IMG/VR virus record: IMGVR_UViG_3300025030_000131
Coordinates: 1-55,529 of that record
Reading direction: 5' to 3' (one strand)
DNA from: a virus
Length of the DNA stretch: 55,529 nucleotides
The translations under genes were made by a program, and so were the position numbers. Positions 1 to 55,529 of the stretch are shown piece after piece. The notes beneath the pieces are model-generated. The model was given only the letters and a program-made list of their open reading frames with translations, ran no database searches and had not been told where the DNA came from. Each line of letters begins with the position of its first letter. The stretch's first letter is position 1.

Positions 1-113
1 GTTCGCTCCGTGATCCGCACGGTGCTGAATGACTTGATACGGAAATTGGACTCCCGCCCCATTGGGAGTTCGGACTCCACCAGTGATTTGAAGGCCATTC
101 TGGAAACAGTGCC
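1..113 (+). repeat. Direct repeat, partial copy (matches 4204-4316)
   Basis: Bases 1-113 match 4204-4316 without a difference and then diverge at 114. Together with 55430-55529 (identical to 3970-4069) this shows that both window ends lie inside a second copy of a repeat at least 347 bases long, with the equivalent of 4070-4203 missing between them. Confidence 0.9.
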
Positions 114-132
114 GCGCAGAAAGAGGGGGTAA
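1..132 (+). CDS. 3' end of duplicated basic protein gene (copy A, partial)
   Basis: The first 44 codons read without a stop into TAA at 130-132 and encode the same C-terminal half as the complete gene at 4012-4335, ending in a basic tail (VPRRKRG). Positions 1-113 are identical to 4204-4316; the last codons differ only at synonymous or near-synonymous sites. The start of this copy is not at the left edge; its 5' end appears to be at the right edge of the window (55472-55529). Function unknown; the protein is short and basic, with no motif I recognise. Confidence 0.75.
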   Translation, partial: VRSVIRTVLNDLIRKLDSRPIGSSDSTSDLKAILETVPRRKRG

Positions 133-136
133 GATC

Positions 137-328
137 ATGGCTAAGAAATCAGGTCCAACACCAAAAGGATATGTCAAGGTTCTCATCAATATCCCTATTG
201 CCTATGTTGCCGTGATGAAAGCCAAGAACGCAGAATGTGGCGGGCATTATTCTGTGAGTGAGCAAATCAGAATTGCCATACGCGGACATTTATGCGGATT
301 GATATATATTAGTCTGCTCAAATCATAG
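137..328 (+). CDS. Small ribbon-helix-helix-like protein
   Basis: A 63-residue protein starting 4 bases after the preceding stop. A basic N-terminus is followed by a beta-strand-like stretch (VKVLINIPIAYV) and a helical part with YSVSEQIRIAIRGHL, the layout of Arc/MetJ-type ribbon-helix-helix DNA-binding proteins in which the strand pairs in the dimer and the SVSEQIR-type helix contacts the partner. The last 11 residues are hydrophobic and look unrelated to the fold. If it binds DNA it could regulate the block to its right; that is inference. No strong ribosome-binding site is visible (GGGGG lies about 8 bases upstream). Confidence 0.55.
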   Translation: MAKKSGPTPKGYVKVLINIPIAYVAVMKAKNAECGGHYSVSEQIRIAIRGHLCGLIYISLLKS

Positions 329-380
329 TTCGGCTGACGCTGCGCTCACCCCAAAGTGCGGGGTGGCTTGGTCAGCCGAA
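329..380 (+). repeat. Nested inverted repeat (hairpin) upstream of cassette-like block
   Basis: TTCGGCTGAC (329-338) pairs perfectly with GTCAGCCGAA (371-380); inside it CACCCC (347-352) pairs with GGGGTG (360-365). No T-tract follows, so it is not a typical terminator. It could be the remains of a further attC-type site: AACGC at 396-400 and ATTCGGC at 405-411 sit in the places where the 3' end of such a site would be, but the left arm does not fit well. Confidence 0.5.
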
Positions 381-431
381 TGGGCGAGCGTAAGGAACGC
401 AGTAATTCGGCTTGCTAAAAGGAAAAACGAG

Positions 432-689
432 ATGCAAAAATTCATGTGTAATGTATGCGGTAAATTGCATGGCTTGTTCAACGAAGCCGCACTTTGTCAC
501 CCTGACGTGGTAGTAAAAGAATTTCCGGACTTGCCTGACCGCGCCGCCGAACTACTGCGTGCACCCGTCCAATCCGAGCATCCTTGCCCTGATTGCAATG
601 GTGACGGTCTTTGTTTGTATAAAGACGGTATGCAAGAGTGTGTTCGTTGCATGGGGTCGGGCAAGGATAACCGCTCGGATGGCGGGTGA
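432..689 (+). CDS. Small zinc-binding protein with DnaJ-type CxxCxGxG motifs
   Basis: An 85-residue protein starting at the ATG at 432, preceded by AAAAGGA; an upstream in-frame GTG at 363 lies in the hairpin and has no ribosome-binding site. It has CNVCGK near the N-terminus and two DnaJ-type halves, CPDCNGDG and CVRCMGSG, which together would coordinate zinc. Full DnaJ has four such halves and a J domain; neither is present. Probably a small zinc-ribbon adaptor of unknown role. The part of the gene encoding the two CxxCxGxG motifs lies in the loop of the attC-like site 546-705, so the reading frame and the recombination site overlap. Confidence 0.7.
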   Translation: MQKFMCNVCGKLHGLFNEAALCHPDVVVKEFPDLPDRAAELLRAPVQSEHPCPDCNGDGLCLYKDGMQECVRCMGSGKDNRSDGG

Positions 690-705
690 CGCTCGCCCAT
701 TAGAA
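546..705 (+). other. attC-like recombination site 0 (long loop containing coding sequence)
   Basis: GCCGAAC (546-552) as R''; GCGT 557-560; ACCC 563-566; CCAATCCGAG 569-578; then a loop of about 95 bases; CTCGGATGG 674-682; single c 683; GGGT 684-687; ACGC 689-692; degenerate core ATTAGAA 699-705 (A instead of G at the exchange position). ACCC/GGGT, GCGT/ACGC and the long arm (one bulged A) all pair. The loop codes for the zinc motifs of the gene at 432-689. Confidence 0.7.
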
Positions 706-718
706 AGCCCAGGCCAAC

Positions 719-1513
719 ATGCTTGATAGCCAAGTGAGAAAACCAATTCAAGAAGCCTTTCCCGCCTTACAGTCTGGGCGTGAATTAGTTTGGTTTTCTT
801 GCGGCGCTGCCTCGGCTTGCACGGCAAAATTAGAAGTCGAGAAAAATCCAAACGTGGAGCTTCTCTATTGCAATACTTTGCCCTTTGAGCATCCAGATAA
901 TCCGCGCTTCATGGCCTGTGTTGAAAAATGGACTGGCAAGGAAATCAAGATTTTGCAGTCCGAGAAATACACTGATATTTTCGATGTTTGGCGAAAGCGT
1001 AAATTCATCTTATCTGCGCCTCCTGCGAGAATGGCAATTTGCACAATTGAACTCAAGCGAGCAGTCCGCGAACAGTATCAATCATTTGGCGATGTACACG
1101 CGTTTGGTTTTGGCGTGGATGAACTCGCCAGGATTGCCCGCTTCGAGCGCGATAATCCAGAGATTGCGCTTACATGGCCTTTGCGTGATGCTGGAATGAA
1201 CAAACAGGATTGTCTAAATATGCTCATGCAGGCAGGCATAGAACTTCCTGCCATGTATAAGCTGGGTTATAAAAACAATAATTGCATTGGTTGCGTGAAA
1301 GGCGGTAAAGGATATTGGAACAAAATCAGAGTAGATTTCCCCGAATATTTTTGGAACATGGCGCGATTTGAGCGCGAGATAAACGCCAGAGTTTTCAATG
1401 ATGTCTGGCTTGACGAACTTCCACCTACAGCAGGCCGCTATGAAAGCGAATATGAGATTGAGTGCGGGCCAGTCTGTGGGGCATTTCCAACAACGCGTGC
1501 AGCGGATGGCTGA
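719..1513 (+). CDS. PAPS reductase / N-type ATP-pyrophosphatase family protein
   Basis: A 264-residue protein resembling the phosphoadenosine-phosphosulfate reductase superfamily often seen in phages and in DndC-like enzymes. LVWFSCGAASACTA (about residues 24-37) sits at the position of the SGGxDS-type PP-loop that binds ATP or a nucleotide phosphosulfate, here with Cys and Ala replacements; later motifs include AICTIELKR and a Cys pair NNCIGCVKGG (about residue 186) like those that bind a metal or FeS cluster in relatives. The substrate is unknown: sulfate reduction, tRNA thiolation and DNA phosphorothioation are all known in the superfamily. It is the only gene of its cassette; its last codons overlap the left arm of the attC-like site 1485-1544. 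No clear ribosome-binding site. Confidence 0.75.
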   Translation: MLDSQVRKPIQEAFPALQSGRELVWFSCGAASACTAKLEVEKNPNVELLYCNTLPFEHPDNPRFMACVEKWTGKEIKILQSEKYTDIFDVWRKRKFILSAPPARMAICTIELKRAVREQYQSFGDVHAFGFGVDELARIARFERDNPEIALTWPLRDAGMNKQDCLNMLMQAGIELPAMYKLGYKNNNCIGCVKGGKGYWNKIRVDFPEYFWNMARFEREINARVFNDVWLDELPPTAGRYESEYEIECGPVCGAFPTTRAADG

Positions 1514-1544
1514 AAAGCGCCACCGCTAACGCTTTCCGTTAGCC
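1485..1544 (+). other. attC-like recombination site A
   Basis: R'' TTCCAAC 1485-1491, GCGT from 1494, arm AGCG then ga then TGGC, a short loop, GCCA, single c, CGCT, a, ACGC, tttc, core GTTAGCC 1538-1544 (exchange expected between 1538 and 1539). The cassette start expected from its R'' (GTTGGAAATGCC-like) corresponds to the degenerate TTAGAAAGCCC at 700-710. The left half lies within the end of the preceding coding region. Confidence 0.8.
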
Positions 1545-1580
1545 GCCCACTGGCTCAACGTGGGAGAAAAGGAAACGACA

Positions 1581-1790
1581 ATGATTGAAGATTTGAATAA
1601 GCGCTTTACCTATCACGCCCCGAAAGAAAACCAGCCGCAGAAGTATGAGAATATCCGCAAGAATGCGCTGGCATTTGCTGAATTGCTGAATGAGATGTGT
1701 CCTGATTCGCGCGAGAAGTCATTAGCAATAACGGCTCTCGAAGAAGCGGTAATGTGGGCAAACGCCTCCATTGCCCGCAATGAGGCATAA
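1581..1790 (+). CDS. Acb2/Tad1-like hairpin protein (cyclic-nucleotide sponge candidate)
   Basis: A 69-residue protein starting at ATG 1581 with AAAAGGA about 7 bases upstream; an in-frame GTG at 1560 is less likely. The signature SREKSLAITALEEAVMWAN followed by ASIARNEA, preceded by a short FTYHAP N-terminus and a first helix, matches my recollection of the Acb2/Tad1 helical-hairpin family. Characterised members form oligomers that sequester the cyclic di- and trinucleotides of CBASS and, in some cases, Thoeris signals, so that effector proteins are not activated. Length is at the short end of the family. It is the first gene of a cassette and is followed 1 base later by the gene at 1792. 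Family assignment by eye; ligand not predictable. Confidence 0.75.
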   Translation: MIEDLNKRFTYHAPKENQPQKYENIRKNALAFAELLNEMCPDSREKSLAITALEEAVMWANASIARNEA

Positions 1791-1791
1791 C

Positions 1792-2037
1792 ATGGCGCAG
1801 ATCACCCAAGAAGAATTATCTCGAAAGTTGAACAAAAATGGCTGGGCGTGGCATTTGGTCAGCACCATCACGCCCGGAATTGTGCGTATCCAAATGGCAG
1901 ATGATGGCGAAGAAGAAAGTAATTGGCGCAAATGTGTTGAAGCGCCAACTCTCGAAGAAGCTGTCATGGAAGCGGAGAAATTAGTCAATAGTATCAACGC
2001 TTATGAATATGGGCGCCAAGTCAGTGAGGGCGGCTAA
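1792..2037 (+). CDS. Hypothetical protein, paralogue of 2146-2415
   Basis: An 81-residue protein beginning at ATG 1792 (GAGG 9 bases upstream, inside the end of the previous gene). It shares with the product of 2146-2415 the pattern EELxxxLxKNGWxW, TPGIVRxQM, WRKCxEAPTLEEAV and a C-terminal AxEYxRQ, so the two are clear paralogues of one small alpha/beta family that I do not recognise. The R'' box of the attC-like site B overlaps its stop codon. It shares a cassette with the Acb2-like gene, which suggests but does not prove a linked role. Confidence 0.75.
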   Translation: MAQITQEELSRKLNKNGWAWHLVSTITPGIVRIQMADDGEEESNWRKCVEAPTLEEAVMEAEKLVNSINAYEYGRQVSEGG

Positions 2038-2122
2038 CACAACGTGCAGGCGACTTGGGGCGGGCTGGCGTACTGAAAGCGAAGGTAACGCCGCCCCAAG
2101 CGCCTAACGCAAACCGTTCTAC
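2032..2122 (+). other. attC-like recombination site B
   Basis: R'' GGCTAAC 2032-2038, ACGT 2042-2045, arms AGGC then ga then CTTGGGGCGG, loop, CCGCCCCAAG, single c, GCCT, a, ACGC, aaac, core GTTCTAC 2116-2122. GGCGGCTAAC (2029-2038) is the exact complement of GTTAGCCGCC (1538-1547), the start of the same cassette, as expected for an integrated cassette. Confidence 0.85.
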
Positions 2123-2145
2123 CGCCTCTTGGCAAAAGGAGAAAC

Positions 2146-2415
2146 ATGGAACAAGAAGAGTTAGATAAACGATTGAAAAAAAATGGCTGGGATTGGTTTT
2201 TATTCTCAAATCTCACGCCTGGCATTGTCCGCTTGCAAATGGGTGCGGAAGTTGAAACGCTCACAGAATGGCGTAAATGTTTTGAAGCACCAACCCTCGA
2301 AGAAGCCGTAATAAATGCGGAAGCGTTTATAAGTCAGATAAGCGCATCCGAATATTACAGGCAGTTGAATCAAGATAGTATCAATCGCGCAACATTACGC
2401 GCGTGGGATTTGTAG
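2146..2415 (+). CDS. Hypothetical protein, paralogue of 1792-2037
   Basis: An 89-residue protein with a strong AAAAGGAG ribosome-binding site directly upstream of ATG 2146. It shares the NGWxW, TPGIVRxQM and WRKCxEAPTLEEAV blocks with the gene at 1792-2037 in the neighbouring cassette, with an extra C-terminal extension of about 17 residues (ending LRAWDL). No known domain recognised. It is the only gene of the cassette bounded by GTTCTACCGCC (2116-2126) and GGCGGTAGAAC (2415-2425). Confidence 0.8.
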   Translation: MEQEELDKRLKKNGWDWFLFSNLTPGIVRLQMGAEVETLTEWRKCFEAPTLEEAVINAEAFISQISASEYYRQLNQDSINRATLRAWDL

Positions 2416-2418
2416 GCG

Positions 2419-2513
2419 GTAGAACAATGCGTGCAGTGGACAAGAACGGGCTGGGCTTTTTGGACAGGTTCTACAAGTCCTCCCGTTCTTGCCACTAACG
2501 CTTGCCGTTGGGC
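2419..2513 (+). other. attC-like recombination site C
   Basis: R'' GTAGAAC 2419-2425, aat, GCGT 2429-2432, gc, AGTG, ga, CAAGAACGGG, a loop of about 30 bases, CCCGTTCTTG from 2482, single c, CACT, a, ACGC, ttgc, core GTTGGGC 2507-2513. The 10-base arm pairs perfectly. R'' with four further bases complements the start of its own cassette (2116-2126) over 11 bases. Confidence 0.87.
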
Positions 2514-2528
2514 TTCTGAGAAAGGTGA

Positions 2529-2756
2529 ATGATGGCAGAGAAAATGATTACCTACTTTGGCGAACCCGCCCGCGTTGCATGTGATGAATTATGCACAAAG
2601 GCATGGGGTATCAATAATCGTCCGAAAGTCGAATTGAGCGACGACGAAGACGATTACGAATATCTCGCAGACAGCGAATTACCCGAAGCACCCGCAGACC
2701 CTGGCACGTATGAAGGCGGGCGCAGGGCGTTTTCAATTCCTGCACCATTGGGGTGA
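2529..2756 (+). CDS. Acidic hypothetical protein, probably C-terminally replaced
   Basis: A 75-residue protein starting at ATG 2529 (AGAAAGG upstream). The part from VACDELCTKAWGI through LSDDEDDYEYLAD to EAPADPGTYEGG resembles a small phage and cassette protein family that I recall continuing with a Cys-containing WCVRECER-type C-terminus. Here the protein instead ends RRAFSIPAPLG. No attC follows, so the last cassette seems truncated after about residue 63. Family memory is imperfect, so the truncation is an inference. Confidence 0.55.
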   Translation: MMAEKMITYFGEPARVACDELCTKAWGINNRPKVELSDDEDDYEYLADSELPEAPADPGTYEGGRRAFSIPAPLG

Positions 2757-2933
2757 TTTTGCAACAGACGGTTTTCGCATCCATCTGGACTCCTCCCTCA
2801 CCCGCCGCACGATCAAGGATGTGGAGGCCCCGGACTTCTCCGCCCCCTATGCACTTCCCTCCCCCATCCCAATATTGGGCAGGTTAGGGCTTTGGAACCC
2901 GCCACCGAATATGCAACTTCCATCATCTATTAC

Positions 2934-2961
2934 AAACAGGCTGAAATAAGCCTGTTTTTTA
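2934..2961 (+). terminator. Rho-independent terminator
   Basis: AAACAGGC (2934-2941) pairs with GCCTGTTT (2950-2957) around an 8-base loop and the run of six T residues (2955-2960) follows. It would stop transcription leaving the cassette block. Confidence 0.8.
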
Positions 2962-2974
2962 TTGGGGGAATTTA

Positions 2975-2990
2975 TAGAATATATGTTCTA
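2975..2990 (+). promoter_or_regulatory. Palindromic operator-like site
   Basis: TAGAATATATGTTCTA is a near-perfect palindrome (TAGAA/TTCTA arms, one central mismatch pair), 30 bases upstream of the -35 box at 3021. A candidate repressor site; nothing in the window says which protein binds it. Confidence 0.45.
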
Positions 2991-3020
2991 AATATGATAT
3001 AAGTTGTCCATACAATGGGC

Positions 3021-3048
3021 TTGACTACGCTTCACAACCTGTTATAAT
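3021..3048 (+). promoter_or_regulatory. Sigma70-type promoter
   Basis: TTGACT (3021-3026), 16-base spacer, TATAAT (3043-3048). Transcription would start near 3055 and read 3120-3814. Confidence 0.8.
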
Positions 3049-3119
3049 TGGGGTTGTAAAGCGTTGGCGTGTAGTTTGACAATAACCCCCAAACATGGAA
3101 AAGAAAAGAGGCTATAAAC

Positions 3120-3560
3120 ATGAAAACAAATGAAATTCCCGCAATTAGAACCGAATCACTTCTCGCTGATGAGTTGAGTGAAAAAAGAATCGGCTACAAA
3201 GTGGTCTGCTCAAAAAATACGAAGTCATTCTCTCCTGCCACGTCATCTGCGCTACAACGTATCACATACCGGCTCCATCGAGAGACCCGTCAGATACGCG
3301 GCGAGTTTGGCCCGTTGGCAGTGTTTGACACGCTCGAACACGCAGAGAGGTTTTTCGTGGATTATGGCGACCACATTCTGCGGGTGGAATATGAACCGTC
3401 GGATGAGGACGAGTTGTGGAAGAAAAACCCGCCATCTTTTGTAAAATCATGGCGCGGCTATTCGGCGCAATCAAATGGCACAAGTGAAAAATCCCTGGAC
3501 ACCTGCCCAGCCGGGACAATACTGGCGTCCTCGGTCTATGTGTTGGAGATCATAAAATGA
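3120..3560 (+). CDS. Hypothetical protein
   Basis: A 146-residue protein following the promoter at 3021; AAAAGAGG lies about 9 bases before the ATG. A central GEFGPLAVFDTLEHAERFF block, then HILRVEYEPSD, and a C-terminal Val/Leu-rich strand suggest a small alpha/beta fold of the sort seen in many phage early proteins with no assigned function. Its TGA overlaps the next ATG (ATGA at 3557-3560), so the two are translationally coupled. Confidence 0.7.
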   Translation: MKTNEIPAIRTESLLADELSEKRIGYKVVCSKNTKSFSPATSSALQRITYRLHRETRQIRGEFGPLAVFDTLEHAERFFVDYGDHILRVEYEPSDEDELWKKNPPSFVKSWRGYSAQSNGTSEKSLDTCPAGTILASSVYVLEIIK

Positions 3561-3814
3561 CAATGATTCCACAAATCATAGAACTGTATCTGCGGCTGGA
3601 CGGCGAATTCGCCTCTCATAAATATGAGGAAAGTTATGAGGCGAGCTGGACATGGAAACCCGAGGACATTGCATACCTCGAACAGATCAAAACAATTGAC
3701 GACCTGGGCAACTATGATCACAACAATGATTACCTCTGTGCGCTCGCTTATGACTGTGCCCTTGCGATGGGACTATCAAAGTGGGATGCCATGAGCGTCG
3801 CTAACGATCACTAA
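3557..3814 (+). CDS. Hypothetical protein
   Basis: An 85-residue acidic protein whose ATG overlaps the previous stop by 4 bases. Mostly helical by composition (PEDIAYLEQIKTIDDLG, YLCALAYDCALAMGLSKWDAM). No domain recognised. Last intact gene before the duplicated gene at 4012. Confidence 0.65.
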   Translation: MTMIPQIIELYLRLDGEFASHKYEESYEASWTWKPEDIAYLEQIKTIDDLGNYDHNNDYLCALAYDCALAMGLSKWDAMSVANDH

Positions 3815-3891
3815 TACATGGAACAGAAAAGAGGAAATAGACAATGCCTAGAACAAGACAATTAGTTCCCTGAAAGAGGTCAAAAAAAAGG

Positions 3892-4008
3892 ATGCCCGAA
3901 GGTGCTAATTCCATCATGGACATTGGGGCTGGGGATGGCAGGGTGCTGAAATGGCTGGCGGAAAAAAGCAGGGATGTAAAACCGTGTATAATCAACCCAG
4001 GAGCATAA
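3892..4008 (+). pseudogene. N-terminal fragment of a SAM-dependent methyltransferase, cut by the duplicated block
   Basis: ATG 3892 opens a 38-codon frame whose start, MPEGANSIMDIGAGDGRVLKWLAEK, reads like the first strand and glycine-rich motif I (DIGAGDG) of a class I methyltransferase that binds S-adenosylmethionine. About residue 27 the sequence enters the direct repeat (from 3970) and stops at 4006-4008. The most likely history is that insertion or recombination of the repeat replaced the rest of the gene. The fragment cannot be a functional enzyme. Confidence 0.6.
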
Positions 4009-4316
4009 CCCATGAAAAAAACGAAACCAACCACCCCCAACCCATCCACCCTGAAATCGCGCCGGCGCTATCTGCTTCTGGATGCCGTGGCACGCCGGGT
4101 CCTGAATGACTCTAACGTATCGTGGTCGTCCGTGGGATCGGAGTTTACCGGCAGACTCCTCCCCGCCAAAGGCGACACCCTATCCACCATCACGGAGAAG
4201 GAAGTTCGCTCCGTGATCCGCACGGTGCTGAATGACTTGATACGGAAATTGGACTCCCGCCCCATTGGGAGTTCGGACTCCACCAGTGATTTGAAGGCCA
4301 TTCTGGAAACAGTGCC
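3970..4316 (+). repeat. Direct repeat, complete copy
   Basis: 3970-4069 equals 55430-55529 base for base, and 4204-4316 equals 1-113. The repeat carries a promoter-like sequence (TAAAACCGTGTATAAT from 3977), a ribosome-binding site and nearly the whole gene 4012-4335. The divergence beyond 4316 lies in the last codons of the gene. Confidence 0.9.
3977..3992 (+). promoter_or_regulatory. Promoter-like element shared by three loci
   Basis: TAAAACCGTGTATAAT occurs here, at 55437-55452 within the repeat, and, as CTAAAACCGTGTATAAT, at 20152-20168. The TATAAT is a consensus -10. In the right-hand copy TCGACA lies 17 bases upstream of it; here the -35 region is poor (AAAGCA). Confidence 0.55.
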
Positions 4317-4335
4317 CCGAAGGAAAAGGGGATAA
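4012..4335 (+). CDS. Basic hypothetical protein (complete copy of duplicated gene)
   Basis: A 107-residue, strongly basic protein: a Pro/Thr/Lys-rich N-terminus (MKKTKPTTPNPS), an Arg-rich stretch (KSRRRYLLLDAVARRV), a central EKEVRSVIRTVLNDLIRKL helix and a basic tail. AGGAG lies 9 bases before the ATG. I do not recognise a family; charge and length would suit nucleic-acid binding, but this is only a guess. A nearly identical second copy spans the two window ends. Confidence 0.7.
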   Translation: MKKTKPTTPNPSTLKSRRRYLLLDAVARRVLNDSNVSWSSVGSEFTGRLLPAKGDTLSTITEKEVRSVIRTVLNDLIRKLDSRPIGSSDSTSDLKAILETVPRRKRG

Positions 4336-4384
4336 ACAAGATTAGGGTATCGTGGCACAATCAGCCACGCCTAAAAGGAGAAAC

Positions 4385-4618
4385 ATGGAACAACTTACCA
4401 AGTCAGTCGAAAGAAATTGCCATCACAACAACACGGTGGTTTATAGCCGCATGATCTCGCGTGCCACACGCGAAGAGCCAGCCGAATATTTAGAGTGGGG
4501 AATTTGCAAGGACTGTGGCAAGCTGCTGGACTATTCCGATATTCCTAGCGACGCTGAAATCACAGATGGCGACAACGAACCATCAATACGCGGAATGCCT
4601 AGTGAGTTTTATGATTGA
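4385..4618 (+). CDS. Hypothetical zinc-binding-like protein
   Basis: A 77-residue protein from ATG 4385, preceded by AAAAGGAGAAAC, the same leader that precedes the gene at 2146. It has NCHHNNTVV and CKDCGKLLDYSD, so Cys/His pairs at about residues 12-14 and 42-45 could bind one zinc. Acidic C-terminus. Two strong hairpins follow the stop codon, making this the last gene of its unit. Confidence 0.7.
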   Translation: MEQLTKSVERNCHHNNTVVYSRMISRATREEPAEYLEWGICKDCGKLLDYSDIPSDAEITDGDNEPSIRGMPSEFYD

Positions 4619-4653
4619 GCGCCACCGGACAAGAATCCGCACCCTCGTAAAAT

Positions 4654-4692
4654 ACCAACGGCCCCGCATGGAACGGGGCCGTTGGTGTTTCT
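4654..4692 (+). terminator. Strong hairpin, terminator-like
   Basis: A 13-base arm at 4654-4666 pairs perfectly with 4674-4686 around a 7-base loop (CATGGAA), followed by GTTTCT. The T-tract is short. Confidence 0.65.
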
Positions 4693-4716
4693 GGAACTCA
4701 CCCTGATATGGGAGTC

Positions 4717-4762
4717 GGGAGGGCAGGCTAGGGGGGGTAGCCTGCCCTCCCTTCTTTATTTT
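4717..4762 (+). terminator. Rho-independent terminator
   Basis: GGGAGGGCAGGCTA (4717-4730) pairs perfectly with 4738-4751 around seven G residues, and a T-rich stretch (TTCTTTATTTTA) follows. With the hairpin just upstream it isolates the left block from the early genes. Confidence 0.75.
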
Positions 4763-4828
4763 ATGCGGATTGGTGTATTTGTCAAGAGTTTGGCAAGGGA
4801 ATGCGCCGTCTGAGTAGTTGCACAACCC

Positions 4829-4857
4829 TTGACATATTAGAAAATCCATACTAAAAT
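4829..4857 (+). promoter_or_regulatory. Sigma70-type promoter
   Basis: TTGACA (4829-4834), 17-base spacer, TAAAAT (4852-4857). It would drive the early run from 4907 onwards. Confidence 0.8.
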
Positions 4858-4906
4858 CATTCCATAGTAACGACCTATATCCTAACTCATGGAAAAGAAG
4901 GATGAA

Positions 4907-5269
4907 ATGACAAAAACAAAAAACACAGGACGTGGCATATCCACCCGTAAGCGGGAAATCCGCGACGCTCTCATGGGTAAAAAAACCGAAACTCAAATCA
5001 TGCTTGGTGAAATTAAGATAATGATGGGGGGTGGCACATTGGAATATCATACTTGGTTTGATCGTACATATAAACTTCGTGCCGCAGGGGATCAGGAAAA
5101 GTACGAGCAGGTGATCCGCAGGAAATACCTGTACCTGCTGAAAAAGACTCAAGTCCCATCCCCTGCCCCACTTCCAATAACTGACCACCTCCCACCCCTG
5201 ACTGCATCCAATGTCCTGAGTGATTGGATGTGCGCCAACTGGCATTTGATCCCGGAAGTGAGCTTCTAA
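4907..5269 (+). CDS. Hypothetical basic protein
   Basis: 120 residues from ATG 4907, chosen because AAGAAGGA lies just upstream; an in-frame ATG at 4889 has no ribosome-binding site. The N-terminal half is Lys/Arg-rich (GRGISTRKREIRDALMGKK), the C-terminal half Pro-rich with a final ANWHLIPEVSF. No family recognised. First gene behind the promoter at 4829; its stop shares one base with the next start (TAATG). Confidence 0.65.
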   Translation: MTKTKNTGRGISTRKREIRDALMGKKTETQIMLGEIKIMMGGGTLEYHTWFDRTYKLRAAGDQEKYEQVIRRKYLYLLKKTQVPSPAPLPITDHLPPLTASNVLSDWMCANWHLIPEVSF

Positions 5270-6477
5270 TGGCACTCGATCACACTTCCATCAGCCCTGA
5301 CCTGACTTTCAGGCAGTCCGAGATCGATCCCGTTATCCGTGATTATGTCTGCGCCGTCTGTCATCTCGACCTGGCTGTTCAATACATCCCCAACCATGAG
5401 CGGGTATTCATCGTTTGCCCCGATCATGGGAATGTCTGCCTAAGCGGTCGCGTCATGCGCTCCACGGTCTCGATCCAGATGGAAAACTCCGTCCGTGATT
5501 ATTACACCATGTTATCCGCTCTCCCCGACCTGTTTGGCAATATCTGGATGAACGGCATCCCTCGCGACCAGGCCTCTCGGATCGCGCATGTGTCTGTTTG
5601 CGCCCTGTGCGGGAGTCCTCTGGCTATGCAGTGTATTTGGGATGAGGATAAGCGTAAGATCCTGCCCGATATAGTCAGCCTGATGTGTTCCTACTCGCAT
5701 GGCAATGTTGGCCTGAACGGGATTGGATTCGTCCATCAATCGGATTACATTTTCGTCCCGCCCGTTGAGATACGCAGGGTAGAAAGACTCCGCCGGGATC
5801 TTCCCCAAAAACAACCATTGGATTTTAGCAAGCATCCGAAGTCTGCCGCCTTTGAAAAATTGGGCGTAATTTCCTTTGGGAACGGGCTGGAGTCCAACAG
5901 GAATGGCTCTGACCATTTTCGGGTGATGGTATCCAACAGAAACTACCCTACCCTGGCGAAACAATTCGGAAAGGAACTCGCCCGGCTCACTGTCCGACTC
6001 CCATCCCCCTCCATCACTGCGTCCCTGCACACGTCTTTGGAGTGCTACCGCAAAGGAGCCATGATCGCAAAGGCTGTCCGTGTCGAGGATGGGTCGTTTC
6101 GGTGGGAATATTACAGGGACCCGGATACACATGAGATTGACATTCGGGGCGGCCGCTCCCTCACTTTGGCCGGCCTGAGAATGTCCAATAAAGGCGTTGA
6201 TCTGGATGTGCCCATTTATAAAGACTCGAAGGGCGAGGGTCATCCCCTGCAACGTGTGGCGCGTATGCGCCTGGTCATCCCGGAACTGGCTGAGTTGAAT
6301 GGATCGCCCGTTACCGGGTATTTTGAAATGTCATTCAAGGACGATGATACAACCGTTATTGAGGAAGGAGTCCGTATTGCAAAACAACAAGGGAATACCG
6401 AGGGGTTGATGTTGAACGAAACACCCCTGACCCTATCCCTGAGGGATGGGCGGGTATATATTCAAAAAGGAGAATAA
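5269..6477 (+). CDS. Hypothetical protein with zinc-ribbon N-terminus; possible recombination-directionality-factor-like domain
   Basis: 402 residues from ATG 5269, overlapping the previous stop by one base. The N-terminal 150 residues hold two Cys pairs of zinc-ribbon type (CAVCHLD with CPDHGNVC; CALCGSP with CSYSHGNV). From about residue 195, KLGVISFGNGLESNRNG leading to DHFRVMV, FGKELARLTVRLPS and a final TGYFEMSF strand recall a widespread phage family with RDF gp3-like features (GxIxxG followed by FRV strands). That link is weak. It may act on DNA or with the recombinase at 43.9-44.8 kb, but nothing here shows it. Confidence 0.5.
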   Translation: MALDHTSISPDLTFRQSEIDPVIRDYVCAVCHLDLAVQYIPNHERVFIVCPDHGNVCLSGRVMRSTVSIQMENSVRDYYTMLSALPDLFGNIWMNGIPRDQASRIAHVSVCALCGSPLAMQCIWDEDKRKILPDIVSLMCSYSHGNVGLNGIGFVHQSDYIFVPPVEIRRVERLRRDLPQKQPLDFSKHPKSAAFEKLGVISFGNGLESNRNGSDHFRVMVSNRNYPTLAKQFGKELARLTVRLPSPSITASLHTSLECYRKGAMIAKAVRVEDGSFRWEYYRDPDTHEIDIRGGRSLTLAGLRMSNKGVDLDVPIYKDSKGEGHPLQRVARMRLVIPELAELNGSPVTGYFEMSFKDDDTTVIEEGVRIAKQQGNTEGLMLNETPLTLSLRDGRVYIQKGE

Positions 6478-6478
6478 C

Positions 6479-6673
6479 ATGCCACAATCTCACACAGAGA
6501 CCAGAAACGGGATCACCGCCACCGTCTGGCCGTCCCCATTCAGCGCAGCCCAATGGTGCATTATCGTCACCAAAGGCGGCAATATGCTCACCGATACAGT
6601 GAGTGCGTCTGATCAAACAGACGCGGTAAACCTGGCTTTTGAAAAAGGGATTGAGCAGGGAATAGGAGAATAA
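6479..6673 (+). CDS. Hypothetical small protein
   Basis: 64 residues from ATG 6479 with AAAAAGGAG eight bases upstream; an upstream in-frame ATG at 6446 lies inside the previous gene. Contains a short strand-rich core (ITATVWPSPFSAAQWCIIVT) and an acidic helix near the end. Unknown function; placed between two larger early genes with almost no spacing. Confidence 0.65.
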   Translation: MPQSHTETRNGITATVWPSPFSAAQWCIIVTKGGNMLTDTVSASDQTDAVNLAFEKGIEQGIGE

Positions 6674-6674
6674 A

Positions 6675-7871
6675 ATGACTGACATAACCGTTATAGACGA
6701 ATTGGTATCAAAAAGGGACGCGGCGCGGAAGGAAGAAACCGCATCGAAGGAACAACGCACAGCACAGGCACAGGAGTCGATTGCCAACGATGCGCGGGAT
6801 GAAATCGGGAAGGACGGCCTGGGCTGGCTTCTGGATTATGGAAGGGAGTTGTTATCCGTGGACAGTAAAGGGAATGGGGTTTTTGAGTGGACTCTCTCCC
6901 CGAAAGGGATAAGGGAATTGAATATTTGCCCGGTCCAGATTGTGGCAGAAAGGCCTTTCGGCTGGCGGGCGGACTTTCGTTCGAATGAGGGCGTTCCCTT
7001 CCTATCCCTTCGCTTCGAGGTATTAAATTCAAATGGGATTTTCTCAACCATCCAAAATAAAGACGAGTGGTTGACCCGCGCCAGGGATGAGTATCAGCAC
7101 TATAACTCTCTCGTGGAGTATGAGGCGGCCCGGAAACTGACCGTCGAGGATGGGTATCCATTCAATGCGTACTATAACGAGGATGAGGAAAAGGCACGCC
7201 TGCATTATGAAAAACTATGCCAGACCGCGCCTGGCATGATGGAGTCGTGGGATAAGGAATACAAGGAATATCAGAAAGAGATCAATAAGATCAAGACCGA
7301 TAAACAGAAGACGGCCGAAGAGGAGTCCGCTCATCAGAAAGTGAAAGACTCCTATCGCAAGGCGTGGGGGGAATACAAAGCGGCTGCCCTCGCTGTCTAT
7401 GCCCACAATGAGAAGATTATCCAGGAGGCACAGGCGGAATTTCGAAAGACGGCCACTCTCTACGAATTGACTTATGGAGTCGTGGCCCTCGATGCGGATG
7501 AGAAATATGTCGAGACCCGTACCGTGTGGGTAAAGACGATGGGCACAAAGGAAGGCATGTTCACCCTGCTGGATGGGGACATTATCAAGTATCACCATCC
7601 CATATCCCTCCGCAAGGTCGAGGCCGGCACGGAGGATGGAGCCAGTTATGTCCACACGTTCTATCTGGCTGAAAATCCAAACGGAGTCCCTGGTTACAAC
7701 GCCCGCATACAATACCTGTTCGGGATCACCACCGAGGAGATGATCCGGGAATCCTTGACGGCCAGGGGCTTGAAGGAATATCCCGCCCAACCGGATAAGC
7801 CGGATGAATTGCAATGGTTCGAGGCGGAATTGATTCAGGGCGAGAAGTCCGAGGTTGAAGATGATCGATAA
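6675..7871 (+). CDS. Hypothetical protein with central coiled coil
   Basis: 398 residues. The first 60 residues and the region at about 195-265 are rich in Glu, Lys and Ala with heptad-like spacing (KEYKEYQKEINKIKTDKQK), predicting coiled coil; between them lies a globular part with PFGWRADFRSN. The C-terminal third holds strands (TLYELTYGVVALDADEKYV). I do not recognise the family. It overlaps the next gene, which starts at 7861, by 11 bases. Confidence 0.65.
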   Translation: MTDITVIDELVSKRDAARKEETASKEQRTAQAQESIANDARDEIGKDGLGWLLDYGRELLSVDSKGNGVFEWTLSPKGIRELNICPVQIVAERPFGWRADFRSNEGVPFLSLRFEVLNSNGIFSTIQNKDEWLTRARDEYQHYNSLVEYEAARKLTVEDGYPFNAYYNEDEEKARLHYEKLCQTAPGMMESWDKEYKEYQKEINKIKTDKQKTAEEESAHQKVKDSYRKAWGEYKAAALAVYAHNEKIIQEAQAEFRKTATLYELTYGVVALDADEKYVETRTVWVKTMGTKEGMFTLLDGDIIKYHHPISLRKVEAGTEDGASYVHTFYLAENPNGVPGYNARIQYLFGITTEEMIRESLTARGLKEYPAQPDKPDELQWFEAELIQGEKSEVEDDR

Positions 7872-8154
7872 GAAAAAGACTCCCCGCCCCTATTATGACC
7901 TGGCCCGGCTCGTTGCGATATACCGGGCTGTGGAAGAGTACAGGCAACAGCATGGGGGGGACAACCCCTCCATGCTGGATATTGTGAAGTTGGGACTGGC
8001 ATCCACGCCGGGAATGGTGTCTTATTATTACAGGCACATGCAGCGCATGGGGATGATAGGGCGCACCTTCCATCGATCCCGATCCGTACAGCTTCGCCCT
8101 TTGGAGGAAGCGGATCCGGCTATTTTGGAACATTTGAAAAAGGAAAAGGAATAA
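7861..8154 (+). CDS. LexA-type winged-helix DNA-binding protein
   Basis: 97 residues from ATG 7861, inside the end of the previous gene (GAGGTTGAAG upstream serves as ribosome-binding site). NPSMLDIVKLGLASTPGMVSYY followed by RHMQRMGMIGRTF and RSVQLRP follows the helix-turn-helix-wing order of the LexA DNA-binding domain (helix, SxPTV-like recognition helix, IxR wing). It lacks the LexA protease domain. Possible transcription regulator of early genes. Confidence 0.65.
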   Translation: MIDKKKTPRPYYDLARLVAIYRAVEEYRQQHGGDNPSMLDIVKLGLASTPGMVSYYYRHMQRMGMIGRTFHRSRSVQLRPLEEADPAILEHLKKEKE

Positions 8155-8157
8155 AAC

Positions 8158-8481
8158 ATGGCTACAATTAATTGGAATATGTCGAAACACGAATTTGAAT
8201 TGATCCTTAAGATAGCAGTTCGTGCCAGGGAACTAACAAAGGATACGGAAATTCACGCCAGGAAAGATACTCTTGAAATGGATGTCGCAGCCTGTCACCT
8301 GAATGGTTGCCCACTGCGATTGCAGGAGTTATTGGATGCCGACAATGGAAACTTTGCCCATGACGTATTTGGCATCCAAAAATATATTGACCGCAAGACC
8401 GGGAAGTTGATGGACTGTTTCGATCCCCGTTACTCTGTCCCGGAGAATGCGGTTGAGGAGGTATCCAATGAAAAAGTTTAA
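8158..8481 (+). CDS. DUF6874-like phage protein
   Basis: 107 residues, ribosome-binding AAAAGGAA upstream. MSKHEFELILKIAVRA, a D-x-A-x-C-H-x-NG-C-PL segment and LLDADNGNFAHDVFGI with DRKTGKLMDCFDPRY match a conserved small phage family that I know as DUF6874. No biochemical function is known to me. Its 3' end overlaps the next small gene. Confidence 0.65.
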   Translation: MATINWNMSKHEFELILKIAVRARELTKDTEIHARKDTLEMDVAACHLNGCPLRLQELLDADNGNFAHDVFGIQKYIDRKTGKLMDCFDPRYSVPENAVEEVSNEKV

Positions 8482-8626
8482 GGCCGTTTGGGTGGACGGG
8501 GATGGTAAGGTTGTCCTGGGCGTATTGACCAATCTTGTGAACGCAGGGGATGAGGCGCGTTCCAAGTCGGCTATGGGTTTTTTGGCCTGGGTGCAGGATG
8601 AGGAAAATAATAAGGTGGAGATATGA
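8468..8626 (+). CDS. Small hypothetical protein
   Basis: 52 residues from ATG 8468, preceded by a strong GAGGAGG. It overlaps the end of the previous gene by 14 bases and its own TGA overlaps the next ATG (ATGA at 8623-8626). Sequence starts MKKFKAVWVDGDGKVVLGVL and ends in an acidic tail. Position, ribosome-binding site and coupling make it a likely real gene; unknown function. Confidence 0.65.
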   Translation: MKKFKAVWVDGDGKVVLGVLTNLVNAGDEARSKSAMGFLAWVQDEENNKVEI

Positions 8627-8814
8627 TCCAGCCCATACGTCCCGACCCGGACGAGGAAAAAGCCGTCGAAATAGGTACTTACAAGGGATACACCTTGATC
8701 CTGACCAGCAAGGAGCGCATCCTTGTATTGATCTATGATTTGACGTATCCCGCCTATACCCTGCCGGATGCCAAGAAGCTGGTGGATGATCTTATGGATT
8801 CTCGCAAGAATTGA
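8623..8814 (+). CDS. Small hypothetical protein
   Basis: 63 residues, translationally coupled to the preceding gene by ATGA. Two short strands (GTYKGYTLILTSKERILVLIYD) followed by an amphipathic helix (LPDAKKLVDDLMDS). Last gene of the early run; a promoter and an sRNA-like unit follow. Confidence 0.65.
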   Translation: MIQPIRPDPDEEKAVEIGTYKGYTLILTSKERILVLIYDLTYPAYTLPDAKKLVDDLMDSRKN

Positions 8815-8822
8815 AATGGGGG

Positions 8823-8851
8823 TTGCAAATTTTTTCTTTCACCTGTATAAT
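8823..8851 (+). promoter_or_regulatory. Sigma70-type promoter of a short untranslated unit
   Basis: TTGCAA (8823-8828), 17-base spacer, TATAAT (8846-8851). A transcript would begin near 8858 and meet a terminator 60 bases later without an open frame. Confidence 0.7.
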
Positions 8852-8857
8852 CCCTGT

Positions 8858-8917
8858 TGGATGCAGTGACAGAAATGTCACTACCAACCGGGATCCTATA
8901 TCTCGGTTGGTTTTTTT
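8858..8917 (+). ncRNA. Candidate small RNA (two hairpins)
   Basis: From the expected start, AGTGACA (8865-8871), GAAA tetraloop and TGTCACT (8876-8882) form a perfect hairpin, immediately followed by a terminator hairpin. No start codon with a ribosome-binding site lies inside. It may be a phage regulatory RNA or an attenuated leader of the helicase gene. Confidence 0.5.
8884..8917 (+). terminator. Rho-independent terminator
   Basis: CCAACCG (8884-8890) pairs with CGGTTGG (8904-8910), followed by seven T residues (8911-8917). Confidence 0.85.
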
Positions 8918-8918
8918 A

Positions 8919-8948
8919 TTGACACAATCAGCCAAGTCGTGATAGGAT
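8919..8948 (+). promoter_or_regulatory. Promoter of the replication genes
   Basis: TTGACA (8919-8924), 18-base spacer, TAGGAT (8943-8948), directly after the terminator and about 45 bases before the helicase start (8994, with TAGGAG upstream). Confidence 0.6.
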
Positions 8949-8993
8949 AGCAGGCATAATACATATAGCATCCACTATATAGGAGATTAGATC

Positions 8994-11984
8994 ATGATAG
9001 CAATACCCGACCTGCAATGGTCAACAGCCAAAGAAATTCAAACAAAAAACGGTCCGCGCATGTTGCGAACCGCTGAGCCTACCCCCGATTTTTGGGAGTC
9101 CTGGCGCTCAAACAAAGATGCTCTTAAATTATTGGGAGTATCCTGTTCGCGCGATGAACGCTCCGGCGAATGGAAAATATGCTGGTGGCAGGAACTTACC
9201 GCCGAAACAAAACAGGAGCGCGCCGCATCGGTAGAGGCGTCGCGTGCCGTAAACGCAGAAATCGAACTTCCAAAACCGGATGGGCTGGATTACATGCCTT
9301 TCCAACGTGCCGGTATACGATATGCGCTTGATCGCCAAAATGTTCTAATTGCCGACGAAATGGGACTCGGTAAAACCGTAGAGACAATCGGCATTATCAA
9401 TGCAGACCCAGCCATTGCCAGCGTAGTTATTGTTTGCCCCAAATCCCTAAAGCTCAACTGGAAAAGGGAACTGGAAAAATGGCTTACCCGCCCGCTTTCG
9501 ATTGGTGTGGTAAACAATTCATGGCTCGCCTCAGATATTGTCATTCTGAACTATGAAGCGACTGGTAAATTTTCTGAACAACTCAAGGCGCATGAGTGGG
9601 ATGCGGTGATTGTAGATGAATGTTTTGTTGGAAATACTCTAATCGAAACCATCGAGGGTTCATGTCAAATAAAAGATTTACACCCTGGTATGCGCGTTGC
9701 GTCCTTCAATTTTTCAAGTAATGCGGTGGAATACAAAAAGATTTTGTATGTGAATCATCGACCAGCACCAAATATTTTATACAAAGTGGCTGGAAATGTA
9801 AGCACAGGCAACCATCCATATTATACAGAGGAGAGCGGTTATGTTAAGGCAAAGGAAATCTGTGGAAAGACTGTGCGAGCGTTGCGAAGTGTTATTTACA
9901 ACCCCGTCAAAGGGGAAGAATACCGCACGTTTTTGTTCGAGGAGATGCGTCAATATGGGAAACTCGTACGGCAAGAAACAAGTGCACAAAACGTACACGG
10001 CGACATGTCAGGAATGCGGGAAGGAGTTTATTCGAAGGGTTTTTGGACTCAGGTTTTGCAGTACGTATTGTTCTGCAATTTGGAGAGTAAGAACCATTAT
10101 CCATCCAGCCAAAAAGAACCCCAGCACTTTTCGAGAAAAAATTTCGAGCGGATTGAAAAGGGCTCATCACGAACGTCCTGGGTGGGCAAAAGAATCATCG
10201 AGGCGGATGAAAGAAAACAATCCAATGCTCAACGCCGACGCGCGCGAAAAAATGAAACAATCACTGACCGGGCGTACGTTTTTGGCGCGGGGAGGAAACG
10301 GAACGATTACGAGCCAACAAAAGAAACTTTTGAGCGCATTAGGATGGAGCGAGGATTGGTTAGAATATCCAATCAAGACGGCTTTAGCAAGCAAGAAATT
10401 CAAATCGCTTCCGAATTGCTACAAGGTGGACATAGCCAGCCCGAAACACAAATTAGCCATAGAGGTAGATGGCAAAACTCACAAACTGAAAAAATGGAAT
10501 TTTCTGGACAAACGAAAGACGGAGATTTTGAATTATTTAGGGTGGACGGTATTGAGATTTACGAACGAGGAAGTGGATCAGAATTTGAGCAGGTGTGCTC
10601 AGACGGTTTTGTCTACAATATCGAAGTAGAGGACAATAACAACTATTTTGCAAATGGAATATTAGTCCATAATTGTCACTACATCAAAAACAGCAAGGCA
10701 CAGCGCTCTAAAAATGTAAAATCAATACCATCACGCAGAAAAATCAGATTGACCGGGACACCAATCGTCAATAGGCCGATTGAACTTTATAACATCATAG
10801 AAGATTTACATAATGGTTTTGGTTCGTTTTTCTCGTTTGCCAAACGCTATGCCGGCGCACACAAAAATGGCTTCGGTTGGGACTTCTCAGGTGCTCAAAA
10901 TCTGGATGAACTGCAAAAACGATTACGAGAAACAATCATGGTGCGCCGTTTGAAAAAGGATGTACTCACAGAACTCCCACGGAAAATCCGTCAGATTGTG
11001 GAGGTGGAAGCCGACACTCCCGCCGCAAAACGGGCGGTAAAATCAGAACAGACTCATGAATCTGCGTCCGAAGAGAGACTGTCAAATCTCCGCGTATCTG
11101 TTGAGTTAAGCAAGGCGGAATCAGAGGATGCGTATAAATCAGCAGTTGCACGCTTGACAGAGGCGTCGCAGGTTGATTTTACTGAAATGGCCCGCTTGCG
11201 CCACGATACTGCTATGGCAAAAGTTCCCGCTGTGATAGCGCATATTACAAACGCGCTGGATGACAATGACAACAAAATTATTGTCGCCATCCACCACCAC
11301 GATGTAGCCGCCGCGCTTATGGATGGCCTGGCAGAGTTCTTTCCGGTTATTTTGACTGGCGAAAATAGCGAACAGGAACGAACTGCATCAGTGGACTCAT
11401 TTCAAAACGATCCGAAGGTGCGCGTGTTTATCGGCTCGATCACTGCCGCAGGAGTTGGGATCACCCTGACAGCTTCCTCGCATGTAGTGTTTGCCGAATT
11501 AGACTGGGTGCCGGGGAATATCTCGCAAATGGAGGATCGCGCTCATCGTATTGGTCAAACCGAAACGGTACTGGTGCAGCATATCGTATTATCCGATAGC
11601 CTGGATGCACGGATGGCAAATGCGATTATTTCAAAACAAAATGTGATAGACAATGCGCTTGATATTAACCATCCCGAACGCTCCGCGCCGGTGTATGAGC
11701 CAAAAAATAAAAGCGCATCTCATGGAGCGTCAGTATCCGAAATAGAGAAAATTGCAGAGACATTATCAACCGAACAATGTGCAATGATACATAATCAATT
11801 GCGTTATCTCGCCGGCATGGATGCCGACCACGCCAGCAGCTTGAATGGAATTGGATTCAACAAAATAGATACGCAGATTGGTCATGACCTGGCCGGGCGT
11901 GAGTGGCTTACTCCTAAACAGGCTGCGCTTGGAATTAAAATCTGTAAGAAATACCATAAACAGTTGATTGATTGGAAGGCATAA
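8994..11984 (+). CDS. SNF2-family DEAD-like helicase/ATPase containing an intein
   Basis: 996-residue precursor. After removal of the intein (residues 210-560) the extein is 645 residues. Motifs: Walker A DEMGLGKT (about residues 120-127), motif II VIVDE joined after splicing to CHYIKN (a DECH box), motif III LTGTP (about 586), and in the second RecA-like domain GVGITLTAS and EDRAHRIGQ (about 847-855), all typical of SNF2/Rad54-type ATPases that translocate on duplex DNA. Phage members are usually linked to replication or recombination. The C-terminal 100 residues are an accessory helical domain. It is followed at once by initiator and loader-like genes, so a replication role is likely. Confidence 0.9.
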   Translation: MIAIPDLQWSTAKEIQTKNGPRMLRTAEPTPDFWESWRSNKDALKLLGVSCSRDERSGEWKICWWQELTAETKQERAASVEASRAVNAEIELPKPDGLDYMPFQRAGIRYALDRQNVLIADEMGLGKTVETIGIINADPAIASVVIVCPKSLKLNWKRELEKWLTRPLSIGVVNNSWLASDIVILNYEATGKFSEQLKAHEWDAVIVDECFVGNTLIETIEGSCQIKDLHPGMRVASFNFSSNAVEYKKILYVNHRPAPNILYKVAGNVSTGNHPYYTEESGYVKAKEICGKTVRALRSVIYNPVKGEEYRTFLFEEMRQYGKLVRQETSAQNVHGDMSGMREGVYSKGFWTQVLQYVLFCNLESKNHYPSSQKEPQHFSRKNFERIEKGSSRTSWVGKRIIEADERKQSNAQRRRARKNETITDRAYVFGAGRKRNDYEPTKETFERIRMERGLVRISNQDGFSKQEIQIASELLQGGHSQPETQISHRGRWQNSQTEKMEFSGQTKDGDFELFRVDGIEIYERGSGSEFEQVCSDGFVYNIEVEDNNNYFANGILVHNCHYIKNSKAQRSKNVKSIPSRRKIRLTGTPIVNRPIELYNIIEDLHNGFGSFFSFAKRYAGAHKNGFGWDFSGAQNLDELQKRLRETIMVRRLKKDVLTELPRKIRQIVEVEADTPAAKRAVKSEQTHESASEERLSNLRVSVELSKAESEDAYKSAVARLTEASQVDFTEMARLRHDTAMAKVPAVIAHITNALDDNDNKIIVAIHHHDVAAALMDGLAEFFPVILTGENSEQERTASVDSFQNDPKVRVFIGSITAAGVGITLTASSHVVFAELDWVPGNISQMEDRAHRIGQTETVLVQHIVLSDSLDARMANAIISKQNVIDNALDINHPERSAPVYEPKNKSASHGASVSEIEKIAETLSTEQCAMIHNQLRYLAGMDADHASSLNGIGFNKIDTQIGHDLAGREWLTPKQAALGIKICKKYHKQLIDWKA
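9621..10673 (+). other. Intein in helicase motif II
   Basis: 351 residues, in frame with the helicase, from Cys210 to Asn560. N-terminal block A CFVGNTLIET, block B GNVSTGNHPYYTE (TxxH-like), C-terminal blocks F and G VYNIEVEDNNNYF and NGILVHN followed by Cys, the nucleophile of the C-extein. The host protein is cut within the DECH box, a typical intein site because it is highly conserved. Between the splicing blocks (residues about 285-530) the in-frame sequence is Arg/Ser/Gln-rich and does not look like a folded homing endonuclease; the endonuclease is encoded in another frame of the same DNA. Confidence 0.92.
9841..10629 (+). CDS. Out-of-frame homing endonuclease (VSR/DUF559-like) nested in the intein
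   Basis: 262 residues in the +1 frame relative to the helicase, wholly within the intein, with its own GAGGAG seven bases before the ATG. Two zinc-finger-like CxxC...CxxxC units (CERCEVLF with FCSRRC; CQECGKEF with FCSTYC), then a NUMOD3-like stretch (GLKRAHHERPGWAKESSRRM, KMKQSLTGR), then a nuclease core with LAIEVDGKTHKLKKW and LNYLGWTVLRFTNEEV, resembling VSR/EDxHD-type nucleases. It would cut intein-free alleles and so spread the intein. Both frames stay open for 789 bases. Confidence 0.85.
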   Translation: MLRQRKSVERLCERCEVLFTTPSKGKNTARFCSRRCVNMGNSYGKKQVHKTYTATCQECGKEFIRRVFGLRFCSTYCSAIWRVRTIIHPAKKNPSTFREKISSGLKRAHHERPGWAKESSRRMKENNPMLNADAREKMKQSLTGRTFLARGGNGTITSQQKKLLSALGWSEDWLEYPIKTALASKKFKSLPNCYKVDIASPKHKLAIEVDGKTHKLKKWNFLDKRKTEILNYLGWTVLRFTNEEVDQNLSRCAQTVLSTISK

Positions 11985-11986
11985 AG

Positions 11987-12790
11987 ATGAAACTTTCAGA
12001 ATTTCTGTCAGATGTTGGTCGCCCTGTCGCGTTTTATCCAACCCTGGTGAAAGCCTTTGGGGATCGAAATGAGGCGATATTTATTTGCCAAATGGCCTAT
12101 TGGCGCGGCAAAGGTGAAAGTGAGGATGGCTGGATTTATAAAACTTCCGACGAAATAGAGGCCGAAACATCACTAACATATAAAGAACAAACCAACGTCA
12201 GAAACGGGCTGAAAAAGAAAGAATTGCTCAAGGAAAAACACGTCCGCACCGAGCATAAAATGTATTTTCGGGTCGATTGGGATAAGGTAAATTCTTTGTG
12301 GGGGCAGTTTACCGATGGTAAGGTGGTGCATATTACCAAAAGTAAACTGCCACCCTCCCCAAAGAAGGGTGGCAGTTTACCCGTTGGCATTTCGTTAAAT
12401 AGTAATACAGAGAATACAGCAGAGAATACAACAAAGATTAAAACCAGCGTGGAGAAACCCGCAAAACCACCGACACCGCCCGAAGTAAAGCTATTCCGGG
12501 AGGCGACTGGCCGATACCCCGCAAGATCATCATTTACAACCGTTGTAGATGCCATCCAAAAAATAGGAAAACGTCTGGGGCGGGATGTGATTTGTGATGA
12601 TCTCAAACCATTTTTGACAGATTGGACTGACCGTGGGTGGAATCCAATGAATCTAGCATGGTTGAAGGAATGGGCAGTAATTGGCTCGATTCCGACAAAT
12701 GGAAAGAAACCTGCTTTCCAACTGCGGGAGTCCGCGAACCGCGCCGCCCTTGCTACAATGAAATTTGACGATGAAGGGAATCTAATCTAA
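11987..12790 (+). CDS. DnaD-like replication initiation protein
   Basis: 267 residues from ATG 11987, three bases after the helicase stop. The N-terminal 110 residues form a winged-helix-like domain (FYPTLVKAFGDRNEAIFICQMAYWRG, TSDEIEAETSLTYKEQTNVR, KYFRVDWDKV-type wing), as in phage replication initiators; a low-complexity Ser/Thr/Lys linker (130-160) leads to a C-terminal domain with LFREATGRYPARSSF. Such proteins bind the origin and recruit the host replisome, which fits the absence of a phage DNA polymerase. Stop and next start share one base (TAATG). Confidence 0.65.
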   Translation: MKLSEFLSDVGRPVAFYPTLVKAFGDRNEAIFICQMAYWRGKGESEDGWIYKTSDEIEAETSLTYKEQTNVRNGLKKKELLKEKHVRTEHKMYFRVDWDKVNSLWGQFTDGKVVHITKSKLPPSPKKGGSLPVGISLNSNTENTAENTTKIKTSVEKPAKPPTPPEVKLFREATGRYPARSSFTTVVDAIQKIGKRLGRDVICDDLKPFLTDWTDRGWNPMNLAWLKEWAVIGSIPTNGKKPAFQLRESANRAALATMKFDDEGNLI

Positions 12791-13449
12791 TGGCAACGCA
12801 AAATAAAATAAGGGATTTGCTAAACACGCTTGTTTCCCTGCCTAATGCCCCTGAGATCAGCGCGGATGTTGTACGGGAATATCATGCCGTTTTGGGGCAC
12901 TGGCCGGATGAACTGCTGGATATGGCCGTTCTGCATTACAAAAGTTCTGAGGTCTTTTTTCCCACCCCCGGCACTCTGAACAATAAGATACTCGATCTGC
13001 AATTCATGGCGATGGGCATCCCCACTGCGGCGGAAGCCTGGAGTCAGGTCTTGGGCGCGGTTAGGCAAGTCCCGACTGTGCTTTGTGAAACTGGCTCACA
13101 ATTACGAACGGCAGCCGAGGGCAGGATAGGCGGCGAATACATGAGCGCAATTGCGGATTATTCCATCCACTTCCGAAACTGCGAAATATGCACAGATGGC
13201 GGATGGAAGGAAATCTACGACCACCCGGTGGTTGCTGAAACGGTGCGACTGCTTGGGGGACGGGATATGCTGCTAACCGACAACCTGGCCGCAGATCGTA
13301 AGCAGTTCATTGACGCCTACCGCGAACGGGTTCAGATCGAGGGTCGCAAGTTTATTATGCCCCCGAAGATCAGGGATTTTATCGCAGACCAGCGCTTACT
13401 TGAGGTCGGCGATCAGGTAAAACAATTGGCGAAAGGAATGTCCAAATGA
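12790..13449 (+). CDS. Helicase-loader (G39P/DnaB-loader-like) protein
   Basis: 219 residues. NAPEISADVVREYHAVLGHWP, ELLDMAVLHYKSS and EVFFPTPGTLNNKI follow the pattern of the N-terminal domain of phage helicase loader/inhibitors of the G39P type (helical, with a FFPTPGEL-like motif). Neighbouring the DnaD-like gene, it probably loads the host DnaB helicase. The C-terminal part is helical and unassigned. Overlaps the next gene by 4 bases. Confidence 0.65.
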   Translation: MATQNKIRDLLNTLVSLPNAPEISADVVREYHAVLGHWPDELLDMAVLHYKSSEVFFPTPGTLNNKILDLQFMAMGIPTAAEAWSQVLGAVRQVPTVLCETGSQLRTAAEGRIGGEYMSAIADYSIHFRNCEICTDGGWKEIYDHPVVAETVRLLGGRDMLLTDNLAADRKQFIDAYRERVQIEGRKFIMPPKIRDFIADQRLLEVGDQVKQLAKGMSK

Positions 13450-13706
13450 GCGAACCCGTACCTGTATTGATTGCCCGTAAACACCTGCTTGAAAAGCAGG
13501 AAAGCGATAACCCTGACAAGGATTATTCGGCTGATTGGCTTGAACTGGCCGGCCTGTTTGATGAGGTTGAGAGTCGGGTTAATGCCCACTATTGCAGGAT
13601 CAAGGCTGGCGTAATCCAGAAGGCGAAACCCAAGAGGGAATCCCCCGTCAGGGATCAGGGAGAATTTGACTGGCAGAGTCGGGCAGATATTGGGGATGCT
13701 GAATGA
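13446..13706 (+). CDS. Hypothetical protein
   Basis: 86 residues, ATGA-coupled to the loader-like gene. Helical N-terminal half (ARKHLLEKQESD, WLELAGLFDEVESRVNAHY), basic middle and an acidic tail. No domain recognised. The tight coupling suggests a role with the replication proteins. Confidence 0.65.
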   Translation: MSEPVPVLIARKHLLEKQESDNPDKDYSADWLELAGLFDEVESRVNAHYCRIKAGVIQKAKPKRESPVRDQGEFDWQSRADIGDAE

Positions 13707-13855
13707 GTACAATGATATTCCGACCTGAGGTTAGAGATGGATTGTGCCGTGCGGCGATCATGCTGGCACGCGAGAGAAGTAATACTATCTACACGATTAC
13801 GACGACCCAGTTGGTAAATAATCTAATCCACGTTAGCAATACGGCTGACGAATAA
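13703..13855 (+). CDS. Small hypothetical protein
   Basis: 50 residues from ATG 13703, coupled by ATGA to the preceding gene; ends NNLIHVSNTADE. The coupling supports it; no domain recognised. Confidence 0.5.
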   Translation: MSTMIFRPEVRDGLCRAAIMLARERSNTIYTITTTQLVNNLIHVSNTADE

Positions 13856-13873
13856 AAAAATAGGAGATACACA

Positions 13874-14074
13874 ATGACCACAGTAAACAACACCAACGGC
13901 AAGGCAATTGATTTCGAAGCGGCATTCAATTTGATGGATGACGAAATCTGCGAAACTCTTGCAAACGATGGCAATGAGCGAACCGAGCAGGAATTTTTCT
14001 CGGCTTACGAGAAAGCCCACGAAGCAAAATACGGCGAAGAGTGGGAGCTCAGCAAAGCAAATCCTGTCTGGTAA
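13874..14074 (+). CDS. Small acidic hypothetical protein
   Basis: 66 residues with TAGGAG nine bases before the ATG. Acidic and helical (FEAAFNLMDDEICETLAND, EEFFSAYEKAHEAKYGEEW). Unknown. Last gene before the non-coding structured stretch. Confidence 0.65.
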   Translation: MTTVNNTNGKAIDFEAAFNLMDDEICETLANDGNERTEQEFFSAYEKAHEAKYGEEWELSKANPVW

Positions 14075-14082
14075 ATCATCGT

Positions 14083-14430
14083 CTGCTTACTGGTGAAAGT
14101 CCAGTTCTGGTAAGGGTCAGGCCGCCAGATAGCAGGCAACCGATGCAGTCGGGCGACTGATTGTGTCGAAGCGTTGTAACTCCCAGAGAAAGGGAAGCAA
14201 AACAATAGCCCGTAACATAAAGTGAAACTTGCAGCACCGACATGTTAGCCCCGAAAGGGGAAAAAGAGAGAGCCGAGCCTGTCACGCATGGCGAAGGCAA
14301 TAGAAGCGGTCAAGAACCTGTAAATCAGCCGTGAAGAACTCTCCGGTGTAGAGAGTATGGGATGTTGCGACAGCAGACGATGGACGGCATATAACCGTTC
14401 TAACAGAAGGTATAAACCGAAAGGAGTAAA
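14083..14430 (+). ncRNA. Candidate large structured RNA, class unknown
   Basis: About 350 bases without a plausible gene but with many local hairpins on the plus strand: CTGG/CCAG near its start, CAGTC-GGGC-GACTG, AAGT-GAA-ACTT, CCCC-GAAA-GGGG (GNRA loop), ACTCTC/GAGAGT, ACGG/CCGT and TTCT/AGAA. The density of short perfect stems with GAAA-type loops is typical of ribozymes and HEARO/omega-RNA-like or group II-like RNAs. I find no domain V signature of group II introns and no IscB/IsrB or reverse transcriptase behind it; the next gene (14434) follows within a few bases. Confidence 0.55.
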
Positions 14431-14433
14431 GGG

Positions 14434-15762
14434 ATGAAACAAATAACATCGTTGTCAACCGAGCGAGTTGCGAGGTTCCGGGAGTTTGTAGATAAGTGGA
14501 CACACCTCGGATTGTCCACCAAGCCGGCTAACCACCCAGGGGCTGAGGACGCTCTGCGAAGGGCGTATCAAGTGGCCGGCCTGACACCTCCAAAATTTAT
14601 TGTGTGGATGAAAAGCCCGCGCGACGCAGTCTTGGCATGGGCTTTGATCTTGTCCTGGATAGTTGACGACCAAGTGAGCGACCAAGTGAGCGCCCAAGTG
14701 ATCGACCAAGTGCGCGCCCAAGTGATCGACCAAGTGCGCGACCAAGTGAGCGACCAAGTGAGCGACCAAGTGCGCGCCCAAGTGAGCGCCCAAGTGAGCG
14801 CCCAAGTGCGCGACCAAGTGCGCGCCCAAGTGCGCGCCCAAGTGATCGACCAAGTGCGCGACCAAGTGAGCGACCAAGTGAGCGACCAAGTGCGCGCCCA
14901 AGTGAGCGACCAAGTGCGCGCCCAAGTGCGCGACCAAGTGATCGACCAAGTGATCGACCAAGTGATCGACCAAGTGATCGACCAAGTGATCGACCAAGTG
15001 AGCGACCAAGTGTTCGCCCAAGTGAGCGACCAAGTGATCGACCAAGTGATCGACCAAGTGATCGACCAAGTGATCGACCAAGTGCGCGCCCAAGTGAGCG
15101 ACTATATCCAACAACGCTGGTGGTGGACCGGCTGGGGCAATCAGGAATGGTGGTTGTCCTGGATCGATTACTTCGGCTCCGCCGTTGGAATATCGGCAGA
15201 AAAAATCCATCCATTACTTGATCTCGCAGAACACGGCCATTGGTATTGGCCGATGCAGGGTATCGCCGTGATGTGTGAAAGACCTTTGGCTATTCGGCGC
15301 GACGGACGCGGAAGATTGCATTGCGACGATGGACCGGCAGTGGAGTACGAAGGCTGGACGATCTATGCCGTGGATGGAATGGGGATCCCTGATTGGATCG
15401 TGGAGTGTAAGGACCAGATCACACCTGAACGCATCAACGCCGAAAAAAACGCGGAAATTCGCAGGATCATGATGCGCTTCTATGGTTGGGATCGCTGGCT
15501 GGAAAACGTCAAGGCGAAACTTATTGACCGGGATCCAGACCCCACCATTGGGGAGTTGTGGTCATTCAAAGACGTGGATGGTGTGACCGTGAAAATACTT
15601 AAGGTTCGTAATGGCACAAGGGAAGTAGACGGATACCGCAGCTTTTCTTTGCGCGTGGACTCGGATTGCGAGACTGCACTCAAGGCAAACAGGTGGACAT
15701 ATCCTTCCTGTCGTCAAATGTCGGAGCAAGATTACCGTATTCTAAATTCTGCAAGATCATAA
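14434..15762 (+). CDS. DUF6745-type protein with long DQV tetrapeptide repeat
   Basis: 442 residues. The N-terminus (ERVARFREFVDKWTHLGLST, GAEDALRRAYQVAGLTPP, SPRDAVLAWALI), the middle (VMCERPLAIRRDGRGRLHCD, DGPAVEYEGW) and the C-terminus (NAEIRRIMMRFYG, then DGYRSFSLRVDS) fit the DUF6745 family. Residues 79-222 are 36 copies of a four-residue unit (D/A)QV(S/R/I/F). Family members often carry such a repeat of varying length at this point. Biochemical role unknown to me. It is followed by the small gene at 15777, a pairing I have seen with this family. Preceded by AAAGGAG about 9 bases before ATG. Confidence 0.75.
   Translation: MKQITSLSTERVARFREFVDKWTHLGLSTKPANHPGAEDALRRAYQVAGLTPPKFIVWMKSPRDAVLAWALILSWIVDDQVSDQVSAQVIDQVRAQVIDQVRDQVSDQVSDQVRAQVSAQVSAQVRDQVRAQVRAQVIDQVRDQVSDQVSDQVRAQVSDQVRAQVRDQVIDQVIDQVIDQVIDQVIDQVSDQVFAQVSDQVIDQVIDQVIDQVIDQVRAQVSDYIQQRWWWTGWGNQEWWLSWIDYFGSAVGISAEKIHPLLDLAEHGHWYWPMQGIAVMCERPLAIRRDGRGRLHCDDGPAVEYEGWTIYAVDGMGIPDWIVECKDQITPERINAEKNAEIRRIMMRFYGWDRWLENVKAKLIDRDPDPTIGELWSFKDVDGVTVKILKVRNGTREVDGYRSFSLRVDSDCETALKANRWTYPSCRQMSEQDYRILNSARS
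14668..15099 (+). repeat. 36 tandem 12-base units within the coding region
   Basis: Units of the form (gac/gcc)CAAGTG(agc/cgc/atc) repeat 36 times without a gap or an off-length unit. Variation is confined to the first and last codon of each unit. Six-unit blocks recur at a 10-unit distance (units 5-10 and 15-20), and runs of identical DQVI units occur (23-27, 31-34), signs of slippage or unequal exchange. Confidence 0.95.
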
Positions 15763-15776
15763 AAAGGAGATCAGCA

Positions 15777-16121
15777 ATGAACAAGACTCAGAAAATCAAG
15801 TCAAATACTTTCGGCGCAATCCAGGGCGACGTTCCGATCCTGCGGGTAGGTGCTATTCCTGCGGATGCCAGGCCAACCAAGAACCGCCGCGTGGCAGAAG
15901 GTGAAACCACCGGGCACAACCACGAAGTGAGAGGCGAAGTCCAGATGTATGAAAACCTGGCTGGCTTTTACTTCGAGGTTGCCACAAGCAAGAAGGTGGA
16001 GATCGTGCATACCCCGGGTGGTGAACATGCCACGATTGAAATGACTCCGGGCCTGTACTTCGTGCCCCGTGAAGCACAGGTGGAATATGACGGCAAGAAG
16101 GAACGGCGCGTATTGGATTAG
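15777..16121 (+). CDS. Hypothetical partner protein of DUF6745
   Basis: 114 residues with AAAAAGGAG upstream of ATG 15777. An all-beta look: GDVPILRVGAIPADA, VAEGETTGHNHEVRG, VEIVHTPGGEHATIEM and PGLYFVPREAQVEYD, with conserved-looking His residues in GHNH and GEHA that could bind a metal in a cupin-like barrel. I recall this kind of protein next to DUF6745 genes, which suggests a joint function, but none is known to me. Confidence 0.6.
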   Translation: MNKTQKIKSNTFGAIQGDVPILRVGAIPADARPTKNRRVAEGETTGHNHEVRGEVQMYENLAGFYFEVATSKKVEIVHTPGGEHATIEMTPGLYFVPREAQVEYDGKKERRVLD

Positions 16122-16143
16122 TTGAAGTAATGATCGTTCAACC

Positions 16144-16183
16144 GTGGTAGGGGGAGGGCGGGTAACTGCCCCCCCCCTACCAC
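16144..16183 (+). terminator. Strong hairpin, terminator-like
   Basis: GTGGTAGGGGG (16144-16154) pairs with CCCCCTACCAC (16173-16183), with further G/C pairing inside. No T-tract directly follows. It separates the DUF6745 pair from the methyltransferase-like gene. Confidence 0.55.
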
Positions 16184-16197
16184 GACGGTGCTTTCTT

Positions 16198-16743
16198 ATG
16201 GCAGCAGTCCCATTTGTTCATAGCAATTTCGAGCGAGTTGCAAACGACTTTTACCCAACAATTGATAGCCGTTGCGTTTATGGTTTTCTCGAACACTTTG
16301 CGCCTGATGGTTTATGCGTTGATGTGTGCGCTCCCGATGGAAGCGGAATCGTTGACACTCTGAAAGCGTGTGGCTATAAAGCCGATGGATTACCAGACGC
16401 ATTTGCTGAAAATATTACCGCTCAATGGATAATAGCAAATCCGCCATACAAGCGCGGTCTGGTTGATGAAATTATCAATCGTCAAATTCAGCGGTTAGAG
16501 AATAAAGAAGTTTATGGGCTTGCAGTTTTGCTCCGTTCAAACTTCGACTTTGCTAAAGGTAGAAAGGCAATGTTTGACCATCCTTTATATTATGGTCAAA
16601 TCAAACTTCGCTTTCGTCCGTGGTGGAGTGAAGATAGAACGGCACAGCCAATTCATAATTACGTTTGGCAATTGTGGAAGATAAATTCATCTAGCCCAGT
16701 AGTTCTGTTTGCAAATGGTCTGCCGCCTAACAAAGGAAATTAG
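16198..16743 (+). CDS. DNA adenine-methyltransferase-like protein
   Basis: 181 residues if started at ATG 16198; an in-frame ATG at 16144 would put the start inside a hairpin. LCVDVCAPDGSGIVDTLKACG resembles the SAM-binding region and WIIANPPYKRGLVDEII holds the NPPY motif of N6-adenine methyltransferases, followed by VYGLAVLLRSNFDFAKGR. It lacks a recognisable target-recognition domain and is shorter than most. May be an orphan modification enzyme protecting phage DNA, or a nucleoside-modifying relative. No ribosome-binding site is visible at 16198. Confidence 0.7.
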   Translation: MAAVPFVHSNFERVANDFYPTIDSRCVYGFLEHFAPDGLCVDVCAPDGSGIVDTLKACGYKADGLPDAFAENITAQWIIANPPYKRGLVDEIINRQIQRLENKEVYGLAVLLRSNFDFAKGRKAMFDHPLYYGQIKLRFRPWWSEDRTAQPIHNYVWQLWKINSSSPVVLFANGLPPNKGN

Positions 16744-16746
16744 GAA

Positions 16747-17196
16747 ATGGGAAAAGTTAAATATAACGTAAGCGAGTTGATTGGAATTTCCGTTAGAAGG
16801 GAGCATAACATTATGGCTACTCTAAAATCGCCCAAACGAATCCAACGCAAAAGGATTTCCGGCTGGCATAACCCCCCGTCTACACGGTACTGCGGACGCG
16901 GGACTCGATGGGGAAATGTTTTTCGGATAGGGGGCCTATATCCGTGTGAAGATAAGAATCTGACTCGTGATGATGTATTGCTATTGAATCGCATGAGCCT
17001 TGAAATTCTGCTGAGGGATATGGGTGTGGATCGATTCGTCAGGGAATATCTTTTGCCCCTGAGTGGTTATAGACATCTATCCTGCTTCTGTCCCAGGACT
17101 CTCCCTTGCCATGTAGATCTGTGGATTGATTATCTGAGACTCTATCGCCCTGAGATCGAAATGATGAAAAAACAGGGCACGGTGCTTACCCCTTGA
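16747..17196 (+). CDS. DUF4326 protein
   Basis: 149 residues from ATG 16747 (AAAGGAAATTAGGA upstream); an alternative start at 16813 with GGGAG upstream would begin just before the domain. KRIQRKRISGWHNPPS, YCGRGTRWGNVFRI and the end LSCFCPRTLPCHVDLWIDYL fit DUF4326, a small phage and bacterial domain with CxCP...CHxD that I know only as unassigned. Confidence 0.75.
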   Translation: MGKVKYNVSELIGISVRREHNIMATLKSPKRIQRKRISGWHNPPSTRYCGRGTRWGNVFRIGGLYPCEDKNLTRDDVLLLNRMSLEILLRDMGVDRFVREYLLPLSGYRHLSCFCPRTLPCHVDLWIDYLRLYRPEIEMMKKQGTVLTP

Positions 17197-17273
17197 TAAA
17201 ATATGCCCCAATCCCGCTCAAAATCGCGGAATCAACCTGTTTTTTTCCCCTTGTGAGGCGTTTTGGGGGATTG

Positions 17274-17299
17274 GCCCGGCATCCTGCCGGGCTTTTCTG
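17274..17299 (+). terminator. Rho-independent terminator
   Basis: GCCCGGC (17274-17280), 5-base loop, GCCGGGC (17286-17292), then TTTTCTGTT. Confidence 0.8.
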
Positions 17300-17309
17300 T
17301 TGTAAAACC

Positions 17310-17338
17310 TTGACAAGCGCCTCCCCCTTGCGTATAAT
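17310..17338 (+). promoter_or_regulatory. Consensus sigma70 promoter
   Basis: TTGACA (17310-17315), exactly 17 bases, TATAAT (17333-17338): the full consensus. It would strongly drive the membrane-protein run 17373-20128, probably immediately after infection. Confidence 0.9.
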
Positions 17339-17372
17339 AGGGAAAAACACACACAGAAAGAGAGATAAAAAT

Positions 17373-17582
17373 ATGCTAACAGACCGCCCGTTATCCCACG
17401 CTGAAAGTAAGTTGCTTGTCCGTTGGTTGCGCTCCAACAAAGGAGTCGCTGAGGACTCCTTTTCCCTGGATTACTTCTATAAAATCACCATCGCTGAGAT
17501 CGTCGAGCGATTGAAACAGGACAAAATCCAAGTCAAGGAACAGGAAGTCCTGGCCGGCATCCGCCGCCTGGTGGTTGCGTGA
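17373..17582 (+). CDS. Small hypothetical protein
   Basis: 69 residues from ATG 17373, first gene behind a consensus promoter (AAAGAGAG upstream). SHAESKLLVRWLRSNKGV and IAEIVERLKQDKIQVKEQEV suggest a helical, possibly winged-helix protein that could regulate this operon. The stop overlaps the next start (GTGA). Confidence 0.6.
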   Translation: MLTDRPLSHAESKLLVRWLRSNKGVAEDSFSLDYFYKITIAEIVERLKQDKIQVKEQEVLAGIRRLVVA

Positions 17583-17746
17583 AATTCATTTCCTCCCCGC
17601 TCCGCGATCCCCTGTGGCTTGCTATGTTTATTCCCCTCAAGCCGTATCAACCACGACCGCCCCGCAGGTGCTTCGAGTCGCGCGAAATAGTAAATGGCTG
17701 GTATGGATATGGAATGACGAGGGATACGAGACTGGAGGTTTTATGA
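17579..17746 (+). CDS. Small hypothetical protein with GTG start
   Basis: 55 residues from GTG 17579, which overlaps the previous TGA as GTGA; its own TGA overlaps the next ATG (ATGA at 17743-17746). Sequence includes DPLWLAMFIPLKPYQPRPPRR. Supported only by the two perfect overlaps; a competing frame starting at TTG 17575 runs into the next protein. Confidence 0.45.
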   Translation: MKFISSPLRDPLWLAMFIPLKPYQPRPPRRCFESREIVNGWYGYGMTRDTRLEVL

Positions 17747-17853
17747 ATTTCCTGCGCGGACCGGGCGGAACCTGCCTGATCTATGTGATTTGCGCCATAG
17801 CGCTGGTTCTGAGTGGATTGACTATCTATTTTATTTTCTTTTGGAAAGGATGA
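17743..17853 (+). CDS. Tiny single-pass membrane protein
   Basis: 36 residues: a short MNFLRGPGG head and one hydrophobic helix (LIYVICAIALVLSGLTIYF) ending FWKG. ATG overlaps the previous stop. Likely inserted in the host membrane; role unknown. Confidence 0.6.
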   Translation: MNFLRGPGGTCLIYVICAIALVLSGLTIYFIFFWKG

Positions 17854-17857
17854 CATC

Positions 17858-18481
17858 ATGACAAACAACCTAGAAACAGAAAACAGCGGGCGGGGATGTA
17901 TTCAACTCCTCAGCCTGGTTGCGTTTATTTGGGGGGCAATGATGATGTTTCCCAAAACGGTGGATCTGCTTACCAACTTCTCCCCCAACGAATTCATGGG
18001 TTATACCGATATGGCCGGCTGGTGGGCTATGGGTTCCGCCCTCCTGATCGAGGGTGTAATGGTCATTATGAAGATCAAAACCTGGGTCAGCCCATCCCGT
18101 AACCTGGTTGAATGGCTTTGGGATATTATTTTGTCTGTTTCCCCGTTCATCCTGTCCACATTCGCACAGATATTTGATGGGATGTTGGTACGCGATACGC
18201 TCTCTGAGCAACCGGCAGAAATTCAACTTCTGGTAACGTGGCTGGTGCCCGGCCTGCCTTCCATCATGATCGGACTTCTCATCGCCTTCGCATTGGTGGA
18301 ATCGGCGCCTGCCGGACTCTTCGGCGGGATGAGGGTAGGTAGTGTTGGCAATCCCCGCCTGCCAACACTCAAAAACCCATTTACAGCCCTGCGTGATTGG
18401 TGGCAGCGCGGTCCCAATCCCTCCAACACCAAGGGGAGTGGTAAGGCAAACCCTACCAAACTGCCAACACCTCAGCCCTAG
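17858..18481 (+). CDS. Multi-pass membrane protein
   Basis: 207 residues with AAAGGATG upstream. About four hydrophobic segments (near residues 15-32, 55-73, 85-105 and 125-150) and a Pro/Asn/Lys-rich cytoplasmic-type tail (GPNPSNTKGSGKANPTK). No family recognised. The last third of the gene carries three copies of the TGCCAACAC/GTGTTGGCA nonamer, one of which overlaps the stop region. Confidence 0.65.
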   Translation: MTNNLETENSGRGCIQLLSLVAFIWGAMMMFPKTVDLLTNFSPNEFMGYTDMAGWWAMGSALLIEGVMVIMKIKTWVSPSRNLVEWLWDIILSVSPFILSTFAQIFDGMLVRDTLSEQPAEIQLLVTWLVPGLPSIMIGLLIAFALVESAPAGLFGGMRVGSVGNPRLPTLKNPFTALRDWWQRGPNPSNTKGSGKANPTKLPTPQP

Positions 18482-19204
18482 TGTTGGCAGAGGAGAATGA
18501 CGATGAAGAAGAAATTGCCAACACCCGCCCCGATGAAACAGTCCAATTTCAAGGCTCCGACCGCCCCAATCCTGCAATTGTCCGCCGGCGCGCCTACTGG
18601 AAGGACCGCAGCAGGGCAACCCTACAAACCATCAGCAGGCGCGATCTCAGTGGACGCATCAACCCCTTATACGACGCCTATGCCTCCGATGTCTCCGAAT
18701 ATCAGAGACGTAGACGAGCAAAACGCGGCAATCCTGAGAGCCGCCGCCAATCAACTGTTGTCAGCCGGCTTCATGAGGAAAGTCAGATCCCGCAAGAGCA
18801 ACGAGGTCAAATTGTGCATGTCCCTGGATTTGTGGACGGAGGACTTGAAGCTACGCTAATGCTGGCAGGAAAGGAGTCACATGAAACCTATGAGTAATTC
18901 ACTGTTGGCAATCTTTATATTGGTGTTGGCAGGCGTAGCCTGTACGAAGGCCACGCCTGCACCTGGGAGTTCCGCATCCCTGCCAACACCAACCCTTGAA
19001 TACGCCACACCCGGGTCCTTATCTGCCCCGACTCCGCCTATTGCCAACACCTGTCAGGCTGTTGTAAGCGCTGGCCAGGCAGGTGTTGGCAGACTCAGAC
19101 TTCGCTCCGGTCCTGCCAACACTTACCCGGAAATAGATGTGTTGACGGATGGGCAGGTGATCCAGGTCTTGGGAGTGGACGGCGATTGGCTCAGGGTGTT
19201 GGCA
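18341..19204. repeat. Cluster of GTGTTGGCA / TGCCAACAC nonamers
   Basis: Exact plus-orientation copies start at 18342, 18481, 18923, 19083 and 19196; exact inverted copies at 18360, 18462, 18516, 18981, 19042 and 19114; TGTTGGCA also at 18903. Neighbouring copies pair into hairpins (18341-18369, 18461-18490, 18481-18524, 18922-18990, 19041-19092, 19083-19122). The copies fall in different reading frames and in four genes, so selection or copying acts on DNA or RNA, not on the proteins. I did not notice exact copies elsewhere in the window. Confidence 0.9.
18503..18859 (+). CDS. Pro/Ala-rich hypothetical protein
   Basis: 118 residues from ATG 18503, eight bases after GAGGAG; ATG 18497 is too close to that site. 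Low-complexity N-terminal half (KKKLPTPAPMKQSNFKAPTAP...), then a helical part (NAAILRAAANQLLSAGFMRKV). The frame starting at 18481 is also open (138 codons) but Arg/Glu-rich and without a ribosome-binding site. Start codon and ribosome-binding site lie in the loop of a hairpin made by the nonamers at 18481 and 18516. Confidence 0.5.
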   Translation: MKKKLPTPAPMKQSNFKAPTAPILQLSAGAPTGRTAAGQPYKPSAGAISVDASTPYTTPMPPMSPNIRDVDEQNAAILRAAANQLLSAGFMRKVRSRKSNEVKLCMSLDLWTEDLKLR

Positions 19205-19258
19205 AACGGCGAGGAAGGCTATGTATACTCGGATTATGTCGAGGAGTGCGATGAGTAA
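18881..19258 (+). CDS. Lipoprotein with bacterial SH3-like domain
   Basis: 125 residues, AAAGGAG just upstream. A signal peptide with lipobox (LLAIFILVLAGVAC, Cys21) would anchor it to the outer face of the membrane; a Pro/Thr/Ser linker leads to an SH3b domain (LRLRSGPANTYPEIDVLTDG, GDWLRVLANGEEGYVYSDYV). Phage-encoded small lipoproteins often block superinfection by related phages, and the strong early promoter fits, but SH3b domains also bind peptidoglycan. It carries six of the nonamer repeats. Confidence 0.8.
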   Translation: MKPMSNSLLAIFILVLAGVACTKATPAPGSSASLPTPTLEYATPGSLSAPTPPIANTCQAVVSAGQAGVGRLRLRSGPANTYPEIDVLTDGQVIQVLGVDGDWLRVLANGEEGYVYSDYVEECDE

Positions 19259-19421
19259 CCAGTTCATAAATCTAGTGGAGATACTTTGGGTGCATCTCTT
19301 CATTCTTGCCATCATCCTTGACGGCCTGATTGATTGCGAACCCGGTCAGTCCACACAGCGCCCGCCCGTAGTGGTAGAGTCTTACGGATCGTCCATCTTG
19401 CTGCATCTGCCCAAAGGATAA
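19251..19421 (+). CDS. Small membrane protein
   Basis: 56 residues from ATG 19251, overlapping the end of the lipoprotein gene by 8 bases, with GAGGAG upstream. One hydrophobic helix (LVEILWVHLFILAIILDGLI) followed by a hydrophilic tail. Unknown role. Confidence 0.55.
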   Translation: MSNQFINLVEILWVHLFILAIILDGLIDCEPGQSTQRPPVVVESYGSSILLHLPKG

Positions 19422-19464
19422 TCCATCAAACCACTTCTGCTGATTATGGATGCGAGGCTAAATA

Positions 19465-19650
19465 ATGCCAGTACCGCTTATTACCTATCTATATATTATT
19501 CTTGTCCTAGCTGATGTAATGTGTATACCTGTGGCAATTGTGAAGCGGGATTACCCCATACTTCATGGACTCTTATTTGCCCTGCCGTGGTTGTTGATCG
19601 GACTGTCATTTCATTACAATGTCTGCCCGTTTATTTTTTGTGCAGGATAA
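19465..19650 (+). CDS. Small membrane protein
   Basis: 61 residues, two hydrophobic helices (LITYLYIILVLADVMCIPVAIV and LHGLLFALPWLLIGLSFHY) joined by KRDYP. GCGAGG upstream. Unknown role. Confidence 0.6.
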   Translation: MPVPLITYLYIILVLADVMCIPVAIVKRDYPILHGLLFALPWLLIGLSFHYNVCPFIFCAG

Positions 19651-19653
19651 AAA

Positions 19654-19788
19654 ATGAAACTCATAAAACTTCTCGCAATGTTCCTGGTTGGGTATCTGGC
19701 CTACAATCTACTGGCGTTTTGGGTTGGCTGTCTGTTTGGACTCTATCTCCCCGTTTGGGGCAGGTCTAAAAATCAAGGGGCAAGGTAA
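19654..19788 (+). CDS. Tiny membrane protein
   Basis: 44 residues from ATG 19654, three bases after the previous stop; one long hydrophobic helix (LLAMFLVGYLAYNLLAFWVG) and a short basic tail. Fits the neighbouring run of small membrane proteins. Confidence 0.55.
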   Translation: MKLIKLLAMFLVGYLAYNLLAFWVGCLFGLYLPVWGRSKNQGAR

Positions 19789-19789
19789 T

Positions 19790-20128
19790 ATGACTACGCA
19801 CAATGCAAATACCTCAAACCCGCCTTATGTGGTTGGGGATATTCTTGCAGGGAAGAAAACAAACTACCCGCATCTGGATGCGGTTGGGGATGTTGGTATG
19901 CTGTGTGACAGGCAGGGGCGTCCTCTTGCACATTACATGGTAATCAGGCTATATCCTGACCCAGTCACCAATGAGGTTTTGTATGTTGATATTCAACTCA
20001 ATCAAACGCGAAACCCATACAAAGTAATACCCAATCCTAACGCGACGTGTGAAATCCATAAAGTATTATTTCCATGCGCTCAGTGCGCCGTCCTGGCGAA
20101 GGAAAACTATCAACAAAAAGACCCCTGA
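19790..20128 (+). CDS. Hypothetical protein
   Basis: 112 residues from ATG 19790, one base after the preceding stop, with AAGGGGCAAGG upstream. Soluble, with strands (GQPLAHYMVIRLYPDP-like, VLYVDIQLNQ) and a Cys/His-rich end (CEIHKVLFPCAQCAVLAKE) that might bind zinc. Last gene of the plus-strand operon. Confidence 0.6.
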   Translation: MTTHNANTSNPPYVVGDILAGKKTNYPHLDAVGDVGMLCDRQGRPLAHYMVIRLYPDPVTNEVLYVDIQLNQTRNPYKVIPNPNATCEIHKVLFPCAQCAVLAKENYQQKDP

Positions 20129-20150
20129 CCCATCAGGGGTCTTTTTGTTG
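20111..20150. terminator. Perfect 18-base-stem bidirectional terminator
   Basis: The arm at 20111-20128 (starting CAACAAAAAGACC) pairs perfectly with 20133-20150 around CCCA. A-tract on the left and T-tract on the right allow it to work on both strands. Confidence 0.85.
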
Positions 20151-20151
20151 T

Positions 20152-20168
20152 CTAAAACCGTGTATAAT
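20152..20168 (+). promoter_or_regulatory. Promoter-like element (shared -10 region)
   Basis: CTAAAACCGTGTATAAT, matching 16 bases at 3977 and 55437. -35 poor. Any transcript would be only about 120 bases, ending at the terminator 20255-20289; a 26-codon frame starts at 20176 but its ribosome-binding site is too close. Confidence 0.4.
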
Positions 20169-20254
20169 GAGGGTATGGAAACGCGCCCCTGTCCAAGCTA
20201 TAGCACGCCACCCGAAGCCTTGATTTCACATCCCGATCTCATGCTTCAAATATA

Positions 20255-20289
20255 AGCCCATCATCCGGCGCGGACGATGGGCTTTTTTG
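20255..20289. terminator. Terminator at the meeting point of the two strands
   Basis: AGCCCATC (20255-20262) pairs with GATGGGCT (20276-20283), inner TCC/GGA also pairs, six T residues follow on the plus strand. It also ends the minus-strand late operon, whose last gene stops at 20294. Confidence 0.8.
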
Positions 20290-20293
20290 TTAT

Positions 20294-20809
20294 CTACTTC
20301 TTGGCCGCCTTAGCCGCGGCAACTTTTGCATCATGGGCGGCAATGCTGTGAGACTTACCCACGAATGACCCACGCAGTACGTTTGCATAGAACTTCCTGG
20401 AAATCAGATCCGACATCCACACAAACAACGGCATAATCAATGCGCCGAAGTTGGCGAAGTCCTGCGCCAATTGATCGAGCCTGATGACTGCCAGCCATTC
20501 CGCGGCGTTAGGGAACCACAACGGAACGAAGTAGATAGCCAATGCCAGGATCAATATACTTGCCAGCCTCCAGTTTTGCGCGCTACCGTCAGGGAAGTAT
20601 TGGGGCAGGTACATCTTTCCCAACTGGATCAGGAATGACAGGGCTGATCCGACTCCCACCGAGGCCATAAGCGCGGTGAAGATCGAATTTAAAATGGCGA
20701 AGGGAGTCGGCTCTGCCGTCTCGGACAGTCCAAGCCCGACCTGGGCCGGCTGGATGAACAGGGCGGCAATGAACAGAACGATCACGATGGGTGTGAATAT
20801 CTTTGACAT
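20294..20809 (-). CDS. Membrane protein, possible holin
   Basis: 171 residues, start preceded by AAAGGAG (minus strand). Signal-like first helix (IFTPIVIVLFIAALFIQPA), then about three further hydrophobic segments (FTALMASVGVGSALSFLI, ASILILALAIYFVPLWF, NFGALIMPLFVWMSDLI) and a Lys/Ala-rich charged tail, the layout of many phage holins. As the last late gene, near the lysin genes, a holin role is reasonable but unproved. Confidence 0.5.
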   Translation of the reverse strand: MSKIFTPIVIVLFIAALFIQPAQVGLGLSETAEPTPFAILNSIFTALMASVGVGSALSFLIQLGKMYLPQYFPDGSAQNWRLASILILALAIYFVPLWFPNAAEWLAVIRLDQLAQDFANFGALIMPLFVWMSDLISRKFYANVLRGSFVGKSHSIAAHDAKVAAAKAAKK

Positions 20810-20845
20810 TTATTTTCTCCTTTTCTTTGACAGGCACATGCCTGT

Positions 20846-21778
20846 TTATAAATAACTTTTCACTGCTTCAACTACCTGCGACGGGCAAAATTCTTTTCCA
20901 ATGATCCTCCGCCTCCAGTCCATTATCATTTCATCCGATCTTCCCGCCGCCCTGATTAGTCCGAGTGTATCATCTACCGCAAGGATGTCCAATGGATACA
21001 TGAGTATATCCCTGTATTTCTCCCACGAACTGACGAACTTGAACGTGTCCTCGCTTCCGCCGTTCCGTGGTGGGGTATCCTCACTCATCATCAGGGTGGG
21101 AATTCCCAATGCCACGCTGGTATAGGCGTAGGTCTGGTGCCCTACAACCAGGTCGGCCCGCCGTGCATGTTCAAAATTCAGGTTTGTTTTTCCTTCAATA
21201 TAGGTTACATATCGTTCTTTTGTCAGGCCGTTTCCCTCGATTCCCCGTATATAACGCACGGTCAATACTATGTCCCCATTTTTGGCTAGTTTCAACAATC
21301 TGGAAAAGGTTGCTGCGTTGATGTCTTTGTCTAGTTTTGAAAGGAATCCGCTGCGGGTGGGATGGATCGGCGCGAATAAAATTTTGTGTGGCTTTTCACA
21401 GGGCTTGAAAGACTCTATGGGTGAGTACGACCAGCCCGCCACATGCAGGGGCTTGGAATAGCCGTAGGCACGCAGTATATCTACGTGCCCATCCGCTGCT
21501 ACAAATTGGGCGGTTGTATATGGGGAGGACGGGAATAATCCATCCCAGGCGATCCCCGGCCTTGCGGCATGGGGATAGATGAATAACCTTGATGCGCCTG
21601 TTTTTAGTTTTGGGATGAGCGTATTTACCCTGCCCGGATTATCTATGTCAATCAGGATGATCTGGGCCTGGGATGCCGCGACGTTACGAAAGCCGGCATC
21701 ATTCAAGGCTTTGACATAGGCAGAACCCTTGCCTTGATGATTGTAGCAAAAAACACTTCCATCCTTGATGTTATTCAT
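20846..21778 (-). CDS. Glycosyltransferase-like protein (CDP-glycerol transferase/epimerase-like fold)
   Basis: 310 residues from ATG 21778, one base after the preceding stop. GSVFCYNHQGKGSAYVKAL, the middle HKILFAPIHPTRSGFL and the C-terminal block HARRADLVVGHQTYAYTSVA followed by LGIPTLMM resemble two-domain GT-B enzymes, especially CDP-glycerol glycerophosphotransferases and related sugar enzymes whose C-terminal domain binds the nucleotide donor. It may modify phage tail proteins or the cell surface together with the next gene. Substrate cannot be read from the sequence. Confidence 0.55.
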   Translation of the reverse strand: MNNIKDGSVFCYNHQGKGSAYVKALNDAGFRNVAASQAQIILIDIDNPGRVNTLIPKLKTGASRLFIYPHAARPGIAWDGLFPSSPYTTAQFVAADGHVDILRAYGYSKPLHVAGWSYSPIESFKPCEKPHKILFAPIHPTRSGFLSKLDKDINAATFSRLLKLAKNGDIVLTVRYIRGIEGNGLTKERYVTYIEGKTNLNFEHARRADLVVGHQTYAYTSVALGIPTLMMSEDTPPRNGGSEDTFKFVSSWEKYRDILMYPLDILAVDDTLGLIRAAGRSDEMIMDWRRRIIGKEFCPSQVVEAVKSYL

Positions 21779-21779
21779 T

Positions 21780-22541
21780 TTATTGCATTCCCATTCTGGA
21801 TAACAGCCCATCTGAATGATCCACCCATTCGAGACCCACCTTGTCCATCTGTGGTTTGATGGCAAGCAAGAATTGCGCTGTCTCGATCCAAAACCACATG
21901 GTATTCACTCCAAGATGCTCTGTAAAGTTCTTGGGCTTGAAATATACGTTCGGCTGATAGGATGGATATTTATAGGCATGATGATCCTGTCCTTCACGGA
22001 ATTGCAGATCATATCCTATGGTATGCACTTGTTTGCATCCCAGGATGCCTGCATGATGAAGCAGTTGCAGCCCAACAGTTCCCACGGCGAGTTTTAGCTC
22101 TCCGATGGCATCTTTATTTTTCATTGGGGAACCTTTGATATAGCCGGCACCATAATGGCGAAACGAGAAGTCTTCCGGCACGGCATCCGGTTCGAACATG
22201 GGCCGCTTTGAGACAGAGATTACATTATCTAGATTCTTCAAAAGCTCGACGCTTTTCCTGAACACAAGCCGAACTTTCGGGCCGGTACGATTGAGCATTT
22301 CCATCATGGCCTTGCCATAGGAATCACCTTTACGGGCAAGGCTGGCAGACCTTCGCATGTTCTCGATGCACATCCAATAATCCAAATCAGGGATCATGGA
22401 ATTTACCCCATTTGCACCCAAGACAACATCAGGCTTGATCTTGTCTGCCAATTCCTTCCAACCCAAAGCAGACGGCCCTCCCAAGACTATTAATGCGGCT
22501 TTGTTGTGAAACTTCCCAACATGTTCATTTATGTCATTCAT
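21780..22541 (-). CDS. DUF115/MAF-type protein (motility-accessory or MptE-like)
   Basis: 253 residues. ALIVLGGPSALGW (about 16-28) is a glycine-rich nucleotide-binding start; VVLGANGVNSMIPDLDYWM and KQVHTIGYDLQFREGQDHHAY match the DUF115 pattern, whose members include glycosyl-transfer-associated flagellin modification proteins and a pterin pyrophosphokinase. Immediately precedes a glycosyltransferase-like gene; the pair could decorate virions or the host surface. Confidence 0.55.
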   Translation of the reverse strand: MNDINEHVGKFHNKAALIVLGGPSALGWKELADKIKPDVVLGANGVNSMIPDLDYWMCIENMRRSASLARKGDSYGKAMMEMLNRTGPKVRLVFRKSVELLKNLDNVISVSKRPMFEPDAVPEDFSFRHYGAGYIKGSPMKNKDAIGELKLAVGTVGLQLLHHAGILGCKQVHTIGYDLQFREGQDHHAYKYPSYQPNVYFKPKNFTEHLGVNTMWFWIETAQFLLAIKPQMDKVGLEWVDHSDGLLSRMGMQ

Positions 22542-22548
22542 TCGAGTC

Positions 22549-22914
22549 CTATCTCAGCCAGAATGTTGCATATAGACTTAAAATTAGTCCTATTATCGAA
22601 AAGAAAAACGAAGCACCTGTGAAAAAGAGTCCAACCCAAACAAGCCACGTTGCCGCTTTACTCTCTGCAATGGCCTTATAAGTGTTTAGTTCGTCAAGCG
22701 ACTTATCAATAGATTCAAATTTCACAGCAACCTCAGCGCGTGTAGGTGACTTGGCGGATTGTTCACGCAATGCTTCTCGAAATTCATTCATAGAATCAAG
22801 CCGTTTTTCCATTGAGAGACGCGCCTGTTCAATACGAATGTTCAATTCATCCAATTTTGAGTCGTTATAAGCCTTCATTGACTCAAAAGACCATATCTCT
22901 TTTTGTTTGTCCAT
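22549..22914 (-). CDS. Coiled-coil membrane protein (lysis-related candidate)
   Basis: 121 residues: a charged helical coiled coil (about 1-85) and a C-terminal hydrophobic hairpin (ATWLVWVGLFFTGASFFFSI then IGLILSLYATFWL). Next to a similar coiled-coil membrane protein and the GH25 lysin, so perhaps a holin or spanin-like helper. No family recognised. Confidence 0.55.
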   Translation of the reverse strand: MDKQKEIWSFESMKAYNDSKLDELNIRIEQARLSMEKRLDSMNEFREALREQSAKSPTRAEVAVKFESIDKSLDELNTYKAIAESKAATWLVWVGLFFTGASFFFSIIGLILSLYATFWLR

Positions 22915-22926
22915 CTAGCTTTTTTC

Positions 22927-23250
22927 CTAATTGCTGTTCTCTACCAAGTTCTTGAGCAGGGGTAGAACCTGTATTATGGTGATAATCGTGGTTATAGCAA
23001 CTGCAACAAACTGACCAATAAAAGTGATGGCAAGAGTTGTCACCCAGAACCTTATGGACTTCATGAATTCGGTCAATACGTGAACATCCTCTTTTAGAGG
23101 TGCATTGCCGCCACTGCCGCGTATCAATATATCATCATGCTCTTTGGTAAGTGTTTTCACAAAACCCACCTCGGACGCCAAACTCCTGACCGTTGCAACA
23201 AGGTCAATTATGTCTTTTTCAAGCTGATCTAAACGCTCTGAGCTTTTCAT
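22927..23250 (-). CDS. Coiled-coil membrane protein (lysis-related candidate)
   Basis: 107 residues; N-terminal coiled coil (SERLDQLEKDIIDLVATVRSL) and one long hydrophobic segment near residues 68-95 (FWVTTLAITFIGQFVAVAIT). Reminiscent of small haemolysin XhlA-like lysis proteins, which have a coiled coil followed by a membrane helix. With the gene at 22549 it may form a two-part membrane lesion. Confidence 0.55.
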   Translation of the reverse strand: MKSSERLDQLEKDIIDLVATVRSLASEVGFVKTLTKEHDDILIRGSGGNAPLKEDVHVLTEFMKSIRFWVTTLAITFIGQFVAVAITTIITIIQVLPLLKNLVENSN

Positions 23251-23294
23251 AAGGTTCTTTTTGTTTACCTAATACCTTTCCGGGACATAAAGAC

Positions 23295-24233
23295 TCAATA
23301 GATGGGTAAATTGTAGGGACTGTACCTTGCGCCGTTATCTACTAACTTGATTGATCTCTTTTCAATGTACGAAATCCCATCTCGCGTTCCATAGGGATAG
23401 GGAGTACCCAACTTGGGAAAATTATACGGAGGAAGCAAGTCAAGACATGCTTCTAATTGCGGCCATCCCGAAATTACCCAGGTTCCATTGGGAAGTTTTA
23501 CCGTTGTTTGCTCGGTAGCCCAATGCAATCTCCAGGGTTCTTGAAGTGCCTGTTCATACGTCGGCGGAGATTTGGAAAAGTTATAAGTTTCGACTGCCCA
23601 ATACTTATCATCAGTTCCAAGAAGTCTGACCAGATTGTTTCGCAGGACAATCGCGCAATTCCACTGATACGGGTCTTGTCCAGGATTACGATTTGTGACA
23701 GCATCGAACCTATTACGCTCTACAGGATGTCCGTCTGTAATCGCACGGGATATTTTAATAAAATCACCATACGCAAACATAAGGCTGCCCGGTGTAAATT
23801 TCGCATAGATCGTACCGTACTTATCATACCGTTCACGTTCCTCCCACGGAATGCGAGTTTCGACTTTTACTTTATCAATGATCTTTTCAGTATAGAAATA
23901 CTCTATCTTTCCACGAGGCAAACGACCCTCTGTTACGTGATCGAATAAACCATGAAGCCATCCATGCCACACGGGAGGAAGGTTTATGTATTCGTAATTC
24001 TGACCTTCAAACTTTGGGCGACCCTTTTCAGTGGCAGGCACTGCATAGTCGGGAAATGTATTGCCTCCAGCTATTTGCCGGGGCTGATAATCGTATTCTA
24101 TACTTTCGTAATCAGGCAACACAATCCCATACCGCTTACCATCAGCAGGTACTGTCAACCCGGTATCCCTGCGGACAAACTCTACGGGCGGTTGCTTGTC
24201 CCCTGCAAAGAGTCTTACCCTGATCTGAACCAT
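23295..24233 (-). CDS. Hypothetical protein next to the endolysin
   Basis: 312 residues, starting inside the end of the lysin gene (19-base overlap). Rich in Tyr, Pro and Trp (NLPPVWHGWLHGLFDHV, RIPWEERERYDKYGTIYAKF, KLGTPYPYGTRDG). Not recognised. The overlap and position suggest that it acts with the lysin or binds the cell wall. Confidence 0.6.
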   Translation of the reverse strand: MVQIRVRLFAGDKQPPVEFVRRDTGLTVPADGKRYGIVLPDYESIEYDYQPRQIAGGNTFPDYAVPATEKGRPKFEGQNYEYINLPPVWHGWLHGLFDHVTEGRLPRGKIEYFYTEKIIDKVKVETRIPWEERERYDKYGTIYAKFTPGSLMFAYGDFIKISRAITDGHPVERNRFDAVTNRNPGQDPYQWNCAIVLRNNLVRLLGTDDKYWAVETYNFSKSPPTYEQALQEPWRLHWATEQTTVKLPNGTWVISGWPQLEACLDLLPPYNFPKLGTPYPYGTRDGISYIEKRSIKLVDNGARYSPYNLPIY

Positions 24234-25405
24234 TGTACATCCGGGTTTATGCCGTCACCTACAAATACCTCAACTTTGGTTGTGGGGTTTGGGTTCATGA
24301 CTCTGACACGCAGGACTTCCTCACCATTCACCAAGACAAACTTCTGAGTAAACTCAATCTCTCGAAACTCCTTGATGGGTTCTTCAACTGGTGGGGGTTC
24401 GGGGGTTGGTTCTGGTTCTGGTGTGGGGGGTGGCTCAGTTCCAGGCGGTTCAATCTCATTACTCAAAATCAAGTTGGCTGTTGTGACTTTACAAGGTTTT
24501 GCCAACGGGACTTTTGTTTTATCAGCTTTGTAGTAGTGGGAGAAATTTATAATATCCGTCCCTGCTACACTTTTTTCACCATATACGTACTGTCCGCCGA
24601 AGAGAGTTGCCAGTTGAGCACTCCCATCCATTGGCTTAATGTTGCTCTGTGTTCCTGCTTTTGCTACACCTTTCATGGTTGCCTCCGCAAACATTCTAAT
24701 TTTTATTCCCTGCCCAATAGCAGGGTTGGATAACATAAATCTCTTACGAAATTCCTCTTCATTTCCGTTGAAATAACTCAGGTCAATGTTTCCACTGGCT
24801 ACACCGTAATCTGCACCAATTCCATTGTCCGTATATTGCCACAATGTCCAGTCAGTCCAGGGCTTTGGGATTAGCGGCTTGGACACTCCGTAGTTTGCAA
24901 TCCATAAATCATACTGTTTGAAATAATCCAGTGATGCCGCAGGTATGCTTACTCCAATTGTATTCTCGAACCACCAATAATAGCCAGTATAGATAAGGAT
25001 TTCCTTGCCTGGCAAAAGTTGTTTGAGACGTTCAATAAAAGTGTACCAGTTCTCCCATCCTTGATATAGACCATTATAGTTCTCTTCAAGGTCTACAAAC
25101 AGGGGCAACTCTCCCGAGTCATCACCAAGCAGACTCACCCACAGCTCCGCTTGACGTTTTGGTTCGGCCCGACTGTCAAAGAACCAGTATGAGCCTCGAT
25201 ACATTCCTGCCCGCTTTGCATTTGTCCATGAGACACTAAACATCCTGTCAGGCCAAAGGTTCTGTCCAGCACGAATGATGACAGCGGGAGTCATGGTTCG
25301 CATCCTGGAAAAGTCAATATATTGAGTGACTTCTCGAAGCGTCAAATCCTTGAACTTATATTGATAAAACGAAACATCAGGTCCGATTATTTTTGTATTA
25401 GGCAT
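24215..25405 (-). CDS. GH25-family endolysin (muramidase)
   Basis: 396 residues. The N-terminal 210 residues fit glycoside hydrolase family 25: GPDVSFYQYKF (first catalytic Asp), AVIIRAGQNLWPD, GSYWFFDSRAEPKRQAELWV, PLFVDLEENYNG (acidic DLE pair), then ILIYTGYYWW and WTLWQYTDNGIGADYGVASG. It cleaves the beta-1,4 bonds of peptidoglycan glycan chains. A middle part of about 80 residues is unassigned; a Pro/Glu-rich linker (PPPTPEPEPTPEPPP) leads to a short C-terminal beta domain that may bind the wall. Confidence 0.9.
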   Translation of the reverse strand: MPNTKIIGPDVSFYQYKFKDLTLREVTQYIDFSRMRTMTPAVIIRAGQNLWPDRMFSVSWTNAKRAGMYRGSYWFFDSRAEPKRQAELWVSLLGDDSGELPLFVDLEENYNGLYQGWENWYTFIERLKQLLPGKEILIYTGYYWWFENTIGVSIPAASLDYFKQYDLWIANYGVSKPLIPKPWTDWTLWQYTDNGIGADYGVASGNIDLSYFNGNEEEFRKRFMLSNPAIGQGIKIRMFAEATMKGVAKAGTQSNIKPMDGSAQLATLFGGQYVYGEKSVAGTDIINFSHYYKADKTKVPLAKPCKVTTANLILSNEIEPPGTEPPPTPEPEPTPEPPPVEEPIKEFREIEFTQKFVLVNGEEVLRVRVMNPNPTTKVEVFVGDGINPDVQWFRSG

Positions 25406-25544
25406 AGCCTATCCTCTTTAGTATGGCAACAATGACTGCTTTCAGTTCATCAACCGTCTTGGCAGCATCAACCTGCGCAAGCAGGGACACTGGCGTTGGC
25501 AGCACTTTGTCCGACGGTTTGGTTTTACCGATCTTTTTTGTCAT
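25398..25544 (-). CDS. Small helical hypothetical protein
   Basis: 48 residues from ATG 25544, which shares one base with the stop of the upstream gene (TGATG); its end overlaps the lysin start by 8 bases. Basic head (MTKKIGKTKPSDK) and one amphipathic helix (VDELKAVIVAILKRIG). Confidence 0.55.
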   Translation of the reverse strand: MTKKIGKTKPSDKVLPTPVSLLAQVDAAKTVDELKAVIVAILKRIGYA

Positions 25545-25816
25545 CACATACTCTCCACCAGTGACGGCACGCCGTTAATGTATGAAATGTAATACCGGCC
25601 GCTCTCGCTATAGATAGCCTTCGCCACGTCATTCCCCAGCACCGGGCTTGTGTTTTCGTCCAGATTAAAGACACCGTGGCTGGTTGGCGGGTTGTCGTAT
25701 TTACCGCCTGGTAAAACGTTGAGAAAGCCATCGGTTTCAAATGTGTCTGCGTTCAAACATACACCGACCTGAAAACGCATTAGCCTCCCCGAAGTTTTAT
25801 CGAAAATGACAATCAT
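25544..25816 (-). CDS. Small hypothetical phage protein
   Basis: 90 residues, overlapping the upstream stop by 4 bases (ATGA). Strand-rich (MIVIFDKTSGRLMRFQVGV, YYISYINGVPSLVESM) with LGNDVAKAIYSESG. Often small beta proteins of this kind lie near tail fibres; function unknown. Confidence 0.6.
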   Translation of the reverse strand: MIVIFDKTSGRLMRFQVGVCLNADTFETDGFLNVLPGGKYDNPPTSHGVFNLDENTSPVLGNDVAKAIYSESGRYYISYINGVPSLVESM

Positions 25817-26130
25817 TCTTTGCTCCTATTCTGTGCAGCCAGCCACCCACCGAGCGCCACTGCGCCGCCGCTGAAAGCCAAGCCATATATAATTGCCTGC
25901 GCCGTGATTCCATGTAGAATAACGGCAATACCAACACCAGCCCAAACCGAAACACAGACAACGCACGTCACGCCGAGAGACGCCCATCTTCGGAAAAATG
26001 ATAATTCTTCGGGCGGGGTGTTTTGCTTGGTAATCCAATACCGAAACGGCGCAGAGATCATGTCTTGTCCTATGATTTGCGCCAGACGATAAGTCGCTAA
26101 AATCCCGACCAGTAGTATTACGATGTTCAT
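25813..26130 (-). CDS. DUF1360-like membrane protein
   Basis: 105 residues from ATG 26130, overlapping the stop of the RT remnant as ATGA. LVGILATYRLAQIIGQDMISAPFRYWI is the DUF1360 pattern, followed by a RRWASLGVTCVVCVSVWAGVG helix and a third helix near the end. Small membrane proteins of this family are common in phage lysis and tail regions. The intact ATGA coupling shows that the end of the RT gene is undisturbed. Confidence 0.65.
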   Translation of the reverse strand: MNIVILLVGILATYRLAQIIGQDMISAPFRYWITKQNTPPEELSFFRRWASLGVTCVVCVSVWAGVGIAVILHGITAQAIIYGLAFSGGAVALGGWLAAQNRSKE

Positions 26131-26450
26131 TTCACGCTCCATTTCACATTGTTGAATAAGGATTGGCGAAGGCGCCACGTCTGCGCATAACTTGCGTGTG
26201 CTACCCACGATTTTAGGTGCCTTCTTACTGTCGCCGCATCCTTGCGGCCAATGCGATACAAGTAAGCTAATTGATGCACCATACGTGCGGCTCGGATCAC
26301 ATTGCGACGCGTCAGTCGGCGAACTCCAGGTCGTAACACTCGAAACCCAAGCCAATTGATGCCGGCGCTAACCGGGCTCAATATTGTACGAGTGGGGTTG
26401 AGGGTAAGACCTAATCCATGCAAGAAAATTACTATGGCTTCCCGCCACAG
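26127..26450 (-). pseudogene. Reverse transcriptase of the DGR, C-terminal remnant only
   Basis: From about 26450 the minus strand reads QLALWREAIVIFLHGLGL, LNPTRTILSPVSAGINWLGF, RVLRPGVRRLTRRNVIRAAR and SWVAHASYAQTWRLRQSLF: the end of the palm and the thumb region of a DGR-type reverse transcriptase (about 100 residues). The fingers and palm with the catalytic YxDD box, some 230-270 residues, are absent. In the same frame a stop lies at 26511-26513 inside the template repeat, and only a TTG (26423) could serve as start. Homology begins right where the TR/VR match ends (26456), so one deletion seems to have removed the 3' end of the template region and the RT N-terminus. Confidence 0.8.
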
Positions 26451-26455
26451 TGCAA

Positions 26456-26551
26456 GTTGCTGTTGGCGTTCCGCGGCGAGTTGTTGCCGTTGACCGTCCA
26501 GCCACCCGCGTTAGTCGAGTTGTTCCAGTTGCCGCCGCGGAGGAGGGCGCG
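26456..26551 (-). repeat. DGR template repeat (TR)
   Basis: 96 bases matching the variable repeat 27027-27122 except for 11 substitutions, every one at an adenine of the TR (minus strand, coding sense). The TR contains 23 adenines; the other 73 positions are all conserved. It lies between the Avd-like gene and the RT remnant, the standard DGR position. Confidence 0.95.
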
Positions 26552-26568
26552 TAAGGTCCTGACCCCAG

Positions 26569-26952
26569 TCATACAGCATGCTCCAGGTAATAGTTGTGTG
26601 GAACGCTTTTATCAAGCGTGGCCCTCAACCATCCCCAAAGCAGCCGACCGACTTCGTCTAATAGTCCGGCGGCGTATTCATATTGCCGGAAGGCAATGTA
26701 CTTAAGCTCCATCGCCAGGCGAATAAGCGTTTTTAGTTGTCTCAACTTCACGACCAGGTCAGCCAGTGTGGCGGTTTTGCTTTGTTCTGCGTTGGCTTGT
26801 ATTGCGCCCAACATGATATCTGTCGCCAGTTTCTGTGTTTGCTCACCCAGCACGTAACGTTGAGTTTTGGGGTAGTTGGCAACAATAGGATAGAGCCATT
26901 TACAAAACTGATACAACCGATCATGAATGATGAGATGTTGTTTTTCTGCCAT
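26569..26952 (-). CDS. avd: Avd-like DGR accessory protein
   Basis: 127 residues, all-helical: LIIHDRLYQFCKWLYPIV, TDIMLGAIQANAEQ, LVVKLRQLKTLIRLAMELKY and YEYAAGLLDEVGRLLWGWLR form four helices as in the four-helix-bundle Avd protein, a basic pentamer that binds the reverse transcriptase and template RNA and is needed for mutagenic retrohoming. Length (about 125) is usual. Position between variable protein and template repeat is also usual. Confidence 0.85.
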   Translation of the reverse strand: MAEKQHLIIHDRLYQFCKWLYPIVANYPKTQRYVLGEQTQKLATDIMLGAIQANAEQSKTATLADLVVKLRQLKTLIRLAMELKYIAFRQYEYAAGLLDEVGRLLWGWLRATLDKSVPHNYYLEHAV

Positions 26953-27002
26953 TGTTTAAGTCCAGATTACGGATTGTCAGATTACAGATTTCAGGAGAGA
27001 AA

Positions 27003-28163
27003 CTAGGAGCAGCAGCGGAAACCGATGAGGCTGAAGGCGAGCCGCGGCGAGTTGTTGCCGCTGACCGACCAGCCACCCGCGTAAGTCGAGTTGTTCCAGC
27101 CGCCGCCGCGGAGGAGGGCGCGAGGACCCTGCAAGGCGTCGGCTCCAGTGGTAGCTCCAAACGGTGAATACGACTCGCCACCCTCCGCTTCACCTGTCCA
27201 TGAGCTAGTCGTCCATGCAGACCCAGCCTGGTCTGTATAAACGTCCTGCACAGGTGACCAGGTCGAAACTCTTTCCCAAACATTACCGGTCATATCGTAG
27301 CAACCCAGCGTGGAGACGCAGTTGGCGAGTGTGCCGGTTGGGTTGCTATTGACGTTGGCTGCCGCAGTCCAGCAGGTTGTGTTATTGTTCGCGCCTGCCG
27401 GTGTGCCAAATGCTGCCATGCTCCATTCATCATTCGTGCATAAGCGTTTGCCTGCGTTCATGCAGGCTTTGTATTGCGCGAAATAAGTCAAGCTTACCCA
27501 GGGCGTAGCATTGTAGGCAGATGCCGCCGCATTCCCAGCGTGGATGGCCTTGCCGGTGTTGCCAGAATTAGACGCGATGTATATATCTATCATCCAGTTA
27601 GAGCCTGGATACTGTACCATACCCGGCTTCGGTCCCTTTTCTGGATAATCCACATCGCCATCTTCTCTGGCGCTTGCAACCGAATACCTCGAAATGGCGC
27701 TGCTGCCGTTATTGTGTAACCATCCGATCAATCTGGATGTTGCCACCGAGTATCCGCTTGGATAACTGGCACTCGCTGAAATTTTGACGTTGAACTGACT
27801 GCCCGTTCCCGCGACAGCATAGACATAATAATTCATGCCAGCCGCCTCCGATCCGGTGTCCAAATCTGCAAAGGTCGCATTGAACGCGGCAGTTCTTGCG
27901 TATCCGATCCCATTTATTTCCAATTCCCCCACGCCAACCTGGATCGTGCCTGCGTCGACGTAAGAGAGGAAGCATTTGTATTTTTTGCTCCGCCGATCCC
28001 CCCATACCCAGGCCGCCTGAACCTCGTCATAATACCCATCATGGCCTGTGGCGACGTCATGCACATGCTCGCCGCCAACCAAACCAGTGAGTGCATTGAT
28101 TTGTGCCGTTGCCAGGCGGATTGCCACCGCAGGCCGTCCATATTGAATATCATTCTTTTTCAT
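27003..28163 (-). CDS. DGR variable protein: receptor-binding tip with FGE/C-type-lectin fold
   Basis: 386 residues. The N-terminal 180 residues are a beta-rich attachment part (HVHDVATGHDGYYDEV, YYVYAVAGTGSQF). The C-terminal domain has the formylglycine-generating-enzyme (SUMF1) type of C-type lectin fold used by many DGR targets: NAAASAYNATPWVSLTYFAQ, GKRLCTNDEWSMAA, LGCYDMTGNVWERV, then RALLRGGGWNNSTYAGG and GFRCCS. The variable repeat covers residues from RALLRGG to about 9 residues from the end. Compared with the template, AAC codons have become Gly, Tyr, Ser, Leu, Phe and Leu and one ACG Ser. It probably binds the host receptor. Confidence 0.88.
   Translation of the reverse strand: MKKNDIQYGRPAVAIRLATAQINALTGLVGGEHVHDVATGHDGYYDEVQAAWVWGDRRSKKYKCFLSYVDAGTIQVGVGELEINGIGYARTAAFNATFADLDTGSEAAGMNYYVYAVAGTGSQFNVKISASASYPSGYSVATSRLIGWLHNNGSSAISRYSVASAREDGDVDYPEKGPKPGMVQYPGSNWMIDIYIASNSGNTGKAIHAGNAAASAYNATPWVSLTYFAQYKACMNAGKRLCTNDEWSMAAFGTPAGANNNTTCWTAAANVNSNPTGTLANCVSTLGCYDMTGNVWERVSTWSPVQDVYTDQAGSAWTTSSWTGEAEGGESYSPFGATTGADALQGPRALLRGGGWNNSTYAGGWSVSGNNSPRLAFSLIGFRCCS
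27027..27122 (-). repeat. DGR variable repeat (VR)
   Basis: Last part of the variable-protein gene, 571 bases from the template repeat. Changed codons relative to TR: AAC to GGC, AAC to TAC, ACG to TCG, AAC to AGC, AAC to CTC, AAC to TTC, AAC to CTC. No change at any template C, G or T. Beyond it (27003-27026, coding GFRCCS) no match to the present template side remains. Confidence 0.95.
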
Positions 28164-30058
28164 TACGCAACCCTCCAGAATTCAAACGAAGAATATACTT
28201 CAACGTCTGTGTAATTGCTTACCCTGGCTTTGACAGATACGCCCACCCCATAATCAGCCTGCGCCGTCTGCGCCATATATTGGACTTCTAGAATTTTGGA
28301 TGCTGTCAATGTAAATCTACCGGACAGCGGAATATGCGCCCCAAAGTTCAGATGGCCTGTTACTCCCAACATATCGGGAACCATGACAGAGTCTGTTATG
28401 TTGTACAAACGTAATTGAGTCGCGTTTGTACCGTAGAACGCACATAGGATATGGGCATCATAAACTCCAGCGGCAAGTGTGATCTGATTGGATGCAATAG
28501 AACAAATTCCGCCAACGTCCTGTACCTCAGTATTCACAATTCTGGTTGTCCATGCGTTTGCCACTGCCGAGCCTCCCTCAGTTCCGTTTGCGCGTTCGTC
28601 ATGCAATAAAACATAATCAGGGGATTTGAGAGTAACAGACCCACCACCGTTATTTTGAAGTGTCCCATTGGGGACAATGATCTTCCCAACATTACTTACC
28701 GAGGGAGACCCATCCTCTTCTTCCATCGTCAGGTTGAATGGAGTTGACCCTCCCCCAAAAATTCCACCAGTTGTGACAGTCAACGTATCTGCCCCATCTG
28801 CCACCTGATCCACATTCAAGGTCAGGATGTCACCTTCTACGAAATCAGTAATCAGTGGGGTTGTGACCTTCACCCATCCGTTTACATCATCCCATTCAAT
28901 GACAGGTCGAAAGTCATCGTACACGTCCTGAAATATCGAGGTCATCCCGTTCAGGATAATGTCAAAGATGTTCGATCCATACGGTTCTCCCCACTTCCGC
29001 AGACGAAAATACCAAACATGGATATTGGCCGGCCCGGTGATCAATATCGAAGGGGCGATGTCATCCAGAACCGCAAGGGCACCGTCTTTTACAAAACCAA
29101 AAGCACCTCCGCCGCCACCTTCAATGCGCCAATCTGCCGCGCCCATAGTGGCATCGTATAACTTGTATATGATTGAAGTGCTCTGATCCAGCCATTCATC
29201 TGTGACAAGATAGCCCAAAGTCTCATCATCATTGACAGTGGGCGCGGTAAAATTCAAGAACTTGCGAACATATAGCGGATCGGTGATATCTAAATCAGGC
29301 GAAAAGACTGAAGGCGTATTGAGAATATCACCCCAATCAATAGCAGCCGCCAATCCTCCCTCACCCCCGTACCCCGTAAAGCGCGGATCGAAAATATCGG
29401 GATCGCTTGGATTATTGCCGATCCTGGTCTGACCTGCGTAGGTTTTTACTGAAAATAATAACCTGCGATTGTAGGCCGTTACGGGTATCTCCGCCGGGGT
29501 CAGTAACGGCCTTGAGTCTGCATCGCTACCCGCCTCATAATAGATCGTGCCGTCTGTGCCCACTTCCACATTGACCCATCGGGCATTGCCGGCCGGCACG
29601 TAGGAGGTCAGGTCGAAATCCTGTGTATTGATTACTTTGAATCCGTCCAGATAATACCAATATCCTCCAAGCTGCACGGTCATCCCTCCGGTGGGCGCGG
29701 GCAGGCCGCTCAGAATCTGTTCATTTCTAACCCATGTCGGGTTATCGCTCTCTCCGATGGTATGGTTGTGTTCCGGTATGTCGGGGATGCTTGTGTCGGG
29801 ATATACGTCCCTCGATCCCAAGACCTGCAATAAACTCGACCCAGGCAGATACCCCACCCACACCGGCCACTTGAGTCGGTTTGGGGAGCGTTGATTCCTG
29901 ACCTTCAATACCTGACCTGTGATATGGACGGTCACATATACCCGAAAAGAATCGTATTTGACTTCATCGGTGTGAAGATTTCCGATAAAGGCGGGAATCC
30001 GCGTATCCCGGCGGGCGATCTGAATGTCACCGATTAGATTGCGAGACTGTTTATCCAT
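28163..30058 (-). CDS. Tail fibre / tail-tip structural protein
   Basis: 631 residues from ATG 30058, which shares a base with the previous stop (TAATG). The N-terminal third (RVYVTVHITGQVLKVRNQRS) would attach to the tail; the rest is beta-rich with Gly/Asp/Thr, DYVLLHDERANGTEGGSA and a C-terminal jelly-roll-like part (GVYDAHILCAFYGTNATQLR, FTLTASKILEVQYMAQTAQA) like TNF/C1q-type fibre heads. It lies between the large tail protein and the variable tip protein, so probably links them. Confidence 0.65.
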   Translation of the reverse strand: MDKQSRNLIGDIQIARRDTRIPAFIGNLHTDEVKYDSFRVYVTVHITGQVLKVRNQRSPNRLKWPVWVGYLPGSSLLQVLGSRDVYPDTSIPDIPEHNHTIGESDNPTWVRNEQILSGLPAPTGGMTVQLGGYWYYLDGFKVINTQDFDLTSYVPAGNARWVNVEVGTDGTIYYEAGSDADSRPLLTPAEIPVTAYNRRLLFSVKTYAGQTRIGNNPSDPDIFDPRFTGYGGEGGLAAAIDWGDILNTPSVFSPDLDITDPLYVRKFLNFTAPTVNDDETLGYLVTDEWLDQSTSIIYKLYDATMGAADWRIEGGGGGAFGFVKDGALAVLDDIAPSILITGPANIHVWYFRLRKWGEPYGSNIFDIILNGMTSIFQDVYDDFRPVIEWDDVNGWVKVTTPLITDFVEGDILTLNVDQVADGADTLTVTTGGIFGGGSTPFNLTMEEEDGSPSVSNVGKIIVPNGTLQNNGGGSVTLKSPDYVLLHDERANGTEGGSAVANAWTTRIVNTEVQDVGGICSIASNQITLAAGVYDAHILCAFYGTNATQLRLYNITDSVMVPDMLGVTGHLNFGAHIPLSGRFTLTASKILEVQYMAQTAQADYGVGVSVKARVSNYTDVEVYSSFEFWRVA

Positions 30059-33021
30059 TATTCGATAAACCTGCACAGGTAAATGTCAATCAACGGCGCA
30101 ATATACCCAAGATTGCCGGTCTTTTCAAAATAACTTGCCCCTACGTCGCCGGTGAATCGGATTACTATGCCGCCTCCGAAGATGAAACGATTGTCATCCC
30201 CGCAATTCTCCCATACATCTGATCCGTTGGGAATCACCCCAGATACCGGAACCCACGTTATTCCGGCGTCCTCTGTTTTATAAGCCGTGAAGGTTCCATC
30301 TTGTGATCCTGCCATGGCAATATTGGAAGTTGGGGAAAATGCTATGCCCTGCCGGCTGTCAGGTTGTATGGCCGTAAACGGCGTCTCGATCCCCGCTGCA
30401 AACCTCATGTATCCATTGGTAGGGTTGTTATAGACAATTAGAAAATCATAACCTCTGGCGGAAGTGGCATAGGGCGAATAACCGGATGCCCAAAAACTGC
30501 CTTGCACAGTGTCAGAATAAGCACCTGCCGCATTGAGTCTGATATAGACGGGGTTTGTAAGGCTGCCCTGAATCCCTGCACCGCTCACAGCCGCAATCGA
30601 CCAGCCGCCGCCATTCCAGAAAATTGGCTGTTCCGTACCATGCAACAAGTTTCGTATGTAGATGGGTGAACCCGCAACCGCGCCCTCGCAAAAAGTGATG
30701 TAGATACTTCCGTATTGTCCATCATTAGGCCACGACCACGCGCGACCTCCTGTAATGACAATGCTGTCATCCTGGTTGGGATCAACCCCTATCCCGCGTA
30801 TGCCGGAATTTAGGTACCATCCTTCCACTGGATAAGCAGTCCATGATTGCACTAATTCCCATGTGGCTCCCACGCCAGCCGCGCGATAAACAGACTCGTA
30901 TCCTTGATTGCTGCCTGCCTTTTCCTTTGTCAGTATGTAAATAGCTCCCACTGGTGTGACTTGAATTTGAACAATAGCATCCCTTTCATCTTCTGTAAGA
31001 CCATTATTCATGGTTTTCCAGATAACATCAGCGGCATCCGCGTCAAAATTCTCCGTATATAGGACTCCGAATAAGGGTGCTACAATCACAACTTTTTTGG
31101 GATGATTGAGATTGATTTCGCCGGGAGGCATGGGGGGGGAGATTGGCGGCGGGATTGGAATTGTCGGCGGGGGAGGGAGTTCAAAATCCTCATCAATTCC
31201 ACTATCCGCCGGCACGTCCCCATCGACATTCAACTCTTCCACCGACTCGTCCTCGAACTGCACAATGGTATGGGCATATCCAGAATCGCGATCCCATAAA
31301 TATTCAATGGAACGGGGACAAAGGTATCCGTTGTATGGGACTCCTCTTGGGTTGTCTGCGGCCAGCATGACGATACTGGCGCGGCAATATTGGGCGACAC
31401 TGAACATGCGGTTATTTCCAACAAACTCAACAGGCAAATCATCGAAGAGCCTGTTGTCCCATCCAACCAAAAGACCAGCCAGGGCATTGCCCTGACTCTG
31501 ACTTGATAATAATAACTTCTCCATTGAGTCGGGATCGCCATAAGGGAATGGGATATGACCCGGTGACAGGGAAAAATAGGCAAAACCAGACCCATATTGA
31601 TCCACCTTTATCCCAGAGGAAAGCATTTGTGCCCTTTCCTCATACAGGTGCAATTCAACGCCTATCATATCCTGCCAGTCATCCGAGGTAATGGCCTGCA
31701 CCACAGGCCAGGCCGTTCTATCGGCCTCCGGCACAAGCTGCGGCTCGACTCTCAGATAGGCATACCCCAACCGATCAAATACCAGACTGGCAATGATGCT
31801 CGTAAATGCCATTTCCTCGATTTGCGCCCACAGATTCGTATTGATGCTTGCCATTTCAAGTGCCAGCCTTGTGTCGTTGCTTGGGTAGAAATCACAGAAC
31901 CTCAAAACGGTGGAACGGTAACGGAGCAGGTGGAATATGGCGCGGTCTATATTCAGGTCGGGCATATCCGTCCACAGACTCGGAGTGTTGATCGCCCTTT
32001 CCAACCCGGTGGGGAAGGTGGTTATTTTAGCGAGCCAGTATTTCCAGCCCTGTATGGTGATCTCCACGTTGCCAGTTTCCTCGTTGAAAGACATGGCATC
32101 GTCTGAAATCCTGCCAACCGATACGACATTTTCCTCCCCTTCGCAGTACCCGATGGACTCCACCTGGGAGTCGTAATAATCCTTTGCAAATAGGATCGTA
32201 AAGGCGCGGGCAACCATATTGGTCAGGTCGGCGTTCTCCGTCATCTGCACTTCAAAATATACGTCCTTGCCCTCATTGACTCTCACGGTATGGAGGTAGG
32301 TATTGATCTCGTTGATGTCTTTGACAAAGACATAGCGCATGCCGCGATAGGTCTTTCCTTCGCTGGTCGTCGCTGTGCAATAGATGACATAATTTCCCTC
32401 GGCATCCCATTCAAAAGTAGGGGTAGCCGTGTTGGGATTGGTGATATTTGAGGATCCGGGGGCTGTCCATGCGTAGGATGCTATGGTTGCGCCGAAAACC
32501 CATGAGTTCGAGGCGTCCCGCTCCAAAGTTACCGGATTCCCCGAAAACGGGATGACCACATGCCCGCCCATGTTGACCACCGGCTCGAATTCCTCATGCT
32601 GGTCGGTATATGCCTCCTCGTAATCTATCAGGAATTCACCGTCCACGATCTTGATATGTTTTGGGAGAATGTCGTAATCGTCCGCAATAGTCAGGTAACA
32701 ATCGGCCTGCCAGTCGATATGAGACAACTCGCCAATGTAGAATATGCTGGAGGTGGGGGCTTTCCTGATCCTGCAAATGCCCAGGTCGCTTGCCCCGGCG
32801 GTTGTGCCAACCAGCATAGTCATATCCACCAGGACATCGGCTAATGTGCCGACTCCGGTATTGTAATCAATAGAACCCACCATGTCGGTTGAAGTGGGGA
32901 CTCCATTCAGGCGCGCGGTATAGATCACGTTTGGCACGCGGGGGATCACAAACATTTCCGAGTATTGATTCTTGCCTCGTTGTTTGGTTAGTTCCGGGGA
33001 GGTGATGGCTCTAACAGACAT
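30058..33021 (-). CDS. Large tail protein with PKD-like domain and propeller-like C-terminus
   Basis: 987 residues. N-terminal 140: baseplate-like start. About 150-235: PKD-type immunoglobulin fold (NSWVFGATIASYAWTAPGSS, TFEWDAEGNYVIYCTATTSE). Middle: mixed alpha/beta. About residue 615 a proline-rich hinge (ELPPPPTIPIPPPISPPMPP). C-terminal 340: repeats of the sialidase/BNR type (TEDAGITWVPVSGV, GSQDGTFTAYK) suggesting a beta-propeller, likely for host-surface binding. Follows the tape measure and a small tail gene, the position of tail-tip proteins in siphoviruses. Confidence 0.7.
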   Translation of the reverse strand: MSVRAITSPELTKQRGKNQYSEMFVIPRVPNVIYTARLNGVPTSTDMVGSIDYNTGVGTLADVLVDMTMLVGTTAGASDLGICRIRKAPTSSIFYIGELSHIDWQADCYLTIADDYDILPKHIKIVDGEFLIDYEEAYTDQHEEFEPVVNMGGHVVIPFSGNPVTLERDASNSWVFGATIASYAWTAPGSSNITNPNTATPTFEWDAEGNYVIYCTATTSEGKTYRGMRYVFVKDINEINTYLHTVRVNEGKDVYFEVQMTENADLTNMVARAFTILFAKDYYDSQVESIGYCEGEENVVSVGRISDDAMSFNEETGNVEITIQGWKYWLAKITTFPTGLERAINTPSLWTDMPDLNIDRAIFHLLRYRSTVLRFCDFYPSNDTRLALEMASINTNLWAQIEEMAFTSIIASLVFDRLGYAYLRVEPQLVPEADRTAWPVVQAITSDDWQDMIGVELHLYEERAQMLSSGIKVDQYGSGFAYFSLSPGHIPFPYGDPDSMEKLLLSSQSQGNALAGLLVGWDNRLFDDLPVEFVGNNRMFSVAQYCRASIVMLAADNPRGVPYNGYLCPRSIEYLWDRDSGYAHTIVQFEDESVEELNVDGDVPADSGIDEDFELPPPPTIPIPPPISPPMPPGEINLNHPKKVVIVAPLFGVLYTENFDADAADVIWKTMNNGLTEDERDAIVQIQVTPVGAIYILTKEKAGSNQGYESVYRAAGVGATWELVQSWTAYPVEGWYLNSGIRGIGVDPNQDDSIVITGGRAWSWPNDGQYGSIYITFCEGAVAGSPIYIRNLLHGTEQPIFWNGGGWSIAAVSGAGIQGSLTNPVYIRLNAAGAYSDTVQGSFWASGYSPYATSARGYDFLIVYNNPTNGYMRFAAGIETPFTAIQPDSRQGIAFSPTSNIAMAGSQDGTFTAYKTEDAGITWVPVSGVIPNGSDVWENCGDDNRFIFGGGIVIRFTGDVGASYFEKTGNLGYIAPLIDIYLCRFIE

Positions 33022-33404
33022 TAGGTTATCTTCTCCAATAAAAGAAAGGATAATGAAAACTTCAATCTGGATTGATTCTCTCTCTGCTCGGCTTCCACCG
33101 GCCAGTACATCCTTGTCCTGTAATCCTCCCAGGCCGGGGAGGCAAGGGAGTCGTTGTAGAATCGGCCATAGACCTCAGCCGACAAGCCGGTGCAAAATGC
33201 CCTTAGAATATTGCGCGAACTTACATCTATGAATCCCCAATCCCAAATGCTTGTCGCAAAACCCTGTCCCAGGGTATGTAGACTCCCGGTTCTGACCGCG
33301 AGTGAGAATGGCTTAAATTCGCTTCTCGGTGCTCTCTTGACTCCCAACTCGAAAAGGTATTGCATGGCCTCATGGGTTGTGCCTATGGAAAACTCGTACC
33401 TCAT
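33021..33404 (-). CDS. Distal-tail/tail-tip protein
   Basis: 127 residues, ATGA-coupled to the tape measure. MRYEFSIGTTHEAMQYLFEL and WDWGFIDVSSRNILRAFCTG, strand-rich. Placed directly after the tape measure, where distal tail (Dit-like) proteins are found; the sequence itself does not prove this. Confidence 0.55.
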   Translation of the reverse strand: MRYEFSIGTTHEAMQYLFELGVKRAPRSEFKPFSLAVRTGSLHTLGQGFATSIWDWGFIDVSSRNILRAFCTGLSAEVYGRFYNDSLASPAWEDYRTRMYWPVEAEQRENQSRLKFSLSFLLLEKIT

Positions 33405-35902
33405 CGTCTACCTCTTGGTTTCAGGGCGCTGGTAAATAGGCGCAGGGCTTTTTGCGCAGCCTCATCCTCGATGGCGCGGCGCTCTGCCAGGGGGATCGAG
33501 GAGTCGAATCTCCTCGAGTCGTTCAGAGTCAACGACCCGCTGGCTCCCGCGGCAAGCGTGTTCAATAACGCCTGTTGGGATAGATGACTGCCTATCAGAC
33601 TCTCGGCGGCGGCGGTGGTCGCCGGGGCAAGCACGAATTCCCGACTCTTCATGTTATACAGCCCGTCCCCGGTATATCCGCCGGAGTGCCGTGAGGGGAT
33701 CAGCCCCGCACCGGCACCACCGGATGATGTGCTTGTCCTGAAGAGCCGCGCCTGTGCCTGCAACCATAATTCGGTCTCGGCCAGGATCACGCTGTAATAT
33801 CGGCTCCGCAACAACCTCTCGGCGTTCATGGCGTTGCCCATGTCCTTGATCTGTTCGTAGGCCGCAATGATCCTGCGCCGGCGTTCCTCGTTGTAGGCCA
33901 TTTGAAGCTGGGCCAGTTCCTCGGCCTTTTGTCTTTGTATTTCCTGTAACCGTTGCGCGTGCGCGGCCTGTTCTTCCAGTATTTCCTGGGCGGCCCTTGC
34001 CTTCGCGTCGATTACATCCTGCTGGTATTTTGCCAGGCGTTCGGCGCGTTCGCGCTCGAAACTCCGTCGCAGGTCGGCCAACTGTATCTGAGTCTGCCTT
34101 CGGCGTTCCTGAATCTCCTTATCCGTGTTGTTCTCGATCTCGGATTTTTGACGGTCAAATTCCCTTTGAGCCTTGACCAATCCGAGCGCGTCGCGTGACC
34201 TGGTGAGCTCGTCTTTTTGAAGGGCGAAGTCCTCCTCCAGCTTACGCAGTTCCTCCTGCGCGTCACGTTGGATTTGCAGGACTTCCTCGTTCCCGTCCCG
34301 GATAATGTCGCCCCTTTGGGTCTGGTAATCAATCTCGGCTTGCTGGTTCGCTTTGGCAAAGTTCGCGGACAGGTTGGATAGGGTATCCGCAAGGGTGGCC
34401 TTGATCCGTGAAATGGACTGCGCCAGTTGAATATTGGCCTTTGCAATGGCGTCGTTCATGCGGTTGATGATGTCCACCCGGTCACTCGCCAGTTCCCTTT
34501 CGGCTTCGATGTTATCCTTTTCCAATTGGATGATGATCTTCATTCCTTCCGCGTCGGCCGCCGCCTGTTCGGTGGATGCGGAAAGGTCGTCGAGGGCATC
34601 GGTCAATTCGTCCATGTTGTCATCCAATCCATAGATGGCCTTGACTGTATTCCAGATGCTTGCGGCGGCTTTATCGCCCGCCGGCCCCGTCTTTTCGAGC
34701 AGGAGTAATAATGATCCCAGCGGCAAAAGTGCGTACTTCTTGAATGATTCCCCTATGTCTCCAAAGGATTGATCCGTCCCCATGATCTTGTTGAGTCCGC
34801 GCCTTTCAAGTTCCACCAGAAATGCGCCAGCCAGTAGAATCCCCGCCGCCGGCGCTACCTGCGCCAATGCGCCGGCACCTCCGATGGTTGCCGTTGCACC
34901 ACCCGCGATCTTCTGCCCAGCGACTCCCGCCAGGAATTTATCCACCGAGGTCTTGAACATATAAGTGGATGCAGCGTATTTCAATTGAGCGGCGATCAAG
35001 GTGACATCCGCAAAGAAGCGGACTCCCTTCGCTACCAACATACCCACCGCGCCCACGGTTGCTATGACCAGCCCTGTATTCAGGGCGGCCCTTACCAGGT
35101 CGGGATGCCGTTCAATGAACTTTGATCCCTTCTCGGCCAGGGCTGCGGCCTTTTCGAGCAGGGGCAGGATCGCGCTCATACCCACCCGTCCAATACGTTG
35201 ATAGGAAAGTTGTATCCTCTGCTGTGCGGTCAGCCACTTCCGGGTCGTCTCATCCACGACTCCGCCGGCTTCCTTGATCCTTTGGGCTTCCTGATTGGCG
35301 GCCAGGAAGATACTGCCCACGATGGCGGAACCGGTCAGGAATAACCCGCTGGATATGCGGTTGATTGCCAGTGCGGCTTGATTTAGATCGGCCACCCTTT
35401 TCTCGGTTTGGGCAAGCTGCTGGTCGAATTTTTTTATTTGCGCCTGGGCTGTCAGTGCAGCTCTGCCCGTATTGAATAGTTCATCCGACAGGTTCTCTAT
35501 TTCCCGCTCTGACAATCCACTCAATTTTGCCATGTCTGAAATGGCACGATTGAGCATTTTTATTTCTTGCTTTTCTTCTTTTATGGATTGCGCGGATTTC
35601 TCCGCAGCTGCGGCGCGGGATTTTTCTGCGTCAAGATTCACCTTTGAAAACTTACGCAGCTCATCGGCGGATACTTTTGCCCCTGTTTTTATATCAACAA
35701 GATTTCCCTCCATAAGCTTGAATGACTTGTTGAACTTTTCTGAAAATTTTTGAAAATCGTCTCCCAAAGAATCGGTAGCATGAGAGACAGACTTCTCCAA
35801 ATCATCCACGTTTTTGGCGGTCTTTTTTAGGCCGGCGTCAACCTCTGCCGACTTAGCCTTATCCAATATAAGTTGTAGTAGGAGACCTACATTGTCAGCC
35901 AT
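33401..35902 (-). CDS. Tail tape measure protein
   Basis: 833 residues. Begins MADNVGLLLQLILDKAK with a helical coiled coil; residues about 80-180 continue it; hydrophobic segments lie near 185-205 and 270-375 (LVIATVGAVGMLVAKGVRFF, ATIGGAGALAQVAPAAGILL); residues 480-700 form a very long charged coiled coil (EEVLQIQRDAQEELRKLEED, KAEELAQLQMAYNEERRRR-like). It sets tail length and later enters the membrane. At about 1.5 angstrom per residue of helix, tail length would be about 125 nm. Follows the tail chaperone pair. Confidence 0.92.
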   Translation of the reverse strand: MADNVGLLLQLILDKAKSAEVDAGLKKTAKNVDDLEKSVSHATDSLGDDFQKFSEKFNKSFKLMEGNLVDIKTGAKVSADELRKFSKVNLDAEKSRAAAAEKSAQSIKEEKQEIKMLNRAISDMAKLSGLSEREIENLSDELFNTGRAALTAQAQIKKFDQQLAQTEKRVADLNQAALAINRISSGLFLTGSAIVGSIFLAANQEAQRIKEAGGVVDETTRKWLTAQQRIQLSYQRIGRVGMSAILPLLEKAAALAEKGSKFIERHPDLVRAALNTGLVIATVGAVGMLVAKGVRFFADVTLIAAQLKYAASTYMFKTSVDKFLAGVAGQKIAGGATATIGGAGALAQVAPAAGILLAGAFLVELERRGLNKIMGTDQSFGDIGESFKKYALLPLGSLLLLLEKTGPAGDKAAASIWNTVKAIYGLDDNMDELTDALDDLSASTEQAAADAEGMKIIIQLEKDNIEAERELASDRVDIINRMNDAIAKANIQLAQSISRIKATLADTLSNLSANFAKANQQAEIDYQTQRGDIIRDGNEEVLQIQRDAQEELRKLEEDFALQKDELTRSRDALGLVKAQREFDRQKSEIENNTDKEIQERRRQTQIQLADLRRSFERERAERLAKYQQDVIDAKARAAQEILEEQAAHAQRLQEIQRQKAEELAQLQMAYNEERRRRIIAAYEQIKDMGNAMNAERLLRSRYYSVILAETELWLQAQARLFRTSTSSGGAGAGLIPSRHSGGYTGDGLYNMKSREFVLAPATTAAAESLIGSHLSQQALLNTLAAGASGSLTLNDSRRFDSSIPLAERRAIEDEAAQKALRLFTSALKPRGRR

Positions 35903-35903
35903 T

Positions 35904-36218
35904 TTATTGCTTATCCTGATCGCGCCATTGCTTGAAAATCTGCTGAACCATCTTCTCGAAGACGGAGTCTATTTCCAGAATATCGTCCATCAGCATATCG
36001 GGTTGTTCAAGAAAACCGCCCCTGTACGGAAGGTGTTTCCCGCCAAGAGCGCGATAGTTTGTCCAGTAGGGGAAAGCCCTATCGAATCTCTCTTTTGAAA
36101 TGTTGAACGTTTCAGGCAGGGAGTAGGACGGGTCTTTTTCGGGCAAAAGGTCTATGAGGACTTTTTGGATTTCAAAGGCTTCGGCCTTTTTGTTCTCGTA
36201 TTCCTGCTCTTTTTTTTT
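35904..36218 (-). CDS. Tail assembly chaperone, frameshifted extension
   Basis: Reading in the -1 frame from the A9 run at 36210-36218 gives an uninterrupted peptide (KKKEQEYENKKAEAFEIQ..., then PEKDPSYSLPETFNI to the stop at 35904). The only in-frame starts are internal (TTG near 36146). This is the classical T part of a gpG/gpGT-type pair: a small share of ribosomes slips on the A-run and makes a longer chaperone that binds the tape measure. It lies immediately before the tape measure gene. Confidence 0.75.
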   Translation of the reverse strand, partial: KKKEQEYENKKAEAFEIQKVLIDLLPEKDPSYSLPETFNISKERFDRAFPYWTNYRALGGKHLPYRGGFLEQPDMLMDDILEIDSVFEKMVQQIFKQWRDQDKQ

Positions 36219-36604
36219 GCTTGTTCCTGCCTGTCCAGGTAGACCGTGAGTCTCCGCTCCTGCTCATCCAGCAGGGAGAAGATTTTCGGGTTCATCTTGC
36301 GGGCCTTCTTGACCCATTGCTCGATGTCCTCGCTCTTCAGCCAAAGGAATTCATCGTAGGACTTCGGCAGGTCGCCCTCGGAACAGGCCATACAGGGAAT
36401 ATAGAGCGTGAACAGGGAGTCCTTGATGCCCTCGCTCAGATCCGGGTCACCCTCGATGGCAACCACCATTTCACCGATCCTGCGGGATGTGTGGCCGGTG
36501 GTTTCGTGGATGATGATGATCCTCCCTGAAAGGTTGAATTCCTCGAATAATAGATGCGATTCCTTCAACCTTTCAAGGAGCGTTTGTTTCTCTGAGGCTT
36601 GCAT
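36152..36604 (-). CDS. Tail assembly chaperone (G-type)
   Basis: 150 residues, helical and acidic to mixed, ending in a very basic tail (KKKSRNTRTKRPKPLKSKK) that arises downstream of the slippery A9 run (coding GCAAAAAAAAAG). About two thirds (WLKSEDIEQWVKKARKMNPK, LLDEQERRLTVYLDRQEQ) is shared with the frameshift product. Follows the major tail protein, as usual. Confidence 0.75.
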   Translation of the reverse strand: MQASEKQTLLERLKESHLLFEEFNLSGRIIIIHETTGHTSRRIGEMVVAIEGDPDLSEGIKDSLFTLYIPCMACSEGDLPKSYDEFLWLKSEDIEQWVKKARKMNPKIFSLLDEQERRLTVYLDRQEQAKKKSRNTRTKRPKPLKSKKSS

Positions 36605-36607
36605 GGC

Positions 36608-37468
36608 TTACCTGTGCTGGTAAACGACTTGGATTTCGGTGCTGAGGCCCGGCGCGATATTGAAGGTGACGCCATCCACGGCAACCGTGTAATCCGCAGA
36701 ATCGACCAATTCCAGGGCGTCGTCGGTCTGCGCGCCGGAGAATACAGCTACATTGACGGTGGAGATGGCCTGGCGCGAGGCCGGGAACAGGAATTCAACC
36801 TGCGCTGTGGCGGCGATGAAAGCGGCGATTCTGTTTGGATAATCCGAAAAACCACTCCATAAGCCGGATTCAAACGCTCCCGTATCAGACACACCCGAAA
36901 GCGGATCATAGATGTCGGCCAATGGCGCAAGGGCTTCACCATGCAGATGATATTCCGTTGCGTTGGGGGCCAGATCGAATACCAGGTCAATTGGGTTCTC
37001 ACCCGCGCCCGGAAGGCGGGGGACGGCCTGGGTGTTGGGGATGATATGGAAATGGATGCCCTGCTGTTTGGTCTGCTTCGAGACTGCAGCCTGCCACAGG
37101 AACATGCCTACCGCCGGCTCATTGCCCTGCTGGTCGGTCATGTGCGGCAGCATCTTCATACCGGCCAATTCCTTGATGGTGAGGCCGGTCAGGGTCGCCA
37201 GCAGATCCAAATCCTCCGATCCCACGGAAAGTTCGCCGGATACGGCCTCCTGGGAGGGGAAAATTTGGGTCGCCAAAAGGCGGTCATTGCCGATGTGTGG
37301 GACTCGGCGGGCGGCGGGGATGGTCAGGTTGTACAGTTTGGTGGCGTGTACTTCCTGCCCGGCATAGACCAGTCCGCCAGCGGCCGCGGCGGGGCGGCCT
37401 TTGGTGTTCAGTTCGTACACCACGGCCCGCTGAAGACCGGAGTACATATAGGTGGATTCGACAGTCAT
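36608..37468 (-). CDS. Major tail (tube) protein
   Basis: 286 residues. MTVESTYMYSGLQRAVVYEL, then LTIPAARRVPHIGNDRLLAT, GELSVGSEDLDLLATLTGLT and strands to the end (YTVAVDGVTFNIAPGLSTEI). The alternating strand pattern, length and place between the tail terminator and chaperones are those of tail-tube proteins. No added immunoglobulin-like domain is evident. Confidence 0.75.
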   Translation of the reverse strand: MTVESTYMYSGLQRAVVYELNTKGRPAAAAGGLVYAGQEVHATKLYNLTIPAARRVPHIGNDRLLATQIFPSQEAVSGELSVGSEDLDLLATLTGLTIKELAGMKMLPHMTDQQGNEPAVGMFLWQAAVSKQTKQQGIHFHIIPNTQAVPRLPGAGENPIDLVFDLAPNATEYHLHGEALAPLADIYDPLSGVSDTGAFESGLWSGFSDYPNRIAAFIAATAQVEFLFPASRQAISTVNVAVFSGAQTDDALELVDSADYTVAVDGVTFNIAPGLSTEIQVVYQHR

Positions 37469-37471
37469 TGG

Positions 37472-37957
37472 TTACTCCTCTTTATTGATGGTCATCGTCA
37501 CAGTCAGGATCGTGACCTGTGCGATATGGGAAACAATATCGGATGCCGGATCGCGGTTGAGCGGGATGTATCTCGGTCGATCCGGGGCGGTCAAAACCGC
37601 ATCTGTGACTCCCGCAAGCCGATTTAGCTTGCGTCCTTCATAGGACAGGTTGAACAAATTGAATACCAGTGAGCGGAAGGCTTTGAAGTCTCTCCATGCC
37701 TGATCCTCTGTGTTTTTCCAGCGCACCAGCAGGTCGATCAATACTTCCCATTGGACGGAAAGAACGTCTGTACCGGCGAACCCGGAGGGGAAGGCGCCTG
37801 GGTAGGTGAGCGCGAAAGAGTCAAAACCCTGATCCAGAAACACGTCGTTCGATTTTGCGACCTGCTTTTCCTTGTTGACCCAGTTGAATTGGGCGGTATC
37901 CTGCAAAAGGGTGATGACACTGGATTCGCATAGGTCGAAATAATCAGTCGTTATCAT
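37472..37957 (-). CDS. Tail terminator / tail completion protein
   Basis: 161 residues: VLSVQWEVLIDLLVRWKNTE and FRSLVFNLFNLSYEGRK, then VTDAVLTAPDRPRYIPL and a final strand pair. Size and position (between the HK97 gp10-like gene and the tube protein) fit the tail terminator that caps the tube and joins it to the head. Confidence 0.6.
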   Translation of the reverse strand: MITTDYFDLCESSVITLLQDTAQFNWVNKEKQVAKSNDVFLDQGFDSFALTYPGAFPSGFAGTDVLSVQWEVLIDLLVRWKNTEDQAWRDFKAFRSLVFNLFNLSYEGRKLNRLAGVTDAVLTAPDRPRYIPLNRDPASDIVSHIAQVTILTVTMTINKEE

Positions 37958-38412
37958 CGGGTCTCGAATCCCTGTTCCTGGATGGTGACGATCAGCCTGT
38001 CACGCAGACTCTTGGGCAGGGAGCGCAGGACGGACTCTATTGCGATATGAAACAACTTCCAGCGGCCCCGGTGGATGCGGGATTGCCGTTTGCCGCTGAT
38101 AAACATGATGTGTGACAGGGGATTGGATACCTCTGCACCATCCTGGATGCGGATGGCCTTCCACGCGCCCACGGCCTGACCGCTGCGCTTGGTGGGGATG
38201 CCCCTGCCAAAACCATCGGTGGCAAAAAAGGCCTTGCGTTGCTTCGTGCTGTCCCATTGAACGGGATAGCTTATCGGTTTGCCTGGCTCCTGCATTTCAT
38301 CCCTGATATTCAGGGCTGCCAGCCACAGGGAGTATTCGAGGGTTTTCTTCATCTTCCCGAATAGTCCCATCAGGCCAGAGCGCATCGAGCCGGTGATTTT
38401 TATTTGAAACAT
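37954..38412 (-). CDS. HK97 gp10-like head-tail joining protein
   Basis: 152 residues from ATG 38412 (TAATG overlap); an upstream extension is less likely. FQIKITGSMRSGLMGLFGKM, LWLAALNIRDEMQEPGKP and IESVLRSLPKSLRDRL follow the helix-strand pattern of gp10-type neck proteins. It overlaps the tail terminator gene by 4 bases. Confidence 0.6.
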   Translation of the reverse strand: MFQIKITGSMRSGLMGLFGKMKKTLEYSLWLAALNIRDEMQEPGKPISYPVQWDSTKQRKAFFATDGFGRGIPTKRSGQAVGAWKAIRIQDGAEVSNPLSHIMFISGKRQSRIHRGRWKLFHIAIESVLRSLPKSLRDRLIVTIQEQGFETR

Positions 38413-38849
38413 TACAAGACCTCGAAGGTAGCCATGTTGCGGGAGGGTTTGTTCAATTTGGGCACTCCTAAATTTTCGAGTCCGATGGAACGCCGGGCAA
38501 CCCAATCGGATAATTCCTTGTCTATGGTAAGGTACGGGGAAGTGCCGGCCTCCAATGCCTTCCTGCTGAAGAAGCGTCCCGACCTGTGCGAATAATCCGC
38601 CAGGTCTGAGACAATTCCCTCCACCAGCAGGGTCAGTTCGGAAACGACCACCTCCAGGGTAACCGGGGTGTCAAATCCGGCATCAGCCAGCCTTACATCC
38701 ACGCTGTTTGAGACCTGTTCAAGCCATGCCTCGACCTGGCTCAGTGACGGGTCGGTGGCGGTTTCGTAAATACCGTCATCATCCAGCCATTCGCCGTTAT
38801 TCGTCCATTGCGCGTTGTGTGCGGCCACGCCCGCTGCTGATCCGTACAT
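38412..38849 (-). CDS. Head-tail connector (adaptor) protein
   Basis: 145 residues; helical (SLSQVEAWLEQVSNSVDVRL, VTLEVVVSELTLLVEGIVSD), as in gp6/gp15-type adaptors that bind below the portal. Directly after the capsid gene. Confidence 0.6.
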   Translation of the reverse strand: MYGSAAGVAAHNAQWTNNGEWLDDDGIYETATDPSLSQVEAWLEQVSNSVDVRLADAGFDTPVTLEVVVSELTLLVEGIVSDLADYSHRSGRFFSRKALEAGTSPYLTIDKELSDWVARRSIGLENLGVPKLNKPSRNMATFEVL

Positions 38850-38868
38850 GGTGGGGAGGAGTCCTTAC

Positions 38869-38898
38869 GGGAGTCGGGACAAGATGGCCCCGACTCCC
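38869..38898 (-). terminator. Hairpin after the capsid gene
   Basis: GGGAGTCGGG (38869-38878) pairs with CCCGACTCCC (38889-38898). No T-tract; perhaps it stabilises the capsid mRNA or dampens read-through into the connector genes. Confidence 0.55.
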
Positions 38899-38917
38899 TC
38901 CTTTGGAGGATAACGGA

Positions 38918-39988
38918 CTAGCAGCCTGTGACGTGGATCACGCCGCAGGAACCGTTCGAGTCGTGCTTGACCCGGATGGTCAGGGCGGAGAAGATGCGGA
39001 AGTCGATCATGAATCCACCGAGACTATCCCATTGCACCGGGGTGATGTCCTGCGCGATTGCAATATCAGCCACATCGGGGGATAACTGGAATACGATCAT
39101 TTCACCAGTCGTCAGCTTGTGGGCCTGGTTGATGAATGACACTTCGGGCAACTGGGTCATGGCCGCTGTGCGTTCGGAAACGGCTGTACCCGACACGAGG
39201 GAATTGGTTTGGGCATACTGATCGGTGGCGACGTACACGCCATAAGGCCCGTAATAACCCAACTCCCGCAGGAAGGCGATTGCGCCGTTGAGGGTCTTGT
39301 AGAAATTGCCGCCAGTGCCGAAGTCGCCGCCGCCGCATTCGGCGGAGGTCTTTTGCAGGCGTTGGGGTTTGTTGGTCAGCCCGTAGACGACATTCGCGCC
39401 AACCTGTACATCATGGCCGTTGAAGATGATATCATCCACCTTGTCCTGCACGCGGCGGGTAGCTGTCCGCGACTGCGTGGTATCCAGGGAGACTCCGCTG
39501 CCGCGCCTCGAGGACTCCAACTGACGCAGGGAAAGCTGGAAATCCTTGTGGATCAACGGTACGGGGATGGACTGCGGGGTGAACGGAGTGCGGTCCTGTT
39601 CACCGCGGACAATGCCTTCCATCGAGACATTGGCCTCGGTCATGTCACCCAATTGTTCATAGGTGGAGATGATGACTCCCAACCCATCAAGGGTTTGAGT
39701 CAGTCCGAGACGCAGGAAGTCGTTGAGGGCGACATTCGGCGCACGGACAACGTCCAGAACTGCCGCGTCGATCTGCTCCCATTCGTAGCGGCGAAGCAGC
39801 GCATTGGCTACCATCACCTGCCTGAAAATTGGCTGACGGATCGGGCGGTTGTTGAAAACGACATCCTTGAACTCGCCGGTGGGGATCGAGACAACATTCT
39901 CTCCCCGCCTGTTGACATACGGGCGCAATGCGCTCAGGTCGAGACGGCCCTGTGTGGCGGTATAGGCTTGCTGGAATAAGGCGTTCAT
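38918..39988 (-). CDS. Major capsid protein
   Basis: 356 residues. LRPYVNRRGENVVSIPTGEF, RSATANALLRRYEWEQID-like helices, RRVQDKVDDIIFNGHDVQVG, VYGLTNKPQRLQ, GYYGPYGVYVATDQYAQTNS and QDITPVQWDSLGGFMIDFRI match encapsulin-like HK97-fold capsid proteins (family with bacteriocin/linocin-type proteins), including the typical self-contained N-terminus with no large delta domain. The gene follows a small decoration-type gene and the protease-scaffold gene. Confidence 0.85.
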   Translation of the reverse strand: MNALFQQAYTATQGRLDLSALRPYVNRRGENVVSIPTGEFKDVVFNNRPIRQPIFRQVMVANALLRRYEWEQIDAAVLDVVRAPNVALNDFLRLGLTQTLDGLGVIISTYEQLGDMTEANVSMEGIVRGEQDRTPFTPQSIPVPLIHKDFQLSLRQLESSRRGSGVSLDTTQSRTATRRVQDKVDDIIFNGHDVQVGANVVYGLTNKPQRLQKTSAECGGGDFGTGGNFYKTLNGAIAFLRELGYYGPYGVYVATDQYAQTNSLVSGTAVSERTAAMTQLPEVSFINQAHKLTTGEMIVFQLSPDVADIAIAQDITPVQWDSLGGFMIDFRIFSALTIRVKHDSNGSCGVIHVTGC

Positions 39989-40453
39989 TTACAGTACCTC
40001 CACTTTGATGCGGACTGCCGCCCCGCCGGTACCCGGATCGTTATCGACATCCTCCAATGTCCGCGCTACCGGATTGGTTGTGCCGACCTTCAAATAGCCA
40101 TCGCCATTCGATTCGAGCAGGGCGTCCTGGTCAACCGTGTCGTTGCCAGTGCCAGCCGCAAGCAGGGCGTATACTTCATCACCCGGACGACAAACGGCAT
40201 AGCGGACGACTTCTCCATCCACATCGTAGGCAGTATCAATATCGCGACCCTCGAACAGGGCGTCCTCAACGGCAAACATCTTTTGGGCGAACCCGGTGGA
40301 TGTGCTGTGAGGCTGGACGGTTCCGGTGGCTGTTCTTTCGATCAGCATACCGGGCATGATCTCTCCGACCCCGTAAACGTCAAGGGCTTCGAGCGCCCTT
40401 TCCTTGTAGATCGGATCGCCTTTGAGAATGATTTTCTTGGGAAGAGGAGTCAT
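39989..40453 (-). CDS. Capsid decoration / head accessory protein
   Basis: 154 residues: a beta-rich GVGEIMPGMLIERTATGTVQ, YAVCRPGDEVYALLAAGTGN and KVGTTNPVARTLEDVDNDPG. Lies between scaffold and capsid genes with one-base spacing to both, the usual place for decoration proteins that cement the shell. Confidence 0.65.
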   Translation of the reverse strand: MTPLPKKIILKGDPIYKERALEALDVYGVGEIMPGMLIERTATGTVQPHSTSTGFAQKMFAVEDALFEGRDIDTAYDVDGEVVRYAVCRPGDEVYALLAAGTGNDTVDQDALLESNGDGYLKVGTTNPVARTLEDVDNDPGTGGAAVRIKVEVL

Positions 40454-40454
40454 G

Positions 40455-41006
40455 TTAGTTCACCTTTCCTTGTTCCTGAGCCGCATAGTTCAGGAGTAGA
40501 GAGGGAGTCGCCAAAATATCCTCGTCCCCGGCTTCCCCGCCGTTCGTGGCGGAATTAACGAACCCGCCGAGTGCGGCATAGTTGGTGGGACGATAGGACG
40601 TGTCGAGTTTCTCCAACACACCCAGGGTCATCCCGTTCAATACGGCCTCATCGAAGGGGCAGGCTTTATTGACGATCAGCCGCGCGACAACTTCCTTCTT
40701 TTTGGCTTCGGCTTCGGCGGCGGCGTTTTGCGCCATTGTGGTAGCCGCTTGCACACCCTCCTGAATGGTTTTGATGCCATTCGCAAGGGCCTGAATACTG
40801 GCAGGAACATCGGTGAGCGATTTGAGCAGAGCCGCAAACTTATCCACTCCGCCAGCCTCATTCACTACTGACTCAAGCCCGGTCAGTGTGGGGGAGAGGG
40901 CAGGGGCGGCGGGAGTTACGGAAGCGGTCTTGCCTTTGTCGTCAAACGACACATTCCATCCTGTGTTATTCAGGATTGTTTGGATCAGCTTCTTGATCTC
41001 ATCCAT
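40455..41006 (-). CDS. Nested scaffold protein (internal start in the protease gene)
   Basis: An in-frame ATG at 41006 (residue 554, MDEIKKLIQTILNNTG) is preceded on the minus strand by AAGGAG at 9 bases, stronger than the site of the full-length gene. Translation from here would give a 183-residue protein consisting of the scaffold part only, as in the lambda C/Nu3 arrangement. Expression from this start is inferred. Confidence 0.5.
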   Translation of the reverse strand: MDEIKKLIQTILNNTGWNVSFDDKGKTASVTPAAPALSPTLTGLESVVNEAGGVDKFAALLKSLTDVPASIQALANGIKTIQEGVQAATTMAQNAAAEAEAKKKEVVARLIVNKACPFDEAVLNGMTLGVLEKLDTSYRPTNYAALGGFVNSATNGGEAGDEDILATPSLLLNYAAQEQGKVN

Positions 41007-42665
41007 CTGGTTTTTCTCCTTGTTGAAATTTGGAAACAAATTAACAAGCCAGTTCGTAGGCTGACTTGGGGCTTGTGAATTGACATACCCTCCCCCGCTT
41101 TTATAGAACGGGACCTTCAGGAATACCTTGTCCCCATTGACCAGGGTTATATCGGTGATCTCCATGTCGAAAGGCTCGAAGGTATCCGCCGGGATCTCGT
41201 CGTCCTTGCCGATGTAGGCAATGGTGATGTGAGGGATAAAGCCGTGATCCGATGGGGTTTTGACCCCCTTCCAATCCAGATTACTTGAAAGCGTTTTGTA
41301 CAGTAGGGGAAGTCCGGGGCTGTCAAAGGTGAGGACAAAGGCATCCTGTTCCCCGCCGGAAATAAAGCGGGCTAATCCCTGCACCTGTCCCGCAACCTTT
41401 GGCTGATATTCGGCCGTTTCAAACATGGATTTCAATACCTGAATGGCATCCATGTCAGAGGTCTCACCCAAAAAGGCCAGCGTCATGTGAAGGTTGTCAT
41501 AGACTTCATCGGACATGAAGGGGAATTGAGCCTTGATCTTTTCCTTGATCGTATCGGGTAGCATGAAGGCGATCATGCTATTGGATGAATAGTCGGGATC
41601 GTCGGCGGCGTTCTCGAAAATGGCGTAGTTTTTCTTGACCCATCCCTCGCCTTTTTTCATGTAGCCGGCCCGCTTGCAAGCGCCCCAGGCTTTTTTAGCG
41701 GCAGTTTCCTCGTCATCACCGTCGGCCTTTGCCTTTTTATGGACTTCCTCCCACATCTTCTTCATTTTTTCAGGCATGTTTTCATTCATCATATTTTGAA
41801 TGTCCGCATACACATCTGCGCGATTCATCATTAAAATTTTCTTCGCTAAATCTTCAATCCTGCTTTCAATCATTTTCTTTTCGCCGGGCTTCAATTTTCC
41901 CGCCTTAAGTCTTTCTTCCAACAAATCCAACATGGCCCTTTCTTTTGTTCCTGCGCCACGCCGCTTATCCACCGCCGAATCACCTCCTCCCTCCGATGTG
42001 CTTCCGCCGACCTCACCTTTACGGCCTTTGTGCCACGGATGTGTTGTCGCATTTTCCAGTGACAGCAAATTATAAAAAAGCATACTGTTATTCATACAGT
42101 CCTCACAATTGTTGATGGCGGCTGAATTGCGATTGATCCCGCAGCCGTCCTTGATCGAGCAGGCTCCGGCTTCGTCCGGCAGCACCGCGATATGATCCGG
42201 GTGGATTTCACGCTGGACTCCGATGTAGGGCAGGCCGTTGTGTTTGCCTGGGATTTGATCTATATTGGCGTAATAGCCTGTGGAGGTTTCGATGATCTTA
42301 CCCTCTAGAATATCATCGTGGATTTGTTTGCCTTCCTCGGATGAAAGCAGGATCGCCTTGTCGAGCCAGTACTCTCCTGTTAGGCGGCGGTTGGCCGAGT
42401 CCAGCGATGCGCCAAAGAACCTGCCGAGTATGGGAACATCAGGGACTGGGACTCTGGCTGATCCGTTGTTTTGTTTGGGGTGGCGTAGGACGATAGGGAC
42501 TCCATCCCAGTCTTTTACAAAGGCCCCGAATTCATCCATTGGGACAAAGAACTTGTTTAGGACTCCCTCTACAATGGTCACACCCTTGACAACAAGATAC
42601 TCCTTGCCATCGAAGGTTTCAATTCTATGGGGGGTAAAGGGACTGAGGTTTGCGAAAGTGTGCAT
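40455..42665 (-). CDS. Fusion: DUF2213-type prohead protease, ChaB-like, 2H phosphoesterase, scaffold
   Basis: 736 residues, four parts. 1-180: DUF2213-like prohead protease (GVPIVLRHPKQNNGSARV, VPILGRFFGASLD, PYIGVQREIHPDHIAVLPDE). 285-345: ChaB-like helical segment (MPEKMKKMWEEVHKKAK, AWGACKRAGYMKKGEGW). 360-520: 2H phosphoesterase with both HxT motifs, HMT 393-395 and HIT 479-481, in the usual hLHhTLAFLG and PHITIAYIG settings. 540-736: scaffold-like helices rich in Ala, Glu and Lys. Protease and scaffold act in procapsid assembly; the 2H part might cleave cyclic or 2'-5' linked nucleotides. No ribosome-binding site precedes ATG 42665. Confidence 0.85.
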   Translation of the reverse strand: MHTFANLSPFTPHRIETFDGKEYLVVKGVTIVEGVLNKFFVPMDEFGAFVKDWDGVPIVLRHPKQNNGSARVPVPDVPILGRFFGASLDSANRRLTGEYWLDKAILLSSEEGKQIHDDILEGKIIETSTGYYANIDQIPGKHNGLPYIGVQREIHPDHIAVLPDEAGACSIKDGCGINRNSAAINNCEDCMNNSMLFYNLLSLENATTHPWHKGRKGEVGGSTSEGGGDSAVDKRRGAGTKERAMLDLLEERLKAGKLKPGEKKMIESRIEDLAKKILMMNRADVYADIQNMMNENMPEKMKKMWEEVHKKAKADGDDEETAAKKAWGACKRAGYMKKGEGWVKKNYAIFENAADDPDYSSNSMIAFMLPDTIKEKIKAQFPFMSDEVYDNLHMTLAFLGETSDMDAIQVLKSMFETAEYQPKVAGQVQGLARFISGGEQDAFVLTFDSPGLPLLYKTLSSNLDWKGVKTPSDHGFIPHITIAYIGKDDEIPADTFEPFDMEITDITLVNGDKVFLKVPFYKSGGGYVNSQAPSQPTNWLVNLFPNFNKEKNQMDEIKKLIQTILNNTGWNVSFDDKGKTASVTPAAPALSPTLTGLESVVNEAGGVDKFAALLKSLTDVPASIQALANGIKTIQEGVQAATTMAQNAAAEAEAKKKEVVARLIVNKACPFDEAVLNGMTLGVLEKLDTSYRPTNYAALGGFVNSATNGGEAGDEDILATPSLLLNYAAQEQGKVN

Positions 42666-42674
42666 GGGACAACA

Positions 42675-42705
42675 AAACGCGAGAAGCCGTAAAGCTCTCG
42701 CGTTT
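42675..42705 (-). promoter_or_regulatory. Leader hairpin before the protease gene
   Basis: AAACGCGAGA pairs with TCTCGCGTTT (10 pairs), followed on the minus strand by TTTTGTTG and, about 10 bases on, the start codon at 42665. It could attenuate transcription or, since no ribosome-binding site is visible, control translation. Confidence 0.5.
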
Positions 42706-42763
42706 GTGTCGTGCTTTCGCGTTCAGGTCAGGTGATTATAAGGAGTCTCGCCTGAGTTTCTAA

Positions 42764-42792
42764 AATATAGCATTATATCGGGAAATTTGCAA
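42764..42792 (-). promoter_or_regulatory. Sigma70-type promoter of the head/tail operon
   Basis: Minus strand TTGCAA (42792-42787), 17-base spacer, TATATT (42769-42764). Start expected near 42757, 90 bases before the protease gene; it gives the structural genes their own promoter behind the cargo block. Confidence 0.6.
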
Positions 42793-42800
42793 GCCCTGGG

Positions 42801-43424
42801 CTACCTCGGACATCTCCCACACTCGCATTTTGGAGGTGTTTTCTCGTCAATTGCCTTCAAAATTGCCTTTGCCTGTGCCTCGAATCGTTCTGCTTGATCT
42901 ACCATGTACTGCAGGTAGATGACTTTATGCTCATAGGTCTCGCGGCAGCGGTAGATTATGAAGGCCCCGCCGCACCCGCTGTAACGCATGTATATCTGGA
43001 CTTGTACAAAGTGTTCATGTAATGCGCGATTTCTTGATGGCCCATTGGCATATCGGTGGGCGGATACGGATTTTACCTCTATCAATGCGCCGTCAACCGT
43101 CTTGGCATCCAAGTGACCACGAAAACGGGTATCGAAGGGAGCCACAACTTCAACATTTCTGCCGGCGATCAGGTGGATGTGATCCAGTATTTTTAGGATA
43201 GAGTCCTCATGCTCATAGCCGGCAAAACTCATTCGATGGGTCTTTAGGTCTGCCGTCACTCCATCCTCGTATTCGAGATAGGCGCGGCGTGGGCAACCGC
43301 TAATCTTGCTCATGCCTAGATACTTACGATGAACATCAAAACCGCTATTGGCTGTGATGTAATCATTGATCGCTTTTTCAATCAAGTCTGTTCTCATTTC
43401 TTCCTCCGTTTTGTTTTCTGACAT
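42801..43424 (-). CDS. Cas4/RecB-like PD-(D/E)XK nuclease with probable FeS cluster
   Basis: 207 residues. SKISGCPRRAYLEYEDG gives an N-terminal Cys; TRFRGHLDAKTVDGALIEVKS holds the D...ExK nuclease core; HFVQVQIYMRYSG is the QxxxY-type motif; the end CECGRC supplies three more Cys. One N-terminal and three C-terminal Cys is the Cas4/AddB iron-sulfur pattern. Such enzymes resect DNA ends in recombination or repair, or help phages with end processing. Confidence 0.75.
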   Translation of the reverse strand: MSENKTEEEMRTDLIEKAINDYITANSGFDVHRKYLGMSKISGCPRRAYLEYEDGVTADLKTHRMSFAGYEHEDSILKILDHIHLIAGRNVEVVAPFDTRFRGHLDAKTVDGALIEVKSVSAHRYANGPSRNRALHEHFVQVQIYMRYSGCGGAFIIYRCRETYEHKVIYLQYMVDQAERFEAQAKAILKAIDEKTPPKCECGRCPR

Positions 43425-43508
43425 GGGTTGTAAAATGAATGATCTTATTCGTTGGCATCATTTGACCTTGTAAGTCTGACTGTATCAACGTCAATCCATT
43501 CCAGCCTC

Positions 43509-43871
43509 TTATCCAACCATGATGGATGGTGGGGACGGAATCTCAATACCAACTGGCCGCCATAAATGGAGGGTGTGTGGGTGAACATTTACATATTGAG
43601 ATTGTTTTGGGTGAAGCTGCATAACAACATCCTCCTCATCCCAAAATATATTCTTTAATTGGCACATCTCCTTCCAAAGCGGCGTGGACATTTCCCTGCC
43701 TCTTTCAACATGGCAGGATACGTGCTCCCAACCCAATCCGTCGCTTGCAATACAAATCAATGAACGACCTACAATCATCGAAGGAAGGGTAAAACAACCG
43801 TTATTTTGAAAGGTTGAATCGCTCTTCATCCTTCCAGATGTAATTCTGTATTGTTCAGGAACTTGAAACAT
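43509..43871 (-). CDS. DUF7694-like small protein
   Basis: 120 residues. LICIASDGLGWEHVSCHVER, TPLWKEMCQLKNIFWDEEDV, QLHPKQSQYVNVHPHTLHLW and PSPPSIMVG match a small phage family that I know as DUF7694. Function unknown. Overlaps the end of the recombinase gene by one base. Confidence 0.6.
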   Translation of the reverse strand: MFQVPEQYRITSGRMKSDSTFQNNGCFTLPSMIVGRSLICIASDGLGWEHVSCHVERGREMSTPLWKEMCQLKNIFWDEEDVVMQLHPKQSQYVNVHPHTLHLWRPVGIEIPSPPSIMVG

Positions 43872-44797
43872 TAGACTCTCCGTTTCTTCAACTTACCAGC
43901 CGCCTTGTTCATATCCTTTTCATCCGCGTGGATGTAATTCTCCGTAGTGGTTATATTGTCGTGCCTGGCCAACTCCTGAGCCATTTTTATATCCCCCGTT
44001 TCCTTCCATACCTGGGAAACAAAGTAATGCCGAAATTGATGTGGCGTAACCCTCCACTTTGGACTCCGCTCCAGCAGGAGACTGCATATCTTTTCAACAT
44101 CACGGCGGGCAGTATCCGAGTCGATGGGGCGGGGAGGCTTCCTGGAGTTCCTTAGCGAGTGGGACACGAATACATAGGGACTCTGCGCCTTGCGTACCCT
44201 GTGATACTCACGGATCGCGGAGATTACATCCTCGTCAATGATGAAATAGGCTTCCTTATCACCCTTGCCGATGATGATCCCGCGCAAGGTCTTTGTGTCC
44301 AGGTCTGACATTTTTAGCCCGGCAGCCTCCGACGCCCTCAGGCCGCTTCGGGACAGCAGGATCACAAAGGCTTTGGCCCTTGCCAATAGGAAATCATCCT
44401 TTACCTCGATCTTCATCACTTTTTCGTCTATCTCCTCCAGAGCCGGCATGTCCATTTTGCGGAGTCGTTTCCCTGCCTTCCTTGTCTCGTTGCGGCGCAT
44501 ATAGCGGATTGAGTCCATATTGACCGTGTGGATTCTTTTGGCGGATAAATACTCAAAGAATAGAGCAATGATCGTGGCTATCAGCTTCTCCGTGTGCGGA
44601 TGCTTCTTCTTCAGGTAGGCCAGCAGGGTTTCGTAGTGCTTCTCAGACAGAGAAGCTATTGGAATGTTCTTTACCAGTGAGCGACGGAACACACTTGCGG
44701 CATAGGAGTATGTTTGGTAGGTATTTTTGCTCTTTGACCTCTGGATGATCGTCAACCAGTTGAAGAGGGCGGAAGAGACGGTTACGGTATTACTCAT
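43871..44797 (-). CDS. Tyrosine recombinase / integrase
   Basis: 308 residues from ATG 44797. N-terminal SAM-like DNA-binding domain (ALFNWLTIIQRSKSKNTYQT, LVKNIPIASLSEKHYETLLA). Catalytic residues: Arg in LLSRSGLRASEAAGLK, Lys in IGKGDKEAYF, HQFRHYF (His-x-x-Arg), His in LARHDNITTTENYIHAD and Tyr in TENY. All appear present, so it should be active. I do not see the extra alpha helix that marks integron integrases. It may integrate the phage or resolve genome dimers. It starts within the end of the nuclease gene before it. Confidence 0.88.
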   Translation of the reverse strand: MSNTVTVSSALFNWLTIIQRSKSKNTYQTYSYAASVFRRSLVKNIPIASLSEKHYETLLAYLKKKHPHTEKLIATIIALFFEYLSAKRIHTVNMDSIRYMRRNETRKAGKRLRKMDMPALEEIDEKVMKIEVKDDFLLARAKAFVILLSRSGLRASEAAGLKMSDLDTKTLRGIIIGKGDKEAYFIIDEDVISAIREYHRVRKAQSPYVFVSHSLRNSRKPPRPIDSDTARRDVEKICSLLLERSPKWRVTPHQFRHYFVSQVWKETGDIKMAQELARHDNITTTENYIHADEKDMNKAAGKLKKRRV

Positions 44798-45446
44798 CCT
44801 CATCCTCTTTTTCGATACCCTCCATTACCCTGATCTCACGTCCGCAGGATGGGCAGAAATTTGTGTAGTTATCCTTTGGATTGCATCCATCCGTAAATAC
44901 CCATGCGATTCCGCAAGTACCCTTCCATACGTCACCATCGGGATCATCATCCACCCCCCATACACAGTATGGGGGAAGCATTCTCTTTTTCAGGGACCCC
45001 ATGAATTCGCCATGCAGGGCCTGGGCGCGGGTCGGCGTAATGGACTTCCCTTCCTCGAATCCCTCGATTCCGTCCGTCCCCCATGTCATGACGTAAATAT
45101 CCACGTCATGCACCCATACCAGCAGGGACATGGCTCTGCCGATGCCGGCATGTTCTGAGAGTCTGAGGGGTTGATGCTCCCTCATGCGTCCATAGCGCAG
45201 ATTGGTATTGCTGTCCGTTTTGGTCTCGATCAGGACGCTCGTTCCGTCAGGCAGCAGGGCACGGTGATCCCCGCTTACCTTTTCTCCGTAGACCACCTGA
45301 TACACATCCTTGCGCCTTGCCTGTAAGTAGGGGATGGTGATAACCGGAGTCCCGATCTTCTCCACCATCAGAAATCCGATGGAGGCCAGATAGGATGCGG
45401 CCATTTGTTGACCATGTTTTCCAGACTGCTGTTGGATTTTAGCCAT
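44790..45446 (-). CDS. RecU/Hje-like PD-(D/E)XK nuclease with zinc-ribbon C-terminus
   Basis: 218 residues from ATG 45446 (CAGGAG upstream). SGKHGQQMAASYLASIGFLM, then VSGDHRALLPDGTSVLIETK with the D...ExK core, and LRYGRMREHQPLRLSEHAGI are typical of Holliday-junction-resolvase-type enzymes (RecU/Hje, penicillin-binding-protein-related factor A). The C-terminal part (WKGTCGIAWVFTDG, NFCPSCGREI) adds a zinc ribbon. Likely processes branched replication intermediates before packaging. Confidence 0.7.
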   Translation of the reverse strand: MAKIQQQSGKHGQQMAASYLASIGFLMVEKIGTPVITIPYLQARRKDVYQVVYGEKVSGDHRALLPDGTSVLIETKTDSNTNLRYGRMREHQPLRLSEHAGIGRAMSLLVWVHDVDIYVMTWGTDGIEGFEEGKSITPTRAQALHGEFMGSLKKRMLPPYCVWGVDDDPDGDVWKGTCGIAWVFTDGCNPKDNYTNFCPSCGREIRVMEGIEKEDEDE

Positions 45447-45554
45447 ATTATAATTCTCCTGCCATCTAATTAAATCCAGGATGCTGATTCTGTCTGCAAA
45501 CAGGGTTTCAATTTGATGTTCCAATTACGGTTTTCATGTTTTCATCCCTTGTTT

Positions 45555-45878
45555 TTAGTGATCGCTACCGGCCACAAGTTCCGCAAGATGCGCTATTGGG
45601 TAATTCGCATCCACGGCACACCTCTCGCATAGAGTCAGTTCGATGGGCTGCATAACCGCCTGTGCCATGTCTTTATCATCGCCCATAACACTTGCAAGGA
45701 CTGCGTTACCGAGATAAAAAGCAGAGAGGCCATCCTGGCGCTCTATATTTCTCATATCGACCATGAATCTCTCAATCTTCACGATCCAGAAAAAAAGCGC
45801 CCCATTGTGTCCGATCTTTTTATGGCATATGGAACATTCCGCGTGTTTCCTTAGTTCCATTTCATTCATGACTCTCAT
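45555..45878 (-). CDS. Zinc-ribbon hypothetical protein
   Basis: 107 residues, ATGA-coupled to the DUF5131 gene. CSICHKKIGHNGALFFWIVK and ELTLCERCAVD form a CxxC...CxxC zinc site; the middle is helical. No family recognised. Confidence 0.6.
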   Translation of the reverse strand: MRVMNEMELRKHAECSICHKKIGHNGALFFWIVKIERFMVDMRNIERQDGLSAFYLGNAVLASVMGDDKDMAQAVMQPIELTLCERCAVDANYPIAHLAELVAGSDH

Positions 45879-46621
45879 GACTCTCCTCGTTTCTCAAATC
45901 CCGGTACAGGGAATCCCCGATAGATATTGCCATCCAATGTATTGCCTCCGAATATTCCGCCGACCCGCCTGGTCCCGCCATTCTGCTTATGGAAGTATGC
46001 GACTCCGTAGGTTTGGCATTGATCGCGCACATACAGGAACCATGACTGCTTGGCAGGGCGGGGGATGTATTGAGTCTCAAATCCACTCTCTCCGCCTGAG
46101 ATAAGCCATTGAAAATCAGGCAGGACGGATGAAAAGTCAACCATGCCCAACGCCGGCTCATAGGAAATGAAACGCACTTTAGCCGGGATCTTCGAGAGAA
46201 TTTCAGCCCTGTACAGGTAATCCTGATTCTCCACACTGACTCCCAACCATACATTAGGATAACCATCGCCCCAACCATGGGGCAGGCGATCCCTGATATT
46301 GTCGGCTCTTTTGGTCAATATTTGGTAGGTATGCTGAGGCGTGGTGCGAATGATCTCCCACGCTTCATCCCGCCATTCGTCAGCCTGTTCGATAAACCAA
46401 TCAGACCATGAGCAGGTGAATATCAATTGCGGCTCGATCCATTTCAGGGGAGAGGTAAAGGTCGCGGGCGCGGCCCTTACGATCGCTTTCGGGTCTTTTC
46501 CGTACCTCAGGGACATATCCCGGAACATATAGCAGTTCTTACAACCGGGAGATACCTTCTTGCATCCTCTCCAGGGGTTCCAGGTAGCCATCGTCCATTC
46601 AATTGCTGATTGTTTGCCCAT
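45875..46621 (-). CDS. DUF5131 / phage Gp37-Gp68-type radical-SAM-like protein
   Basis: 248 residues with TAAGGAG before the ATG. SAIEWTMATWNPWRGCKKVS and PGCKNCYMFRD give the C-x6-C-x2-C cluster motif of this family; FTSPLKWIEPQLIFTCSWSD, YQILTKRADNIRDRLP, VWLGVSVENQDYLY and WLISGGESGF are its further conserved blocks. A radical-SAM-type FeS enzyme of unknown substrate, frequent in phages and in defence-associated islands. Confidence 0.85.
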   Translation of the reverse strand: MGKQSAIEWTMATWNPWRGCKKVSPGCKNCYMFRDMSLRYGKDPKAIVRAAPATFTSPLKWIEPQLIFTCSWSDWFIEQADEWRDEAWEIIRTTPQHTYQILTKRADNIRDRLPHGWGDGYPNVWLGVSVENQDYLYRAEILSKIPAKVRFISYEPALGMVDFSSVLPDFQWLISGGESGFETQYIPRPAKQSWFLYVRDQCQTYGVAYFHKQNGGTRRVGGIFGGNTLDGNIYRGFPVPGFEKRGES

Positions 46622-46668
46622 TACGACTCCTTATCTTTTTGGCACATTATCTATTGATGCTCTTGTGC

Positions 46669-46833
46669 TCATCCTTCCTTATCCTTTTTATATTGCTTCA
46701 ACAAACGGATCGCCAAACTTGCGGCGGTCTCATCGAGATCAATTTCAGCTTCCCATTCTTCACGCAAATACCTGGCGAGCTTCCGAATTTGCGACTCGAA
46801 ATAATCAGGTGGGGGGGGTGGTGGCGCTTTCAA
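46669..46833 (-). CDS. C-terminal part of a small zinc protein, out of frame after a C8 run
   Basis: 54 codons (from TTG 46833) reading LKAPPPPPPDYFESQIRKLA...AIRLLKQYKKDKEG. It starts inside the gene at 46805-46957 in another frame; the two frames meet at a run of eight C residues (46811-46818). Proteins of this zinc-finger type often continue with a Pro-rich stretch and a helix, so both parts probably were, or sometimes are, one protein of about 84 residues. One base fewer in the run would restore it. Confidence 0.5.
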   Translation of the reverse strand: MKAPPPPPPDYFESQIRKLARYLREEWEAEIDLDETAASLAIRLLKQYKKDKEG

Positions 46834-46957
46834 AGCCTGCGCAGTCACAAGCCCTCACCGCGCAACCCTCAGCATGATTGGCAACATATTCAAGATGCTC
46901 ATAGATAGTGTGTCCACAAGTACAAATTGTTTTTAGTTGGCTATATGAATTTTCCAT
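46805..46957 (-). CDS. Small zinc-finger protein (truncated or phase-variable)
   Basis: 50 residues with AGGAG before ATG 46957. CTCGHTIYEHLEYVANHAEG followed by CAVRACDCAGF gives a C-x-CGH...C...C-x-C arrangement, common in small phage and actinobacterial proteins that bind one zinc. It ends right after a C8 run. First gene behind the promoter at 46993-47021. Confidence 0.6.
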   Translation of the reverse strand: MENSYSQLKTICTCGHTIYEHLEYVANHAEGCAVRACDCAGFESATTPPT

Positions 46958-46975
46958 ATTTTTTCTCCTATTTTA

Positions 46976-47021
46976 TATACGCTATAATGCCTATTATAAC
47001 GTATATAAGGCGGAAAATCAA
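46976..47021 (-). promoter_or_regulatory. Promoter overlapped by a 30-base palindromic operator
   Basis: Minus strand TTGATT (47021-47016), 17-base spacer, TATAAT (46998-46993). The -10 is inside the imperfect palindrome 46976-47005 (arms of 13 bases, 12 matching, around GCCT), so a dimeric repressor there would shut this promoter. The same palindrome shows a plus-strand TATAAT at 46983-46988. Confidence 0.7.
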
Positions 47022-47046
47022 GTATTTTGATCCCCTGCTGTCATAG

Positions 47047-47184
47047 CTATGGCCTGATCCCCAATGAAAGCAGTAACATGAATTCCAGTGTTAGTTCAAT
47101 AAGTGAAAGCATGACAATATCCCCTGACATGGCTCTGATACCAGCTACCTTCATGTACACAATGCCGATAATGAATACTATCAT
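47047..47184 (-). CDS. Small membrane protein
   Basis: 45 residues from ATG 47184 (AGAGGGT upstream, TAATG overlap). Hydrophobic almost throughout (IVFIIGIVYMKVAGIRAMSG, LSLIELTLEFMLLLSLGI). Unknown. Confidence 0.5.
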   Translation of the reverse strand: MIVFIIGIVYMKVAGIRAMSGDIVMLSLIELTLEFMLLLSLGIRP

Positions 47185-47297
47185 TACACCCTCTGTTTCT
47201 TGACGGTGGTTATCTTTTGCAGTAGGCGCATCTGTGTGCCAATCTCCCTGCATTTCCTCATGCCGGCCCGCACCGCCCGAATATCAATCCTTATCAT
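47184..47297 (-). CDS. Tiny basic protein
   Basis: 37 residues, Arg/Lys-rich (MIRIDIRAVRAGMRKCREIG), starting within the end of the upstream gene and sharing a base with the next start. Weak ribosome-binding site; kept because of the overlaps on both sides. Confidence 0.4.
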   Translation of the reverse strand: MIRIDIRAVRAGMRKCREIGTQMRLLQKITTVKKQRV

Positions 47298-47619
47298 CGT
47301 CTGGTGGTATCTGAGTTCCTGCCTGAGTTCCTTGATTAGAGTCTTGTTTGTTTTCATTCCCTGCCTCCGCTACGCTCTTGATCGCCCAAATAAAATCAGC
47401 AGCCTCGTTGTCGTTCATGGCCCGGTAGTGGTGGCCGTCGATGATTACAACGTCATCGGTCTGCCTCTCGACAGCCGCCGCCTGGTTGGCTCTTTTTACA
47501 ACATCTTTCAGGAATTGAGCCATGCCGTCCCCGATCATCAGCAGGTCAATCCCGCGCTTGATCCCGGTATCCATGATCTTGAATGTATGGTTGGTGGAAT
47601 CATATTTGCATGTCAGCAT
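47284..47619 (-). CDS. Hypothetical protein
   Basis: 111 residues; TAGCGAGAGGAG upstream. Strand-helix mix (IKRGIDLLMIGDGMAQFLKD, DDVVIIDGHHYRAMNDNEAA) with an acidic low-complexity tail (PPDDDKD). Unknown. Confidence 0.6.
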   Translation of the reverse strand: MLTCKYDSTNHTFKIMDTGIKRGIDLLMIGDGMAQFLKDVVKRANQAAAVERQTDDVVIIDGHHYRAMNDNEAADFIWAIKSVAEAGNENKQDSNQGTQAGTQIPPDDDKD

Positions 47620-47635
47620 GACAGGACTCCTCTCG

Positions 47636-47986
47636 CTATTTCACTACGATAATGTTTTCGCATTTTGGGCAGCCCAAAGACCCCTCCCCGTCTATATCCG
47701 GCAGGGTATCGTCCACTGTGCCGGCCCATCCACAATTGGAGCAGGAGACCGCGACAATACCGACCTTTAGCAGCCCATCAGACTCCAGGAAAGAATTGTC
47801 TCTTTGTATATCCAGCTTTATCAACTCTTCTCGATAGTTCCAGTTGAGGTTGCCGGTGTCCCTGCTGTATTGCCTGGTTAATTCAATTTTCTTTTCTGAA
47901 AAATAATCCCGCCTTTCACCATCATTGGCAAATACAAGGGTTGCGCCTACCACATCTCCACCGGCGCAATGATGGACGGTTCTCAT
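47636..47986 (-). CDS. Hypothetical protein with C-terminal zinc ribbon
   Basis: 116 residues from ATG 47986, which overlaps the previous stop (ATGA). Helical middle (EKKIELTRQYSRDTGNLNWN) and CSNCGWAG...GCPKCENIIV zinc ribbon near the end. Unknown. Confidence 0.6.
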   Translation of the reverse strand: MRTVHHCAGGDVVGATLVFANDGERRDYFSEKKIELTRQYSRDTGNLNWNYREELIKLDIQRDNSFLESDGLLKVGIVAVSCSNCGWAGTVDDTLPDIDGEGSLGCPKCENIIVVK

Positions 47987-48234
47987 GGATTCACCCTGCT
48001 TGTCCACTCCGTCATTTTTTGCAGGTCAAACAGGTTTTGCTGATAGTTTCTCTGCAGGTGCATGATGGACTCATGGTAGTCACGGGTAATCAATTGCTTT
48101 ATTTCCTCTATGGAATATGTCTTTTTACAGAGAGTACAATAGATTGACCCGTCATCCATGAATTGAAGTTTGCCCCATCCCTCGTTTATTAGTTTGTGGT
48201 TCGGACAGGCGATAAATGCGATTGGGGTATTCAT
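47983..48234 (-). CDS. Small zinc-binding protein
   Basis: 83 residues. CPNHKLINEGW and YCTLCKKTYSIEEIKQLI give a C..H...C.LC site; the rest is a helix (HLQRNYQQNLFDLQKMTEW). Coupled to the next gene by ATGA. Unknown. Confidence 0.6.
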   Translation of the reverse strand: MNTPIAFIACPNHKLINEGWGKLQFMDDGSIYCTLCKKTYSIEEIKQLITRDYHESIMHLQRNYQQNLFDLQKMTEWTSRVNP

Positions 48235-48245
48235 TTGATCCTCAC

Positions 48246-48503
48246 TTATTCAAAAGTTTGTCTGATAACTTCATCCCCATTCTCAATGGTGTGGTTGGGG
48301 TTGGGAATGACCCTGAATACCCTGCGCTCGGAAGTCCTGCCAAATTCGATCAGGTCAAACAGGGGAATCCGATAGACCAGGCCGCGCTTGTGAATTTCAA
48401 GCACATGCAGGTCAGCATGATATAGGAAAAGGAACTGCCCCCCATCGGTTTTTACTTCGACCTTGTTTCTGTGTGGTGCTGGCTGCGGCTTGGCGTCAGG
48501 CAT
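48246..48503 (-). CDS. Hypothetical protein
   Basis: 85 residues, starting 8 bases inside the end of the head-morphogenesis gene. Strand-rich (GGQFLFLYHADLHVLEIHKR, GRTSERRVFRVIPNPNHTIE). Position next to the head genes may mean a virion role; unproved. Confidence 0.55.
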   Translation of the reverse strand: MPDAKPQPAPHRNKVEVKTDGGQFLFLYHADLHVLEIHKRGLVYRIPLFDLIEFGRTSERRVFRVIPNPNHTIENGDEVIRQTFE

Positions 48504-49314
48504 TGGGTCTCTTTCTTGTCCGTATTTGACAAAGGCAATTTTCGCGGCATGTTGCCTGTGTAATGGGTACTATTTGATCTATTGGTATCCAGCCCAATTC
48601 CGCCAGTTCAATACAACCGGGGCGGTCATCGGAGTCATGGCAATGGTCTTCATTCTCGCCCAATATGCGTATGCCCTCATTGTGGCCGACTCTCCTGCCC
48701 GCCGCGAGTTTGGCATTCTGAAACATTCCATTGGCCGCCCTTGCCATCCTGCCCGCTGTGGACACGATACGCCCATTGAATGGCATTGTGCCTGTCTCAA
48801 TGGCTATCTTGAACATATCCAGCTTGTCGAAATACAGGATACTCCATAGATAAAAGGCGTTGCGGGTTGCCTCGTTCTCGAAAAGCAAGCCGCCCAATGT
48901 GACGGTCCACACAGCGCGGAACAGGGCTTTCAGGATCGAGCGGACTCTGGCGTACCAGATGACGAACAGGATCGCGCCGGCCATCATCTGCTTGGTTTGG
49001 GTTCGGATGCGGTTCTTGGCTTCCGTGGATACCTTGAACACGGCTCGGCGAATCTCCGCCTCCGAGACCGTTCGGTTGGAAAGGACTCTCCTGTACTTAC
49101 CACTTGCGGGATTGTAGATGAAATCCCGCTCACCCCGGCGCAGCGGGCGCGGGGAGGTTCCCATGCGGCGGGCATCCAATAAGCCGGGCAAGCCCGACAT
49201 ATTCCATAACTCGCGCATCAGTTCATCGTCTGTGATCGTGTGCGTGGTCAGGTAATGACGGGTCTCACTGGCCGACGAAGTGGGAAAGTTTTGAAGGATG
49301 CTGCGACTCGCCAT
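48496..49314 (-). CDS. Minor head / morphogenesis protein (Mu gpF / SPP1 gp7-like)
   Basis: 272 residues. The C-terminal ENEDHCHDSDDRPGCIELAE, LGWIPIDQIVPITQATCREN and CLCQIRT match the Cys-rich end of Mu gpF/SPP1 gp7-type proteins (C..C...GW.P......C...C.C). Such proteins bind the portal or capsid and help start head assembly or DNA ejection. Right after the portal gene, its regular place. Confidence 0.75.
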   Translation of the reverse strand: MASRSILQNFPTSSASETRHYLTTHTITDDELMRELWNMSGLPGLLDARRMGTSPRPLRRGERDFIYNPASGKYRRVLSNRTVSEAEIRRAVFKVSTEAKNRIRTQTKQMMAGAILFVIWYARVRSILKALFRAVWTVTLGGLLFENEATRNAFYLWSILYFDKLDMFKIAIETGTMPFNGRIVSTAGRMARAANGMFQNAKLAAGRRVGHNEGIRILGENEDHCHDSDDRPGCIELAELGWIPIDQIVPITQATCRENCLCQIRTRKRPNA

Positions 49315-49316
49315 GA

Positions 49317-50888
49317 TTAGATCGTCCGTCCTGTTACGTCTTCTTCGGCCAACCCTTGCCCCGTCGCTATTCCAATGGGAATATTCTCGTCCTCATCGGC
49401 TTCGTTCTCCGACTCCCCTCCCCCACCGTTATTTGGCTCATCTTCCGCAGGCGTGTTGGGGGGCGAGTAATTATCGAAATGGCGGTCTGCAAAGTCTTTC
49501 AGGGTCATAAAGGTTTCGAAGTTGCCGTCCGTGATCTTGTCTATCACTTCGGCCTCGGCCTTTGCCACGTCCATCTTTTCGATGGGGGTCATTTCGTAGA
49601 GAGGCAGCCATTCCACGGAGAACTTGCCGGTGGAGGGCGCGGGGATAAACCCGTTCATGTATGCGTACTCCACAAAGGACTGCAACCACGGTTCGCAGGT
49701 TTGAGTCTGCCTGGCATTGATGACATTACCCACGTTCTTTTGATCCTGGCTGGATGCCAGTTCGCCGCGCTCAGACCCCAATAGAATCCTTTGGGGGATT
49801 CCCTCGGTGCCGGCCACCAAGCCGATCAGCAGGTCGGTCTGGTTTCTGCCGTCCACCATCTGCGTTGTTATCTGGGTCACGTCCATGTTCCTGAGTTGGA
49901 TCAGGAGTCTCATCTGGTGCTCGTAATTCTCGACCTGTTCATCCAATTTCGTGCGTTCGGGTGATCCCTCAGCCGGCAACTGGAATCCCTCCCTTGCGGT
50001 AAGGATTAGGACACGGCGGATATGCTGCCAGTAGGCCTCCGATGAGGATCCGGCCACCTTCTCCAGATCGTTCAGCCAGTTGAATGATTTTTTCAGGCCG
50101 GGGATGCCGTAGACGTTGGACCTGCTTCTCCCCTGTTTGAAGTGGATCACCCTGGTATGGTGTACCGGGATGGACTGCCCGTTCTCCTCGAACTGGCATT
50201 GATACATATTGGGGAGTCCATAACGGGGCGACATAATATCAGTCACAGGTTCGGTCAAAGTGACCTGGCCTTCGTCCAGCACTCTCAGGAATTCTATAAC
50301 GTTATTTCCTTCTGTGAGAGGTTCGGAGTACCTTGTCGTGCCCTTGACTCCCACCACGATCACGGCGAAGCGGGAAATACCCAATGCGACATCCAACTCA
50401 TTGAAGAGGCTTGCAAGTTTGAATTTATCAACAAGGTTCAGCCAGTCTTTCAGGAACGGCGTACTATCCTTATAGTCCGCCTTGTCCTTGCCATCGTGCA
50501 GGACGGGGAACTTGCGCCACGACTCGCCGGCCTTGAAGTCCACGACTCTTGCGGCGATGCCGTTGCGGTCATAGAGATTGTAAAAATCAGTAAAGACAAG
50601 TTCCTTTTTCCACCCCAGGACATCGTACAGGTCGCGCCGTCCATTGAAGGACTGTCCCAATGCGGATTGCAGGGCGGAGCGGCTCACAAGTGACGCCATG
50701 TTATTGACGATCTGTAAGAGGTCGTTTTTCTTCTGCTTCTGTATCACCTTGTCATCGAAATCAATCCCTGCCCCATAGAACATATTGCCCACCATTTGGG
50801 TCAGGTCTTTTTTTGTAACATCCCTGCCCGTCAGTTTCTTGGGGCCGGGATTGATACGTTCTGCGGCGGATATTTGTGTTTTTTTCAT
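49317..50888 (-). CDS. Portal protein (DUF1073-like)
   Basis: 523 residues from ATG 50888 (AGGAAGG upstream), overlapping the small upstream gene by 4 bases. WKKELVFTDFYNLYDRNGIA, ARVVDFKAGESWRKFP, VHHTRVIHFKQGRSRSNVYG, PGLKKSFNWLNDLEKVAGSS and GIPQRILLGSERGELASSQD fit DUF1073-type portals: dodecameric channel through which DNA enters and leaves. The C-terminal 60 residues are acidic and low complexity (PAEDEPNNGGGGESENEADE). Confidence 0.88.
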   Translation of the reverse strand: MKKTQISAAERINPGPKKLTGRDVTKKDLTQMVGNMFYGAGIDFDDKVIQKQKKNDLLQIVNNMASLVSRSALQSALGQSFNGRRDLYDVLGWKKELVFTDFYNLYDRNGIAARVVDFKAGESWRKFPVLHDGKDKADYKDSTPFLKDWLNLVDKFKLASLFNELDVALGISRFAVIVVGVKGTTRYSEPLTEGNNVIEFLRVLDEGQVTLTEPVTDIMSPRYGLPNMYQCQFEENGQSIPVHHTRVIHFKQGRSRSNVYGIPGLKKSFNWLNDLEKVAGSSSEAYWQHIRRVLILTAREGFQLPAEGSPERTKLDEQVENYEHQMRLLIQLRNMDVTQITTQMVDGRNQTDLLIGLVAGTEGIPQRILLGSERGELASSQDQKNVGNVINARQTQTCEPWLQSFVEYAYMNGFIPAPSTGKFSVEWLPLYEMTPIEKMDVAKAEAEVIDKITDGNFETFMTLKDFADRHFDNYSPPNTPAEDEPNNGGGGESENEADEDENIPIGIATGQGLAEEDVTGRTI

Positions 50889-51043
50889 GATTGGCCTTCC
50901 TCTGTGAGGGTCATTCCCTCTATACTGGATAGGGGAATGAAAATGCACTCAGACTCTTGCAGGTTCTTGAAATCCGATCCCACAATACAAAGATGATCCC
51001 CGTCCACAAATGCGCGATAAGCGTGTTTTTTGATTACAGCCAT
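50885..51043 (-). CDS. Small hypothetical protein
   Basis: 52 residues from ATG 51043; its TGA overlaps the portal start (ATGA). Strands (KHAYRAFVDGDHLCIVGSDF) and an EEGQS tail. Supported by the overlap and position. Confidence 0.5.
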   Translation of the reverse strand: MAVIKKHAYRAFVDGDHLCIVGSDFKNLQESECIFIPLSSIEGMTLTEEGQS

Positions 51044-51085
51044 TATAGCCACGTCAATTTTAGTGGGTTCGTAATATTCCAGCTT

Positions 51086-51352
51086 TTACCTGACCCAATA
51101 AAATAAACGGACTGCCAGGTGCAGCGGAATTGGATAAAGGACGGCATGGGCTGAGAAGGAGATGACATAAGCGACTGCGTATCCCGCCGGCAAAGTTGTC
51201 ATTGCATAGAGGGGGTAATTGATCCTCAGACTCTTGATCCAGACCGGGCCAAAAAAGTGACTATATGTTCTAAGGATTCCTTTTTCAGCCCAAAAGTAAT
51301 CGTTACCCTTGTGTTTTACATCCTCAAACCCGAATATCCAAAAGAATTTCAT
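51086..51352 (-). CDS. Small membrane-associated protein
   Basis: 88 residues from ATG 51352 (ATGA overlap). Aromatic and hydrophobic: MKFFWIFGFEDVKHKGNDYF and AMTTLPAGYAVAYVISFSAH. Possibly one or two membrane segments. Unknown. Confidence 0.5.
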   Translation of the reverse strand: MKFFWIFGFEDVKHKGNDYFWAEKGILRTYSHFFGPVWIKSLRINYPLYAMTTLPAGYAVAYVISFSAHAVLYPIPLHLAVRLFYWVR

Positions 51353-51567
51353 GACTCTCTCCACTTCAAAGCCTGATCCAGATGGGAGATAAGGATCGTG
51401 GCCCATTTCCTGACATTCTCACAGCGCGGGCACAAAAGAAATAGTTCAGACTCCCGCGCCATCATGCAGGTGATGGGACTCTGGCAATGTTCTTTGAGAG
51501 CCGTCCTGTATTCCTGATGGGCGGATATGATCTTGGAAAGGTGGTTGAATTCAATACGTGGGAGCAT
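51349..51567 (-). CDS. Small hypothetical protein with CxxC
   Basis: 72 residues. Helical start (LSKIISAHQEYRTALKEHCQ), then LLCPRCENVRKWATILISHL. The single CPRC plus an upstream Cys pair could bind zinc. Unknown. Confidence 0.55.
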   Translation of the reverse strand: MLPRIEFNHLSKIISAHQEYRTALKEHCQSPITCMMARESELFLLCPRCENVRKWATILISHLDQALKWRES

Positions 51568-51578
51568 GGGACTTCCTG

Positions 51579-51773
51579 CTATTGGTACTCATACTCAACG
51601 ACAACCCAAAAAACGGGCTTACCATTCTCGTCCCTGTTCTTGACTGGAAACAGGTCGATCATGGGCTTCGTGAACTCAAGCCCCCCCCCTGGCATAACTT
51701 CATAAAGAGCGGGCGAAACACGTTCACCATCCACAAAGACATTCAATACTTTTGTTGGGGTAATTTTTGTCAT
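51579..51773 (-). CDS. Small beta-rich hypothetical protein
   Basis: 64 residues: LNVFVDGERVSPALYEVMPG and PVFWVVVEYEYQ suggest four strands. A small gene just after the large terminase in transcription order; unknown role. Confidence 0.55.
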   Translation of the reverse strand: MTKITPTKVLNVFVDGERVSPALYEVMPGGGLEFTKPMIDLFPVKNRDENGKPVFWVVVEYEYQ

Positions 51774-51806
51774 GGCTGTGTTTTCTGGTTTTTATTATAG
51801 CACTCT

Positions 51807-53444
51807 CTACCACGCGCCGGCTATGGGTTGATCGGGCGCGAATGTCATAATCAGGGACTCGGCCTTGTCCGGGCTCCTGCCAAGTGATTCCTTCATCTTT
51901 TCCTTGTGGCTGATTCGCACCTTGCCGTTATACACCTCGTAAGACGGCGCAACAAGCTCATCTATCAAATCATCGTCGGGCGGGATCATGGCTCCGGGGT
52001 CGTTTTTCAACCAGAGCATACACGACCACCATAATTGATCCCGAAGCTGTGGAAAGACTCCCATCTCGTTCCCGTACTCGTCCCTGGCAATGAAGGTGGG
52101 GCTGGACGCCACCATTACCTTCTCGGCATAAGGAATCTTCAATCCCTGCATACGCGGGGCGACGCCGGCCCCGACTCCCGTACCGTCCACGTTGACTTTT
52201 ATTTTATTCAACGGCACGTCAAGGAATTTTATGATCTCAGCGGCTTTGATCGCTGTCTGCTCCACGTCTATGCCGTTCCATGTGCGGATCGGCGCGACCC
52301 ACCCACCCCACCTTTGAGTCAAGGCGTTCTTATCCCTGCCCTGGTCTGCCACGTCAATCCCGATGATCGGGAATACGGCCTTTGGTGGAATCTCTCCGTG
52401 GAGAGCCACATAGGTCTGCCAGCGTGAGACGGCCATGTCCACCCAGGCGCGGGAGATTAATTGCATCTCGGACTGCGGGGGGTAGACTCCGATCACCTTA
52501 TAAAACAACTCAGGATTCTCCACCCTACGCCAGCCGGCGGGGAGTGGCGGGTAAGGGATATTTTGCGGGCTATTTGCAATCGACCCAACTAAAAATTGAG
52601 GGGTCTGGAAACATTCGAGATTCGGCTTTTCATCTTTCGCCATTGGCCTCGACCATTGATTGATGCGCCTGACGGTCATTTCCCTGGTGACTGCGCCCTT
52701 GATCGTTTCCACGCCTGTCAGTACGTTGGGATGATCGAAGGCGGAAAGGAAAATTATTTTTCCCTGTTTTTTCTTGACCATATTTGCCACATAGCCAATA
52801 TCTGCGCGGGGGTTGAACATAATGAGCAAACGCGCCATGCCGCCGGACATACAAGACTCTATCCCCTTGTACACTTCGGGCGGAACAGCGTCCCCTTCAT
52901 CCACAATGAAAAGCAAATGTGCAGAATGCTTTCCACTAAATTTTGCCTCTCTTTGTTCGGGCGTGCCAGTGGATGGAATAATGACACCAGAAATAAAGGA
53001 CTTGCTGCTTCTCTGGATTTTCATGCCCTCGCTGATTTTATCCTCTGCGAAGACGTGCGGATGATCGTGGATGATCGTTCCTATTTCACCCCATAGGATT
53101 TGTTTCAGGTTGTTTTCGGGAGGGGCGGCGCTGATGAACACCTTGCTGTCGGTAAACACTTTATAGAACCAGACCGCAATGTGCGCGGCTGAATGCGACT
53201 TGCCAATAGCATTAGCCGATACCGCAATTGTGACAGTGTTTTCCATAACGCTTTCAATCACCTGTTTGATGGGGTCTGTAAACCGTGTCTTTAGGTGAAT
53301 TTCATTGAAGCCCAAAGGGTCGCTGTCGAAAGAACCGTATCCGTGCAGGTATGATAGAGCAGTAGAGTCTCCCTTCACCGCCCTGTATCTCAATTCTGCC
53401 TCGGCTCGTATTTGCAGCTTACTCAGACTTTGACTTGCGTTCAT
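51807..53444 (-). CDS. Terminase large subunit
   Basis: 545 residues from ATG 53444, which lies within the end of the small-subunit gene. ATPase: ITIAVSANAIGKSHSAAHIA (variant Walker A with GKS), LLFIVDEGDAVPPEVYKGIE (Walker B). Nuclease: FPIIGIDVADQGRDKNALTQ, VNVDGTGVGAGVA and SPDKAESLIMTF (acidic residues of the RNase-H-like fold). It translocates and cuts DNA during packaging. Confidence 0.93.
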   Translation of the reverse strand: MNASQSLSKLQIRAEAELRYRAVKGDSTALSYLHGYGSFDSDPLGFNEIHLKTRFTDPIKQVIESVMENTVTIAVSANAIGKSHSAAHIAVWFYKVFTDSKVFISAAPPENNLKQILWGEIGTIIHDHPHVFAEDKISEGMKIQRSSKSFISGVIIPSTGTPEQREAKFSGKHSAHLLFIVDEGDAVPPEVYKGIESCMSGGMARLLIMFNPRADIGYVANMVKKKQGKIIFLSAFDHPNVLTGVETIKGAVTREMTVRRINQWSRPMAKDEKPNLECFQTPQFLVGSIANSPQNIPYPPLPAGWRRVENPELFYKVIGVYPPQSEMQLISRAWVDMAVSRWQTYVALHGEIPPKAVFPIIGIDVADQGRDKNALTQRWGGWVAPIRTWNGIDVEQTAIKAAEIIKFLDVPLNKIKVNVDGTGVGAGVAPRMQGLKIPYAEKVMVASSPTFIARDEYGNEMGVFPQLRDQLWWSCMLWLKNDPGAMIPPDDDLIDELVAPSYEVYNGKVRISHKEKMKESLGRSPDKAESLIMTFAPDQPIAGAW

Positions 53445-53961
53445 CAATTTCTTTTTGGATAATGGAAGGATCAACCCCTTGTCGGAGTCTTAAGATTTGC
53501 TCAGGAGTGCAATCATCGAAGTCGAAATTATCATAAGTGACTCCCACTCTCTTTGGAGCCTCGACTCCTAAAATAGCGCAGCGTTGTTTGATGCAACTCA
53601 TAACCCCATCCAGGAACCGAGCATCCCCGAATTGCTTTTCCTGTTTGGCGGTTTTCGTTATCCCCATGGGACTCTCGGATTGTATCTGTGTAATGGCATT
53701 CCCCTGGCTCCGCTCCCACGCCTCCCAATATTCCAGTTCCAGGACATCCAACTTGGCAAGTTCCTTCTGTTTTGCTTCATTGATGTCGTAAACACGCTCC
53801 TCTTTCCATTCCGCCTGAAGCAGTTTCAACTCGCGGGATACTGTCGGCTGGCTGATCTTCAACTCAAAAGCGATTTCAGCCTGAATTTTTCCCTGCAAAT
53901 ATAAACGGGAGATATTTCTGCGATCCCGCTCTATCTCCGATGGTTTCCTGTCTTTTGCCAT
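53419..53961 (-). CDS. Terminase small subunit
   Basis: 180 residues. N-terminal helix-turn-helix (ISRLYLQGKIQAEIAFELKI followed by SQPTVSRELKLL) for recognising the packaging site, central coiled coil (EAKQKELAKLDVLELEYWEA) for ring formation, and an acidic C-terminal part (VTYDNFDFDDCTPEQI) that may contact the large subunit. Confidence 0.8.
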   Translation of the reverse strand: MAKDRKPSEIERDRRNISRLYLQGKIQAEIAFELKISQPTVSRELKLLQAEWKEERVYDINEAKQKELAKLDVLELEYWEAWERSQGNAITQIQSESPMGITKTAKQEKQFGDARFLDGVMSCIKQRCAILGVEAPKRVGVTYDNFDFDDCTPEQILRLRQGVDPSIIQKEIDERKSKSE

Positions 53962-53976
53962 TAGTTTCTCACCTGT

Positions 53977-55245
53977 TTATTTCAACCTTTCAATCTTTAT
54001 TCCGGGGAATGCGTCAGTCATCCTTTGGAGTATGACGGCGCAATACGATTCGCTTATCTCTAATCCGCGTCCTTTGCGGTTTAGATTCTGGCAGGCTACG
54101 AGAGTCGTGCCTGAGCCGCAAAAGTTGTCTACAACAATATCACCTTCATCCGTATGGTTTAGCATAGCATTCATGGGTAATTCAACTGGCTTTATTGTTG
54201 GATGGTCGGGCGAGTGAAGTGGTTTATTTACATTCCAGGTTGATGTAGTAAATCCGCGTTTGTATCTCTTGTGTGTTTTTACCCACGTAAACAAAATGGG
54301 TTCGTGCTGATATTCATAGTCCAATCTTCCGAGCGAGAATGTCGGGGAGTTTTTTACCCAATTCAGAACGTGCCTTATCTCTAAGCCGGCATTCATCATC
54401 ATCATCATCATCAATCCCAACGAACCGCCCTGAGGACTGCACACAAACACAGAACAATCATCGGCTAAATAATTCTTTATCAAAGTAAATGCAGACAAAA
54501 GCATCGCGCCTAAATCTTCTTTCTCGCTGTCTTGGTCTGATTCTATGTCTGTTAAATTCCTTCCAGAAGGCTGGAAGGAATTTAACATCCTATTCTTTGC
54601 ACCAATCGAAACGCCATAAGGCGGATCAGTAAATAACAACGTTGCCTTCTCTTGCCTCATTAGTTTTTGAATATCTTGCTCACAGGTTGAATCCCCGCAT
54701 AACAATCTATGCTGACCTATGGCAAATAAGTCACCTTTGCGAACTTTCCATTTCTTCAACAACTCCGCCACCCTGTCTGTCTGCGGCTCTGCATCCGCGT
54801 TTTCGTCGCCCATGTCGAGGCCGGCTCCGAGCAACTCTTTTTCCGAAAATCCCCAATCCAGCAGGTCTGGTATTTCAAAGTTATCAGCCAGCTTATCAAA
54901 ATCCCATTCACCCGTATTTTTTCTCAGGCGTATGACGACTTCCTCCCGTTCCTTCTCGGTCAACTTGCGGGACGGGATACGCACATCTACCAGTGTACCA
55001 GGCGATACTTTGTTGATCTGCAATTCGACCATCAGTCTTTGATGGCCGTCAAGCAGGGGCAGCCTCTTCGCGCCATTCGCGGGCGCGGCGGCCACATACG
55101 GAATGACGTGATCGAATTTATTGATACTCTTTGATAATTCCCGTGCGTCGCTCTTCGATATTTTTACGGGATTCTTTTCCCACTCAATCAGGTCTTTCAA
55201 CTTGACGCGCTTTGTAGTCCATTTGATCTTATCTTTCTTTGCCAT
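53977..55245 (-). CDS. ParB-domain DNA methyltransferase (beta class)
   Basis: 422 residues with AAAGGAAG before the ATG. 1-110: ParB/Srx-type domain (LKDLIEWEKNPVKISK, LPLLDGHQRLMVELQINKV). From about 165: methyltransferase with LLFTDPPYGVSIG (motif IV), QHEPILFTW, PTIKPVELPMNAMLNHT and VVDNFCGSGTTLVACQNL (motif I last), the order of beta-class N6-adenine/N4-cytosine enzymes. A row of six Met (GLMMMMMMNAG) is unusual. No restriction partner, so an orphan enzyme, perhaps for self-protection or packaging-site control. First gene of the late operon. Confidence 0.85.
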   Translation of the reverse strand: MAKKDKIKWTTKRVKLKDLIEWEKNPVKISKSDARELSKSINKFDHVIPYVAAAPANGAKRLPLLDGHQRLMVELQINKVSPGTLVDVRIPSRKLTEKEREEVVIRLRKNTGEWDFDKLADNFEIPDLLDWGFSEKELLGAGLDMGDENADAEPQTDRVAELLKKWKVRKGDLFAIGQHRLLCGDSTCEQDIQKLMRQEKATLLFTDPPYGVSIGAKNRMLNSFQPSGRNLTDIESDQDSEKEDLGAMLLSAFTLIKNYLADDCSVFVCSPQGGSLGLMMMMMMNAGLEIRHVLNWVKNSPTFSLGRLDYEYQHEPILFTWVKTHKRYKRGFTTSTWNVNKPLHSPDHPTIKPVELPMNAMLNHTDEGDIVVDNFCGSGTTLVACQNLNRKGRGLEISESYCAVILQRMTDAFPGIKIERLK

Positions 55246-55471
55246 CGCGCTTCCTTTTTTTATTCCTTCGGATTATTCGTAGTTTACCACATTGGCTACG
55301 CGATTTGAAGGATTCGGAAGTGAAATGACCCGCGCTCAATTCATAAAGAACATGGGTAGACGGCTGGATCATTTTGTGAAGTATGCCGATCATGGATGAA
55401 CAATACATCCTTTGTCCCGCTACTCGACAAGGGATGTAAAACCGTGTATAATCAACCCAGGAGCATAACCC
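55246..55471 (+). other. Intergenic region with a possible 24-codon frame
   Basis: Between the start of the leftward late operon and the duplicated gene. A short frame MTRAQFIKNMGRRLDHFVKY plus ADHG runs from ATG 55325 to 55399 without a convincing ribosome-binding site. The promoter-like element TAAAACCGTGTATAAT lies at 55437-55452 with TCGACA 17 bases upstream of its TATAAT. Confidence 0.45.
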
Positions 55472-55529
55472 ATGAAAAAAACGAAACCAACCACCCCCAA
55501 CCCATCCACCCTGAAATCGCGCCGGCGCT
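55430..55529 (+). repeat. Direct repeat, partial copy (matches 3970-4069)
   Basis: All 100 bases are identical to 3970-4069. The window stops inside the repeat. Confidence 0.95.
55472..55529 (+). CDS. 5' end of duplicated basic protein gene (copy A, partial)
   Basis: First 19 codons (MKKTKPTTPNPSTLKSRRR) identical to the gene at 4012, cut by the window end. If the genome is circular, the gene continues, after about 134 missing bases, at position 1. Confidence 0.85.
   Translation, partial: MKKTKPTTPNPSTLKSRRR

What the first reader, a model, noticed from the sequence alone, without database searches (positions are those of the whole stretch)
9621..10673. Homing endonuclease gene hidden out of frame inside an intein
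The intein splicing blocks are intact in the helicase frame, while the middle of the same DNA encodes in the +1 frame a 262-residue protein with zinc fingers, NUMOD3-like repeats and a VSR-like nuclease core, with its own ribosome-binding site. The in-frame translation of that stretch is Arg/Ser/Gln-rich filler. So one DNA stretch must serve as an inert intein linker in one frame and a nuclease in the other, unlike the usual in-frame LAGLIDADG or HNH inteins.
Basis: partly seen in the sequence, partly recalled or inferred. Interest (0 to 1): 0.87.

Follow-up and report, generated by a model that had tools for sequence, protein, structure and literature searches.

The report
Out-of-frame nuclease gene inside intein
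In this phage's DNA helicase gene, one stretch of DNA encodes a self-splicing protein insert in one reading frame and, shifted by one base, a separate DNA-cutting enzyme that probably spreads the insert; about 150 distinct relatives show this is a widespread, seemingly undescribed kind of mobile element rather than an oddity.

Summary
A class 1 intein (9621-10673, 351 codons) interrupts an SNF2 helicase at its Walker B box (GATGAA^TGTCAC). A 262-codon DUF559/EDxHD nuclease gene (9841-10629) lies in the +1 frame, with its own AGGAG 7 nt before the ATG. An intein-free relative has exactly GATGAA|TGTCAC.

Searches blind to the helicase frame gave 151 distinct nuclease loci. In 146 the nuclease is nested in an uninterrupted host ORF, always +1 and never +2; two are in-frame fusions and three free-standing. 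In an 85-locus nested subset, 0 host-frame stops were seen against 924 expected. In close Vibrio phage pairs the nuclease frame evolves at dN/dS 0.03-0.15 and the intein-frame filler at 1.3-2.2. Internal ribosome-binding sites are enriched about 8-fold. Closely related phages with and without the insert exist, and the intein can be far less diverged than its flanks, as expected for homing.

The overlap is not all inert filler: the nuclease C-terminus and intein residues 301-335 are both structured, and codon choice there is biased toward intein residues.

The closest published case (ShiLan) has an out-of-frame HNH but no splicing domain. Splicing, cleavage and internal initiation are inferred, not shown.

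The parts
8994..11984 (+). Host ORF: SNF2-family helicase interrupted by the intein (N-extein 8994-9620, C-extein 10674-11984)
   Evidence: SNF2-rel_dom 4.2e-31, Helicase_C 1.9e-11; 996 codons with no stop
9621..10673 (+). Intein, 351 codons, inserted at Walker B GAT GAA ^ TGT CAC (DE^CH)
   Evidence: Cys1, TGNH, HN|C; TIGR01443; AF2 model matches solved inteins, Foldseek prob 1.0; empty allele L220 has GATGAA|TGTCAC
9621..9896 (+). HINT N-terminal half (intein residues 1-92), blocks A and B
   Evidence: pLDDT mostly above 90
9897..10520 (+). Intein-frame filler (residues 93-300), E/R/Q/S/K-rich, predicted mostly disordered
   Evidence: pLDDT about 40-59; composition
10521..10673 (+). HINT C-terminal half (residues 301-351); the DNA of residues 301-335 also encodes the nuclease C-terminus
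   Evidence: pLDDT 82-96
9829..9833 (+). Shine-Dalgarno AGGAG, 7 nt before the nuclease ATG
   Evidence: sequence; family-wide enrichment 33/85 loci against 4.3 expected
9841..10629 (+). Nested homing endonuclease gene, 262 codons, +1 relative to the host frame
   Evidence: DUF559 3.8e-14; 3hrl 4.3e-12 and 3r3p 3.7e-4 by profile; Foldseek top hit I-Bth0305I, prob 1.0, E 0.01
9874..9948 (+). Zinc-finger-like cysteines 1 of the nuclease (C12, C15, C32, C36)
   Evidence: cysteine positions
10006..10071 (+). Zinc-finger-like cysteines 2 (C56, C59, C73, C77), invariant in alignment A1; weak FCS/L24e-type similarity
10339..10626 (+). Nuclease catalytic region (HEG residues 167-262); invariant E175, Y194, D197, E208, D210, H214, D223
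   Evidence: catalytic role inferred from the EDxHD family
10539..10556 (+). Dual-coded strand: intein residues 307-312 (R-V-x-x-I/V-E), overlapping nuclease residues 233-239 (LGWxVLR)
   Evidence: G234 is GGG in 69/83 against 31% background, giving intein Val; L238 third base G in 62/75, giving Glu

Best explanation
This is a mobile class 1 intein whose homing endonuclease is a separate gene written in the +1 frame of the intein's own coding DNA. Ribosomes reading the helicase frame make a precursor whose HINT domain should fold around a disordered ~208-residue loop, excise itself and rejoin the helicase at DE|CH. Ribosomes starting at the internal Shine-Dalgarno/ATG make a free zinc-finger EDxHD (I-Bth0305I-like) nuclease, which should cut intein-free helicase alleles near the Walker B codons; repair from the intein-bearing copy then spreads the intein. 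Shown here: the frames, intact splicing and nuclease signatures, stop avoidance, selection on the nuclease frame, dual coding near the C-terminal end, empty and filled alleles, and much lower divergence of the intein than of its flanks. Inferred: splicing, internal initiation, cleavage and homing.
For: 146 of 151 distinct loci found by frame-blind search are nested, always +1. In 85 distinct nested loci, 0 host-frame stops against 924 expected under synonymous shuffling, while the third frame shows no avoidance (1678 seen, 1555 expected); a T-ending nuclease codon never precedes AA/AG/GA (0 of 6192, against 27% T elsewhere). Intein termini are recognised in 25/30 and 24/30 members. Vibrio phage pairs: nuclease dN/dS 0.03-0.15, filler 1.3-2.2. 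SD sites 33/85 against 4.3 expected. Empty alleles: L220 for the window; VchM-138 against CP-T1, flanks 97%/93% identical, native Ala replaced by +1 Cys. Intein-N dS 0.065 and nuclease dS 0.22 against N-extein dS 1.68 between 1.194.O and 1.088.O.
Against: No experiment shows splicing, cleavage or nuclease translation. More than half of the loci lack a clear SD before an in-frame ATG (52 of 85), so some may use weak sites or another route. The literature search covers only open-licence papers.
Confidence: 0.87

Rival explanations
1. Programmed ribosomal frameshifting from the helicase frame into the +1 frame makes a HINT-N/nuclease fusion, rather than internal initiation making a free nuclease.
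For: The offset is always +1, and the nuclease frame is open for a short stretch before its ATG.
Against: Strong SD+ATG sites such as AAGGAGGTTAAAGATG inside the intein are enriched about 8-fold. No shared slippery site was noticed, although none was searched for systematically.
Confidence: 0.08
2. The nuclease frame is a decaying passenger kept open by chance; only the intein is functional.
For: Homing endonucleases are known to decay after fixation (general knowledge), and a mini-intein without the nuclease exists at the same site (K459).
Against: Nuclease dN/dS 0.03-0.15 with changes concentrated at its third codon positions; invariant active-site residues across very diverged loci.
Confidence: 0.03
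3. The insert is a non-splicing, ShiLan-type out-of-frame insertion that stays in the protein.
For: The ShiLan and Pacc40 phage insertions carry out-of-frame HNH genes with no splicing domain (PMC11855218).
Against: HINT N- and C-halves are confidently modelled and match solved inteins; Cys1, block B and terminal His/Ser-Asn-Cys are conserved across host genes; the insertion lies in the Walker B box of an ATPase, where an unspliced insert should be harmful.
Confidence: 0.02

Closest known systems
ShiLan domain and Pacc40 gp60 insertion (mycobacteriophage methylases; Arsenault, Gosselin and Gogarten 2025, PMC11855218)
   Same: Out-of-frame endonuclease gene inside an insertion that is open in the host frame; horizontally mobile
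   Different: HNH not EDxHD; no splicing domain, whereas here a full HINT intein surrounds it; a few phages described, against about 150 distinct loci here with a fixed +1 offset
Classical bifunctional inteins (for example PI-SceI)
   Same: HINT splicing domain with the nuclease between the N- and C-terminal splicing blocks; homing into intein-free alleles
   Different: There the nuclease is an in-frame domain of the intein polypeptide; here it is a separate out-of-frame gene
I-Bth0305I, EDxHD homing endonucleases (PDB 3r3p)
   Same: Catalytic-domain similarity by sequence profile and predicted fold; modular DNA-binding extensions
   Different: I-Bth0305I is associated with a group I intron, not nested out of frame in an intein
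Group I introns with internal HEG ORFs
   Same: HEG translated independently of the host frame
   Different: No Rfam intron match here; the host frame is open through the element and encodes intein motifs

Membership tests
Class 1 intein | Cys1, block B TxxH, C-terminal His-Asn, +1 Cys/Ser/Thr | tested here: met
Class 1 intein | HINT fold | tested here: met
   AF2 model, Foldseek prob 1.0 to solved inteins
Class 1 intein | Protein splicing activity | not testable with these tools
   needs expression
EDxHD homing endonuclease (DUF559, I-Bth0305I-like) | Catalytic domain similarity | tested here: met
   DUF559 3.8e-14; 3hrl 4.3e-12, 3r3p 3.7e-4; Foldseek top hit 3r3p, E 0.01, prob 1.0
EDxHD homing endonuclease (DUF559, I-Bth0305I-like) | Conserved acidic/His active-site residues | tested here: met
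   E175, D197, E208, D210, H214, D223 invariant in A1; their one-to-one match to I-Bth0305I catalytic residues was not checked
EDxHD homing endonuclease (DUF559, I-Bth0305I-like) | Site-specific cleavage of the uninvaded allele | not testable with these tools
   needs biochemistry
Classical in-frame HEN intein | Nuclease in frame with the splicing domain | tested here: not met
   nuclease is in the +1 frame
ShiLan-type out-of-frame insertion | HNH nuclease and no splicing domain | tested here: not met
   DUF559/EDxHD nuclease and intact HINT
Group I intron | Ribozyme core | tested here: not met
   no Rfam match at gathering threshold in 8900-12100

The most novel reading that the evidence does not exclude
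A widespread third architecture for mobile inteins: splicing domain and homing endonuclease are two separately translated proteins overprinted in a fixed +1 frame, with dual-coded HINT strands, possibly of single origin, inserted in Walker B boxes of many phage ATPases (helicases, clamp loaders), with rare in-frame or free-standing forms.
Probability: 0.82. Interest if true: 0.88.

Novelty: new variant of a known kind. Interest (0 to 1): 0.86.

Why it matters
Inteins are described as carrying their nuclease as an in-frame domain or not at all. Here mobility and splicing appear to be decoupled into two proteins from one stretch of DNA, in about 150 distinct loci including sequenced isolates (Vibrio, Pseudomonas and Corynebacterium phages) whose records annotate only the host gene. 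It is a rare large data set for overprinting: two folds sharing codons, with constraint readable in both frames. It also suggests that in-frame annotation misses a whole class of homing endonucleases, and it supplies natural intein, mini-intein and empty alleles for experiments.

Tried and rejected
NUMOD3 family: no Pfam hit at E<=1 for the window. RNA intron: no Rfam match. Chance overlap: rejected by the synonymous shuffle and the frame-blind homologue survey. Purely inert overlap: rejected for the C-terminal ~35 codons. Start codon derived from the intein's Gly-Tyr-Val motif (TAT GTN containing ATG): seen in only 12 of 85 loci, so not a general explanation of the +1 frame. Tree of nuclease domains: one in-frame and two free-standing cases fall among nested ones but support is weak and branches long, so a single origin is suggested, not shown. 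Searches for papers on DUF559 or EDxHD nucleases out of frame in inteins found nothing beyond ShiLan.

Full report
OBSERVATION. The host ORF 8994-11984 is an SNF2 helicase with an uninterrupted reading frame. The intein runs exactly 9621-10673: Cys1, TGNH block, terminal His-Asn, +1 Cys, with a significant intein C-terminal profile match (TIGR01443). In the +1 frame, 9841-10629 encodes 262 residues with AGGAG 7 nt before the ATG. Profiles give DUF559 at 3.8e-14. A profile of relatives finds the solved structures 3hrl (4.3e-12) and I-Bth0305I 3r3p (3.7e-4), and the AlphaFold2 model of the nuclease has I-Bth0305I as its top fold match (prob 1.0, E 0.01). Two Cys4 zinc-finger-like pairs precede the nuclease. 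NUMOD3 is not supported by profile.

IT IS A FAMILY, NOT AN ODDITY. Searches used back-translated patterns and tblastn on DNA, so they are blind to what the other frame encodes. They gave 208 loci with the nuclease domain, 151 after collapsing at 97% (plus isolate records). In 146 of 151 the nuclease sits inside an open host ORF at offset +1; none is at +2. Two are in-frame intein fusions (L024, and L121 in an archaeal MAG) and three are not nested (L010, L110, L213). Across the nuclease domain the host frame has no stop in 147 of 151, while the third frame has stops in every one (1952 in all). Hosts are helicases of several families and DNA polymerase III clamp loaders, with the intein mostly at or just after the Walker B Asp-Glu. 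Sequenced isolates carry it: Vibrio phages CP-T1, 1.194.O, 1.088.O, K391, 104E43.1 and 159E43-1b, Pseudomonas phage MR14 and Corynebacterium phage phi673; the records read annotate only the host gene.

SELECTION IN BOTH FRAMES. In 85 distinct nested loci (20,118 nuclease codons), shuffling synonymous codons within each gene would put 924 stops into the intein frame; none is there. Zero is partly built into the choice of nested loci, which is why the frame-blind count above (147 of 151) is the cleaner statistic. The third frame shows no such avoidance (1678 observed, 1555 expected). A nuclease codon ending in T is never followed by AA, AG or GA (0 of 6192), while T is used 27% of the time elsewhere. 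In close Vibrio phage pairs, nuclease dN/dS is 0.03-0.15 and the overlapping intein-frame filler 1.3-2.2; changes fall on nuclease third positions (for example 3, 0 and 32 changes at positions 1, 2 and 3). So the nuclease protein is conserved while most of the filler seems only to be kept free of stops.

DUAL CODING. The AlphaFold2 model of the intein is confident for residues 1-90 and 301-351 and disordered between, and matches solved inteins. The nuclease gene overlaps both confident parts: intein residues 74-90 and 301-335. Near the C-terminal end, synonymous choice in the nuclease is bent toward the intein: Gly234 is GGG in 69 of 83 loci (31% elsewhere), giving intein Val308; Val237 and Leu238 choices give Ile/Val311 and Glu312. 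Some other skews in that scan, such as Tyr194 TAC before an AA-starting codon, follow from stop avoidance; a skew at Arg150/Gly151 is unexplained.

EXPRESSION. Of 85 loci, 33 have an ATG with a 5-nt or longer SD in the first 180 nt of the nuclease frame, against 4.3 expected from other ATGs in the same host ORFs; several are near-perfect (AAGGAGGT). This supports internal initiation but does not exclude frameshifting for loci without a clear site.

MOBILITY. L220, a 70% identical helicase, is an empty allele for the window: GATGAA|TGTCAC. Vibrio phage VchM-138 lacks the insert that CP-T1 carries although the 300-bp flanks are 97% and 93% identical; its native Ala codon is a Cys codon in CP-T1, consistent with co-conversion of the +1 Cys. 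K459 has a 150-residue mini-intein with no nuclease at the same site. Between 1.194.O and 1.088.O the intein N-part has dS 0.065 and the nuclease 0.22, against 1.68 for the N-extein, as expected if the intein moved recently between diverged phages. L010 and L213 have a free-standing relative of the nuclease directly upstream of an intein-free helicase.

COMPARISON. The nearest published cases are the ShiLan and Pacc40 insertions (PMC11855218): out-of-frame HNH genes in insertions with no detectable splicing domain. The present family combines an out-of-frame nuclease with an intact intein and a different nuclease type. I found no paper describing this, within an open-licence library only. I therefore rate it a new variant of a known kind (mobile inteins).

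LIMITS. Splicing, cleavage and translation of the nuclease are inferred. The single origin is weakly supported. MAG contigs that carry the element may be phage sequence. Intein boundaries of relatives were set by pattern and a few are wrong or missing.

Noticed in passing
L010, around 3740-3780: Free-standing nuclease relative directly upstream of a helicase whose frame breaks exactly at the homing site (GATGAACGGACACCAC, 4 nt instead of 3 between GATGAA and CACCAC); could be a repair scar, a gene split at the intein site, or an assembly error.
   Followed up: partly
L213, 2297-2926 and 2913-4061: Free-standing nuclease relative overlapping the start of an intein-free SNF2-like helicase gene, with the uninvaded VICDE|IHSG site in that neighbour; looks like a nuclease beside its likely target gene.
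   Followed up: partly
L110, 2950-3624 (Polaromonas glacialis): Free-standing nuclease with no host gene, whose former intein frame is still open across the nuclease domain; looks like a recent escape from an intein.
   Followed up: no
L008 and L095 (same contig IMGVR_UViG_3300033144_006696): Two different nested-nuclease inteins in two different genes of one phage contig.
   Followed up: no
L121, 1897-4575: In-frame version of the same nuclease in an intein of a UvrD/PcrA-like helicase in a Methanosuratincola MAG.
   Followed up: partly
window 14434-15762: ORF with long runs of QVxDQV/QVRAQV repeats (442 codons), also open on the opposite strand.
   Followed up: no

What the first reader, a model, noticed from the sequence alone, without database searches (positions are those of the whole stretch)
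18341..19204. Eleven exact copies of a nonamer in 0.87 kb, in both orientations
GTGTTGGCA occurs five times and TGCCAACAC six times, plus an 8-base copy. By chance about 0.01 copies would be expected in this length. They run through at least four genes in different frames, so the pressure is on nucleic acid. Iterons of an origin, a centromere-like (parS-type) site, a repressor array, or repeatedly copied hairpins are all possible. In a phage with DnaD and loader-like proteins an origin is attractive.
Basis: seen in the sequence. Interest (0 to 1): 0.82.

Follow-up and report, generated by a model that had tools for sequence, protein, structure and literature searches.

The report
Phage genes studded with GTTGGCA words
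A block of four small, partly overlapping genes in a family of uncultured phages is packed with copies of one short DNA word in both directions; each phage keeps its own spelling of the word across the block, which points to a DNA-binding protein that reads it, but what that binding does is not yet known.

Summary
In detail: GTGTTGGCA occurs 11 times (5+, 6-) in 18342-19204 and nowhere else in this 55,529-base phage record (0.30 expected). Eight further IMG/VR records carry the same gene block (membrane protein, overlapping genes A and B, lipoprotein-like protein), three of them found by protein alone. All nine blocks are enriched for GTTGGCA; in eight of nine it, or an overlapping word, is the most clustered two-strand 7-mer of the sequence held; L307 is weak. 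Proteins diverge and copies change place, but density persists. Each phage has its own spelling (GTGTTGGCA, GCGTTGGCA, CTGTTGGCA), shared across genes of different ancestry (0 of 2000 shuffles). Both orientations and several reading frames are used. This fits double-stranded DNA sites read by a protein acting in trans; gene A's product is only a candidate. An origin is possible but not favoured: spelling does not follow the initiator, and a GC-skew extreme at the array is special to this phage. Helical spacing did not replicate; hairpin evidence is weak. Gene A and membrane-protein queries found nothing in 50,697 GenBank phage records.

The parts
18342..19204 (.). array: 11 exact GTGTTGGCA (5+,6-) plus CTGTTGGCA at 18902
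   Evidence: most clustered two-strand 7-mer of the window
18342..18368 (.). inverted pair, 10-bp arms around a short loop
18462..18489 (.). inverted pair, 10-bp arms
18920..18992 (.). inverted pair with 14-bp matching arms
19042..19091 (.). inverted pair with 12-bp matching arms
17858..18481 (+). membrane protein (own reading of its hydrophobic stretches); array starts in its C-terminal tail
   Evidence: no Pfam/PHROGs match (15, 16)
18481..18897 (+). gene A, small basic protein (listed start lies in a motif copy); homologous to L009 gene A (40% id)
   Evidence: low-confidence model of the window copy (110)
18497..18859 (+). gene B, overlaps A in another frame; a like overlap in the relatives
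18881..19258 (+). lipoprotein-like protein with SH3_3 domain
   Evidence: (PF08239 E 2.9e-14)
11972..12790 (+). replication initiator, O-like/DnaD-like; candidate reader of the array in the origin rival
   Evidence: phrog_9773 E 8.6e-29; phrog_6493 E 1.9e-13

Best explanation
The array is a local, redundant cluster of double-stranded DNA recognition sites (consensus A-[G/C]-[T/C]-GTTGGCA in eight phages) for a protein acting in trans. Many copies bind that protein in either orientation and build a nucleoprotein patch over the block membrane protein - A - B - lipoprotein. Shown: clustering, conservation in relatives, both orientations, several frames, turnover of positions with density kept, and one spelling per phage across genes of different ancestry. 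Inferred: that a protein reads it; that the phage encodes it; that the best single candidate is gene A's product (present in 9 of 9 blocks, but the blocks were found through the word or through gene A, so this is not independent evidence); and that the patch controls or organises this block (local silencing or operator use is my first guess).
For: Unique clustering. Protein-selected relatives L305, L307, L308 carry 17, 7 and 7 GTTGGCA in the block against 0.3-0.4 expected, 0 of 1000 shuffles each. Flanks beyond about 3 bases carry little information in 95 copies of 8 phages, so copies are not pieces of a longer duplicated unit. Positions turn over: 4 of 14 L029 sites are still SYGTTGGCA at the aligned place in L305, although both blocks hold 14-15 such sites in the aligned stretch. 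Spelling agrees across genes within a phage: 0.62 against 0.33, 0 of 2000; wider word set 0.39 against 0.19, 0 of 1000. The genes are a mosaic: L063's membrane protein matches L029/L305, its gene A matches L271, its lipoprotein matches the window's, yet its copies are mostly GCGTTGGCA in all three. Orientation 50+/45- speaks against a single-stranded RNA reader. Gene A model of L305: strand-strand-strand-helix, block-mean pLDDT 76-90 over residues 61-110.
Against: No binding protein is shown. Gene A has no Pfam match that passes a cut-off, no PDB match at E 0.001, VIA Z at most 3.8 to unrelated chains, and the window's own gene A model is poor (mean pLDDT 54.7). Helical phasing, expected for some cooperative binders, looked significant in the first six loci but failed in the two added ones (p 0.40). 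In L029/L305 motif columns are not more conserved than the rest (54.5% against 59.2%). L307 has only a diffuse set with no dominant spelling. The spelling test does not correct for shared ancestry.
Confidence: 0.5

Rival explanations
1. Replication origin: the copies are iterons bound by the phage's O-like/DnaD-like initiator.
For: O-like or DnaD-like initiators in the six phages examined; cumulative GC-skew maximum of the window at 18348; an AT-rich stretch at 19478 (74% in 50 bp).
Against: Spelling does not follow the initiator (few pairs). A skew extreme at the array is not seen in the other records, and in the window gene direction also changes nearby. A skew maximum by the usual convention would be a terminus. 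AT-rich stretches as strong occur elsewhere in the window.
Confidence: 0.17
2. Hairpins in RNA or single-stranded DNA: inverted copies fold and are read or act as structure.
For: Region folds better than 20 shuffles (z -2.7); some pairs have 13-15 bp arms; flanks of neighbouring opposite copies match a little more than expected (p 0.043 and 0.026).
Against: Opposite neighbours are not in clear excess (48 of 87 adjacent pairs); some loci have runs of one orientation (L046, L271); no Rfam family at gathering score.
Confidence: 0.13
3. A copying or recombination process: short words spread by slippage, template switching or recombination between phages, with little function.
For: Positional turnover; a 42-nt difference between L063 and L271 that carries an inverted pair; the block's genes are mosaic.
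Against: Flanks carry little shared sequence; most gains and losses lie in gap-free aligned stretches; the same core recurs in nine divergent phages.
Confidence: 0.13
4. Centromere-like site of a plasmid-like prophage, bound by a partition protein.
For: Clustered asymmetric short repeats in both orientations, as recalled for some plasmid centromeres.
Against: No ParA/partition pair was recognised in the ORFs I searched; integrase-like ORFs in L046, L063 and L305 (own reading of translations) suggest chromosomal integration.
Confidence: 0.07
5. Peptide-level repeats or chance.
For: Same-orientation spacing is often a multiple of three (25 of 39).
Against: Four different peptides from one word in the window; 0 of 100 and 0 of 1000 shuffles.
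Confidence: 0.02

Closest known systems
Cluster O mycobacteriophage 17-bp repeats (PMC4351075; passages read)
   Same: Many copies of one short word, about a third within coding regions, function unknown, thought to be bound by a protein and mostly not tied to promoters.
   Different: There: a dyad with 7-bp arms, 34 copies over the whole genome. Here: an asymmetric 9-mer, one cluster in one gene block, and spelling that differs by phage.
Cluster A mycobacteriophage stoperators (as described in PMC4351075; rest recalled)
   Same: Asymmetric short sites, many copies, phage-borne.
   Different: Stoperators are spread over the genome and oriented with transcription; here both orientations in one cluster.
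Lambda-type origin iterons bound by O protein (recalled; PMC7466680 seen only in a search listing)
   Same: Repeated short sites inside coding sequence, O-like initiator in the phage.
   Different: Lambda's lie inside the initiator gene; here they lie kb away over other genes, with irregular spacing, and spelling does not track the initiator.
pSM19035 omega-protein heptad repeats (recalled only)
   Same: Short asymmetric repeats in direct and inverted orientation.
   Different: Those are contiguous and next to promoters; no omega-like protein was recognised here.

Membership tests
Iteron origin of an O-type initiator | O-like/DnaD initiator in the phage | tested here: met
   six phages examined; window 11972-12790 phrog_9773 E 8.6e-29; L271 by its match to the window's
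Iteron origin of an O-type initiator | site spelling follows the initiator | tested here: not met
   L063/L271 share GCGTTGGCA without related initiators (E 0.30); L029/L271 related N-termini, different spelling; few pairs
Iteron origin of an O-type initiator | initiator binds, replication starts there | not testable with these tools
   needs binding assay and marker frequency
Iteron origin of an O-type initiator | regular helical spacing | tested here: inconclusive
   p 0.0008 for same-orientation neighbours in six loci, p 0.40 in two added loci
Stoperators | one orientation relative to transcription, scattered | tested here: not met
   50+/45-, one cluster per record
Cluster O type repeats | 17-bp dyad, genome-wide | tested here: not met
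Partition centromere | partner ParA/ParB genes | tested here: inconclusive
   none recognised among the ORFs searched; not all ORFs were searched; ORF 53977-55245 matches DNA methyltransferase and ParB-like families
RNA hairpin element | opposite neighbours in excess, conserved pairing | tested here: inconclusive
   48 of 87 opposite; flank pairing p 0.026; z -2.7
Known RNA family | Rfam gathering score | tested here: not met
   0 matches in 5 sources

The most novel reading that the evidence does not exclude
A self-addressed gene block: a phage-encoded small protein reads a word written many times, in either direction and any permitted frame, through its own overlapping genes, and each lineage rewrites the whole set in its own dialect, also in genes taken over from other phages, so that the protein marks or silences only its own block.
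Probability: 0.15. Interest if true: 0.85.

Novelty: new variant of a known kind. Interest (0 to 1): 0.62.

Why it matters
It shows a DNA-level code laid over overlapping protein genes and kept by number rather than position, with a phage-specific spelling. Because each phage is a natural swap experiment, it makes testable which protein reads the word and how reader and sites change together. It also gives a marker for a phage group whose block was not found in the GenBank phages searched.

Tried and rejected
Helical phasing: promising in six loci, not replicated in L305+L308; dropped. 21-bp spacing (9 cases): none in L305/L308; same-orientation spacings are mostly multiples of three, which fits reading frames. 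GC skew as origin mark: not general. RNA family: none. Defence families: only one weak match, E 0.0032. PDB fold of gene A: no Foldseek hit at E 0.001, VIA best Z 3.8, no sequence match at E 10; a family not listed there is not excluded. Host: Chloroflexota was guessed from the lipoprotein style (recall); portal 0 of 400 genomes (no positive control), gene A alignment 1 of 400, a match with a stop inside and no GTTGGCA within 3,195 bases; host unknown. Genome-collection scan with TGCCAACRCTN{0,30}AGYGTTGGCA: 66 stretches, none with a dense two-strand array of the window type. Of 38 viral stretches with the first pair pattern, 3 were relatives with the block (L009, L029, L046); L063 and L271 came; the rest were judged by motif density and tblastx, not one by one; some are one-strand coding repeats (e.g. 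L110), one is another context (L074). Papers; no description of this array was seen in their listings; PMC4351075 read in passages, the others seen only as listings.

Full report
Observation. GTGTTGGCA occurs 11 times in 18342-19204 and not elsewhere in the 55,529-base virus record; shuffles give 0.30 on average for the whole record and never more than 2. A twelfth site is CTGTTGGCA at 18902. The array starts in the tail of a membrane protein (17858-18481), runs through two overlapping small ORFs, here called A (18481-18897) and B (18497-18859), and through a lipoprotein-like protein with an SH3_3 domain (18881-19258). The copies read as VLA/LLA, VG, LPT and ANT.

Relatives. Scans of viral contigs for close pairs of the word led to five records with the same block: L009, L029, L046, L063 and L271. 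Gene A is about 11-64% identical between records, depending on pair and method, and A overlaps B in another frame. Because those records were found through the word, I searched for the block by gene A protein alone: three new records came up, L305, L307 and L308. GTTGGCA counts in the blocks are window 12, L009 7, L029 15, L046 8, L063 19, L271 10, L305 17, L307 7, L308 7; expected 0.26-0.44 each, and no shuffle of 1000 reached the observed count in any of the nine. L307 is weak: its copies have no common spelling, and the shared core there is GTTGGC.

An unprompted check: among all 7-mers with at least two copies on each strand within 1.2 kb, the word or an overlapping form is the most clustered in 8 of 9 sources; the ninth, L307 (6.3 kb held only), gives 5 copies of a related word. 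The sources were the window, L009, L063 and L305 whole, and 40,000 of 45,570 (L029), 60,000 of 61,500 (L046), 40,000 of 41,325 (L271) and 40,000 of 43,425 bases (L308). In the window a one-strand 12-base tandem repeat at 14667-15102 is denser. In the six whole records with the block that were searched with SYGTTGGCA, each has a single cluster.

Spelling. The window, L029 and L046 use mostly GTGTTGGCA, L063 and L271 GCGTTGGCA, L305 and L308 CTGTTGGCA; L009 adds many TGTTGGCG and L046 several GTGTTGGAG. Within a phage the spelling agrees between different genes of the block: 0.62 of 285 cross-gene pairs against 0.33 expected, 0 of 2000 shuffles (88 of 95 copies used, L307 left out); with a wider word set and L307 included 0.39 of 507 pairs against 0.19, 0 of 1000. 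The genes have different histories: L063's membrane protein matches those of L029 and L305, not L271's, while its gene A matches L271's and its lipoprotein the window's. A spelling shared across such a mosaic is hard to explain by inheritance of each gene with its sites, and fits a common reader. The permutation does not correct for shared ancestry of L063 and L271 or of L029 and L305, and only the window and L063 have copies in the membrane-protein gene.

Turnover. Between L029 and L305, 4 of 14 sites of L029 are still sites at the aligned place in L305; motif columns are 54.5% identical and the rest 59.2%. Between L063 and L271, motif columns are 73.3% identical and the rest 55.2%; one difference is a 42-base stretch with an inverted pair present in L271 only. 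So number is kept better than place.

Mechanism. In 95 copies of eight phages, orientation is 50+/45- and the flanks beyond about three bases carry little information. A reader of single-stranded RNA would need one orientation. Hairpins are possible for some pairs, and the fold of the region is better than 20 shuffles (z -2.7), but opposite neighbours are not in clear excess and flank pairing is weak. Helical phasing did not replicate. I therefore favour double-stranded sites for a DNA-binding protein. Gene A is the natural suspect by position; its model in L305 has three strands and a helix with fair confidence, with no fold match; the window's copy models poorly.

Origin. An O-like or DnaD-like initiator is present in the window, L009, L029, L046, L063 and L271. 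The window's skew maximum lies at 18348. In the seven other records the skew extremes lie away from the array, or at a record end where they say nothing (L308's array lies near its record's end). Spelling does not follow the initiator. The origin remains a rival.

Known things. No relative of gene A (L305) or of the L063 membrane protein was found in 50,697 phage records by tblastn; the window's portal has distant relatives there. The closest described case found is the Cluster O mycobacteriophage repeat (PMC4351075, passages read), which is a dyad and genome-wide.

Noticed in passing
window 14667-15102: 12-base tandem repeat, 36 copies, inside the ORF 14434-15762 that carries DUF6745.
   Followed up: no
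window 1560-1790: Acb2/Tad1 hairpin-domain protein (PF24729 E 2.7e-23), perhaps an anti-CBASS/Thoeris sponge (function recalled).
   Followed up: no
window 8994-11984: SNF2-type helicase with a weak PT-HINT match between its halves, possibly an intein.
   Followed up: no
window 719-1513: Phosphoadenosine phosphosulfate reductase-like protein (phrog_424 E 5e-41).
   Followed up: no
L074 11908-12175: Six exact GTGTTGGCA in about 240 bases near a serine recombinase-like ORF and a RepA-like ATPase ORF (own reading of translations), no block genes; may be an unrelated site using the same word.
   Followed up: partly
L197, L212, L216, L220, L227, L230, L234, L241: Short inverted pairs TGCCAACRCT...AGYGTTGGCA, all 21 bases long, recur in several contigs of two Candidatus Uhrbacteria genomes.
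   Followed up: no
window 5224-6477: Weak match to a recombination directionality factor-like family (Gp3-like, E 0.0012, below cut-off).
   Followed up: no

Follow-up and report, generated by a model that had tools for sequence, protein, structure and literature searches.

The stretch of DNA analysed here in full (the window, 55,529 nucleotides; a linear virus contig constituting the 55.5-kb record IMGVR_UViG_3300025030_000131, possibly incomplete) carries a phage diversity-generating retroelement (DGR), which in its working state scrambles the tip of an attachment-type protein; one deletion of ~0.9 kb has very likely disabled it, a loss that is probably recent and that would leave the variable protein stuck on its last version. 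Since the record has tail-fibre, head, portal and terminase matches, the window can be assigned to a tailed phage; the tail-fibre family is matched by the gene preceding the DGR target (28163-30076).

Organization of the cassette

The gene order of the cassette, on the minus strand, is target – avd – TR – RT (reverse transcriptase) remnant – DUF1360-like gene – small gene. The variable (target) protein of 386 aa is encoded by an intact ORF (27003-28163, minus strand). Its C-terminus is of the FGE-sulfatase/C-type-lectin type (Pfam FGE-sulfatase, 1.2e-10) and comes after an Mtd-like second domain (Pfam mtd_2nd, 5.5e-12), with the variable repeat (VR) at the C-terminal end; a phmmer search of the PDB with this protein gave no match. 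The accessory gene avd (26569-26952, minus strand; 127 aa) is likewise intact (Pfam bAvd, 2.9e-23). Downstream of the RT remnant lies the DUF1360-like gene (25813-26130, minus strand; Pfam DUF1360, 1.3e-5), for which homologous ORFs can be recognized by eye downstream of the RT in the relatives L001 and L005. It is followed by a small gene of 90 aa (25544-25816, minus strand) that has no Pfam match and to which the ORFs at L001 7088-7510 and L005 6142-6414 are similar, again by eye. The start of the DUF1360-like gene overlaps the RT stop codon (ATGA) in both the window and L001; the downstream coupling is intact, as the original prediction had it.

The surviving template repeat (TR; 26456-26551, minus strand) is truncated at its 3' end, with 96 nt left of a repeat that measures 124 nt in L001. 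The part of the VR that matches it (27027-27122, minus strand) was also found by a mechanical repeat search. TR and VR differ at 11 of 96 positions, and every one of these mismatches falls on a TR adenine (23 A and 73 non-A positions; hypergeometric P = 1.5e-8), so that there are 0 differences at the 73 non-A sites. The last TR positions read AAC against CTC in the VR, which places the TR end at 26456, 3 bases beyond the mechanically found repeat; because the TR and VR sides are only 32.5% identical over the 80 nt past that base, it can be taken as the true end. A search of the window for a second target of the TR produced only short chance matches. Among the features by which a functional DGR is recognized, the window has an A-directed TR/VR pair, a VR at the 3' end of the target gene and Avd. 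It has neither an RT with YxDD and SQ motifs (only residues ~230-342 are left) nor a complete TR 3' end (IMH*) with a structured TR-RT spacer, the RT tail coming directly after the TR.

The stretch from the target stop to avd (26951-27005, minus strand) is almost identical to L001:4946-5000, the target genes themselves being far more divergent, and it holds repeated ATCTGTAATCTG-like words; it may hold the VR-side recognition element. Elsewhere in the window, a 736-aa ORF (40455-42665, minus strand) with RNA-ligase family matches adjoins a major-head-protein-like gene.

The RT remnant and the probable deletion junction

The original prediction held that only the last ~100 residues of the RT survive, and indeed what we find is a C-terminal remnant of ~109 aa (26127-26455, minus strand) without a Pfam domain match. 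It matches residues 230-342 of the 343-residue L001 RT with 73% identity (E = 9e-53) and no internal stop. In the L001 enzyme, SQ (GNLTSQ) starts at residue 190 and YMDD at residue 221; since both are upstream of what remains, the remnant has no catalytic motif and cannot be a polymerase. There is no other RT in the 55.5-kb record: a full-length L001 RT query matches only the remnant, a six-sequence RT profile (the window tail itself included) matches the same single place, and RVT_1 gives no match to the record. The best solved-structure match of the RT profile is 8ub7, an entry listed only as 'Reverse transcriptase', which we take to be the RT of Bordetella phage BPP-1.

With the TR ending at 26456 and the remnant starting at 26455, the RT homology begins where the TR/VR match stops, just as had been predicted. 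This junction between TR and RT tail (26455-26456) is uncertain by a few bases. The missing stretch, measured between the corresponding points, is 893 nt in L001 and in L005 alike; the single deletion originally proposed thus holds up, its estimated size of ~0.8 kb being slightly low. Lost are the TR 3' end, the entire TR-RT spacer and ~234 of the 343 RT residues, including SQ and YMDD, which agrees with the earlier claim that the 3' template region and the catalytic domain have both gone. All of this is what would be expected if one deletion of ~0.9 kb had begun close to the TR 3' end and extended as far as RT codon ~235. Such an event would have taken away the region corresponding to the IMH*, the spacer and, from the N-terminus on, two thirds of the RT; variable protein and avd are intact, as is the operon downstream.

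The longest word shared by the two break regions is 5 nt in both L001 and L005, and random pairs of 40-mers have a mean of 5.0, with 68% of them sharing a word of at least 5 nt. Because such a word is quite ordinary, no mechanism can be claimed for the deletion. A search of other IMG/VR contigs, which may omit near relatives, did not turn up the exact junction, and one sequence carries the allele.

Intact relatives

A complete RT is present at the same operon position in two distinct relatives, L005 and the pair L001/L002, whose members show no difference in the 7,000 bases compared. Both have the gene order of the window (target – avd – TR – RT – DUF1360 gene – small gene), but they differ from it in having a complete RT (343 aa in L001, 346 aa in L005) and a full-length TR. 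It is the comparison with these complete-RT relatives, already envisaged in the original prediction, that brings the missing 893-nt segment to light. The window Avd has 97% amino acid identity to that of L001 (dN 0.017, dS 1.13) and 72% to that of L005. The folding z-scores of the L001 and L005 spacers are unremarkable (-0.70 and -1.72, respectively).

None of our searches produced a close relative of the window: the best DGR-cassette relative has 75-78% DNA identity and the best match to the variable protein 71%. A megablast comparison of window positions 20000-42000 with phage records gave nothing, and tblastn of the RT tail against phage records gave 9 weak RT matches (28-39% identity). In one scan of genome contigs with the L001 RT, a single relative was found, in Castellaniella (40% identity). 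In IMG/VR, exact-peptide patterns derived from the RT tail alone proved too strict and yielded no relatives, whereas relatives were obtained there with the Avd and L001 RT queries.

Age of the loss

To judge from these sequences, the RT was probably lost recently, because there is no non-A difference between TR and VR and because the RT tail is no more diverged than its intact counterpart. The window tail is 52% identical to that of L005 over 92 aa, and the figure for the intact L001 against L005 is 49% over 106 aa (the lengths compared differ). The dS between the window and L001 is ~1.1 in both avd and the RT tail. On the assumption that the TR evolves at the synonymous rate, the freeze would fall in the most recent 4-6% or so of the period elapsed since the L001 split, a rough 95% bound based on zero events. 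Relaxed selection on the RT tail was considered separately and rejected, since there is no acceleration relative to the intact L001 counterpart.

Expected consequences of the deletion and alternative explanations

The spacer that follows the TR in the BPP-1 DGR folds up and recruits RT-Avd, and it is from this spacer that cDNA synthesis is primed, at the junction with the TR 3' end; when RT, Avd or TR is inactivated, reporter repair drops to about 1e-9 (available portion of PMC12875486). With RT, spacer and TR 3' end all absent, cDNA would not be expected from the window cassette even if an RT were supplied, and we infer that it yields no mutagenic cDNA. The variable protein would then keep its last pre-deletion version and change only by ordinary mutation or recombination. 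The idea of a 'frozen' DGR put forward in the original prediction is supported in that there is no catalytic motif, TR 3' end or spacer, the freezing itself being a deduction from these losses. Its suggestion that an RT in trans might serve the remaining Avd and TR is weakened, given that the very elements that prime cDNA in BPP-1, the TR 3' end and the spacer, are missing.

There is, of course, the question of whether the phage itself lacks these sequences, or whether the contig merely skips 0.9 kb that is present in it, through an error of assembly or a mixture of strains. DGR loci are hard to assemble, owing to their TR/VR repeats and the variation in the VR, and the window is a single witness, a virus record from an environmental collection. 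However, an assembly error at the repeats would most likely fuse TR and VR, with loss of avd, whereas here it is the RT to which the TR is joined. Moreover, no word longer than 5 nt is shared at the L001 or L005 break regions, which is no more than the random mean, and the next gene is preserved together with its ATGA overlap. We consequently do not favour such an artefact and consider it quite unlikely. One could also imagine that the RT has been split and not lost, its N-terminal part residing elsewhere in the genome, to be joined by rearrangement or trans-splicing. The group II intron domain match at 14087-14220 and the possible incompleteness of the record would allow for this, but within the record a full-length RT query matches nothing apart from the tail, and no intron maturase domain was found there, so that we give this explanation almost no credence.

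The remaining alternative accepts the deletion and questions only its effect: the VR could still be diversified by RT, Avd and a template coming from the host or from a co-infecting element, with the window cassette acting purely as a recipient. The VR with its 3' region, the variable protein and avd are all intact. In BPP-1, a donor plasmid with avd, TR and brt can act on a VR situated elsewhere (available portion of PMC3240598), and there is a precedent in which, a second RT having been lost, a single RT serves a distant set of targets (available portion of PMC3521204). Against this, no helper is seen in the record, and one would not expect the local TR to be copied now that its 3' end and spacer are gone. 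Any helper would thus have to bring along a matching TR of its own, and compared with the window TR those of L001 and L005 show differences at 12/96 and 16/96 positions, respectively. Rescue of this sort seems to us very improbable, and inactivation of the cassette by the deletion is the reading that we retain below.

The intron match mentioned above (14087-14220, plus strand) is to Rfam RF02003, group II intron D1-D4, with 78 bits against a cut-off of 49 bits, and no RT or maturase domain to accompany it was found in the record. The ORF next to it (14434-15762) is a DUF6745 gene with viral relatives in L112 and L113; the 2 kb upstream of the L112 relative contain no RNA of the RF02003 type.

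Comparison with known DGRs

Broken DGRs are already known, from the DiGReF work of 2012 (which we take to be that of Schillinger et al.), and the window is a clean further example with a different lesion, in which the template is also broken. DiGReF describes DGRs in which a nonsense mutation, a frameshift or the insertion of a transposon has put the RT out of action, and the TR/VR differences of A-type only in inactivated DGRs were taken there as a sign of very recent inactivation (available portion of PMC3521204). The window has both of the marks by which inactivated DGRs were recognized in that work, a disrupted RT beside a TR/VR pair and A-type-only differences. It resembles those cases (PMC3521204, same portion) in that TR and VR are still there although the RT has been destroyed, but is unlike them in that a deletion removes most of the RT plus the TR 3' end and spacer. 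Inactivation of a DGR by deletion was not found in the available portions of PMC3521204, PMC12875486, PMC3240598, PMC8144416, PMC6199706, PMC12629997 and PMC11792537, and may still be in print. The BPP-1 DGR, for its part, has in common with the window the order target – avd – TR – RT, A-directed TR/VR differences and a target domain of the Mtd type. However, the BPP-1 cassette is complete and active (available portions of PMC3240598 and PMC12875486), whereas that of the window is without spacer, TR 3' end and catalytic RT.

The window can be viewed as a natural DGR knockout that offers a clean comparison with its intact sisters. It indicates that the loss of a DGR is not confined to point mutation or insertion, and that it can remove the template along with the enzyme. 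Such cases bear on the question of when targeted hypermutation ceases to be worth keeping. They also imply that an annotated avd or TR/VR pair is, by itself, no proof of an active DGR.

Survey of avd loci

For a more general view we searched with an Avd profile built from six sequences and considered the best 80 of 431 confirmed loci, a set that was not dereplicated (L001 and L002 are counted separately). The 11 of these 80 loci with <1.5 kb of sequence after avd were set aside. Among the remaining 69, all drawn from the best 80 of 431, the RT following avd is near-complete (at least 290 of 341 profile positions covered) in 65, partial in 1 (L103) and absent in 3 (L032, L078 and L091). Searches of the whole contigs of these last three (10.2, 16.2 and 50.7 kb, respectively, and possibly incomplete) found no RT either. 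Weak tblastn RT matches were rejected in L032 (E 0.005 over 40 aa), L091 (E 0.009 over 34 aa) and L078 (E 0.099 over 22 aa).

L078, L032 and L091 are like the window in having kept avd and being RT-less, but unlike it they have no recognizable RT tail. L078 (212-1900) retains an FGE-type target and avd, and its TR is cut off after ~20 nt; L032 and L091 can be aligned with intact relatives right through the TR and into the spacer. L091 (3716-6563) possesses target, VR, avd and a full-length TR, with 14 of 15 TR/VR differences at A; the place of the RT is taken by an HNH/AP2-type ORF. The alignments suggest that the break points differ among the three. Loss of the RT with sparing of avd is uncommon and probably repeated, and, taking the window together with this survey of the best 80 of 431 loci, a few percent of the phage cassettes that carry avd could be locked. 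It is tempting to go further and to regard RT loss that spares both avd and target as a repeated outcome in phages, one that locks in a successful receptor binder, perhaps still rewritable by a helper, with the window, L032, L078 and L091 as independent instances having different break points; taken as a whole, this generalization strikes us as doubtful and rather unlikely.

Finally, three loci in the survey (L058:6702-6950, L061:6453-6671 and L065:6702-6920) have a short second ORF after a complete RT. This ORF corresponds to the final ~50 positions of the RT profile and gives the impression of a duplicated RT tail.

What the first reader, a model, noticed from the sequence alone, without database searches (positions are those of the whole stretch)
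26456..28163. Diversity-generating retroelement with strictly adenine-specific changes
Template and variable repeats (96 bases each, 571 apart) differ at 11 positions, all template adenines in the coding sense (11 of 23 adenines, 0 of 73 other bases). The variable protein has the FGE/C-type lectin fold and an Avd-like gene lies between. This shows that the tip protein was diversified by mutagenic retrohoming.
Basis: seen in the sequence. Interest (0 to 1): 0.7.

Follow-up and report, generated by a model that had tools for sequence, protein, structure and literature searches.

The report
Phage hypermutation cassette missing its engine
This phage carries a real hypermutation cassette that once rewrote its tail-tip gene only at template adenines, but a single deletion has removed most of the reverse transcriptase and part of the template, so the present tail-tip variant is probably frozen; similarly inactivated cassettes have been described before.

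Summary
The repeat observation is correct. TR 26456-26551 and VR 27027-27122 differ at 11 of 96 positions, all template adenines (p=1.5e-8). An Avd gene lies between them, and the variable protein matches Pfam's Mtd second domain and FGE-sulfatase models. So this is a genuine DGR cassette with past adenine-specific retrohoming.

Downstream of the TR lies only the C-terminal third of a DGR reverse transcriptase (26133-26465, minus). Two related IMG/VR contigs (essentially one cassette type) and a third, more distant one carry the same cassette intact. Against the closer type, the window lacks about 892 nt in one block: the last ~24 nt of the TR (IMH* equivalent), the whole TR-RT spacer, and RT residues 1 to ~231 including the YMDD catalytic motif. 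That block is nowhere else in the window. The window appears to hold the whole ~51.46 kb circular genome, so no second phage-encoded RT is expected.

Best reading: a recently inactivated phage DGR, with the tail-tip variant fixed. It is recent because TR and VR still differ only at adenines and the RT remnant is still in frame. Inactivated DGRs with intact TR/VR were reported in 2012. Modest interest.

The parts
27003..28163 (-). Variable (target) protein, 386 aa, Mtd second domain and FGE-sulfatase-like C-terminal domain; putative tail-tip protein
   Evidence: Pfam PF21916 5.5e-12, PF03781 1.2e-10; PHROG tail protein 1e-17
27027..27122 (-). Variable repeat (VR), the part that matches the TR; by homology with L009 the VR reaches the stop codon at 27003
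27003..27026 (-). 3' end of VR (IMH equivalent), still present here; its TR counterpart is deleted
   Evidence: The first 24 nt of the L009 interval missing at the TR match 27026-27003 at 83%; role by analogy with BPP-1
26569..26952 (-). Avd accessory protein, 127 aa, intact
   Evidence: NCBIfam NF033474 over its cut-off; 97% identical to L009, 72% to L003
26456..26551 (-). Template repeat (TR), truncated at its 3' end (coding sense)
   Evidence: L009 TR/VR identity runs 120 nt
26455..26461 (.). Deletion junction: TR joined to the RT gene; about 892 nt missing against L009 6498-7389 (TR 3' end, spacer, RT residues 1 to about 231)
26133..26465 (-). C-terminal remnant of the DGR reverse transcriptase, no YxDD
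   Evidence: tblastn 74% identical to L009 RT residues 232-342 of 343; phrog_1423 2.5e-20; PDB 8ub7_A residues 248-315, 3e-5
25813..26130 (-). DUF1360/phrog_781-like gene that follows the RT in the relatives too (syntenic marker, role unknown)

Best explanation
This is a phage diversity-generating retroelement that used to work in the standard way: Avd and the RT made cDNA from TR RNA with errors at adenines, and the cDNA replaced the VR in the tail-tip gene. It was then inactivated by one deletion of about 0.9 kb, which joined the TR, shortly before its 3' end, to the RT gene a few codons after the YMDD motif. The IMH* end of the TR, the cDNA-priming spacer and two thirds of the RT are gone, so the phage can no longer diversify its tail tip by itself and the current VR variant is fixed. 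Shown here: the adenine-only changes, the presence of Avd, the truncated RT, the missing block and the intact relatives. Inferred: past activity, present inactivity, and the recent date of the loss.
For: Adenine-only TR/VR differences. Same-order intact cassettes VP-Avd-TR-spacer-RT in L008/L009 and L003, with full RTs of 343 and 346 aa carrying RVT_1, YMDD and the SQ motif and adenine-only TR/VR differences (13 of 13 and 14 of 14). Collinear alignment with one gap of about 892 nt. No RVT_1 in the record and no copy of the missing block. The window appears to hold the whole genome: its last 100 nt equal 3970-4069, and contig L028/L019 (>=99.8% identical) runs across that join, also without RT. 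Recent loss: 0 of 73 non-A sites differ between TR and VR (95% upper bound 4%), and the remnant is stop-free with dN/dS 0.14 against L009. Functional need for the lost parts: in BPP-1 the spacer recruits bRT-Avd and primes cDNA synthesis at IMH*, and inactivating bRT (YMDD>SMAA), Avd or TR cuts repair to about 1e-9 (PMC12875486).
Against: The deletion rests on one metagenome assembly; no reads could be mapped, and no second contig covering this locus in the same phage was found. A minority of the population may still be intact. The record's first 3,969 nt lie outside the inferred circle, so the genome form is not fully settled. No activity assay exists.
Confidence: 0.88

Rival explanations
1. 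Assembly artefact: the real phage has a complete cassette, and the assembler joined TR to the RT gene by mistake or chose a minority deletion variant.
For: Only one assembly covers the locus. DGR loci are hard to assemble; related contigs L001 and L002 end in or just after their VR.
Against: No exact repeat of 9 nt or more within the window spans the junction, so no repeat long enough for typical assembly k-mers is seen, though the missing sequence itself could not be checked. The remnant is in frame and the flanks on both sides are collinear with L009.
Confidence: 0.07
2. A working DGR served in trans: an RT from the host, a prophage or a co-infecting relative uses this cassette.
For: Avd is intact, and VR keeps its IMH-equivalent end. 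Related phages with intact cassettes exist, though not shown to share a host with this one.
Against: The TR here lacks its 3' end and the spacer, so by BPP-1 rules its RNA should not be primed even if an RT is supplied. VR could at most receive cDNA from another phage's own TR.
Confidence: 0.05
3. Not a DGR: an ordinary gene-end duplication with chance mutations.
For: A TR/VR pair is formally a short duplication.
Against: 11 of 11 changes at adenines (p=1.5e-8), Avd, RT remnant, and three contigs with complete cassettes.
Confidence: 0.005

Closest known systems
Intact DGR cassettes of IMG/VR contigs 3300025306_000010 (L009), 3300022553_000229 (L008) and 3300013127_001717 (L003)
   Same: Same order VP-Avd-TR-RT-DUF1360-like gene; VP 60-67% and Avd 72-97% identical to the window; adenine-only TR/VR differences
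   Different: They have the full TR 3' end, a spacer of roughly 170 nt and a complete RT; the window lacks all three
Bordetella phage BPP-1 DGR (bRT/Avd/Mtd)
   Same: Gene order target-Avd-TR-RT (BPP-1 order from PMC12875486), adenine-specific changes, Avd family, Mtd second-domain-like region, RT C-terminus related to PDB 8ub7_A
   Different: BPP-1 has a complete RT, spacer and IMH*; here they are deleted. No clear hairpin after VR was found
Inactivated DGRs with intact TR/VR described by DiGReF (Ruminococcus gnavus ATCC 29149, Acaryochloris marina MBIC11017, Bacteroides sp. 9_1_42FAA; PMC3521204)
   Same: Broken RT with adenine-only TR/VR, read by those authors as very recent inactivation
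   Different: Those were nonsense, insertion and frameshift lesions; here a deletion removes the TR end, the spacer and the RT catalytic core together, in a phage

Membership tests
Diversity-generating retroelement (by descent) | TR/VR pair differing only or almost only at TR adenines, VR at the 3' end of a target gene | tested here: met
   11 of 11 differences at A; changed codons are VP residues 355-379 of 386
Diversity-generating retroelement (by descent) | Accessory Avd gene (usual in phage DGRs) | tested here: met
   NF033474 over its cut-off
Diversity-generating retroelement (by descent) | Target protein with C-type-lectin/FGE-like variable domain | tested here: met
   PF03781 1.2e-10, profile evidence only; structure prediction inconclusive
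Functional diversity-generating retroelement | DGR-clade reverse transcriptase with YxDD and SQ motifs | tested here: not met
   Only the last ~111 residues remain; no RVT_1 in the record
Functional diversity-generating retroelement | TR 3' end (IMH*) and TR-RT spacer | tested here: not met
   Missing against L009 and L003
Functional diversity-generating retroelement | IMH-equivalent end at VR | tested here: met
   27003-27026 corresponds to the TR/VR end of L009 (83% over 24 nt); position by homology
Functional diversity-generating retroelement | GC-rich hairpin just after VR | tested here: inconclusive
   No stable hairpin in the window, L009 or L003 (z-scores -0.15, 1.30, 0.10)
Functional diversity-generating retroelement | Ongoing A-site diversity in the population | not testable with these tools
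   No reads available

The most novel reading that the evidence does not exclude
The deletion was favoured because it locks a successful tail-tip variant. The phage keeps Avd and an intact VR target, so a co-infecting relative with a complete cassette could still rewrite its tip (off in cis, possible in trans).
Probability: 0.08. Interest if true: 0.5.

Novelty: new member of a known kind. Interest (0 to 1): 0.27.

Why it matters
It shows that TR/VR adenine signatures alone do not prove a working DGR. Repeat-based detection would score this phage as a DGR carrier although the engine is gone, while RT-based detection would miss it. It also gives a recent natural knock-out in a phage, which could be compared with intact relatives to ask whether losing tail-tip diversification is tolerated or favoured.

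Tried and rejected
(1) An exact 18-mer from the TR end in viral contigs gave four hits (L015-L018) with no similarity to the window, so chance matches. (2) Terminase and tail-protein searches to find sister phages: only one contig of a near-identical phage (L019/L028), which does not cover the DGR; the tail protein gave nothing. (3) Avd search of the genome collection: one weak partial hit, no host clue. (4) GenBank phages: one 30% identical FGE-like protein in Chromohalobacter phage YPCBV-1. (5) Structure prediction of the variable protein: pLDDT 30, not used. (6) Hairpin downstream of VR: none convincing. (7) PDB sequence search with the variable protein: no hit. (8) Considered that the RT lies elsewhere in the genome or beyond the contig end: made unlikely. 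(9) A relative-rate comparison of the RT remnant showed no excess change in the window (3 against 2 unique residues), too few to date the loss.

Full report
What is there. In the minus-strand (coding) sense the order is: tail protein 28163-30076, variable protein 27003-28163, Avd 26569-26952, TR 26456-26551, RT remnant 26133-26465, DUF1360-like gene 25813-26130. TR and VR (27027-27122) match over 96 nt and differ at 11 positions, all template adenines. The chance of that with 23 A among 96 is 1.5e-8; dropping the five bases that touch the deletion junction still gives 3.8e-7. Seven codons change, six of them AAC, the usual DGR pattern (own knowledge). Avd is over the curated NCBIfam cut-off. 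The variable protein matches the Mtd second domain and FGE-sulfatase models.

What is missing. No RVT_1 match exists anywhere in the 55,529-base record. The only RT trace is a stop-free reading frame of about 111 codons that matches the C-terminal part of the PHROG reverse transcriptase (2.5e-20) and of PDB 8ub7_A (residues 248-315). It starts about eight residues after the position of YMDD. The TR runs straight into it.

Comparison with relatives. Contigs 3300025306_000010 (L009) and 3300022553_000229 (L008) carry an Avd 97% identical to the window's and the same cassette with a 343-aa RT; they gave the same match coordinates throughout and count as one cassette type. L003 is a more distant intact example with a 346-aa RT. 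Their TR/VR pairs also differ only at adenines (13 of 13; 14 of 14). Window and L009 align in two collinear blocks that meet at 26455/26461 in the window but lie about 892 nt apart in L009 (6498-7389). The missing block holds the last ~24 nt of the TR, the TR-RT spacer (partly conserved between L009 and L003), and RT residues 1 to ~231 including the SQ and YMDD motifs. It has no significant match elsewhere in the window. The exact breakpoint is uncertain by a few bases because the two sides seem to share a short CAAC-like stretch; whether microhomology was involved cannot be decided.

Is the genome complete? The last 100 nt of the window equal 3970-4069 exactly. An independent contig of a near-identical phage (3300025154_001223; >=99.8%) runs from 53457-55529 on into 3970-11661 and has no RT. 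I infer a circular or circularly permuted genome of about 51,460 nt that lies wholly in the window. The first 3,969 nt are outside that circle and are unexplained. A second, phage-encoded RT is therefore unlikely.

How it worked and why it should not work now. In BPP-1, the spacer between TR and RT recruits the bRT-Avd complex and primes cDNA synthesis at IMH* at the TR 3' end; inactivating bRT, Avd or TR cuts repair to about 1e-9 (PMC12875486). The window lacks the spacer, the IMH* end and the catalytic core. Inactivity follows from what is known of BPP-1; it was not tested here.

When. TR and VR show no non-adenine difference in 73 sites (95% upper bound 4.0%), and the RT remnant has dN/dS about 0.14 against L009 at nearly the same dS as Avd (1.14 and 1.13; dS values this high are rough). 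So most of the divergence from L009 seems to have happened while the RT was under constraint, and the loss is recent. The DiGReF authors argued the same for their inactivated DGRs (PMC3521204).

Verdict. It is a new case of a known phenomenon, with a lesion that removes template end, primer region and enzyme at once.

Noticed in passing
window 8994-11984 (+), insert 9621-10673: A SNF2-type helicase gene carries an intein-like insert (aa 210-560) that splits the DE|CH (Walker B) motif, with weak matches to HINT/intein splicing models at its two ends, below the Pfam cut-offs; a 262-aa DUF559-type endonuclease ORF (9841-10629) is nested inside it in another frame while the helicase frame stays open.
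   Followed up: partly
window 1-3969 and 55430-55529: The last 100 nt repeat 3970-4069, and a near-identical contig joins 55529 to 4070; the first 3,969 nt therefore lie outside the inferred circle, and their first 132 nt are 96% identical to 4204-4335.
   Followed up: partly
window 14664-15102 (+ strand ORF 14434-15762): A long tandem array of short units encodes DQV/RAQV-type repeats in a protein with a C-terminal DUF6745 domain (3.8e-40); one antisense frame is open as ALGRSLGR-type repeats and another as HLVDHL-type repeats.
   Followed up: no
L001 end, L002 end: Two related contigs end within or just after their VR, as would be expected if active diversification breaks assemblies; the window, with its broken cassette, assembled through, but so did intact L003, L008 and L009.
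   Followed up: no
window 54550-54587 and 20111-20150: Two near-perfect palindromes of 38-40 nt in self-comparison, possible terminators or regulatory sites.
   Followed up: no
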